Assembly: GCA_937922015.1 (NCBI GenBank)
Contig: CAKZVB010000263.1
Coordinates: 1-34,652, forward strand
Origin: an uncultured Granulosicoccaceae bacterium
GTDB taxonomy: Bacteria; Pseudomonadota; Gammaproteobacteria; Granulosicoccales; Granulosicoccaceae
Length of the DNA stretch: 34,652 nt
Direction: 5' to 3'
The notes beneath the pieces were generated by a model. The model searched no databases. It was given only the letters and a program-made list of their open reading frames with translations, and was not told where the DNA came from. The position numbers were made by a program, and so were the translations under genes. Shown piece after piece: positions 1 to 34,652 of this stretch. Positions within the stretch are counted from its first letter, which is position 1. Each line of letters begins with the position of its first letter.

Positions 1-1767
1 GGTATTGGCAAAGGTCATCTGGTCAAAGAGATTGACGCGCTTGGCGGTGTGATGGCGCGGGCAGCCGATAAGGCCGGTATACATATCAGAACCCTGAATG
101 CGCGCAAGGGACCCGCGGTCAGGGCAACCCGGGCGCAGGCTGATCGGGCGCTGTATCGTGCGGCAATTCGAAGTGCTGTGGAAAATCAGGCCGGGTTACA
201 AATGTTTCAACAGGGTGTTGACGATCTCATTGTCGATGGGGATCGCTGTACTGGTGTGGTGACACAATCCGGTTTGCGATTCACAGCTCACACTGTGGTC
301 CTGACCGTAGGCACTTTTCTGGGTGGCAAAATCCATATCGGTGATATTCAACAGTCCGGTGGGCGGGCCGGGGATGCGCCCTCGGTGGCTCTGGCAGAAC
401 GTTTGCGAGACATGCCTTTTCGGGTTGCTCGCCTAAAGACAGGTACACCACCCAGAATTGACGGGCGCAGTATTGATTATTCGAAACTTGAAGAACAACC
501 AGGTGATTCACCGCGGCCGGTGTTCTCATACCTTGGCAGTCACGATGATCACCCGCCACAAATGGTGTGTCATATCACCCATACCAATAGTCGTACACAC
601 GAAATAATTCGCGACAACCTGCAAAAATCTGCCATGTACTCCGGCAACATAGAAGGTGTTGGTCCGCGTTATTGTCCGTCGATAGAAGATAAAGTCGTGC
701 GTTTCGCAGACAAAGACTCACATCAGATCTTTATTGAACCGGAAGGATTAAACACGCACGAAATTTATCCCAACGGAATATCAACCAGTCTGCCGTTTGA
801 AGTACAGCTTGATTACGTTCACAGCATAGCGGGCTTTGAGAACGCCCACATAACGCGTGCGGGCTATGCCATAGAATATGACTTTTTTGATCCTCGTGAT
901 TTGCAGTCCACTCTGGAAACCAAATTTGTCAAAAACCTCTATTTTGCAGGGCAGATTAACGGCACTACCGGTTACGAAGAAGCGGCGGCGCAAGGGTTGA
1001 TCGCGGGGCTTAATGCAGCACGTGCAGCCAGGCAGCTGCCGGGGTGGACCCCACGACGTGATGAGGCATACATCGGTGTGTTGATCGATGATCTGATAAC
1101 TCGCGGTACGCTTGAGCCTTATCGAATGTTCACCAGCCGTGCAGAGTATCGACTGATGCTGCGCGAAGATAATGCAGATCTGCGCTTGACTGAAAAAGGC
1201 CATGAGCTTGGACTGGTCAGCGAAAATCGATGGACGCGGTTTACTGCAAAACGCCAGCAAATAGAACAGACGCGTGATTCGTTGTCTGCCTTTTTCATTC
1301 GAACAGATACGGAAGAAGCTTCGTTGCTTGCTGATAAATTCAATATAGCGGTGCAAAAGGACCAGCACGTGATAGATCTTTTACGTCGTCCGGAAGTTAA
1401 CTGTCACGGACTGTATGAGCTCTTCCCGGATAAATTTGCAAGCCACGATCCATCGGTGCATGAACAGGTGGAGATTCAGGTTCGCTATCAGGGTTACATT
1501 GATCGGCAGCTCGATGAAGTCAGCCGTCAGAGCAAACAGGGTGAAACACGTATCCCTGATTCAATCGATTATTCCCGGGTAAGTGGCTTGTCTTCCGAGG
1601 CTTGTCAAAAATTGTCGGATCATCGACCTGAAACAATTGGCCAGGCATCTCGAATTCCCGGAATTACCCCGGCCGCTGTATCGTTGTTAATGGTTAATCT
1701 GAAAAAACAAAAGCTGGCTTCAAAGAGCATTGACAGTGCAGCTGACGATCAAACAATTGCCAGTTAG
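1..1767 (+). CDS. mnmG: tRNA uridine-34 5-carboxymethylaminomethyl modification enzyme MnmG (GidA), 5'-truncated by the window edge
   Basis: FAD-dependent subunit that, with the GTPase MnmE, installs the cmnm5 group on U34 of certain tRNAs in the cytoplasm. The frame is open from base 1, so the true start and the N-terminal dinucleotide-binding glycine motif lie outside the window; the first ATG at 49 is internal. Family signatures are visible: [22 protein letters not shown], the FAD-domain stretch [16 protein letters not shown], and [17 protein letters not shown] leading to the helical C-terminal domain that binds MnmE. The gene is followed 71 bases later by rsmG, the classic gidA-gidB pair next to oriC and parAB. 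Nothing is abnormal apart from the truncation by the edge. Confidence 0.97.
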
Positions 1768-1838
1768 CTTTGCGCATCGGGAGATAATCCGGGCGATGCC
1801 AGGTGGATTTGTTTACCGCTTGATTGTAGTGGAATCTT

Positions 1839-2489
1839 ATGAGGCCTGATGACGCGTTGCTGGCTCAATTGCAGGATGGCCTGGCAGAAATGAGTCTGCC
1901 CCTGCCACCTGAATCCATGGATCAACTGATTAGCTATATTGAGTTGTTGTCCAAGTGGAATAAAACTCACAATCTGACAGCGATCAAAAGCACTGCTGAT
2001 ATGGTTCGCCGCCATTTGCTTGATTCGCTGTCGATCATTAAATTTGTCGAGGGCGAGTCTTTGCTTGATGTAGGTGCAGGGGCCGGTTTGCCGGGAATTC
2101 CGCTGGCAGTGGCGAAACCTCACCTGAATGTAACGCTTGTTGACAGTGTTCAGAAAAAAACCCGGTTTATGTCCTTTGCAGCAAATGCGCTGGGCTTGTC
2201 CAACGTGCAGGTCAGGCATCAGAGGGTCGAAGCAATGCAACACGCCCAGGGTTACCAGATGGTGGTGGCGAGAGCCTTTTCATCTGTCGACAAGCTGTGC
2301 ACACTGACCCGGCATCTGCTTGCACCTGACGGGCGTATACTGGCGATGACGGGCCAGCCACTGGAAACTGCGCAGATCCAGGATATCTCCCGTGTAACCG
2401 GTTTTGAGATTATGCACTCAGAGAAATTGTTTGTTGCCGGTGAACAGGCCATGCGCAACATAGTAGTATTGCAACGAAAGACAGGCTGA
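1839..2489 (+). CDS. rsmG: 16S rRNA (guanine-527-N7)-methyltransferase RsmG (GidB)
   Basis: Methylates N7 of G527 in the 530 loop of 16S rRNA using S-adenosylmethionine; loss of the enzyme gives low-level streptomycin resistance in several bacteria. The 216-residue length is normal. The SAM-binding glycine loop DVGAGAGLPGIPLA is at residues 77-90, preceded by the family motif KWNKTHNLTAI (39-49). A Rossmann-type core follows, including the VARAF segment. The ATG start gives a normal N terminus. It lies between mnmG and parA, the usual co-transcribed neighbourhood. A short hairpin built on CTGATAA overlaps its stop codon. Confidence 0.96.
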   Translation: MRPDDALLAQLQDGLAEMSLPLPPESMDQLISYIELLSKWNKTHNLTAIKSTADMVRRHLLDSLSIIKFVEGESLLDVGAGAGLPGIPLAVAKPHLNVTLVDSVQKKTRFMSFAANALGLSNVQVRHQRVEAMQHAQGYQMVVARAFSSVDKLCTLTRHLLAPDGRILAMTGQPLETAQIQDISRVTGFEIMHSEKLFVAGEQAMRNIVVLQRKTG

Positions 2490-2529
2490 TAATTTCTTAT
2501 CAGTCGATTCGCTGGTGGCCGCCTGATAA
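2486..2529 (+). repeat. Three copies of CTGATAA (two direct, one inverted) at the end of rsmG
   Basis: CTGATAA at 2486-2492 and its complement TTATCAG at 2497-2503 form a perfect 7-bp stem with a 4-base TTTC loop that includes the rsmG stop codon. A third copy in direct orientation is at 2523-2529, so the middle arm could pair with either flank. No T-run follows, so it is not a standard intrinsic terminator. The role is unknown. Confidence 0.5.
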
Positions 2530-2688
2530 AAGTGTGACAAATTTTTCACCGCTGCAGTCGTCAATACAAGGCGAAAAAGTGCAGGCATACAGGACGAACG
2601 TCGAGCTTTTGCAACGCAGCATTGGCGGCTGTAGCGAAGAAAAATGTTACCCTGTTAATTGAGCGGCACACCAGGCATCGGAATCAGA

Positions 2689-3513
2689 ATGGCAAGAATA
2701 ATAGCTATCGCAAATCAAAAGGGCGGGGTGGGCAAAACTACAACGGCCGTCAATCTTTGCGCGGCTCTTGGCGAAACTCAACGTAGTGTCCTGCTGATCG
2801 ATATGGATCCACAGGGCAATGCCACAACCGGATCAGGTGTTGATAAAGAATCGCTGGAGCAAAGCGCCTGTGATGTTCTGATGGGTGAAAGCAGCAGCGA
2901 GCAGGCCATTGTCTCTCCAGAGCATATTAAATTCGATGTGTTGCCATCCAACTCTGATTTGACCGCCGCCGAGGTTCAGTTGATGACCGAGCCAGGCCGT
3001 GAACAGCGTTTGACCAAAGCATTGGAAAGTGTCGCCGATCGTTACGATTACATCTATATTGATTGCCCTCCGGCGCTGAACGTACTGACGCTTAACGCAT
3101 TTGTCGCCTCTGATGGTGTGTTAATACCTATGCAGTGCGAATATTATGCGCTGGAGGGATTAACCTCACTTTTGCGAACTATTAAGCAAGTACAGGCCGC
3201 GGTAAACCCGCGACTTCGAATAGAAGGTATCCTGCGAACCATGTTTGATGGTCGCAACAAACTGAGTCACGAAGTTTCAAGCCAGCTGACTGAGCATTTC
3301 GAATCAAAAGTGTACCGCACTGTGATACCGCGAAATATCCGCCTGGCAGAGGCTCCCAGTTTTGGTCAACCTATCGTCTACTACGACAAATCTTCTCGTG
3401 GCTCGATCGCCTATCTGGCGCTGGCCGGTGAGATCATACGTCGCGAGGTCAGCAGACAGGCGGCGTCAGTCAAACCAACAACTGTTCCAGACACTGTAGT
3501 CTCCGGTGCTTAG
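2689..3513 (+). CDS. parA: Chromosome-partitioning ATPase ParA (Soj)
   Basis: Deviant-Walker-A ATPase that works with ParB-parS complexes to segregate the origin region. I place the start at the ATG at 2689 (274 residues, beginning MARIIAIANQ), not at an upstream in-frame TTG at 2659, because the family begins a few residues before the P-loop. The deviant Walker A motif KGGVGKTTT is at residues 11-19; DMDPQGNAT and DCPPALNVLTLNA (Walker B region) follow. The C-terminal RNIRLAEAPSFGQP segment is characteristic of chromosomal Soj proteins. parB follows after 48 bases, presumably in one transcript. I found no parS site in the window. Confidence 0.96.
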   Translation: MARIIAIANQKGGVGKTTTAVNLCAALGETQRSVLLIDMDPQGNATTGSGVDKESLEQSACDVLMGESSSEQAIVSPEHIKFDVLPSNSDLTAAEVQLMTEPGREQRLTKALESVADRYDYIYIDCPPALNVLTLNAFVASDGVLIPMQCEYYALEGLTSLLRTIKQVQAAVNPRLRIEGILRTMFDGRNKLSHEVSSQLTEHFESKVYRTVIPRNIRLAEAPSFGQPIVYYDKSSRGSIAYLALAGEIIRREVSRQAASVKPTTVPDTVVSGA

Positions 3514-3561
3514 CCGTTGTTATTGAGCTGAACAGAAAACGATGAAATTAAGGCTAGAAAA

Positions 3562-4539
3562 TTGGCGCAGGTAAAAAAGGGCGGTTTAGGACGCGGGTTG
3601 AGTGCACTGCTGGGTGTTGATGACGTAGCTGATGATGCGCCGGTACAGCAGCCAGTCGAAGCCCATGAAAACGTTAAGCCGCCCGCGCCAGGTGCTTCAC
3701 CCGTGGCCTCCCCGGCTAATGTAACCGCTACCGCACACGGTGTTGGCGAAACTGCCCCGGCTGACGTGGTGTCTGAAATACCAGTGGACAAAATTACCCG
3801 CGGTACTTTTCAGCCACGGCAGCATTTCGATGACGAATCTCTACAGGAACTTGCCGATTCAATTTCAGCGCAGGGGCTTATCCAGCCAATATTACTCAGG
3901 AAACGCGCTGGTGGTTATGAACTGATTGCCGGTGAACGACGCTGGCGCGCGGCGCAATTGATTGGTCTTGAAAAGATACCGGCCATTGTGCGTGAAATGG
4001 ATGACGGTACAGTGGCGGCGGTCACCCTGATTGAGAACATCCAGCGAGAAAACCTGAATCCGCTGGAAGAAGCGCGAGCGCTGCATCGATTAAAGAACGA
4101 ATTCAGCATGACTCACCAGGACGTTGCCGACGCGGTGGGACGCTCAAGAACTGCAGTTACTAACTTGATTCGTCTTCTGGATCTGGATGACCGGGTGGCG
4201 GAAATGCTTGCGTCCGGCAAAATCGAAATGGGCCATGCGCGGGCCATTCTGAGCCTGTCGAACGAGGAGCAACACATAGTGGCAATGAAAGTCTATGCCA
4301 ACGGACTTTCTGTCAGAGCTACTGAAACCATGGTTCGAGGTGGCGTCAATAAAAAACCCGCCAAAAAAGAGCTGCCAAAATCCCGGCAGAGCAGTCACAT
4401 CAAGTCACTGGAAAATGATTTGTCAGACAAGCTGGGCGCACCGGTCACTATTGCGCACAAACCGGGTAACAGGGGTACTATTACTCTGACATATAGTTCA
4501 CTCGATGAGCTCGATGGGATTCTTGCACACATAAAATAA
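3562..4539 (+). CDS. parB: Chromosome-partitioning protein ParB (Spo0J), TTG start
   Basis: parS-binding CTPase clamp protein, partner of ParA. The only plausible start is TTG at 3562: an in-frame TGA lies at 3529, no ATG or GTG intervenes, and an AAGG Shine-Dalgarno sits at 3550-3553 with 8-base spacing. The N terminus KKGGLGRGLSALLG is the ParA-interacting tail typical of chromosomal ParB. A low-complexity Pro/Ala/Val linker (about 21-70) is followed by the ParB/Srx domain with the CTP-binding box GERRWRA (124-130) and ENIQR (158-162), the helix-turn-helix (about 185-215, VGRSRTAVTNLIRLL) and a C-terminal dimerisation domain. At 325 residues it is slightly long because of the linker. Confidence 0.96.
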   Translation: MAQVKKGGLGRGLSALLGVDDVADDAPVQQPVEAHENVKPPAPGASPVASPANVTATAHGVGETAPADVVSEIPVDKITRGTFQPRQHFDDESLQELADSISAQGLIQPILLRKRAGGYELIAGERRWRAAQLIGLEKIPAIVREMDDGTVAAVTLIENIQRENLNPLEEARALHRLKNEFSMTHQDVADAVGRSRTAVTNLIRLLDLDDRVAEMLASGKIEMGHARAILSLSNEEQHIVAMKVYANGLSVRATETMVRGGVNKKPAKKELPKSRQSSHIKSLENDLSDKLGAPVTIAHKPGNRGTITLTYSSLDELDGILAHIK

Positions 4540-4644
4540 GACGCGTTAGAGCCGGGTTTGACGGTTACTTTGTGTTGATCAGGATAGAAATCGATTTGAC
4601 CCTCTGGCAGGCCGCTAAATGTGCATTATTAAGTGTAATGAAGC

Positions 4645-4673
4645 TTGACCCGTAGATACCGTCTCTTTACAAT
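4645..4673 (+). promoter_or_regulatory. Predicted sigma70-type promoter of the atp operon
   Basis: A -35 TTGACC (4645-4650) and a -10 TACAAT (4668-4673) are separated by exactly 17 bases. The start would fall near 4680, giving a leader of about 70 bases before atpI. This is the best promoter match in the 211-base parB-atpI gap and fits known transcription of atp operons from upstream of atpI. Confidence 0.7.
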
Positions 4674-4750
4674 ACCGCGCGATAGGCAGGCTTGTCTTAA
4701 CACGTGACGGAACACGATTTATAGACTATATAGTTACGGAATAAGTGATT

Positions 4751-5125
4751 ATGGCTGGGCGTAAACCACACACGGCCGTTGTCAAACGCCTGCTTTTGGT
4801 TCAATTGCTTGTGGCGGTTCTGTTTCCTCTGGCGTTACTGCCATTTGGAACGAACGCTGCATTGTCAGCTGCGGCGGGTGGCCTCGCCAGTTTGATTCCC
4901 AATTTGTATTTTGCGTATCGGGCATTTCAATTCTCGGGCGCGAGGTCCGCACAAAAAATATTGCGGTCCTTTTACGCGGGTGAAGGGGTCAAGCTCGTAT
5001 TGACAGCGCTTATTTTTGCGCTTTGTTTTATATATCTGGAAACGCTAAACGCCGCTGCGCTGTTTGGCGGGTTCATCATGGTTCAACTGGCGATATGGGT
5101 AACTCCATGGCTTGCGAATCGATAA
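4751..5125 (+). CDS. atpI: ATP synthase protein I (AtpI)
   Basis: Small hydrophobic membrane protein of the atp operon, thought to help c-ring assembly and Mg2+ handling; it is not part of the finished enzyme. I use ATG 4751 (124 residues, MAGRKPH...), not the GTG six bases earlier, because the family starts with a short basic tail. Four hydrophobic segments can be seen: around LLLVQLLVAVLFPLALL, AALSAAAGGLASLIPNLYF, LVLTALIFALCFIYL and ALFGGFIMVQLAIWV. It is the first gene after the predicted atp promoter and lies 27 bases before atpB, as in other proteobacteria. Confidence 0.92.
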   Translation: MAGRKPHTAVVKRLLLVQLLVAVLFPLALLPFGTNAALSAAAGGLASLIPNLYFAYRAFQFSGARSAQKILRSFYAGEGVKLVLTALIFALCFIYLETLNAAALFGGFIMVQLAIWVTPWLANR

Positions 5126-6010
<885 letters not shown>

Positions 6011-6036
6011 ATAGCTGACTGAAAAATTCATCACTG

Positions 6037-6353
<317 letters not shown>

Positions 6354-6354
6354 T

Positions 6355-6366
6355 GCACTTTAGTGC
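6355..6366 (+). promoter_or_regulatory. Small hairpin directly after the atpE stop codon
   Basis: GCAC (6355-6358) and GTGC (6363-6366) form a 4-bp stem with a TTTA loop one base after the atpE stop. An extra T-A closure is possible inside. It is followed by a second hairpin around the atpF Shine-Dalgarno. It may help protect the atpE message end or pause decay; this is inference from position only. Confidence 0.35.
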
Positions 6367-6373
6367 GTTTCCC

Positions 6374-6399
6374 CTCCTAACCGCAGGAGTTATCGGGTG
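6374..6399 (+). promoter_or_regulatory. Hairpin sequestering the atpF Shine-Dalgarno, with GTG start
   Basis: CTCCT (6374-6378) is the exact complement of the Shine-Dalgarno AGGAG (6385-6389); a 6-base AACCGC loop separates them. The GTG start of atpF is at 6397-6399, seven bases after the SD. A masked SD plus a GTG start should lower b-subunit synthesis relative to c, consistent with a b2:c10 complex. Confidence 0.55.
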
Positions 6400-6867
6400 A
6401 ACATTAATCTTACCCTGATCGGACAGGCGATATCGTTTGCCGGCTTCGTACTCTTTTGCATGAAATTTGTCTGGCCCCCGCTCATCGCTGCGATGAGGGA
6501 ACGTCAGGCAAATATCGCTGAAGGACTGGCTGCAGCTGAGCAAAGTGCTCAGGCGCAGGAAGAAGCTCAGGCAGAAGTGGACACCATTCTTGGTGAAGCC
6601 AGATCGCAGGCTGCAGAAATTGTCTCGCAAGCGCAGAAGCGCGGCAACGAGATCGTTGATGATGCCAAGCAAACAGCTATTTCAGAGAGTGATCGGTTGA
6701 AAGCCGGTGCGCAGGCTGAGCTTGCGCAGGATGTGGTGAGCGCCAGGGAATCCTTGCGACAGCAGGTTTCATCTATTGCGGTTTCAGGTGCAGAGAAAAT
6801 TCTCAAGCGTGAAGTCGATGCCAATGCGCACGCCAATATCCTCGATGATCTCATCGCGAAGATTTAA
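6397..6867 (+). CDS. atpF: F0F1 ATP synthase subunit b, GTG start
   Basis: Peripheral-stalk subunit: one N-terminal membrane helix and a long charged coiled coil that dimerises and holds the F1 head through delta. The GTG start at 6397 gives the family N terminus [20 protein letters not shown]; an AGGAG SD lies seven bases upstream. Residues 5-28 form the membrane helix with the usual FVWPPLI turn after it. The rest is Ala/Glu/Gln/Arg-rich heptad sequence. The 156-residue length matches E. coli AtpF. Its SD can pair with an upstream CTCCT. atpH follows 11 bases later. Confidence 0.96.
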
Positions 6868-6878
6868 GGACACTACTT

Positions 6879-7415
6879 ATGTCTGACGACGTCACCACAG
6901 CGCGACCCTACGCCAAAGCTATTTTCCAGTTGGCGAAACAGGGATCAAACTTCGACGTATGGTCTGAGCGACTTAAGTTTTTGTCCGCTGTTGTAGCGGA
7001 CAAAAATGTTGCCCAGGCGTTGCAGGATCCAAACAGCACCGCCACAGCGAGAGCTTCACTGATCGAAAAAATTGCCGGCGATAAGCTGGATGGTGAAGCC
7101 GTTAACATGATAAGGCTTCTTGCTGAAAACGGCAGACTGGGTTCGATGAGTTCTATATCCAGTCTCTATGATGATTATCGCGCCCAGGACGAGGGCACGC
7201 TGGAAGCGGAAGTTATTTCTGCTATCGCACTTGACGATAATTATCGCGCCAAACTTAGTGAATCACTACAGCGTAAATTCAACAAGAAAGTAAACATCGT
7301 CAACACCATTGATGAGTCATTGATAGCCGGCGCTATCATTCGGGCTGGTGATGTTGTGATCGACGGATCAGTTAAAGGCAAGCTGGCACAGCTTGGCGGC
7401 AACCTGAGCGCTTAG
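6879..7415 (+). CDS. atpH: F0F1 ATP synthase subunit delta
   Basis: Sits on top of the F1 alpha3beta3 head and joins it to the b-subunit stalk (the OSCP equivalent). The 178-residue length is normal. The N-terminal helical bundle begins with TTARPYAKAIFQLAK, the family signature near the N terminus. The C-terminal part has EAEVISAIALDD, then KKVNIVNTIDESLIAGAIIRAGDVVIDGS (about residues 138-166), the conserved C-terminal motif. An AAGGA SD precedes the ATG. It lies in order between atpF and atpA with short spacings. Confidence 0.96.
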   Translation: MSDDVTTARPYAKAIFQLAKQGSNFDVWSERLKFLSAVVADKNVAQALQDPNSTATARASLIEKIAGDKLDGEAVNMIRLLAENGRLGSMSSISSLYDDYRAQDEGTLEAEVISAIALDDNYRAKLSESLQRKFNKKVNIVNTIDESLIAGAIIRAGDVVIDGSVKGKLAQLGGNLSA

Positions 7416-7463
7416 CGGAAAACGCAGCGACAGGTGACAGAATACATTTAGAGGACGACATCA

Positions 7464-9005
7464 ATGCAACTCAACCCATCTGAAATCAGCGAGCTGATCA
7501 AAGAGCGGATAGGTAACTTCGAGGCCTCTTCAGAGGCACGCACCGAAGGTACTATCGTCAGCTTGTCGGACGGTATCGCAAAAATCCATGGCCTGACAGA
7601 TGCAATGTCAGGTGAAATGATCGAATTGCCCGGTAACACTTACGCGCTGGCGATGAACCTTGAACGCGATTCAGTTGGCGCGGTAATTCTTGGTGCATAC
7701 GGTCACATCAAAGAAGGCGACAAGGTACGTTGTACCGGTCGAATTCTTGAAGTACCAGTCGGTGAAGCGTTGCTTGGACGCGTTGTTAACGCACTGGGTG
7801 AGCCGATCGACGGCAAAGGTCCTATCGCCACTGATCAGACATCACCGATCGAAAAGGTAGCACCGGGTGTAATTTGGCGTAAGTCGGTAGATCAGCCGGT
7901 ACAAACCGGTTTGAAATCAATTGACTCCATGGTACCGATTGGTCGCGGACAACGAGAATTGATTATCGGTGACAGACAGACCGGTAAAACCGCGGTTGCT
8001 ATTGACACCATCATTAACCAGAAAGACACCGGTGTTAAGTGTATTTACGTAGCGATTGGTCAGAAGCAATCAACTATCGCTAACGTTGTAACGAAGCTTG
8101 AAGAACACGGTGCGTTATCAAATACGATTATTGTGGCAGCCGGCGCATCAGAGTCTGCAGCGATGAACTTTATCGCACCTTACTCTGGTTGCTCTATGGG
8201 TGAATACTTCCGCGATGTCGGTGAAGATGCGTTGATCGTTTATGACGATCTGACCAAACAGGCATGGGGCTATAGACAGGTATCGTTGTTACTGCGTCGT
8301 CCTCCCGGTCGCGAAGCATACCCTGGTGATGTTTTCTATCTCCACTCCAGACTCCTTGAGCGTGCGGCTCGTGTTTCTGAAGAGTACGTGGAAAAAGAGA
8401 CCAATGGTCGTGTGAAAGGCAAGACCGGCTCATTAACGGCGCTGCCGATTATTGAAACACAGGCCGGTGACGTATCCGCGTTCGTACCAACTAACGTAAT
8501 TTCAATTACCGATGGTCAGATCTTCCTTGAAAGTGATCTGTTCAACGCTGGTATCCGTCCTGCGATTAACGCCGGTCTATCAGTGTCTCGAGTTGGTGGT
8601 GCGGCACAGACCAAAATCATTAAGAAACTAGGTGGCGGTATTCGACTGGCACTTGCACAGTATCGGGAACTGGCGGCATTTGCTCAGTTCGCATCAGATC
8701 TTGATGAAGCGACTCGTAAGCAGTTAGAACGTGGTCAGCGAGTTACTGAATTAATGAAGCAGAAGCAGTATTCGCCTCTTAACGTTGGTGAGATGGCTAT
8801 TTCACTTTACGCCGCGAACGAAGGTTATCTCGATAACCTGGACGTGACTAAGGTGGTTCCTTTTGAAGAGGGCCTGCACGCACACATTCGTTCAAGTCAC
8901 TCAGCGATTCTTGACACAATCAATGAGAAGGGTGACTACAACGACGATATCGAAGCCGGTATGAAAGCCGCCATCGATGACTTCGTCGCCAATGGTGTCT
9001 ACTAA
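7464..9005 (+). CDS. atpA: F0F1 ATP synthase subunit alpha
   Basis: Non-catalytic nucleotide-binding subunit of F1. The 513-residue length equals the E. coli protein. The Walker A motif GDRQTGKT is at about residues 169-176 and the family signature [17 protein letters not shown] is in the C-terminal half. The N-terminal beta barrel ([17 protein letters not shown]) and the C-terminal helical domain are both intact. A GAGGA SD lies just upstream of the ATG. It is the largest gene of the operon, and nothing in it is anomalous. Confidence 0.98.
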
Positions 9006-9048
9006 CCTGTGTTAATAGATAACCCCTTAGAGATTAGGCGGGACTGAT

Positions 9049-9912
9049 ATGGCAGGCGCCAAAGAAATACGTACCAAGATCGGAAGCATCAAGAACACGC
9101 AGAAGATCACTAAGGCCATGGAAATGGTTGCAGCAAGCAAAATGCGCAAAGCGCAGGACCGCATGGCTGCAACTCGACCCTATGCTCGTAAAATGCGTAG
9201 TGTAGTCGGCCACCTGGCTGCGGGTAATGTTGAATACAAACATCCCTATCTGCTTGATCGCGAAAACGTTCAACGGGTAGGTTTTATAGTGGTATCTACA
9301 GATCGCGGTCTTTGCGGTGGTTTGAACATTAACTGTTTTAAGGGCGCTGTCGCAATGATGCGAGAGTACTCGGAGCAGGGTGTTGAAATTGATGTTTGCA
9401 CTATCGGCAAAAAAGCACAGAGCTTCTTTAAGCGACTGGGTAGTAATATCGTTGCCGATAAGGCTGGCCTTGGTGATGCACCTAAGCTTGGTGATCTTAT
9501 TGGTACGGTTAAAGTCATGCTGGATGCTTATGATGAAGGCCGTATTGATCGCCTGTATATCGCTCAAAACGAATTTGTAAATACCATGACTCAAAGCCCG
9601 AGTGTTGATCAGCTGATCCCTGTTGAAGCGGATTCTGATGATCGTCTAAAGCACCACTGGGACTATATATATGAGCCTGATTCCAAGACAGTTCTGGATC
9701 AGCTTATGAAACGCTACATTGAATCGCTGGTGTATCAGGCGGTGGTTGAGAACGGTGCCTGCGAAATGGCAGCACGAATGGTTGCGATGAAAAGTGCGAC
9801 GGATAATGCCGGCGATATCATCAATGATTTGCAACTTGTCTATAACAAAGCACGTCAGGCTGCGATTACTCAGGAAATATCCGAGATTATCGGCGGCGCG
9901 GCAGCGGTTTAA
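9049..9912 (+). CDS. atpG: F0F1 ATP synthase subunit gamma
   Basis: Central rotor shaft of F1. The N-terminal helix has the family pattern [20 protein letters not shown] followed by [15 protein letters not shown]. The Rossmann-like middle has [11 protein letters not shown]. The C-terminal helix ends with [29 protein letters not shown], the signature that contacts alpha3beta3. The 287-residue length is normal. It lies between atpA and atpD in the standard order, with a GGCGGGA-type SD. Confidence 0.97.
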
Positions 9913-9920
9913 AAGATTAA

Positions 9921-11318
<1,398 letters not shown>

Positions 11319-11349
11319 TTGGCTACAGTAAAGAACAGAGGTAAGGCCA

Positions 11350-11766
11350 ATGGCTAATACCATGCAGGTTGATATCGTTAGCGCGGAGGAGGAAATCTTC
11401 TCCGGCGAAGCGCAGATGCTGGTGGTTTCCGCAGAAATGGGTGACGTCGGTATCGCACCGGGTCACGCGCCGTTTATCTCAGGGATCAAACCCGGAGAAA
11501 TCACCCTGATCACAGAGGGCGAAGAACAGCACTTCTATGTGTCCGGCGGCATGATGGAAGCACAACCACATATTGTGACTGTTCTGGCAGATACTGCTAT
11601 CCGCGCGGACGATCTTGATGAAGCAGAAGCAACACAGGCAAAAGAACGTGCCGAAGAGTTGTTGAAAGAGACAACCGGTACTGCAGACTATGCTGCAGCT
11701 GCAGCTGAACTCGCAGAGGCCTCTGCAAGATTAATGGTGCTGAAGAAGATGCGCGGCGTTAAGTAA
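11350..11766 (+). CDS. atpC: F0F1 ATP synthase subunit epsilon
   Basis: Rotor subunit that couples gamma to the c-ring and inhibits ATP hydrolysis. The 138 residues form an N-terminal beta sandwich (MQVDIVSAEEEIFSGEA, then GDVGIAPGHAPFISGIKPGE) and a C-terminal two-helix domain rich in Ala and Glu (about 90-138), which is the inhibitory part. It is the last gene of the operon; a hairpin terminator starts nine bases after the stop. Confidence 0.96.
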   Translation: MANTMQVDIVSAEEEIFSGEAQMLVVSAEMGDVGIAPGHAPFISGIKPGEITLITEGEEQHFYVSGGMMEAQPHIVTVLADTAIRADDLDEAEATQAKERAEELLKETTGTADYAAAAAELAEASARLMVLKKMRGVK

Positions 11767-11774
11767 ATGTGTTA

Positions 11775-11806
11775 CTGCGCCGGCCATCGGCGCAGATTTG
11801 TTGTAT
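11775..11806 (+). terminator. Predicted rho-independent terminator of the atp operon
   Basis: A perfect 8-bp GC-rich stem, CTGCGCCG (11775-11782) with CGGCGCAG (11788-11795), has a GCCAT loop and is followed by ATTTGTTGTATT. The T-tract is interrupted but T-rich. It lies nine bases past the atpC stop, as expected for the operon end. Confidence 0.7.
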
Positions 11807-11888
11807 TCCCTTCCTGGCTAACCAGCAAGCACTGATCGCTACGTCAGATGCTCCTCTGATTGATGGTTCCAATTAATCACTTTTCTGG

Positions 11889-12056
11889 TCAAAAGGCTGC
11901 GATGTTTTGCAGCAGATAGAAAGTCACCCCTGTCAGAGATACTAATAGAGCCGCGTTGATGGCTAGATTCAGTGTCAATTGAATCACCCCGATAAGCGGG
12001 TGATCTCGCTTGACTGCGCGTAATTTCAGGCGCATTCGGTAGGCTGATATTCCCAT
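11889..12056 (-). CDS. Possible small single-pass membrane protein (55 residues)
   Basis: I do not recognise this ORF. From the ATG at 12056 it encodes a basic N terminus (MGISAYRMRLKLRAVKRDHP) followed by about 27 hydrophobic residues (LIGVIQLTLNLAINAALLVS, then LTGVTFYLLQ), the pattern of an N-in single-pass membrane protein. A GGAAG sits about seven bases upstream on the minus strand. An alternative ATG at 12101 adds 15 residues without an SD. It is antisense to its flanking operons and alone in the gap. It could also be a chance ORF; codon bias and conservation are not known. Confidence 0.3.
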   Translation of the reverse strand: MGISAYRMRLKLRAVKRDHPLIGVIQLTLNLAINAALLVSLTGVTFYLLQNIAAF

Positions 12057-12318
12057 ACGGGTCTTCCATTGCGAGTTAGTTGAATCAGATGCAACTAGCA
12101 TGCTTGGAGTGACTGCTCATTAATATGTGGAGGAAACGCCATAATCCAGATGTCTGCGATCGCCGGGAACCTCTGGTCAGGGGTTAGTGGGAATGCTGTG
12201 GCGGCAGGCTGATTCAGCCAAACTGTTACGATTCAGAGGACTTTTTAGTAGTAGGATCAAAAACCATGGCTCCTAAAATGCATGGTGATTTGTTGGATTT
12301 CTCGCCAATTTGTGGATT

Positions 12319-12348
12319 TTGACACGCCTTAAGAGCCGCACAACTACA
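12319..12348 (+). promoter_or_regulatory. Weak candidate promoter for glmUS
   Basis: A perfect -35 hexamer TTGACA lies at 12319-12324. At 17-18 bases downstream there is only AACTAC/ACTACA, a poor -10. It is the best candidate in the 300 bases before glmU, but not convincing without an activator. Confidence 0.3.
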
Positions 12349-12415
12349 GCACACTGCCGATAGGCCGTTATCTTTTCAATATTAACCTAAGACTTCGACA
12401 GGATAGGCAAGATTT

Positions 12416-13789
12416 ATGTCGCTCAAAGTAGTCATTCTCGCTGCCGGTAAAGGTACTCGCATGAAATCAGCGATGCCCAAGGTACTGCACCGAGTCGCTC
12501 ATAAACCGATGGTTGAGCACGTAATTGATGCCGCTGCAAGCCTGGGTGCCAGCGGCACAGTGCTGGTGATCGGTCACGGGGCTGATCAGGTGCGTGCCAC
12601 GGTTAGTCGCCAGGTCGACTATGTAGAGCAAACGGAACAGCTTGGTACCGGACACGCCGTACAACAGGCAATGCCAATGCTGGACGCAGACGATACCGTT
12701 CTGGTTGCCTATGGCGATGTTCCGTTAACTAAACCTGAAACCCTCGGGAAGCTTGTAGACGATGTGTCGGCCAGTAATCTGGCACTGCTGACAGTGGTGA
12801 TGGACGAACCACACGGTTATGGCCGTATAGTGCGCGATACCGGTGGCAAGGTATTGGGCATTGTTGAACAAAAAGACGCCACGGGTGAACAGCTTAAAAT
12901 CAATGAAGTAAATACCGGTATTTTGGCCGCTAAGGCGTCGGTGCTTGGTGAGTTACTGGGCAAAATTGATAACAACAATGTCCAGCAGGAATACTATCTG
13001 ACAGATATATTCGAACTTGCGGTTGGCCAGGGCATGACCGTCACCACGCACAATCCCGACTATGAGTGGGAAACTGCCGGAGTAAATAGTCGCTTGCAGC
13101 TGGCTGAGTTGGAGCGCATCTATCAGCGAAATCAGGCTGATGATCTGATGACTGCAGGAGTTACGCTGCGCGATCCGAACCGGATAGATATTCGCGGTAA
13201 GCTGACGGTCGGACAAGACTCTATTATCGATGTAAATTGCATTTTCGAGGGTGTGGTAAACATCGCAGAAAATGTAACCATTGGATCCAATTGCCTGATC
13301 AGTAACGCCACTATCGAGGCGGGGACAGTGATCAAAGCCAACACAGTTATCGAAGACAGCATTGTCGGGGAAAACTGCACGATTGGTCCTTTTGCACGGC
13401 TGCGTCCCGGCGCTGAGTTGGCAGAGGACGCACATATCGGTAATTTCGTTGAAATAAAAAAATCAACAATTGCCAAAGGCAGTAAGGTCAATCATTTGTC
13501 TTATGTTGGTGACAGTACCGTAGGTGCCGGAGTGAATATCGGCGCTGGTACCATTACTTGTAATTATGATGGAGCTAATAAACACCAGACTGTCATTGAA
13601 GATGGTGTTTTTATCGGATCCTGTACTCAATTAGTAGCACCTGTAGTTATCGGTGAGAATGCAGTCGTTGGTGCAGGATCTACAATTACCAAAGCAGTCG
13701 ATGCCAATCAACTGGCCTTTACCAGAGCTGCTGTTAAAACAGTAGACAATTGGCCTCGCCCTGTTAAAAAACAAAAATCGGAAAAATAG
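12416..13789 (+). CDS. glmU: Bifunctional GlmU: glucosamine-1-phosphate acetyltransferase / N-acetylglucosamine-1-phosphate uridyltransferase
   Basis: Makes UDP-GlcNAc for peptidoglycan and LPS in the cytoplasm. The N-terminal nucleotidyltransferase domain starts with LAAGKGTRM (8-16) and PKVLH; YGDVPL and NEVNTGI follow. The C-terminal half from about residue 250 is a left-handed beta helix with the hexapeptide repeats of the acetyltransferase (for example VNIAENVTIGSNCLISNATI) and the GAGTITCNYDGANKHQT active-site segment. The 457-residue length matches E. coli GlmU. glmS begins two bases after its stop, so the two are surely co-transcribed. Confidence 0.97.
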   Translation: MSLKVVILAAGKGTRMKSAMPKVLHRVAHKPMVEHVIDAAASLGASGTVLVIGHGADQVRATVSRQVDYVEQTEQLGTGHAVQQAMPMLDADDTVLVAYGDVPLTKPETLGKLVDDVSASNLALLTVVMDEPHGYGRIVRDTGGKVLGIVEQKDATGEQLKINEVNTGILAAKASVLGELLGKIDNNNVQQEYYLTDIFELAVGQGMTVTTHNPDYEWETAGVNSRLQLAELERIYQRNQADDLMTAGVTLRDPNRIDIRGKLTVGQDSIIDVNCIFEGVVNIAENVTIGSNCLISNATIEAGTVIKANTVIEDSIVGENCTIGPFARLRPGAELAEDAHIGNFVEIKKSTIAKGSKVNHLSYVGDSTVGAGVNIGAGTITCNYDGANKHQTVIEDGVFIGSCTQLVAPVVIGENAVVGAGSTITKAVDANQLAFTRAAVKTVDNWPRPVKKQKSEK

Positions 13790-13791
13790 AA

Positions 13792-15630
13792 ATGTGTGGA
13801 ATTATTGCAGCATACGCACAGCGTAATGTAACTCCAATACTGCTGGAAGGCCTCCATCGAATGGAGTACCGCGGCTATGATTCAGCAGGTATAGCGGTAC
13901 TGGATAAGGACTATAAAATTCATCGCACCCGGGCACTGGGTAAAGTAGCTGTTTTAGGTGAAAAGTTAGAGAAAGCACCAATGGACAGTGGCATTGGCAT
14001 TGCCCACACCCGATGGGCTACCCATGGTGCACCTTCTGAAGCTAATGCCCATCCGCATAATTCGTCAGAACAATTTTCTGTAGTTCATAACGGTATTATA
14101 GAAAACCATGAAGCTCTTCGTAGCGAACTTCAGGCCGGTGGGTATGAGTTTCTTTCTCAAACCGACACTGAAGTAATCGTTCATTTGTTACATCGCGAAG
14201 TTAAAGGTAGCGGTGATTATCTGGAAGGGGTGAAGAACACCGTCGCCCTGCTGGATGGTGCGTACGCAATCGCTATTCTAAATACCGAAGTACCGGACCG
14301 GATGGTTGCGGTCCGCAAAGGCAGCCCGTTATTGGTTGGACTAGGTGTTGGTGAATTTTTTCTGGCCTCGGATACTGCTGCACTGATACCGGTGACACAA
14401 GAGTTTATTTACCTTGAAGACGGTGATCTGGTCGATATCTGCGAAGGTAAGCTTTCGATTTTTGATGAATCAGGTAGTGAAGTAAAACGGCCGATTAAAA
14501 CATCAACGTTGTCGCTGGGCTCTGTAGATAAGGGTCCTTACAAGCATTTTATGCTCAAGGAAATCTATGAGCAGCCTAATGCGGTTCGAGCAACCCTGCA
14601 GGATCGTATTACAGATAGTCAGTTGCTGCTAAATGGTTTCGGTGATCTCGATCCAACTTTGCTGCGCCGCGTAGAGGCGATCCATATTGTCGCCTGTGGT
14701 ACCAGCTATCATGCGGGTCTTACTTCTAAGTACTGGTTTGAAGAATATACAAAAACCCCGTGCACGGTAGAGATTGCCAGTGAGTATCGCTATCGTCACG
14801 TTGCGGTGCCTAAAAATACCTTGTACATCACCTTGTCACAGTCAGGTGAAACCGCTGACTCGCTTGCGGCTCTTGATGAAGTTAAGAATTCAGGTGAGTA
14901 CCTTGGAACGCTGGCTATATGTAATGTGCCTGAAAGCACACTAACTCGTGAAGCTGATGCTACATTGTTAACCAAGGCCGGGCCTGAAATAGGTGTGGCA
15001 TCTACCAAGGCATTTACAACTCAGCTGGTTGCGTTGCAGCTAGTCGCGCTGACGTTAGGCAAAGCAAAAGAGACACAAACAGAACAGCAACGTGCTGATA
15101 TTATCAGAGCATTGTATGAAAGCCCGATCACCATGGAGCGATTGCTGGGACTTGATCGCACGATAGAACATCTGGCTGAAGAATTTGTTGAAAAAGATCA
15201 TGCAATTTTTCTGGGTCGCGGGCCTATGTACCCGATTGCGCTTGAGGGCGCCCTGAAACTGAAAGAGATTTCATACATACATGCAGAAGGTTATCCGGCA
15301 GGAGAGTTAAAGCATGGTCCTTTGGCACTGGTTGATAACGAGGTTCCGGTGGTAGCGATTGCGCCAAACGACAACTTGCTGGAGAAGCTCAAATCCAATC
15401 TTGAAGAGGTTCGTACCCGTGGTGGTCAGCTGTTTGTAATCACAGAGGAAGATACAGACATAGCGCCGGTCGACGGGTTGACTCTGGTTAAGATACCTGG
15501 ATGTCCTGAAGCGGTAGCACCGCTGTTGCTGACGGTTCCATTGCAGCTGTTGTCCTACCATGTGGCAGTGATGCGTGGTACCGATGTGGATCAGCCCCGT
15601 AACCTTGCAAAGAGTGTTACGGTCGAGTAG
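13792..15630 (+). CDS. glmS: Glutamine--fructose-6-phosphate aminotransferase (isomerizing) GlmS
   Basis: First step of hexosamine synthesis: fructose-6-phosphate plus glutamine gives glucosamine-6-phosphate. The N-terminal glutaminase domain has the catalytic Cys2 directly after Met (MCGIIAAYA), HTRWATHG and HNGIIENHEALR. Two SIS domains follow, with CGTSYHAGL, SQSGETADS and STKAFTTQL, and the protein ends in the expected LAKSVTVE. The 612-residue length is close to the E. coli 609. There is no obvious SD; with a 2-base gap from glmU, translational coupling is likely. No glmS ribozyme is expected or seen. Confidence 0.97.
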   Translation: MCGIIAAYAQRNVTPILLEGLHRMEYRGYDSAGIAVLDKDYKIHRTRALGKVAVLGEKLEKAPMDSGIGIAHTRWATHGAPSEANAHPHNSSEQFSVVHNGIIENHEALRSELQAGGYEFLSQTDTEVIVHLLHREVKGSGDYLEGVKNTVALLDGAYAIAILNTEVPDRMVAVRKGSPLLVGLGVGEFFLASDTAALIPVTQEFIYLEDGDLVDICEGKLSIFDESGSEVKRPIKTSTLSLGSVDKGPYKHFMLKEIYEQPNAVRATLQDRITDSQLLLNGFGDLDPTLLRRVEAIHIVACGTSYHAGLTSKYWFEEYTKTPCTVEIASEYRYRHVAVPKNTLYITLSQSGETADSLAALDEVKNSGEYLGTLAICNVPESTLTREADATLLTKAGPEIGVASTKAFTTQLVALQLVALTLGKAKETQTEQQRADIIRALYESPITMERLLGLDRTIEHLAEEFVEKDHAIFLGRGPMYPIALEGALKLKEISYIHAEGYPAGELKHGPLALVDNEVPVVAIAPNDNLLEKLKSNLEEVRTRGGQLFVITEEDTDIAPVDGLTLVKIPGCPEAVAPLLLTVPLQLLSYHVAVMRGTDVDQPRNLAKSVTVE

Positions 15631-16051
15631 CACCATGCTTTCCGGTGTGTGCAAACATATCGAATGGTGTAGAAATATCGTGGTGTGCGGCGCTATTGTG
15701 CGCCCTCACCATCGCATCGAAGTATGTAACACCTGTGTTTTAGTATTTGGCTCCAACAAGGTTTTCTAACTTCGGTGTAGGGTTAGAGACCGCTGAAAAC
15801 AGTGATGCCATAATTGGTCAGAATTCATTTTTCTGGAATCACTATTCGTCATCATTTAATTGCAGTTCGGAACTATTATTATCCAGTCGATTAATAATAC
15901 CGGACTACAAATATGACCAACAACGAACGTCACATCAGATCTTTTGTCCACCTGAAATATCAGATTCTGGCTGCCTGTCTGGCATTGTCGCTGGTACAGG
16001 TTATCTTCTAGCATTGCGTAGTACAATATCGGTTTTAGATGGTTTTTAACT
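15631..16051. other. 421-base glmS-queC intergenic region
   Basis: It holds an imperfect hairpin soon after glmS (GGTG 15682-15685 with CACC 15707-15710, and GGCGC 15689-15693 with GCGCC 15700-15704) but no T-run behind it, so termination is uncertain. A 32-codon ORF lies at 15913-16011. A TACAAT hexamer at 16022-16027, 25 bases before queC, could be a -10 but lacks a recognisable -35. I found no preQ1 riboswitch pattern. Confidence 0.5.
15913..16011 (+). CDS. Possible 32-residue hydrophobic small protein
   Basis: The ATG at 15913 opens a frame with a polar, basic N terminus (MTNNERHIRSFVHLKY) and a hydrophobic C terminus (QILAACLALSLVQVIF), ending in TAG 41 bases before queC. The layout resembles small single-pass membrane peptides. 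The SD is weak (GGA at 15902-15904). I recognise no family. It could be a chance ORF or the remnant of a longer gene. Confidence 0.22.
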   Translation: MTNNERHIRSFVHLKYQILAACLALSLVQVIF

Positions 16052-16738
16052 ATGCAAAAGAAAGCGGTGGTGCTGCTCAGTGGTGGTCTTGATTCAACGA
16101 CGGTTGCTGCTATCGCCCGAAAAAAAGGATATGAAATATATGCCCTGTCTTTTCGATACGGACAGCGGCACGAGGCAGAAATTTCAGCCGCCGGCGCCGT
16201 TGCCAAATTGCACGGAATTTCCCGTCACGTCATCGTTGATATTGATCTGAGAGTATTTGGTGGATCGGCATTGACGGATGATATTGAAGTACCGAAACAC
16301 CTGGACGGAAAGATACCGGAAGGTGTACCAATAACCTATGTTCCCGCAAGAAACACCATTTTCCTGTCCTATGCGCTGGCCTGGGCTGAAGTTCTGCAGT
16401 GCCATGATATTTTTATTGGTGTTAATGCCGTCGACTATTCAGGTTATCCGGATTGCAGACCCGAGTTTATTCAGTCGTTTGAGAGTATGGCTAATTTGGC
16501 CACCGTGATAGGAACGGAATCGCAAAAGTCCATAAGCATTCAAACACCGTTGATCGATATGACAAAGGCCGAGATAATAAAAACCGGAATTGCGCTTGGA
16601 GTCGACTATGGGGTAACCACGAGTTGTTATGATCCGGCGGATAGCGGCGAACCCTGTCGCCAATGTGACGCCTGTTTACTCAGGGCACAGGGTTTTGCAG
16701 ATGCAGGCATTGCAGATCCACAACTACAAAAATACTAG
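16052..16738 (+). CDS. queC: 7-cyano-7-deazaguanine synthase QueC
   Basis: ATP-dependent enzyme that converts 7-carboxy-7-deazaguanine (CDG) to preQ0 on the queuosine pathway. The PP-loop SGGLDS is at residues 10-15. The C-terminal zinc-binding cysteines are all present: C192, C202, C205 and C208 in the CYDP...PCRQCDAC segment. The 228-residue length is typical. No other queuosine gene is in the window. Its TAG stop (16736-16738) overlaps the stop of the convergent allH inside a CTAG palindrome, so the two genes meet tail to tail with no spacer. Confidence 0.96.
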
Positions 16739-17634
16739 TGTCTGTTAAAGGTATTTAGTTTTACCAGGTGCTGCAATGTTATATGCACACCAAGCAAGGT
16801 GTAAAACCCCGAGCTTTCCCCATGGTGGCATAATGTTGCCGCAGCATTTGAGATGTTTTTGATCGTAACTGCGTTGTTACTACTATTAGTCATTACGAAG
16901 TATGTGCTTAAGTTCAAAAGCGTATGTACATGGTCTATCGCCATGCCGTCACACGCTGCAATCAAATGGGCGTGACTGATTGAATTTGTTTTTCCAGGTG
17001 CTTCTTTCATCACCCATGTCCGTAATTGACTGAACGAATTTTCCACACCTAAAATATGCAAAGCCACCAGCATACCCACCAGAATGTCATCCCCGGCTGG
17101 TGTCAGTCCGTCTCCACAGCCAATTAGACCGGTTAAATCTGCGGGTAGCGATCCTGAGGCCCAAAGCCAGTGACTGAGCATGGATTTATACTCGCTCAGC
17201 CGGGTGTCAATAATGTTGGAGGTTACTGTGTCCAGCGCTGTGTCTTTATTAGCTCTGTAGCTTGCTATTACTTCTTGCAGTGCGGTAGTGACCGAGTTCA
17301 GCGCGACAACGTTGTCTTTGTTAAGGATCAGTTCAGGGGGATCGGATGGTTTCCTATACCGAGTATTCAGTGTTGAAAATTGATAACTGTCTGAGAGAAT
17401 CAGCTGCTGTTGTTCGTAGGTCCATCGGTCACCCACCTTAATTTCACTGAGATGTTGCAACTCGGTTCGAATATTAAGTGGTCCGGTTGGAATCGCTTTT
17501 GTGCCCAGGCAGCACAAGGCATCGTTTGCGCAAAGATAGATGGAACTACTGAACAGGGCGATTATCTCACCTCTGGCTGCTTCGATTACTGTTTTAGCCA
17601 GCGGGCCACAGTCGGTAATGTTTGATACCAGCAA
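16735..17634 (-). CDS. allH: AllH-like oxamate carbamoyltransferase subunit (DUF2877), TTG start
   Basis: DUF2877 protein related to E. coli YlbF/AllH, one of the three proteins reported to form oxamate carbamoyltransferase, which phosphorolyses oxalurate to oxamate and carbamoyl phosphate. The family signature is [15 protein letters not shown] at residues 169-183; an N-terminal segment with LFSSSIYL and GPLNI also fits. At 299 residues it is slightly longer than E. coli AllH. The start must be TTG at 17634 or further inside, because the codon just upstream, in the same frame, is the TAA stop of allF. I see no SD, so translation probably depends on coupling to allF or on readthrough. It is the last gene of the operon. 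Confidence 0.8.
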
Positions 17635-19173
17635 TTACGCAATTCGATTGATAATGGCCGCGGCAAGCTCAGCCGCTGCTGTGTTGCAGTTGCAGACGGT
17701 GATGCCGCACTCTAGTAGAGCGTCCTGTTGCTCGTGCAGTTTCTGGGGATCGTACTCGGTACCACACACAGAGGCTATCAGTACCGGACCTTGATCGTTA
17801 GTGGCGTGGTATTTTTGTACAGCCTCTGCAATAGCCTGTACAGGATTGTTGTGAGCGCCGTAGCCCAGAACCAAATCCAGAAGAATCACTGCGGTGTCAG
17901 GATTGTGTAGGTTTTCTTCAAGGATAGGTATGCGTACAAGTGGTTCCATCATCGGGTGTGGGCGACCCACAGTGTATTCATCAGCGCCCAGATCAATTAT
18001 CTGGTGGCTGGAGGCATTAACTTTGTCGATATGTGCTGAACCTGGCACCGGTGCGTTGGATGAAGTGGTGAGTCCCATTCGTTGCAGAATTAATTGTGTT
18101 TCTGTGCATAAGGTCCCACCGGTGTAAAGCCCTGTAAGGTTTTTGCGTGTGTTGTTAAGACTGCCGGTCAGCTGATCGGCCAGTGCATCAGTGTCTTGCC
18201 GGGGTAGTGATTTACCACTGGCCAGTTCAGCGGTTTCTCTGAGCGTGGAGGCGTATTGAATGTGCTCCTGATATGCAGATTCGCTTTGTCCAAATACGCA
18301 TGCGATTGCGGATTTACCACAACGACTGAGTTTGTCGAACACCAATTTTGCTGTGGCATTGCCCGGTGGTTTTGAAATAAGAACTATTTGATCGACAGAG
18401 CTATCTTTTGCCAACAGATCAATGGCGGTAAGTGTTGAGATTCCACCGATATCGTCGCTGAGGTCGCGACCGCCAACACCAATTCCGTGTTTTAGTACAC
18501 CACCTAGCATTGAAAACAGCACGGCAAATTCCTGCAAGCCGGTGCCGGACGCCGCGATAACGGCTGTTGTACCCTGTGACAGATCCGGGTGGCTGGATGG
18601 CAGAGCAAGAGCGTTTGCAAAAGCCAATGGCACACCGTTGATATACGCGGTGCCACAGTCCGGTCCCATCACAATTAACTCTTTTTGTTGCGCCAGCCTT
18701 TTAAGAGATGCCTCCTGTTCCAGACTGACGTTGTCGCTGAATATCATCACGTTCAGACCGTGCTCAAGTGCGCTGCGAGCTTCACGCGCAGCGTAGCTTC
18801 CGGGTGTTGATATCAGCGCCAGGTTGGCATCCGTATGGGTGGTAAGTTCACCGCGCAGGGTGCGGGCGCTGGCTGTCGTGGCACTCGATTTAAGCGCACC
18901 ACCTTCCAGTGATTTGTTGGCCAGCGCCAGTGCCCGGTTGCCACTGGCTTTACTGGCAGCACGCAGTGCGATGACCAGGTCATTTGGTCCGGCCGTTTCA
19001 CCGGTACTGTTTAACACGCCGGCGTCACGCATGATCTGGATGTTCGATGGTGTACCTATCATTAGAACGGCATCTTCGATACCGTCACTGGCTGTTATTT
19101 CAGCAGACAGGCGCATCAGCGCAACTGAATCCAGATAGAATCCTTTGCGTATCTCATTAATAATTTCACTCAC
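17635..19173 (-). CDS. allF: AllF/FdrA-like oxamate carbamoyltransferase subunit, GTG start
   Basis: FdrA-family protein with a succinyl-CoA-synthetase-like fold. E. coli AllF (FdrA) acts with AllG and AllH as oxamate carbamoyltransferase. Visible marks are an N-terminal IGTPSNIQIM (39-48), MGPDCGTAYINGVPLAFAN (169-187), the glycine-rich AASGTGLQEFAVLFSMLGG (207-225), GIGVGGRDLSDDIGG (230-244), GLYTGGTLCTE (348-358) and DLGADEYTVGRPHPMMEP (394-411). The 512-residue length is usual for the long form. Its GTG start overlaps the allG stop (GTGA), and its TAA stop is directly followed in frame by the TTG of allH. The product could in principle act on another carbamoyl or acyl substrate, but the neighbours argue for oxalurate. 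Confidence 0.85.
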   Translation of the reverse strand: MSEIINEIRKGFYLDSVALMRLSAEITASDGIEDAVLMIGTPSNIQIMRDAGVLNSTGETAGPNDLVIALRAASKASGNRALALANKSLEGGALKSSATTASARTLRGELTTHTDANLALISTPGSYAAREARSALEHGLNVMIFSDNVSLEQEASLKRLAQQKELIVMGPDCGTAYINGVPLAFANALALPSSHPDLSQGTTAVIAASGTGLQEFAVLFSMLGGVLKHGIGVGGRDLSDDIGGISTLTAIDLLAKDSSVDQIVLISKPPGNATAKLVFDKLSRCGKSAIACVFGQSESAYQEHIQYASTLRETAELASGKSLPRQDTDALADQLTGSLNNTRKNLTGLYTGGTLCTETQLILQRMGLTTSSNAPVPGSAHIDKVNASSHQIIDLGADEYTVGRPHPMMEPLVRIPILEENLHNPDTAVILLDLVLGYGAHNNPVQAIAEAVQKYHATNDQGPVLIASVCGTEYDPQKLHEQQDALLECGITVCNCNTAAAELAAAIINRIA

Positions 19174-20594
19174 AGTGATGTCAACCTTTCAGACAATGCC
19201 ACACAAGCTTTTTCAAAGCAGGCCAGTGGTGCGTTAACCACACCTGCGCCTACCTGACCGATACCGGGCTGACGATGCGCTATGCCGGTATTGATCGTCG
19301 GTGTGATACCGGAACTCACCACTTTGCGAATGTCGATACCCGATGGCACACCGGCAAAATCAAGCGCCGGTATGGTCCACTCCGGATTTCTCGAGTGGGT
19401 GATCTCAGCCATCTGGTTGGTATAAGTGACAGCATCTGCAGCACCGCCGGCACCGACAAAGCCTGCTACCGCTGGAGAGGCTGCCATGGCGAATCCACCC
19501 AGACCGATGGTTTCAACGATGGTTGAATCACCCATATCAGGGTTGGCATCTTTTTCCGTGAAACCGGGGAAATAAAGACCCCGTGGCATTTCTACGGGGG
19601 CGGTAAACCACTCGTCGCCGCAACCGCTGACGCGTATTCCAAAGTCAGTGCCATTGCGCGACATGGCAGTGACAATTGAGGAGCCGCCAATACCTTTGAC
19701 CGGATCCATGATGGCTTTGCCCATGGCCATTGCTATGTTGAGGAAGAATTGATCATTGCCCGCGATAAACTCCAGTACCTCGCAGGCGGTATCGGGTTCG
19801 GTTACCCGTGCCATGGTGGGTGCCAACTCCCTCAGGATCAAACTGGTGCAGGCGACGTTGCGCTGATGCATTTCATCGCCCATGGATAAACCGCGGGCAA
19901 TTATATTTTTAAGACCCACGCCATCGCAGGCTAAGAGCGTATCAGCCAATAGCGGACCCAGAGTAGTTTCAAGCCATCGCAATCTGTCGAGTACAGATTC
20001 ATCGTTGCCGCCGAAACGCATGACTTTGCCAAGTCCTTCGTTTATCGCACAATAGCTTTTATTACCGAAGGTGGTATTTTCCACTACCATCAATGGCATT
20101 GATCGTGTGGTGATACCTGTCATCGGTCCCACCGCATTGTGATGATGATTGGGTTCGAAATCTATTTTGCCAGCCGCGGCCATTTTTTCTGCTGCTAGCA
20201 GATCTTTTGCCCAGCCTTCCAGGACGATAGCGCCACAAATAGCACCCTGCATAGGTCCGCACATCTGTTGCCATTGCACCGGCGGCCCGGCATGTAGAAG
20301 TTTATGTTCACCCAGTCCTTCAATAACTTCGCCGGCCAGTCGCACGTCGACCAACACCGGATTGGCGGTGTGCATCTTTTCAATGGCCTGCAGGTTGGCT
20401 TTGTCGACCATAGCTGCCAGGCTTCCCCAGCTGAGCGCGTCGCAGCTGGCCAGTACATTCATGTCTTTGCTGGCGGGTGGTCGCCAGTCCACCGCGGTTG
20501 CCTGAACTGCCTGTGCGGTCAGGTCGTCGACAAATCCTTTTAATCCTACCCCTATGACTTTCGGGCCGTTGTTCAGTAAGTCTGCTGCTGACAT
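19170..20594 (-). CDS. allG: AllG-like oxamate carbamoyltransferase subunit (DUF1116, YlbE family)
   Basis: DUF1116 protein related to E. coli YlbE/AllG, the third part of oxamate carbamoyltransferase. The N terminus GVGLKGFVDDLTAQAVQATAVDWRPP (residues 15-40) matches the family opening. HAGPPVQWQQMCGPMQGA (101-118) and NHHHNAVGPMTGITT (149-163) are rich in residues likely to bind substrate. The C-terminal glycine-rich segment GFVGAGGAADAVTYTNQM also fits. The 474-residue length is normal. It starts at ATG 20594, only 13 bases after the aminotransferase gene, and overlaps allF by four bases. The gene order here (G, F, H) differs from E. coli (F, G, H). Confidence 0.85.
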   Translation of the reverse strand: MSAADLLNNGPKVIGVGLKGFVDDLTAQAVQATAVDWRPPASKDMNVLASCDALSWGSLAAMVDKANLQAIEKMHTANPVLVDVRLAGEVIEGLGEHKLLHAGPPVQWQQMCGPMQGAICGAIVLEGWAKDLLAAEKMAAAGKIDFEPNHHHNAVGPMTGITTRSMPLMVVENTTFGNKSYCAINEGLGKVMRFGGNDESVLDRLRWLETTLGPLLADTLLACDGVGLKNIIARGLSMGDEMHQRNVACTSLILRELAPTMARVTEPDTACEVLEFIAGNDQFFLNIAMAMGKAIMDPVKGIGGSSIVTAMSRNGTDFGIRVSGCGDEWFTAPVEMPRGLYFPGFTEKDANPDMGDSTIVETIGLGGFAMAASPAVAGFVGAGGAADAVTYTNQMAEITHSRNPEWTIPALDFAGVPSGIDIRKVVSSGITPTINTGIAHRQPGIGQVGAGVVNAPLACFEKACVALSERLTSL

Positions 20595-20607
20595 TGTTGT
20601 TATACCC

Positions 20608-21846
20608 CTAAGTAGCTGCAGGTCGGTTGTAAACCGCCAGGGCTGCGTCTACACCGGCACCCGCGCTGGCGTTATGACCATGGCGTCGCAGGGTCATTTC
20701 GAGTGCGGCGAGACACGCCAGCACATTGTCTTTACGGCAACCGAATCCCATGGTGCCTATTCGCCAGATTTTACCGTGTAGCGGTCCAAAAGAAGTCCCT
20801 ATTTCGATGCCGAAATCGTTTAGCATTTCGCCGCGAACAGTATCGCCAACGACAGTATCCGGAATGTAGACGCCAGTGACGTTGGGCATTTTATTTTGCT
20901 GATCACCAAACACCTGCAGATCCATGGCCTGTAGTCCACTGACCAGTGCTTCACTGGTTTGAAGATGTCTGTCAAAGCGAATTTGCCATCCCTCCTTTAA
21001 TACTATACGTGCGCACTCGCGGGCGGCGTAGAGCATGGAAGTGGCTTCGGTATGATGATTCAGCCGCGCCTCACTCCAGTAGTCCATAATCATTGAGAGG
21101 TCAAAATAGTTTGATTGAATCATTTCACCGTCAGCGGCCTGATAGTCGTCTGGTCTTATGCCCTGTTCTATGTGTTTTCGTGAACGTACCAGTTCGGCGA
21201 TTCGTTCATTAATGGTGATTGGCGCGATTCCCGGCGGACCGGATAAACACTTTTGCAATCCGGCCGTCACAGCGTCAATCTGCCAGTCGTCTGTGAGTAG
21301 CGGCATGCCGGTAATAGAGGCTGTTGCATCGACACAGATTAATACATCGTGAGCGCGGCAGATTTTACCGATCTCATCCAGAGGCTGTGCCATGGTGGTA
21401 GAGGTGTCACCCTGTACACAGGCAACTACCTTGGGACGATGTTGTTTGATCGCATCTTCAATTTGTTGCGGGTCGAACACTGTGCCCCATTCGGTTTCAA
21501 TGGTGATTACTTCTGCATGGCAGCGTGTTGCGATTTCAGAAAGCAGATGACCGAAGCGGCCGAATACCGGAACCAGTATTTTATCGCCGGGGTTTATCAC
21601 CGATACCATCACTGATTCAATACCGGCTCGCGCTGTGCCGTCGATCAGCATTGTCCAGTGGTTGTCGGTGCAAAAAATACCGCGATACAAAGACATGATC
21701 TCATTCATGTAGCCGGTGAAGTGCGGGTCGAATTGACCAAGCATCGGCATTGACATCGCGTTCAGTACTCGCGGGTCAACTTCGACCGGGCCGGGGCCCA
21801 TCAGGCGTCTGACCGGAGGGTTTAGATCTTCAAAGAGGTTTTGCAT
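20608..21846 (-). CDS. pucG: PucG-type (S)-ureidoglycine--glyoxylate aminotransferase
   Basis: PLP-dependent class-V aminotransferase of the AGXT family. PucG transfers the amino group of ureidoglycine to glyoxylate, giving oxalurate and glycine. I prefer ATG 21846 (412 residues) over a GTG five codons upstream. The opening RRLMGPGPVEVDPRVLNAM and the PLP lysine in GLQKCLSGPPG (K199) are clear. Instead of the GHMDP-like motif common in alanine:glyoxylate enzymes it has GQFDP with Q38, and Asn instead of the usual Tyr before the HHT motif (NHHTEAT, N263). As I recall, Gln and Asn at these two positions mark PucG (Q37 and N264 in Bacillus subtilis). Context with allantoate and oxalurate genes supports this; alanine- or serine-glyoxylate aminotransferase is the alternative. 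Confidence 0.82.
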   Translation of the reverse strand: MQNLFEDLNPPVRRLMGPGPVEVDPRVLNAMSMPMLGQFDPHFTGYMNEIMSLYRGIFCTDNHWTMLIDGTARAGIESVMVSVINPGDKILVPVFGRFGHLLSEIATRCHAEVITIETEWGTVFDPQQIEDAIKQHRPKVVACVQGDTSTTMAQPLDEIGKICRAHDVLICVDATASITGMPLLTDDWQIDAVTAGLQKCLSGPPGIAPITINERIAELVRSRKHIEQGIRPDDYQAADGEMIQSNYFDLSMIMDYWSEARLNHHTEATSMLYAARECARIVLKEGWQIRFDRHLQTSEALVSGLQAMDLQVFGDQQNKMPNVTGVYIPDTVVGDTVRGEMLNDFGIEIGTSFGPLHGKIWRIGTMGFGCRKDNVLACLAALEMTLRRHGHNASAGAGVDAALAVYNRPAAT

Positions 21847-21899
21847 TTTGCACCGTGGCACGCAGGCCGCAAATAGGTACTGCCATGATAATATGAAGT

Positions 21900-21938
21900 G
21901 CCCGTCGATAGAACTGAAATGGTTCTACGCAGTCGGGC
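21900..21938 (-). promoter_or_regulatory. Long intercistronic hairpin between arcC and pucG
   Basis: Nested complementary arms in the 104-base gap: GCCCG (21900-21904) with CGGGC (21934-21938), and TAGAAC (21909-21914) with GTTCTA (21922-21927) around a 7-base loop; a CG pair with a one-base bulge extends the inner stem. On the minus strand, which is transcribed, no U-run follows, so it looks like an mRNA processing or stabilising element or attenuator, not a terminator. On the plus strand it is followed by TTTT, but no plus-strand gene is there. Confidence 0.5.
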
Positions 21939-21950
21939 TTTTGACAAGTA

Positions 21951-22898
21951 TTATCGGGAAATCCGGGTACCGGTGTCGCCGGCCAGGGCAGCGACGGCAT
22001 CGTCGAGGTGTGCAATGACGGCACGTTTGCCACCGTTTTGTAAAAACCCGATTGCCGCCTCTATTTTCGGTCCCATGCTGCCCTCGGCAAATTCGCCATC
22101 AGCTTGCAATTGCACCATTTCATCCAGTGATACCGCATCCAGTCCCCGCTGATTGGCTTGCCCGAAGTTTATATAGACTTTATCCACTGCGGTCAGGATC
22201 ATCAGGGTGTCGATGCCAAGCACATTTGCCATCAGCGCCGAGCTTAAATCTTTGTCGATGACTGCCTCGATCCCGTGGCGAGTGCCGTCATCGTTTCTGA
22301 TAACCGGAATACCGCCACCACCGCCTGCAATTACCACCGCACCACTTTGCGCAATGGTTTCTATCAGTGAGATGTCGACAATGTGTTTTGGCCGCGGAGA
22401 TGGCACTACATAGCGCCAGCCCCGCCCGGAATCTTCATGCATCGTCCAGCCAAGTTTTTTCTCGATATCACGGGCGTCCGATTCGCTGTAGAAAGCACCC
22501 ACTGGTTTGGTTGGATGGCTGAACGCCGGATCATCGCGGTCAACTTCGACTTGTGTCAGCAGGCAGACTACATGTCGTTGATTGCCGACACTGCGCAGCG
22601 CGTTTTCAAGGTTTTGCATCAGCAGGTAGGCGATGCCACCCTGACTGTGTGCTACGCACACATCCATACTCATGGGTGGAACTGTATCGCGGGAGAGAAT
22701 CTGGCGCATCAGGATTTTGCCCACCACCGGGCCGTTGCCATGAGTAATGATTAGCTGGTTGTCCATTTCCAGTATTGGCAGCAGGGCATTACCGGTTTTG
22801 ACTGCAAATTCAATCTGCTGTTCTACTGTGCCGGGCCGCCGCGTAGGGTGAATCGCATTGCCTCCGACTGCAATTAGTACTCGATCAGTTTTTGCCAT
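21951..22898 (-). CDS. arcC: Carbamate kinase
   Basis: Catalyses carbamoyl phosphate + ADP -> ATP + carbamate, which breaks down to NH3 and CO2. The amino-acid-kinase fold is clear: VGGNAI (11-16), THGNGPVVG (52-60), GGIAYLLMQ, the ATP-site segment AGGGGGIPVI (191-200) and TAVDKVYINFG (236-246). The 315 residues match the family. It sits inside the allantoate operon, after the amidohydrolase and before the aminotransferase, with no arginine deiminase or ornithine carbamoyltransferase nearby. Its carbamoyl phosphate therefore most likely comes from AllFGH, as with AllK in E. coli. The gap from the preceding gene is 11 bases, with no clear SD. Confidence 0.93.
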   Translation of the reverse strand: MAKTDRVLIAVGGNAIHPTRRPGTVEQQIEFAVKTGNALLPILEMDNQLIITHGNGPVVGKILMRQILSRDTVPPMSMDVCVAHSQGGIAYLLMQNLENALRSVGNQRHVVCLLTQVEVDRDDPAFSHPTKPVGAFYSESDARDIEKKLGWTMHEDSGRGWRYVVPSPRPKHIVDISLIETIAQSGAVVIAGGGGGIPVIRNDDGTRHGIEAVIDKDLSSALMANVLGIDTLMILTAVDKVYINFGQANQRGLDAVSLDEMVQLQADGEFAEGSMGPKIEAAIGFLQNGGKRAVIAHLDDAVAALAGDTGTRISR

Positions 22899-22909
22899 AG
22901 GTAATCAGT

Positions 22910-24154
22910 TTAGACGTTGGTATCGAATCGGGTGAGTAAATTCATGATTACCGTCGCTGCAGCGGCAGCGTCTTCCTGCGTAATACTTTCATCAGGATGA
23001 TGGCTCAAACCATTTTTACAGCGAACGAATAACATTGCGACAGGGGTGAGTTTTGCCAGTGCCATGGCATCGTGACCTGCGCCGCTTGGCAGCGAATGTA
23101 GTCTGTAGCCTGAACTTGAAATAGCACTACCCAGCTGATCGCTGAGCCAGCTATCGCAGCTGGTGCTGGCTGCCTGGTAAGTGCGCTCGTGTTGAATGGT
23201 AACTTGTCTGCGTTTTGAAATTTCTGCCAGTGACGCAAATATTCTGGCCTCTGCGTTATCGCGATAGGTGTCCTGGCTGGACCGAAGGTCTAATGAGAAT
23301 TCAACATCGCCCGGGATCACGTTACCTGCACCGGGCAGCGCTGTGATCATACCGACGGTGCCTACGACATGAGCCATATTTGTGCATATGTGCTCTATAT
23401 CAACAATACACTCTGATGCTGCAACCAGTGCGTCCTGTCGCAGACCCATGGGAACTGTGCCCGCGTGACCGGCACTGCCCGTCACTTTCACCCGGTAACG
23501 GGATGCACCCGAAATAGCGGTGACCAGGCCCACTGGAAGATCTTCTCTTTCCAGTACCGGTCCCTGTTCGATATGGACTTCAACAAAACCAAGTAGTTCT
23601 TCTGCCTTACGGCGTGCGGTAGCCAGAGCCGTGGGATCACAGCCGAAACCTTTGAGCGCCTCGGCGATAGTGATACCACTGGCATCCCGGTCCTGTAACA
23701 CAGCCTCGTCGATGGTACCGGCAATTGCTCTCGACCCGAGTAGCGTTGACGGAAAGCGTACTCCCTCTTCATCGCAAAAGCCGACTATTTCCACCGGATA
23801 GGGCAGGCGCTGTTTTTTTTCGTGCAGTAGTTCAATGCAAACAAGCGGAAGCACCACCCCCAGCATGCCATCATAGCGACCGCCATTGCGCACAGTATCC
23901 AGGTGCGAGCCGATCATTAGTGCAGGTCCGTCGGATTCACCTTCGTAGCGGCCAATGATGTTGCCTATGGAATCGGTTCGAACACTCATGCCGGCGGCTG
24001 TCATCCACTGCGCGACAAGCGAGTTTGCACGCTTGTGTTCAGCAGAAAACGACACCCGGGTGAGATTTTCCGGTGATTCGGAGATCTGTGCCAATGCGTC
24101 GATATATTTAAATATTCGCGTGCCAGTTGCAGCGCTCTGATCTATATTTGCCAT
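22910..24154 (-). CDS. allC: Allantoate amidohydrolase (M20 family Zn/Mn-dependent hydrolase)
   Basis: Predicted to hydrolyse allantoate to ureidoglycine, NH3 and CO2 in the cytoplasm. The M20 metal ligands are all visible: H84 in GSHLDTV, D95 in GGRYDGMLGV, E129/E130 in CDEEGVRF, H194 in EVHIEQGP and a His near 385 in LSHHPDE. The dimerisation insert carries VTGSAGHAGTVPM (224-236), as in the AllC, ureidoglycolate amidohydrolase and N-carbamoyl-L-amino-acid hydrolase group. The 414-residue length is typical. The family call is firm; the substrate is inferred from the operon. N-carbamoyl-amino-acid amidohydrolase or ureidoglycolate amidohydrolase remain alternatives. It is the first gene of the six-gene operon. 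Confidence 0.82.
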   Translation of the reverse strand: MANIDQSAATGTRIFKYIDALAQISESPENLTRVSFSAEHKRANSLVAQWMTAAGMSVRTDSIGNIIGRYEGESDGPALMIGSHLDTVRNGGRYDGMLGVVLPLVCIELLHEKKQRLPYPVEIVGFCDEEGVRFPSTLLGSRAIAGTIDEAVLQDRDASGITIAEALKGFGCDPTALATARRKAEELLGFVEVHIEQGPVLEREDLPVGLVTAISGASRYRVKVTGSAGHAGTVPMGLRQDALVAASECIVDIEHICTNMAHVVGTVGMITALPGAGNVIPGDVEFSLDLRSSQDTYRDNAEARIFASLAEISKRRQVTIQHERTYQAASTSCDSWLSDQLGSAISSSGYRLHSLPSGAGHDAMALAKLTPVAMLFVRCKNGLSHHPDESITQEDAAAAATVIMNLLTRFDTNV

Positions 24155-24189
24155 TGTTACACTTTGGTCGTCTGGATGACTTGCGCAGT

Positions 24190-24272
24190 ACTATACTAAT
24201 GGAGCACGGTGAAGTCGGGAATAGCCGAGTGTTAAAGTGATAATAGACTGATTCGAGTTCGATAATCGAATC
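24190..24272 (-). promoter_or_regulatory. Candidate promoter and operator of the allantoate operon
   Basis: On the minus strand a TATAGT (-10-like, 24190-24195) lies 36 bases before the allC ATG, with no good -35 behind it. About 80 bases upstream of the implied start is a perfect palindrome TTCGAT-A-ATCGAA (24258-24270), overlapping a larger inverted repeat GATTCGA (24250-24256) / TCGAATC (24266-24272). A poor -35 plus an upstream palindrome fits an activator-dependent promoter. The rest of the 247-base gap between the cupin gene and allC shows nothing else. Confidence 0.4.
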
Positions 24273-24401
24273 GCTACACTGGTCATTATTGGGTGAAGTA
24301 TGAAGCGACAACGTCTGTGTCGCTATGTCTGGCGAGTGTGTTCAAAGAATGCTGTTTGGCGAGTGCCGTTACGAATAGAAATCCTGCTTCCAATATACGG
24401 G

Positions 24402-24881
24402 TTATTTAGAGCCTCCGCCCGGCTCTTCAATCGCACTTATGTCAACCATGTTCCACGGCTGACCCGCATTGCGATAAAGACGTTTGCCCTTGTCGGGATA
24501 TTCGCCAACGTCGTGTGGCAGGCGTTGCCCCACAACAATACATTTTAAAGTAGCTGTGCCGGTGTTGGTGAGTTTATGTGCTTCACCACCTGCCCGGTAG
24601 CCAATAAAATCTCCGGCTTTCACAGCGGACCTGTTATCCCCGATTAACGATTCTGCTTCGCCCTCGAGGATATATACGCATTCTTCTTCGTAGTGGTGTT
24701 TATGAAACTCGGTGGATTCATGGCCTGGCTCCACTTCAATAATGTGAAAGCCGATGTTTTGCAGGCCGGTCAAATCTCCCAGAGATTTGTTGACGCGTTT
24801 GGCATTGGGGTTCAGGAAATGCGTTTTATCCGTACCTGGTAATTCGCTGATTTCCTGCTTGCTGATTATGTACTTATCCAT
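24402..24881 (-). CDS. Single-domain cupin protein of unknown function
   Basis: A 159-residue cytoplasmic cupin. Cupin motif 1 is at 53-74 (G53, H60, H62, E66/E67, G74; core FHKHHYEEECVYILEG) and motif 2 at 90-106 (GDFIGYRAGGEAHKLTN, H102), so a metal site with three His and one Glu is likely. It resembles the COG3837 group, often annotated simply as cupin. It sits 247 bases upstream of allC on the same strand, so it could belong to the allantoate locus. It is too short to be AllE, the (S)-ureidoglycine aminohydrolase, which has two cupin domains and about 260 residues. Its start region is covered by a nested inverted repeat. Confidence 0.8.
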   Translation of the reverse strand: MDKYIISKQEISELPGTDKTHFLNPNAKRVNKSLGDLTGLQNIGFHIIEVEPGHESTEFHKHHYEEECVYILEGEAESLIGDNRSAVKAGDFIGYRAGGEAHKLTNTGTATLKCIVVGQRLPHDVGEYPDKGKRLYRNAGQPWNMVDISAIEEPGGGSK

Positions 24882-24928
24882 CCACCTGACCTGTTGATAC
24901 GCCAGGTAGCAGTGTAAGGGCAGGTGGA
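24881..24928 (-). promoter_or_regulatory. Nested inverted repeat covering the ribosome-binding site of the cupin gene
   Basis: The outer arms TCCACCTG (24881-24888) and CAGGTGGA (24921-24928) are perfect 8-base complements; an inner pair ACCTG (24889-24893) / CAGGT (24903-24907) abuts one of them. On the minus-strand mRNA the 3' arms hold the AGGT/AGGTGG Shine-Dalgarno region and end at the A of the ATG. The structure could hide the RBS, or as DNA be an operator with four half-sites. Confidence 0.5.
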
Positions 24929-24977
24929 CACAAGAGTAAACAATGTGAGTTGGATTGAATGTTTCGGTGCACTAAAA

Positions 24978-25985
24978 TTATTGATCGTAGCCCACCTGAT
25001 CCGCCAGTCTTGCCGCGGTAGCCCGGTGTGCGGCGATTTCTATCTGAGGCAGCTTATCGGCGGTGAATTGTCCCCATGAAGCCACCAGATCAGAGACAGG
25101 CACTTTGGCATTAACCGGAAATTCATAGTTTTGCTCGGCGTAAATTTCCTGCGCTTGTTCGCCTGCCATAAATTCCAGTAGTTTTATTGCCTGTTCTTTA
25201 TTTGGTGCGGCAGCGGTAAGTGATACGCCACTGATGTTCATATGAGTACCACGATCACCCTGGTTTGGAAAAATGACATTAACCGAGTTGGCCCATTCTA
25301 TTTGTTCTTCGTTTGCGAGCATCTGTCCCATGTAATAACTGTTGATAACGGCAACGTCGCATTCACCTTCCTTGATCGCCTTAACCTGCGCACGGTCATT
25401 ACCCTGTGGTTTTCGCGCCAGATTATTCTTTACTCCGGCCAGCCAGTCGCCGGCCGCCTGCTCACCTGAGTGAGCAATAATTGAAGCTGTCAAAGCGATC
25501 ATGTAAGTGTGTTTGCCACTGCGTGTGCAAACTTTGCCCTTTAACGCGGGACTTGCCAGATCTTCGTAGCTGGTGACCAGCCCGGGCGCGATGCGGTCTT
25601 TCGATGCGACGATAATGCGTGCACGGCTGGAAACTCCGAACCAGTGGCCGGCAGGATCCCGGAACTGGGGCTGAATGGCTGCGTTGAGCACATCACTTTC
25701 AACTGATTGCGTAAGCCCTGCAGTTACCGCTTCATTCAGTGGCCCGCTGTCGGTAGTTACCAGCAAGTCAGCCGGACTGTTGCGACCCTCGCGGCGCAGG
25801 CGCTCTACCAGCCCTTTTTTTGCAAATATAGTGTTTACATCGATCCCGGTTTCAGCGGTGAACGCATCAAAGACTGGTTTTATGAGTGACGCCTGTCTAT
25901 AGGTGTAGACGTTGACATCTGCACTGGCGTATCCCGGCAGAATGGAGAGGCCGGCAAGCGCCAGACAACTAATTAATTTTTTCAT
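24978..25985 (-). CDS. Periplasmic iron(III)-type ABC transporter substrate-binding protein (FutA/FbpA family)
   Basis: Exported binding protein for ferric iron or a related metal. The signal peptide runs from MKK through a hydrophobic core to ASA near residue 22, with the mature protein starting DVNVYTYRQ. The family fold is supported by LLVTTDSGPLNEAV, the RSGKHTYM segment and the tandem tyrosines Y217/Y218 in NSYYMGQM, which supply ferric ligands in FbpA/FutA. The 335-residue length is normal. No permease or ATPase gene is adjacent, so it is an orphan here. A Fur-like palindrome lies in its promoter spacer, which supports an iron role. AAGGA serves as SD. Confidence 0.88.
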   Translation of the reverse strand: MKKLISCLALAGLSILPGYASADVNVYTYRQASLIKPVFDAFTAETGIDVNTIFAKKGLVERLRREGRNSPADLLVTTDSGPLNEAVTAGLTQSVESDVLNAAIQPQFRDPAGHWFGVSSRARIIVASKDRIAPGLVTSYEDLASPALKGKVCTRSGKHTYMIALTASIIAHSGEQAAGDWLAGVKNNLARKPQGNDRAQVKAIKEGECDVAVINSYYMGQMLANEEQIEWANSVNVIFPNQGDRGTHMNISGVSLTAAAPNKEQAIKLLEFMAGEQAQEIYAEQNYEFPVNAKVPVSDLVASWGQFTADKLPQIEIAAHRATAARLADQVGYDQ

Positions 25986-26014
25986 GGCAGCATTCCTTTA
26001 GTAATTTAACAATA

Positions 26015-26043
26015 ATAATAATACGAATGATTCTCATTGGCAA
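26015..26043 (-). promoter_or_regulatory. Promoter of the iron-binding protein gene with embedded Fur box
   Basis: On the minus strand, -35 TTGCCA (26038-26043) and -10 TATTAT (26015-26020) are exactly 17 bases apart. The spacer contains the palindrome AATGA-GAA-TCATT (26026-26038), a good match to the core of proteobacterial Fur boxes. Iron-loaded Fur bound here would block RNA polymerase, giving expression under iron limitation. Confidence 0.7.
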
Positions 26044-26081
26044 TTACTTTATCGACGGTTGTCACAATTACTGTCAGACGA

Positions 26082-26090
26082 TGCGATAAT
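26082..26090 (+). promoter_or_regulatory. Extended -10 promoter element for the HAD gene
   Basis: TGCGATAAT (26082-26090) is a TGn-extended -10 with hexamer GATAAT. A TTGTCA at 26059-26064 is 20 bases upstream, too far for a standard -35. The start near 26097 would leave a leader of about 14 bases containing the TGGAG SD of the HAD gene. Confidence 0.45.
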
Positions 26091-26110
26091 TCTTGTTTTG
26101 GAGTTCTGCG

Positions 26111-26707
26111 ATGATCGCGCTTTGGGATCTTGGAAATGTTGTTGTCAGGTGGGAACCTGAAACTGTTCTGGAAATGTTCGGTTATTCTCCAGAGCAGACC
26201 GACTATCTGCGTTCTGGTTTATTAGGTCACCCGGACTGGCTGGATCTTGATCGGGGGGTCACCACCGAAGCGGTAGTTGCCCGGCGGTTAGTCGAGGAAT
26301 CCAGTTTAACTATCGAGCAGGCATTGCGCTGTTTTGATGTCGTTCGAGAATCGATAGTAGATCTGGCACCAAGTATTGAGATTCTGTCTGCCATGAAGGC
26401 CGCGAAAATTCCAATGTATGTGTTATCGAATATGCCGACGGCGAACGCTGATTTTCTGAGCCAGCGTGATTATTTCAAATGGTTTGATGGTGTGGTGTTC
26501 TCTGCTGAAGAAAAACTACTGAAGCCCGATGAAGCAATATTCAAGATAGTGATGGATCGCTATAACCTTGATCCTGCCGAGATATATTTTATCGATGACA
26601 GCCTCCCCAATATTGAGACTGCACGGGCAATGGGTATGCAGACGCTGCACTTTCAACGCAGCGATGATTGTTACGCCCGAATACGAAATGCGTTCGGACT
26701 GAACTAA
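26111..26707 (+). CDS. HAD-superfamily phosphatase, YihX-like
   Basis: Predicted small-molecule phosphatase of HAD subfamily IA. I use ATG 26111 (198 residues) with SD TGGAG at 26098-26102 in place of a TTG six codons earlier. Motif I is WDLGNVVV with nucleophile D6; as in YihX, the second acidic residue of DxD is replaced by Gly. Motif II is LSNMP (Ser106), motif III LLKPDEAIF (Lys138) and motif IV YFIDDSLPNIETA (Asp162/163). E. coli YihX dephosphorylates alpha-glucose-1-phosphate; the substrate here is unknown. It is divergent from the iron-binding protein gene and convergent with the ThDP enzyme gene, so probably monocistronic. Confidence 0.88.
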   Translation: MIALWDLGNVVVRWEPETVLEMFGYSPEQTDYLRSGLLGHPDWLDLDRGVTTEAVVARRLVEESSLTIEQALRCFDVVRESIVDLAPSIEILSAMKAAKIPMYVLSNMPTANADFLSQRDYFKWFDGVVFSAEEKLLKPDEAIFKIVMDRYNLDPAEIYFIDDSLPNIETARAMGMQTLHFQRSDDCYARIRNAFGLN

Positions 26708-26749
26708 CGGGGTTATGGTCAATAGTTGTGGCAGTTACTGCACTTACAC

Positions 26750-28378
26750 TCAATGCATAATTTCATCTTCGTTGACCACGATCAGTACAGATTCTCCAGA
26801 GTCGTATGAGCTTTCTATCTGTTCGCAAAGTTTGCCTGTGCTGTTTATCTCAACCCCTTTTATGCCGTAGGCGTTGGCGACCGCAACAAAGTCAGGTACC
26901 GTGAATTCAACCCCGACAGTTGACACGCTGGCATTTTCCATAGAAGTTTTTATTTCGCGATATCCGTTGTTACACCAGACAACAATGGCAACGGGTAATC
27001 CGGTATCTTTTAGTGCGCCCAACTCTCCCAGTACAAACTGTAAACCACCATCGCCGATCAGACAGACTACCGGTTTGTTGTCTGCCGCAATCGCTGCACC
27101 TGTGGCCGCCGGCAGCGCATACCCCAGGGTGCCAAAACCAGTGGAAGAATTAAACCATTGCTGTGGTTTAGCCGTGTTGAAGATCATATTGCCACTATAG
27201 ATTAATTGCGTTGAGTCACCGACAAAAATGCAATCCGGAAGTCTGTCGCGAATCTCTTCCAGAAGCTGAATATGGCGTTTCATCTCTGTGGTGAGCTCGG
27301 CGCGGGCGGCGTTCATAATTTGTGTGGTGCGTGCGCCGCCCTGACGATCTACACCGCCGGTCAATTGCTGCTGCAAAGCGCTTGCTGTTGTTTTGCAGTC
27401 CGCCGGAACTCCAATATCTGCCATAAAGTTATTGTTTAACTGGGCGGTATCTATGTCGCAGCGAATAAGTTCAGCCTCGATACGAAAGCCATTATTTTTA
27501 TATTGATCGTAATCAGTCGCTGCCAGTTCAGTACCCATAGCCAGTACGACATCAGATTCCAGTACGGCCTGTCGGACTGACGGCAGAGTACAGGTAGCCG
27601 GTACTGCAAGCTCATGCTGGAAGGGCAGAATACCGCGGGCATTTATCGTCAGATGAACCGGCGCATCAAGAGTGGTTGCCAGTAGTTGTAGTTCATTGCT
27701 TGCATGCCGTGTCCCGCCGCCTGCCAGTATCAGTGGGCGTTTTGATCGATTTAAAACAGCTGCCGCCATTTCCATAACCGCGGGCTGTGCGGCTGGCCCC
27801 ATGAGCTGTGGGTTAATCTGGCGCGTAAGCTTTTCGTCTGCTGCGCTGCCAAGCAGTGACACCGGCAGTTGCAAATGGACAGGCCCGGGCCTGCCACTTG
27901 AAAATTGACCGAATGCTCTTGCCAGTGCCTCCGGTAATTCTTCAGCATCGCTTATGGTGTGACTGAATCGGCTTACTTCACTGCTAAGCGACAGTTGATT
28001 TGGCATTTCGTGCAGCATGCCGCGTGCGTGTGGTGTATTCAGAGTATCGTTAACGCTTGATATCACCAGCATCGGGATAGAATCGGCAAGGGCCTGACCC
28101 ATTGGCGTGGCTATATTGGTGAGACCCGGCCCTGTAATAACAAAACAAACACCGGCTTTACCGCTGACGCGGGCGTAACCGTCAGCCATGAACCCTGCGC
28201 CTTGCTCATGCCGTGGTGTATGGTGTTGAATAGCACTGGCGGCAAGGCCGCGGTACAGTTCAATTGTGTGGACCCCGGGGATCCCGAATACGTGATCAAC
28301 CTGATACTGCTCAAGCAGCTTTATCAGTGCGACACCGACGGTTAATTCGGGCGTTGTGTTTCCGGACTTAGCGGCCAT
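26750..28378 (-). CDS. Thiamine-diphosphate-dependent enzyme of the acetolactate synthase superfamily, AruI-like
   Basis: Three-domain ThDP enzyme. The N-terminal Pyr domain has FGIPGVHTIELYRGL (31-45) and the catalytic glutamate E58 in TPRHEQGAGFMADGYAR. The middle domain follows. The C-terminal PP domain has the ThDP/Mg motif GDGG (442-445) to CNNGYREIK (from 469). The 542 residues and the FGIPGVHTIELYRG opening look most like the 5-guanidino-2-oxopentanoate decarboxylase (AruI) group of arginine transamination, but no arginine genes are near. A CoA-transferase in the cluster makes oxalyl-CoA decarboxylase an obvious thought, yet the sequence does not read like Oxc to me. The family is firm; the substrate is unknown. 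Last gene of a four-gene operon. Confidence 0.8.
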   Translation of the reverse strand: MAAKSGNTTPELTVGVALIKLLEQYQVDHVFGIPGVHTIELYRGLAASAIQHHTPRHEQGAGFMADGYARVSGKAGVCFVITGPGLTNIATPMGQALADSIPMLVISSVNDTLNTPHARGMLHEMPNQLSLSSEVSRFSHTISDAEELPEALARAFGQFSSGRPGPVHLQLPVSLLGSAADEKLTRQINPQLMGPAAQPAVMEMAAAVLNRSKRPLILAGGGTRHASNELQLLATTLDAPVHLTINARGILPFQHELAVPATCTLPSVRQAVLESDVVLAMGTELAATDYDQYKNNGFRIEAELIRCDIDTAQLNNNFMADIGVPADCKTTASALQQQLTGGVDRQGGARTTQIMNAARAELTTEMKRHIQLLEEIRDRLPDCIFVGDSTQLIYSGNMIFNTAKPQQWFNSSTGFGTLGYALPAATGAAIAADNKPVVCLIGDGGLQFVLGELGALKDTGLPVAIVVWCNNGYREIKTSMENASVSTVGVEFTVPDFVAVANAYGIKGVEINSTGKLCEQIESSYDSGESVLIVVNEDEIMH

Positions 28379-28408
28379 AGTGATCTCGTGCTTGTTAAAG
28401 GCAGGTTG

Positions 28409-28843
28409 TTATGCAGATATATCATGTACCGCATCTTTACTTAAACTTTGTTTTATCCAATCCGGTACCGGCTCTGCGGTGAGTTTGCCGGTGCTGTCCG
28501 TGCCTCCCCATACCCGTACTTCCTGCCCTGTACACAAAGTGTTGTCGTTGTGGGTGAAGCTGTGACCGACATGAAATGAAGTATTGCCGAATTTGGATAC
28601 ACTACTGGTTAACAGTAACTGATCACCAAGCATGGCTGGTGCGTGAAACTCTGCGCTGCTGGTGACCAGCGGACAGGCCCGAAATTGTGGATCATCGATT
28701 GCCGTTGCAACGTCCAGACCTGCCACTTTCAGCAGGCCGTGAGTACAGTGATCCATCCAGATGTAATAATTTGGATTGAAAATAATTTTGGCGGGATCAC
28801 AATGGGCCCACTCAACTCTGATTCTCAATGTGGTTGTTAGCAT
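28409..28843 (-). CDS. Acyl-CoA thioesterase of the 4-hydroxybenzoyl-CoA thioesterase (hot-dog) family
   Basis: A 144-residue hot-dog-fold thioesterase. The N-terminal pattern VEWAHCDPAKIIFNPNYYIW (10-29) closely follows the 4-HBT active-site signature, with D16 in the place of the catalytic Asp17 of the Pseudomonas enzyme, and the helix after it begins MDHCTHGLL. It likely hydrolyses an aromatic or short acyl-CoA. It lies 17 bases after the GST gene and 30 before the ThDP enzyme gene, all on one strand. With a CoA-transferase at the head of the cluster it may release the product acid. There is no strong SD. Confidence 0.85.
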   Translation of the reverse strand: MLTTTLRIRVEWAHCDPAKIIFNPNYYIWMDHCTHGLLKVAGLDVATAIDDPQFRACPLVTSSAEFHAPAMLGDQLLLTSSVSKFGNTSFHVGHSFTHNDNTLCTGQEVRVWGGTDSTGKLTAEPVPDWIKQSLSKDAVHDISA

Positions 28844-28860
28844 GGAAAAGTCACTGGTTG

Positions 28861-29553
28861 TTAGCGGCGGGTTTTGAAATGATCGGCGCTTTGATTAAAC
28901 AGGGTTTTATTGTTTTGTGCGTTATGCCGGCCGCGATTCTGTTGATCTTTTAACAGATCAACACCTCGACGTACGGCAGGTCTCTCTTTTATTTTTCCGC
29001 GCCAGGCACTGACATTGGGAAATTCTTCAAGTGACGATGTCAATGGTCTGGCGATGAGTACCCAGGGAAACGCAATGATGTCTGCAATGCTGTACTGCTC
29101 GCCCAGAATATATTCTCTGTCGCTGAGTTGTCGTTCAAGCACAGCCAGATTTCGTTGGTACTCGCCAAGATAACGATTGCGGGAATAGTCCTGACCTTCA
29201 GGAGCGTAGTTAACAAAGTGACTTAGCTGTCCACCCATCGGGCCCTGGTTGCCGGTTTGCCAGAACAGCCATTGCAGGGCGTCGACTCTGCCTTTGTCGT
29301 CGGACGGCATGAGTCGTCCTGTCTTGTTGGCCAGATAGTAGAGAATAGCACCTGACTCGAATACACTGGTTTGCGCTTCGCGATCTACAATCGCTGGCAT
29401 TTTGGCGTTGGGGCTGATCGCCAGAAATTCCGCTTTGAATTGATCACCTGCGCCGATCTCCACCGGGATAGTTTGATAGGCAAGGTCCAATTCTTCCAGC
29501 ATGATTGAAACTTTCCATCCATTGGGGGTTGGCCAGTAATAGAAGTCAATCAT
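28861..29553 (-). CDS. Glutathione S-transferase, Ure2p/YfcG-like
   Basis: A 230-residue GST. The N-terminal thioredoxin-like domain begins MIDFYYWPTPNGWKVSIMLE, the Nu/Ure2-like opening, and has the glutathione-binding cis-Pro and ES motif in NAKMPAIVD...VFESGAILYYLA. The C-terminal helical domain has YILGEQYSIADIIAFPWV. The role may be disulfide reductase or conjugation activity; the substrate is unknown. Its ATG overlaps the CoA-transferase stop (ATGA), showing tight coupling. A basic, polar tail after residue 205 is likely disordered. Confidence 0.9.
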   Translation of the reverse strand: MIDFYYWPTPNGWKVSIMLEELDLAYQTIPVEIGAGDQFKAEFLAISPNAKMPAIVDREAQTSVFESGAILYYLANKTGRLMPSDDKGRVDALQWLFWQTGNQGPMGGQLSHFVNYAPEGQDYSRNRYLGEYQRNLAVLERQLSDREYILGEQYSIADIIAFPWVLIARPLTSSLEEFPNVSAWRGKIKERPAVRRGVDLLKDQQNRGRHNAQNNKTLFNQSADHFKTRR

Positions 29554-30752
29554 GTGTTATTTCCCTGCTTTGAGATTGCGGCACCACTGGACAACAACGA
29601 GCTTACTTGTTCCCTGCTAAAACCCGCCTCGATCAGCACTTCGGTGGTGTGCTGACCATGCGCTGGTGCAGGCCTGGGCGGTTCAATGGTATTGAATGAA
29701 AACTGTGCGGGCTGGCGTGCCTGTCGCAGTTGACCCGCCGCGGGATGATCGCAGTTAAGCAGAGTCCGGTTTGACTCAATTTGGCCATGTCTTATCATTT
29801 CACCTCGGGTCAGCACCGGTGCGCACGGTACGTCTTGTGCCTCCAGTCTCTGGATTATGTCTGCGCTGTTGAATACCAGCACGGCCTCCTGGGTCAGCCG
29901 TGTTCTGGCGTCTTTGTTTTCCTCTCGCAAGGCAGCGGTGACAAATCTTTTATCTTCCAGAAAATCCGGTCTTGCAACGGCTTTTGATAACCCTCTCCAG
30001 TCTTTATCAGCGACGACGGCAACACTAATGTAGCCGTCTTTTGTCTCGTAGACTAAATCGATGTAAGACTGCGCGGTTTCTTGCTGAAGTTCGTCTCCGA
30101 TGAAGGTGTGACCGCCCATGTCAGAGCTCCACAGAAAGAACACGACAGTATCAAGCATGGAGATGTTGATGTGTTGTCCGGTCCCTGTTTTTAGTTTGGC
30201 AAACAGCGCTGCAGTGATTGCCTGAGATGTCTGAATTGCGGTGAGCTTGTCCGGCACAATGGTGCGCACAAGCCTTGGCCGTTGCTCGTCAGAGCCGCCC
30301 TGTACTGTTGTCAGCCCGGATACTGCCTGAATCAAAGGATCGAATACCGGTTTTTGTGCGTATGGCCCGGTAGCGCCGAAGCCACTGATTGATACGGTGA
30401 TCAACTCCTTATTGACTGATCTTAAAACTTCTTCACCCAGGCCGATTCTGGCGGCCACACCAGGTCTGAAGTTTTGAATAAAAACATCGGCGTTCTCGAC
30501 CAGTTTGAGCAAGACCTCAGTGCCCTGTTGATTTTTGAGATCCAGCGCGACGGATCGTTTGTTGCGGTTGTTGTTTAAAAAGGACGCCGAATAGCCGCCG
30601 CGACGCGTGGCAACCTTTCTGGAGTGATCGCCCTGTGGTGATTCTATCTTGATCACATCCGCGCCCTGATCGGCGAGCATCATGGTGCAAAGCGGACCAG
30701 AGATCATTGTTGTCAGGTCGATTATCCTGACGCCGTCGAGTGGGCCTGCCAT
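29550..30752 (-). CDS. CaiB/BaiF family (class III) CoA-transferase
   Basis: A 400-residue class III CoA-transferase that moves CoA between carboxylic acids. Family marks: PLDGVRIIDLTTMISGPLCT (N terminus), LADQGADVIKIESPQGD, the NNNRNKRSVALDL segment and the catalytic aspartate D168 in IVPDKLTA, corresponding to D169 of formyl-CoA transferase; also ISGFGATGPYA. A strong AGGGGA SD precedes the ATG. It is the first gene of the operon with GST, thioesterase and ThDP enzyme, and is divergent from tdk. Formyl-, succinyl- or mesaconyl-type donors cannot be told apart by eye. Confidence 0.9.
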   Translation of the reverse strand: MAGPLDGVRIIDLTTMISGPLCTMMLADQGADVIKIESPQGDHSRKVATRRGGYSASFLNNNRNKRSVALDLKNQQGTEVLLKLVENADVFIQNFRPGVAARIGLGEEVLRSVNKELITVSISGFGATGPYAQKPVFDPLIQAVSGLTTVQGGSDEQRPRLVRTIVPDKLTAIQTSQAITAALFAKLKTGTGQHINISMLDTVVFFLWSSDMGGHTFIGDELQQETAQSYIDLVYETKDGYISVAVVADKDWRGLSKAVARPDFLEDKRFVTAALREENKDARTRLTQEAVLVFNSADIIQRLEAQDVPCAPVLTRGEMIRHGQIESNRTLLNCDHPAAGQLRQARQPAQFSFNTIEPPRPAPAHGQHTTEVLIEAGFSREQVSSLLSSGAAISKQGNNT

Positions 30753-30914
30753 TTTGTCCCCTGAAATACGGATATTCTATCTGTTTTGCCAATCCACTGC
30801 TGTCTGGTGGTGATGGCCGCGTCCGATACGGTTGACACTGATTGCATCCATCTTTTCTTGCGACTGTGCGACGTCAACGGTAGTCTTCCGGCAAACAACA
30901 TTTTCAGTGGCACA

Positions 30915-31496
30915 ATGGCAAAGCTATATTTCTATTATTCATCAATGAATGCGGGTAAATCGACTTCCCTGTTGCAATCGAGTTACAACTATCGTGAACG
31001 TGGTATGCACACAATGGTGCTGGCACCGGCTATTGATGATCGTTATGGCAATGGCATTGTGGCTTCCCGAATCGGTTTACAGACCGAGGCGACAATTTTT
31101 AATGCTAAAGATGATCTATACCAGTTAATCGATTCTGAACACAGTGTAAATAAATTAAGTTGTGTGCTGATAGATGAAGCACAATTTCTTAATCGTGATC
31201 AGGTGTTTCAGCTCAGTGAAGTCTGCGATCAACTTGATATCCCGGTGCTGGCTTATGGTATCCGCACTGATTTCCAGGGTGAGCCATTTGAGGGCAGCAA
31301 GTATTTGTTGGCGTGGGCTGATAACCTGAAAGAACTAAAGGCAATCTGTCACTGCGGACGCAAGGCAATCATGGTAGTGCGTCGCGATGCCGAGGGCAAT
31401 GCGGTTACCGAAGGTGCACAGATCGAAATTGGTGGCAATGATCGATATGAGTCAACCTGCCGGGTGCATTTTAAACAGGCCTATTATGGCAGCTAG
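30915..31496 (+). CDS. tdk: Thymidine kinase (type II)
   Basis: ATP-dependent phosphorylation of thymidine in nucleotide salvage. I start at ATG 30915 (193 residues, [17 protein letters not shown]), which is the family N terminus; an in-frame ATG at 30786 would add 43 residues that match nothing known and overlap the caiB promoter region. The P-loop SSMNAGKST is at 9-17 and DEAQF at 87-91. The probable zinc ligands are C145, C147, C182 and H185 in CHCGRKA and CRVH, the lasso-domain site of enterobacterial-type TK. It is monocistronic and divergent from the CoA-transferase cluster. Confidence 0.95.
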
Positions 31497-31537
31497 CGGG
31501 CTGGCTGACTGATTTCCAGGGTTGGGGGTTGCAGCAA

Positions 31538-32482
31538 CTAAGTTGCGGTTTGCTGAACGGTTTGTTCCCGCCAATACACATAGATTCCGGAACCGACAAT
31601 AATCGTTATTCCCAGCCAGGTACTCTTGGACGGGATATCTGAGAAAAAGTACCAACCGAATATCACCGCACCGATAATTTCAAAATATTGAAAGGGGGCC
31701 AGTGTGCCGGCATCAAGTATTCTGAATGCATGTACAACGAGTAAATGCCCTACGCAACCGATTGCACCCAGTGTTGCCATAAAGCCCCATTGCACCTGAT
31801 CGGGCCAGATCGGGTTTAGGAAGCTTACCTGCCAGATACTGCCTGCGAGTAGTGCTATTGACAGTGTTGTTACCGCTGACAGGCCTGTATAAAACTGGAT
31901 AAGAACGGGGTCGATTTGCTGCGCCAGTTTGCGAGTAAGGATCAGGTAGAAGGCGAAAAAACTGGCCGCACACAGCGGTAAAACTGAATACAGCCCGAAT
32001 ACATTGCCACCGGGCTTAATAATAATCAATGCACCGATAAACCCTGTTACCACCGCCGAGAGTCTGCGCCAGCCTATCGTTTCACCCAGAAATATCGGTG
32101 AAAGCAGCGTGAGTATCAATGGCTCAACAAAAAAGATAGCAATCGCATCGGCGAGTGGCAGGCGTTTTAGAGAGAGGAAGAAACAAAGTGTGGCGGCGGC
32201 AATCAAAAAACCTCGCAGCGCATGCAGATGCCATTGACTAAGTGATGTGACAGATCTGAGTCGCCATGCAAATGGCGCCAGCAGCAGCGCCTGAAAGAAA
32301 AATCGGCTCCACGCCACCTGGCCCGGTGCCATGGAATTGCCCAGATGCTTGGCGATAACATCCATTAGCGGCAATAGCATCATGGCGATTATCATTACCG
32401 TGATGGCAGTTGCCAGGCCTTCTTTTTGGCTTAAGTTTTTAATAAGAATATCTGCGATGCACGTGGCAGAGACGAGCGACAA
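31538..32482 (-). CDS. EamA/DMT-family inner-membrane transporter, TTG start
   Basis: A 314-residue membrane protein with about ten hydrophobic helices arranged as two EamA repeats: the first covers roughly residues 25-155 (AWSRFFFQALLLAPFAWRL, PLADAIAIFFVEPLILTLLS), the second 165-305 (PFQYFEIIGAVIFGWYFFSD). This layout is typical of drug/metabolite exporters; the substrate is unknown. The start is probably TTG at 32482: a GAGGG SD lies six bases upstream, and the next in-frame ATG is 29 codons in, at the first helix. It follows the aldehyde oxidoreductase gene by 53 bases on the same strand and may be co-transcribed with it. Confidence 0.87.
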   Translation of the reverse strand: MSLVSATCIADILIKNLSQKEGLATAITVMIIAMMLLPLMDVIAKHLGNSMAPGQVAWSRFFFQALLLAPFAWRLRSVTSLSQWHLHALRGFLIAAATLCFFLSLKRLPLADAIAIFFVEPLILTLLSPIFLGETIGWRRLSAVVTGFIGALIIIKPGGNVFGLYSVLPLCAASFFAFYLILTRKLAQQIDPVLIQFYTGLSAVTTLSIALLAGSIWQVSFLNPIWPDQVQWGFMATLGAIGCVGHLLVVHAFRILDAGTLAPFQYFEIIGAVIFGWYFFSDIPSKSTWLGITIIVGSGIYVYWREQTVQQTAT

Positions 32483-32509
32483 GTCTGACCCTCAGGCCAA
32501 AGGCCAGAC
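32483..32509 (-). promoter_or_regulatory. Hairpin around the Shine-Dalgarno of the EamA transporter gene
   Basis: On the plus strand GTCTG (32483-32487) and CAGAC (32505-32509) are complementary, and GGCC (32495-32498) / GGCC (32502-32505) forms a competing small stem with an AAA loop. In the minus-strand mRNA the GAGGG SD lies between these arms, directly before the TTG start. Either structure would change access to the SD. Confidence 0.35.
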
Positions 32510-32535
32510 AAAAGTGACTGGTTGACGGATAAACG

Positions 32536-34266
32536 CTACAGAACCTGAGTATTTTTCTTCCACCAGTCATCGGCCGAACGTTTTACCTCTGCACCATGAA
32601 ATCGGGCCAGTTTGTTGGTCGGTGACAATGCTTCTGAATAGAAAAATTCCGGCAGATCATCGTCTTCGTCATCAAAACCGGCAAGCTTGTTAAACTCGTT
32701 TTCAAGTCTCAGGGTGTCAACCCCCAGAGTAGTGTAGAAATCCGGCGTAAGTGATGTACCGTGTGCGTCGTTAAGCGCATTGACCATGAAGTCGATTTTC
32801 TCATTGGTTACTGAACGTCCGAAAATGCAAAGCCCGAGTGAGTCGCTGGAAGCGCAAAGCACTTGTGTGTCCAGGCTTGCATGCACCAGTTCTTCAATAT
32901 CTTTGCCTTCGCTTTCATAGGCTGGCAGATTGCCGGCTGTGTGGTCTGCACCCTGTGCCGTCATCATCATGGTCAGGCCGGTGACTTCTATTACACGCGG
33001 GTCGTAGGCGCTGATGGTTTGCTTCTTTATCACCGGCACGCGTTTCATGCCGTAGTGCTCACCCACTCTGGCTGCACCCTGAGCGACTAGCTTGCCGTGT
33101 TCTGTGCCGCGGCGAAGATCCTGATCGATTATCTTCTCCATAAAAGACACGTCTCCGAACCGGGCGTCGCCGGCGTCCATTAGTACCCCTAGTGTACCGC
33201 CCAGTTCGATCGTATCTACACCCAGATCATTGGCCAGCCAGTTGATGTTGGCAAGATCATCCGGTTCGGTGATGCCACAGTTAGTACCCAGTAAACCGAT
33301 GGTTTCGTACTCGATAGGAGAAACCACCTCGTTACCGTCGGCATCTGCGTAGACGTTGCTGCATTGAATCAGGCAGCCCGGCATGCAGGCGTGGGTGGTT
33401 TCGCCGCCGCGCTCTATATTCTGTTCTCGTAAATAGTCGCCACTTAACTTGAACGTCTCTGTGCTGATATCGGCGGCCCGGCCGCTGGTGAAATTGCGCA
33501 CCGGTATACCGCCCAGTTTATTGATGACATCTGACATCATGGCGGTGCCGGTTTTGGCGAAGTTGTCGATGGCGGGCTCTGCCTTGAGCATCTTGTTGTA
33601 TTCGCGAACGGCACCCATGAGTTTCTTGCGCTCGTGGAATTGCGGCATTTTATGCAGATCAACGATTACCGCCTTGACCTTTTTATTTCCCATGACAGCA
33701 CCAACGCCGCCACGGGCGCTCAGGCGTGATGGACGTAAGTCCACATCACTAAAGGCGATACCCGCAAGCAGGCCTTCGTATTCGCCAACGGGCCCGCACA
33801 GGCCGATACTGCATTTTTTGCCGTATTTTTCGTGCAGCTTTGCAGCGGTTTCAAAATTTCCCATGCCCATGTAAGGTTCGGCTGATTCGAACGTGATGTC
33901 ACCCGCTTTAGTAAAGTGAATGATCACCCATTCATCGGAGACGTTGTTGAGGGTAAAGCCTGCCAGTTCAAGCTGTCCCAGAGCAAAGCCAAATGTACCG
34001 CCGGAATTTGATTCCTTTATGCCGCCGGTTAAAGGGCTTTTACAGCCGACACTGGTGCGGTTAGCGTTCGAGAAATTACTACCGGCAAACGGGCCGGCTG
34101 AGAATATAAGCGGGTTGTCTGCAGATAACGGGTCGACAGTGGCGACGCCGAGATTAACCAGAGTTTTTGCTATCAGGTGACGACCGGCGCTGATGATTTC
34201 TTCGCCGTGTAATTCTTGTTTCCGGACTGACCGATCGCTGAGATCGATATGACAGTAGGTACGCAT
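32536..34266 (-). CDS. Tungsten-type aldehyde:ferredoxin oxidoreductase family protein
   Basis: A 576-residue AOR-family enzyme, expected to oxidise an aldehyde (or reduce an acid) using a bis-pterin tungsten cofactor and one 4Fe-4S cluster. Cluster cysteines appear as C294, C298, C302 (ACMPGCLIQCSN) and C480 (LGLCIFG); the first pair is spaced CX3C, not the CX2C of Pyrococcus AOR. Pterin-site motifs are the N-terminal GCKSPLTGG (74-82), ARGGVGAVMGNKKVKA (184-199) and GADHTAGN (439-446). No small ferredoxin subunit or cofactor-synthesis gene is adjacent. The SD is GGAGA and a promoter lies just upstream. The aldehyde substrate is unknown. Confidence 0.9.
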   Translation of the reverse strand: MRTYCHIDLSDRSVRKQELHGEEIISAGRHLIAKTLVNLGVATVDPLSADNPLIFSAGPFAGSNFSNANRTSVGCKSPLTGGIKESNSGGTFGFALGQLELAGFTLNNVSDEWVIIHFTKAGDITFESAEPYMGMGNFETAAKLHEKYGKKCSIGLCGPVGEYEGLLAGIAFSDVDLRPSRLSARGGVGAVMGNKKVKAVIVDLHKMPQFHERKKLMGAVREYNKMLKAEPAIDNFAKTGTAMMSDVINKLGGIPVRNFTSGRAADISTETFKLSGDYLREQNIERGGETTHACMPGCLIQCSNVYADADGNEVVSPIEYETIGLLGTNCGITEPDDLANINWLANDLGVDTIELGGTLGVLMDAGDARFGDVSFMEKIIDQDLRRGTEHGKLVAQGAARVGEHYGMKRVPVIKKQTISAYDPRVIEVTGLTMMMTAQGADHTAGNLPAYESEGKDIEELVHASLDTQVLCASSDSLGLCIFGRSVTNEKIDFMVNALNDAHGTSLTPDFYTTLGVDTLRLENEFNKLAGFDDEDDDLPEFFYSEALSPTNKLARFHGAEVKRSADDWWKKNTQVL

Positions 34267-34330
34267 TATGAGTCTCCGTCGTGCATGAGGCGTGCTGTTG
34301 GCGGTAATTGCCGACTTTTACGAGAAAATC

Positions 34331-34358
34331 AGTATACGTCAATCGGACTGGTTGCCAA
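34331..34358 (-). promoter_or_regulatory. Predicted sigma70-type promoter of the aldehyde oxidoreductase gene
   Basis: On the minus strand -35 TTGGCA (34353-34358) and -10 TATACT (34331-34336) are separated by 16 bases. The start would be near 34324, giving a leader of about 58 bases before the ATG at 34266. Confidence 0.6.
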
Positions 34359-34418
34359 TGGGGTTTGGGGCAGGGAATCTGGCCGCATTCTAATAGTTAA
34401 GAATCCAGCTTGTGCAGA

Positions 34419-34439
34419 TGGTGCCTGAACAAGGCACCA
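34419..34439 (-). terminator. Hairpin downstream of the barrel-protein gene, possible weak terminator
   Basis: TGGTGCC (34419-34425) and GGCACCA (34433-34439) form a perfect 7-bp stem with a 7-base loop, seven bases past the stop of the minus-strand gene at the window edge. On that strand no clear U-run follows, so termination strength is doubtful. Confidence 0.4.
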
Positions 34440-34445
34440 ATGGGA

Positions 34446-34652
34446 TTATCGCCAGTAAAATCGAACACCCAGTGAAATGGCTGAGCCATCGCCGAAGTCG
34501 GCTCCCAGACTACCTGAAAACCCCGGTGATACTTCATAGAGAGCAGCCAGTTTCAGTATGATGTCAGTATCGAATGTTGTATTTAGCTCAACGCTGCCGT
34601 TTATCTCCATAGCATCGTTAAGCGCATATCGACCACCACCGGAAACAAAGAT
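34446..34652 (-). CDS. C-terminal end of a probable outer-membrane beta-barrel protein (cut by the window edge)
   Basis: The minus-strand frame is open from the window edge to a TAA at 34446-34448 and encodes 68 residues. The sequence alternates polar and hydrophobic residues in strand-like blocks with short turns (GRYALNDAMEINGSVELN, then DTDIILKLAALYEV, then GSAISLGVRFYWR). It ends with an amphipathic strand with aromatic residues near the C terminus, as outer-membrane barrels do for BAM recognition. The N terminus is outside the window, so the family cannot be named. Confidence 0.6.
   Translation of the reverse strand: MFVSGGGRYALNDAMEINGSVELNTTFDTDIILKLAALYEVSPGFSGSLGADFGDGSAISLGVRFYWR

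Follow-up and report, generated by a model that had tools for sequence, protein, structure and literature searches.

The window that we analyzed, a 34,652-nt stretch of DNA, carries six adjacent genes on its minus strand for an allantoate amidohydrolase (AAH), a carbamate kinase, a ureidoglycine-glyoxylate aminotransferase (UGXT) and the proteins AllG, AllF and AllH (Table 1). All six open frames lie where the original prediction placed them, and it had named them correctly. From the first gene to the last, the spacings are 11, 89, 13, -4 and 0 bases, and because of this tight same-strand arrangement the six genes are compatible with one transcription unit and would be transcribed together. 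A promoter and terminator scan gave counts of 12 against 8.2 and 10 against 8.1, near the shuffled mean. The description of the operon as complete was overstated: the allantoinase, the glyoxylate source and the oxamate outlet lie outside it, with candidates elsewhere in the genome, whose assembly is 80.6% complete.

Table 1. Genes of the operon and neighboring genes considered as pathway candidates, with coordinates in the window.
Feature	Coordinates	Strand	Match (cut-off)
Allantoate amidohydrolase (M20 family), first gene	22910..24154	-	NF006775 562 bits (479)
Carbamate kinase	21951..22898	-	TIGR00746 358.9 bits (358.25); NF009007 338.5 (266)
Ureidoglycine-glyoxylate aminotransferase (UGXT, PucG/HpxJ type)	20608..21861	-	3nnk 558 bits; 3isl 489
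AllG, predicted oxamate carbamoyltransferase subunit	19170..20594	-	PF06545 303 bits (27); 3clq 399
AllF (FdrA), predicted oxamate carbamoyltransferase subunit	17635..19173	-	NF004760 447 bits (433); 3dmy 271
AllH, predicted oxamate carbamoyltransferase subunit, last gene	16735..17634	-	PF11392 70 bits (25)
Cupin (rejected candidate)	24402-24881		
TPP enzyme (unsupported candidate)	26750-28378		
CoA-transferase (unsupported candidate)	29550-30752		

Five of the six proteins passed a specific family model, the aminotransferase being the exception, and these matches support the predicted identities of the amidohydrolase, the carbamate kinase, AllG, AllF and AllH. The amidohydrolase fails the AllC model TIGR03176 (240 of 598 bits) and is 31.5% identical to E. 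coli AllC; its best solved match is the N-carbamoyl-L-amino acid hydrolase 3n5f (317 bits, compared with 176 for E. coli AllC). Another amidohydrolase, on contig C80, scored 688 of 452 in a subfamily model named allantoate amidohydrolase and below the cut-off in the other models of that name, and may be a second allantoate amidohydrolase of this genome. The carbamate kinase is 40.6% identical to E. coli AllK/YbcF, and its pass in TIGR00746 was marginal. AllG and AllF share 54% and 39% identity with E. coli AllG/YlbE and AllF, respectively, and a BLAST comparison of AllH with E. coli AllH returned no match at an E value of 1e-5. The genes for all three AllFGH subunits and the carbamate kinase occur together in the operon.

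The one family model that the operon aminotransferase passed is the general Aminotran_5 (79 bits against a cut-off of 21.5). Among solved proteins, its two best matches, 3nnk and B. subtilis PucG (3isl), are followed by an alanine-glyoxylate aminotransferase at 267 bits; the 3nnk entry is named ureidoglycine-glyoxylate aminotransferase. In a quick tree, for which SH-aLRT was the branch support, the protein falls inside a 44-row UGXT clade with PucG and 3nnk (support 100), with the six outgroup rows outside. We also counted UGXT-specific columns, defined as residues that the known members share and the outgroup lacks, with L079 and L134 excluded from the hybrid rows; the operon protein keeps 27 of the 29 strict and 38 of the 54 looser columns. 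It is 55.5% identical to PucG and has the motif QKCL, whose lysine we take to be the PLP lysine. These data support its predicted assignment as a UGXT, apart from the alanine-glyoxylate enzymes, and bear out the PucG type named in the original prediction.

The gene set is conserved in near relatives. UGXT is encoded in 16 of 57 genomes (our own and those of relatives) and AllG in 15 of the 57, all 15 of which have UGXT; in the sixteenth UGXT genome, AllF and a truncated AllG lie close to it, and AllF and AllG genes thus lie near UGXT in 16/16. Of the 12 near loci (L230-L241), 11 share all six genes and their order, and the twelfth is cut by a contig end; carbamate kinase is present in all 11 that are not so cut. 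The Fisher values for this survey take no account of shared descent. A urate oxidase or xanthine permease gene adjoins the operon in two congeners.

For a wider survey, we took the best 80 of 584 confirmed AllG stretches, from named genomes, which are no random sample because they are the best-scoring ones, and called neighborhood genes by BLAST identity thresholds against a reference set. Among these best 80 of 584, 15 are hybrid loci, in which UGXT is present and the fetched DNA shows neither AllD nor AllE. Six of the 15 contain AAH, two (L099 and L112) a transcarbamylase-like gene and seven neither; two of these seven (L075 and L104) offer about 10 kb on each side. An HpxW-like gene is present in 7/15, six times directly after AllH. 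Loci L124 and L134 hold AllD, AllE and UGXT together and were therefore excluded from the 15; the UGXT of L134 is a 129-residue edge piece, and L134 was not counted as a UGXT locus in the neighborhood survey. AllFGH is not generally tied to UGXT: UGXT is missing from the DNA fetched for 63 of the best 80 of 584 named AllG loci and for 18/18 AllG loci of the phylum (18 of 20 places fetched, with our own and the stop-riddled G243 left out).

The other 24 UGXT loci of the phylum have an allantoate amidohydrolase beside UGXT in 23 cases and an amidase in 22, with AllFGH or carbamate kinase in 0/24. Conversely, the amidase occurs in 0/18 AllG-type loci, and carbamate kinase in 16/18. AllG is encoded elsewhere in the genome in 5 of the 24 amidase-type UGXT genomes. 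The data show what the operon genes are by sequence, how they are ordered, that the set is conserved and that an amidase gene takes the place of AllFGH in other loci. The records suggest that L061 is G416 and L073 is G434, which would give the two surveys two loci in common.

In the Klebsiella HPX pathway, the enzymes are HpxJ, HpxK, HpxY and HpxW. As in that pathway, an allantoate amidohydrolase gene lies beside UGXT here, transamination would yield oxalurate, and an oxamate amidohydrolase is represented by an HpxW-like candidate on contig C86. In contrast, an HpxY-type oxalurate amidase is absent from the 34,652-nt window, and AllFGH and carbamate kinase stand in the operon instead. In E. 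coli, AllFGH was assigned its genes in 2024 as the tail of an oxidative branch, where it converts oxalurate to oxamate and carbamoyl phosphate (PMC11326118). The E. coli oxamate branch (AllC, AllE, AllD, AllFGH and AllK) shares AllFGH and carbamate kinase with our operon but reaches oxalurate through the NAD-linked AllD, whereas here a predicted UGXT would do so.

Overall, we consider that the operon is probably a hybrid of these two known ureide routes, in which oxalurate is formed without a dehydrogenase and ATP is gained from carbamoyl phosphate. Judged by its genes, it resembles a Klebsiella HPX route in which phosphorolytic AllFGH and carbamate kinase have taken over from the oxalurate amidase, a replacement that would save energy as ATP. 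The allantoate amidohydrolase would convert allantoate to ureidoglycine, CO2 and ammonia, and UGXT would transaminate ureidoglycine with glyoxylate, which we infer to be the acceptor, giving oxalurate and, by analogy with PucG, glycine. Using phosphate, AllFGH would then cleave oxalurate to oxamate and carbamoyl phosphate, and carbamate kinase would make ATP from the carbamoyl phosphate. The redox-neutral character claimed originally holds for the steps named.

The enzymes might instead handle another ureido or carbamoyl compound, with an N-carbamoyl amino acid hydrolase, an aminotransferase for an ordinary amino acid and a different AllFGH substrate. Many AllFGH loci lack any of the purine genes that we searched for, AllFGH is reported beside biuret genes in nitrifiers (PMC12625717), and the closest solved protein to AAH is the hydrolase noted above. 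However, the UGXT clade and columns, the exchange of AllFGH with the amidase between locus types, the HpxW-like gene nearby and the urate oxidase and permease genes adjoining the operon in congeners all argue against this, and we regard another substrate as unlikely.

Returning to the hybrid route, our search of the genome placed candidates for its remaining steps outside the operon. Allantoate would be made by PuuE (528 of 425 bits); a TIGR03178-type allantoinase above the cut-off was not found in this genome (best 165 of 358). AllD and AllE are indeed missing from the operon, as originally stated. Elsewhere in the genome, AllE lies on contig C196, and no AllD was found in the 80.6%-complete assembly: its six Ldh_2 proteins reach at most 233 bits against a cut-off of 496, compared with 543-597 bits for the AllD proteins of three full ALL clusters used as positive controls. 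The C196 AllE also passes the exception model "bifunctional allantoicase/ureidoglycine aminohydrolase" (436 of 350). Beside it lies a candidate ureidoglycolate lyase AllA, which scored below the cut-off in all eight AllA models. It could be argued that AllE forms ureidoglycolate and one Ldh_2 protein acts as AllD to supply AllFGH, leaving the aminotransferase a side role, as the joint occurrence of AllD, AllE and UGXT in L124 and, with an edge fragment, L134 might suggest. We find this very unlikely, since none of the Ldh_2 proteins exceeds 32% identity to E. coli AllD and all score below the cut-off and the controls, our AllE adjoins AllA, and among the 15 hybrid genomes (best 80 of 584) AllD is above the cut-off in none and AllE in two, with a third in two pieces.

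Within the hybrid route, UGXT needs glyoxylate, and AllE and AllA could supply it by turning part of the ureidoglycine into glyoxylate and urea. Because these two enzymes may divert part of the ureidoglycine, the route would be branched rather than linear as first proposed. With glyoxylate as the amino acceptor, two allantoate would by our balance yield about one ATP. For HpxJ, several keto acids serve as acceptors, and the same chemistry could use one such as pyruvate here, so that alanine, not glycine, would be made. Carbamoyl phosphate might likewise serve mainly arginine or pyrimidine synthesis, as its reported biosynthetic reuse in E. coli (PMC12535856) would allow, but we give such other uses a very small chance, with carbamate kinase in the operon, most AllG-type loci and the uncut near loci, and glyoxylate obtainable from AllE and AllA. 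We infer that the direction is towards ATP. At the far end of the hybrid route, the C86 protein, which matches the HpxW-like protein of the relatives at 64%, would convert oxamate to oxalate and ammonia. It is our proposed exit for oxamate, which is called a dead end in E. coli (PMC12535856).

Three neighboring genes were considered as parts of the pathway. The cupin, rejected as a local ureidoglycine aminohydrolase, scored 22.6 bits against a cut-off of 200, and its best solved match is a putative sugar phosphate isomerase. As oxalate outlets, the other two found no support: the CoA-transferase failed the formyl-CoA transferase models (233 of 442 and 216 of 504), and the TPP enzyme matched 5-guanidino-2-oxopentanoate decarboxylase (701 of 500).

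Carbamoyl phosphorolysis in purine breakdown, with carbamate kinase beside it, has a parallel in Rubrobacter xylanophilus, whose ureidoglycine transcarbamylase acts on allantoate (PMC4016543). A ureidoglycine-transcarbamylase-like gene is absent from our window; in the survey of the best 80 of 584, L099 and L112 are the only loci with one, beside UGXT and AllGFH, where it has an HSLP motif and replaces the amidohydrolase. Both carbamoyl groups of allantoate could therefore become carbamoyl phosphate there, served by one kinase, and an asparaginase-like gene in these loci is a possible oxamate amidase. Tentatively, and with somewhat more doubt than belief, we speculate that there is a third bacterial ureide route, dehydrogenase-free and removing carbamoyl groups by phosphorolysis, in a single form here and a double form in L099 and L112. 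The hybrid reading links AllFGH to a transaminase in mostly uncultured Proteobacteria, treats phosphorolysis and the Klebsiella amidase as if they were exchangeable parts, and would correct the annotation of these genes, for example as acyl-CoA synthetase or gamma-glutamyltransferase. Finally, the UGXT rows of the hydrolytic, Klebsiella type form a single, weakly supported branch among the AllFGH-linked rows, and the hydrolytic route may therefore derive from a phosphorolytic ancestor.

Six open frames make up the predicted operon, and their presence as originally described was borne out (see table). Their intergenic spacings are 11, 89, 13, -4 and 0 bases, and the final frame, encoding AllH, shares four bases with the convergent queC. 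Five of the six proteins exceeded the cut-offs of specific family models, and the aminotransferase, which passed the general Aminotran_5 model alone, was placed via solved structures. A related locus (L061), whose AllG is 82% identical to that of the window, contains the identical six-gene set amid different flanking genes. Therefore, the cupin, binding-protein and TPP enzyme genes upstream of the operon probably lie outside the unit, although L240, a congener, has a binding-protein gene (66%) upstream of its allantoate amidohydrolase (AAH) gene, and L236 has a TPP gene (65%) close to AAH. Judged from sequence, two known routes are joined here in a conserved hybrid that involves no new chemistry: the predicted activities would convert allantoate to ureidoglycine (AAH), oxalurate (ureidoglycine-glyoxylate aminotransferase, UGXT), oxamate and carbamoyl phosphate (AllFGH) and finally ATP (carbamate kinase).

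Coordinates of the features discussed
Feature	Contig or locus	Position	Strand	Content
Operon, in transcription order	window	16735-24154	-	AAH, carbamate kinase, class V aminotransferase, AllG, AllF, AllH
Separate frame	window	32536-34266	-	weak similarity to models of aldehyde ferredoxin oxidoreductase (59 bits vs cut-off 868)
Purine cluster	own contig C196 (L015)	1230-6007		AllE, AllA, xanthine permease, PuuE, OHCU decarboxylase
HpxW-like copy	own contig C86	19862-21442		64% identity to relatives' HpxW-like protein
Insertion between carbamate kinase and UGXT (one congener)	L240	10793-14033		trypsin-like protease, two glycosyltransferase genes
Transcarbamylase-type variant	L099	5621-13931		
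Transcarbamylase-type variant	L112	5580-13897		
Variant locus with asparaginase-like gene (short, cut contig)	L102	507-5761		asparaginase-like gene, kinase, UGXT, AllG, part of AllF

The enzyme identities, the UGXT route and the lack of AllD put forward originally mostly stood. Among solved structures, the window aminotransferase matched 3nnk best (558 bits, 60.3% identity), followed by 3isl (PucG; 489 bits, 55.5%), and the next match scored 267 bits; identity to two alanine-glyoxylate type rows was 37.3% and 40.1%. The 3nnk entry is labelled ureidoglycine-glyoxylate aminotransferase by its depositors, and we take it to be Klebsiella HpxJ. In a tree of 50 rows (short search, SH-aLRT support alone), the window protein fell within a 44-row clade holding 3nnk and PucG (support 100), with the six outgroup rows outside. 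Of 54 columns that 3nnk and PucG share and the outgroup lacks, it kept 38; 29 of the 54 are in addition conserved in 95% or more of the amidase-type rows, and of these it kept 27. In a sample of 398 genomes of the phylum, matches of at least 56% identity were found in 25, our own included, and matches of at most 41% alone in 32.

GTDB genomes were scanned with an AllG alignment, the best 80 of 584 confirmed loci were retained, and UGXT was counted at a minimum of 50% identity and half length. Of these best 80 of 584 loci, 16 had UGXT in the DNA that was fetched and L134 had a fragment of it; 15 of the 16 lacked both AllD and AllE there. These 15 hybrid loci, several of them short contigs, are labelled as Granulosicoccaceae, Rhodospirillales, Magnetovibrio, Defluviicoccus, Hyphomicrobiaceae, Microvirga, Acidiferrobacteraceae, an unplaced gammaproteobacterium and one Pedosphaera bin. 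Among 57 genomes (our own and relatives), 16 had UGXT and 15 had AllG, every one of the 15 carrying both; the sixteenth (G445) has AllF and an AllG truncated at the contig end, close to UGXT and AAH. Both genes were found in 11 of 13 sampled congeners and neither in the other two, and 11 of 12 loci (L230-L241) had all six genes in identical order, with L240, which has the insertion listed in the table, among the 11 and the twelfth (L239) being cut by a contig end. AllG does not always come with UGXT, however: in the fetched DNA, UGXT was missing from 63 of the best 80 of 584 AllG loci and from all 18 AllG loci of the phylum sample.

We then compared the 24 other phylum-sample genomes with UGXT at 56% identity or more, 22 of them from one class, reading up to roughly 10 kb to either side as far as the contigs reached. 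AAH was present in 23 of these loci; 22 had an amidase, 19 had an HpxW-like gene, and none had AllF, AllG, AllH or carbamate kinase. None of 18 AllG-type loci (the window, the 15, L124 and L134) had an amidase. Therefore, next to UGXT, the two routes by which oxalurate is presumed to be cleaved are mutually exclusive in these samples, of which only the amidase count is unselected in the AllG-type loci, since those were picked by AllG. Elsewhere in the genome, AllG occurred in five of the 24 (G193, G199, G258, G279 and G300).

The oxamate transcarbamylase, for which candidates had been proposed by genomic context (PMC3364942) and which was described as still unassigned in 2018 (PMC6022934), is reported to be AllFGH in E. 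coli (PMC11326118), and AllFGHK occur in nitrifiers (PMC12625717). For E. coli, PMC10163214 names PucG as an uncharacterised link. A passing remark in a 2016 review suggests that oxamate may arise via oxalurate from ureidoglycine aminotransferase, followed by HpxW cleavage; the remark names no transcarbamylase genes (PMC5270733). None of the papers listed by our searches of the open literature was seen to join UGXT with AllFGH, and an earlier remark may exist in the primary papers on PucG, HpxW or HpxJ or in a 2023 enterobacterial review.

AAH is the least certain part of the operon. It exceeded the cut-off of equivalog NF006775 (562 vs 479) and failed the AllC model (240 vs 598); it is 31.5% identical to E. 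coli AllC, and among solved structures an N-carbamoyl-L-amino acid hydrolase matches it best. Its place in the route is argued for by the homologue (at least 40% identity) that accompanies UGXT in 23 of the 24 other UGXT loci.

The six Ldh_2 proteins of our genome reached at most 32% identity to E. coli AllD and 233 bits against a cut-off of 496, and no AllD exceeded the cut-off in the 15 hybrid genomes (best 237); AllD of three full E. coli-type clusters, as a control, scored 543-597. However, the original picture of a pathway without AllE did not hold for the genome, where AllE stands with AllA on C196. This AllE scored 438 (cut-off 338) and also exceeded an exception model named bifunctional allantoicase/ureidoglycine aminohydrolase (436 vs 350), so there may be another way of cutting allantoate. 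AllA fell under the cut-offs of all eight models (best 174 vs 260, one 159 vs 160). C196 also encodes the allantoinase PuuE, as well as a partial PuuD that was identified by eye and through its 70% identity to the Urate_ox_N protein of a congener. No M20-type allantoate amidohydrolase was among the listed frames of this purine cluster, which fits the operon AAH serving both branches. AllE and AllA would produce glyoxylate and urea, and since UGXT uses glyoxylate, the two branches could be coupled through it, with a calculated balance of 2 allantoate to 1 oxamate, 1 glycine, 1 urea, 4 NH3, 3 CO2 and 1 ATP. AllE exceeded the cut-off in two of the 15 hybrid genomes and lies in two pieces in a third; the remaining 12 gave either nothing or weak hits to cupins (30 bits or less), so glyoxylate there would come from ureidoglycine decay or general metabolism. 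Similar G+C (C196 48.9%, C86 49.7%, window 50.0%) and four-letter profiles (correlation with the window 0.88 for C196 and 0.91 for C86; E. coli 0.81) weakly support correct binning. A urate oxidase gene and a xanthine permease gene adjoin the operon in the congeners G415 and G422.

An HpxW-like gene accompanies seven of the 15 hybrid loci (best 80 of 584), directly after AllH in six and upstream of AllG in L084. Its product matched 5hft, presumably Klebsiella HpxW, best among solved structures (its two chains scored 326 and 258 bits), ahead of 2nlz (named cephalosporin acylase; 274), 2i3o (222) and gamma-glutamyltranspeptidases (at most 181). Klebsiella HpxW, as cited in PMC5270733, converts oxamate to oxalate and ammonium, and context has been used to tell hpxW from ggt (PMC3560190). 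The C86 copy has the threonine at which the small chain of 5hft begins and falls under the gamma-glutamyltransferase cut-off (345 vs 358); by eye, no listed neighbouring frame looked like a purine gene. Among the 63 AllG loci that lack UGXT (best 80 of 584), seven likewise have an HpxW-like gene, giving a second tie of this branch's AllFGH to oxamate.

L099 and L112 encode a transcarbamylase-like protein, an asparaginase-like protein, one kinase, UGXT, AllG, AllF and AllH, and AAH is missing from their fetched DNA. Both transcarbamylase-like proteins carry HSLP, and that of L099 scored 176.8 against 236.95 for the aspartate carbamoyltransferase model; the ureidoglycine transcarbamylase motif is given as H(T/S)LP (PMC4581275). 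Double phosphorolysis may occur in these loci and, if real, would turn both carbamoyl groups of allantoate into carbamoyl phosphate. A different role, ureidoglycine deamination, has been proposed for the Rubrobacter asparaginase-like gene (PMC4016543).

In nine of 10 loci tested (L116, L117, L119, L120, L122, L123, L124, L136 and L139), AllF and AllG form a single open frame of 998-1043 residues with the AllF part first, which suggests that both subunits act together. Many of the 63 AllG loci without UGXT (L111, L115, L125, L126, L130, L132 and others) encode AllF and AllG, in many cases together with a kinase, and none of the reference-set purine genes was seen there, hinting at other substrates for the family. 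Four Bradyrhizobium loci (L089, L091, L093 and L095) have a second AllF and AllG set beside the first, L110 has two AllG, and L135 has two AllF and three AllG.
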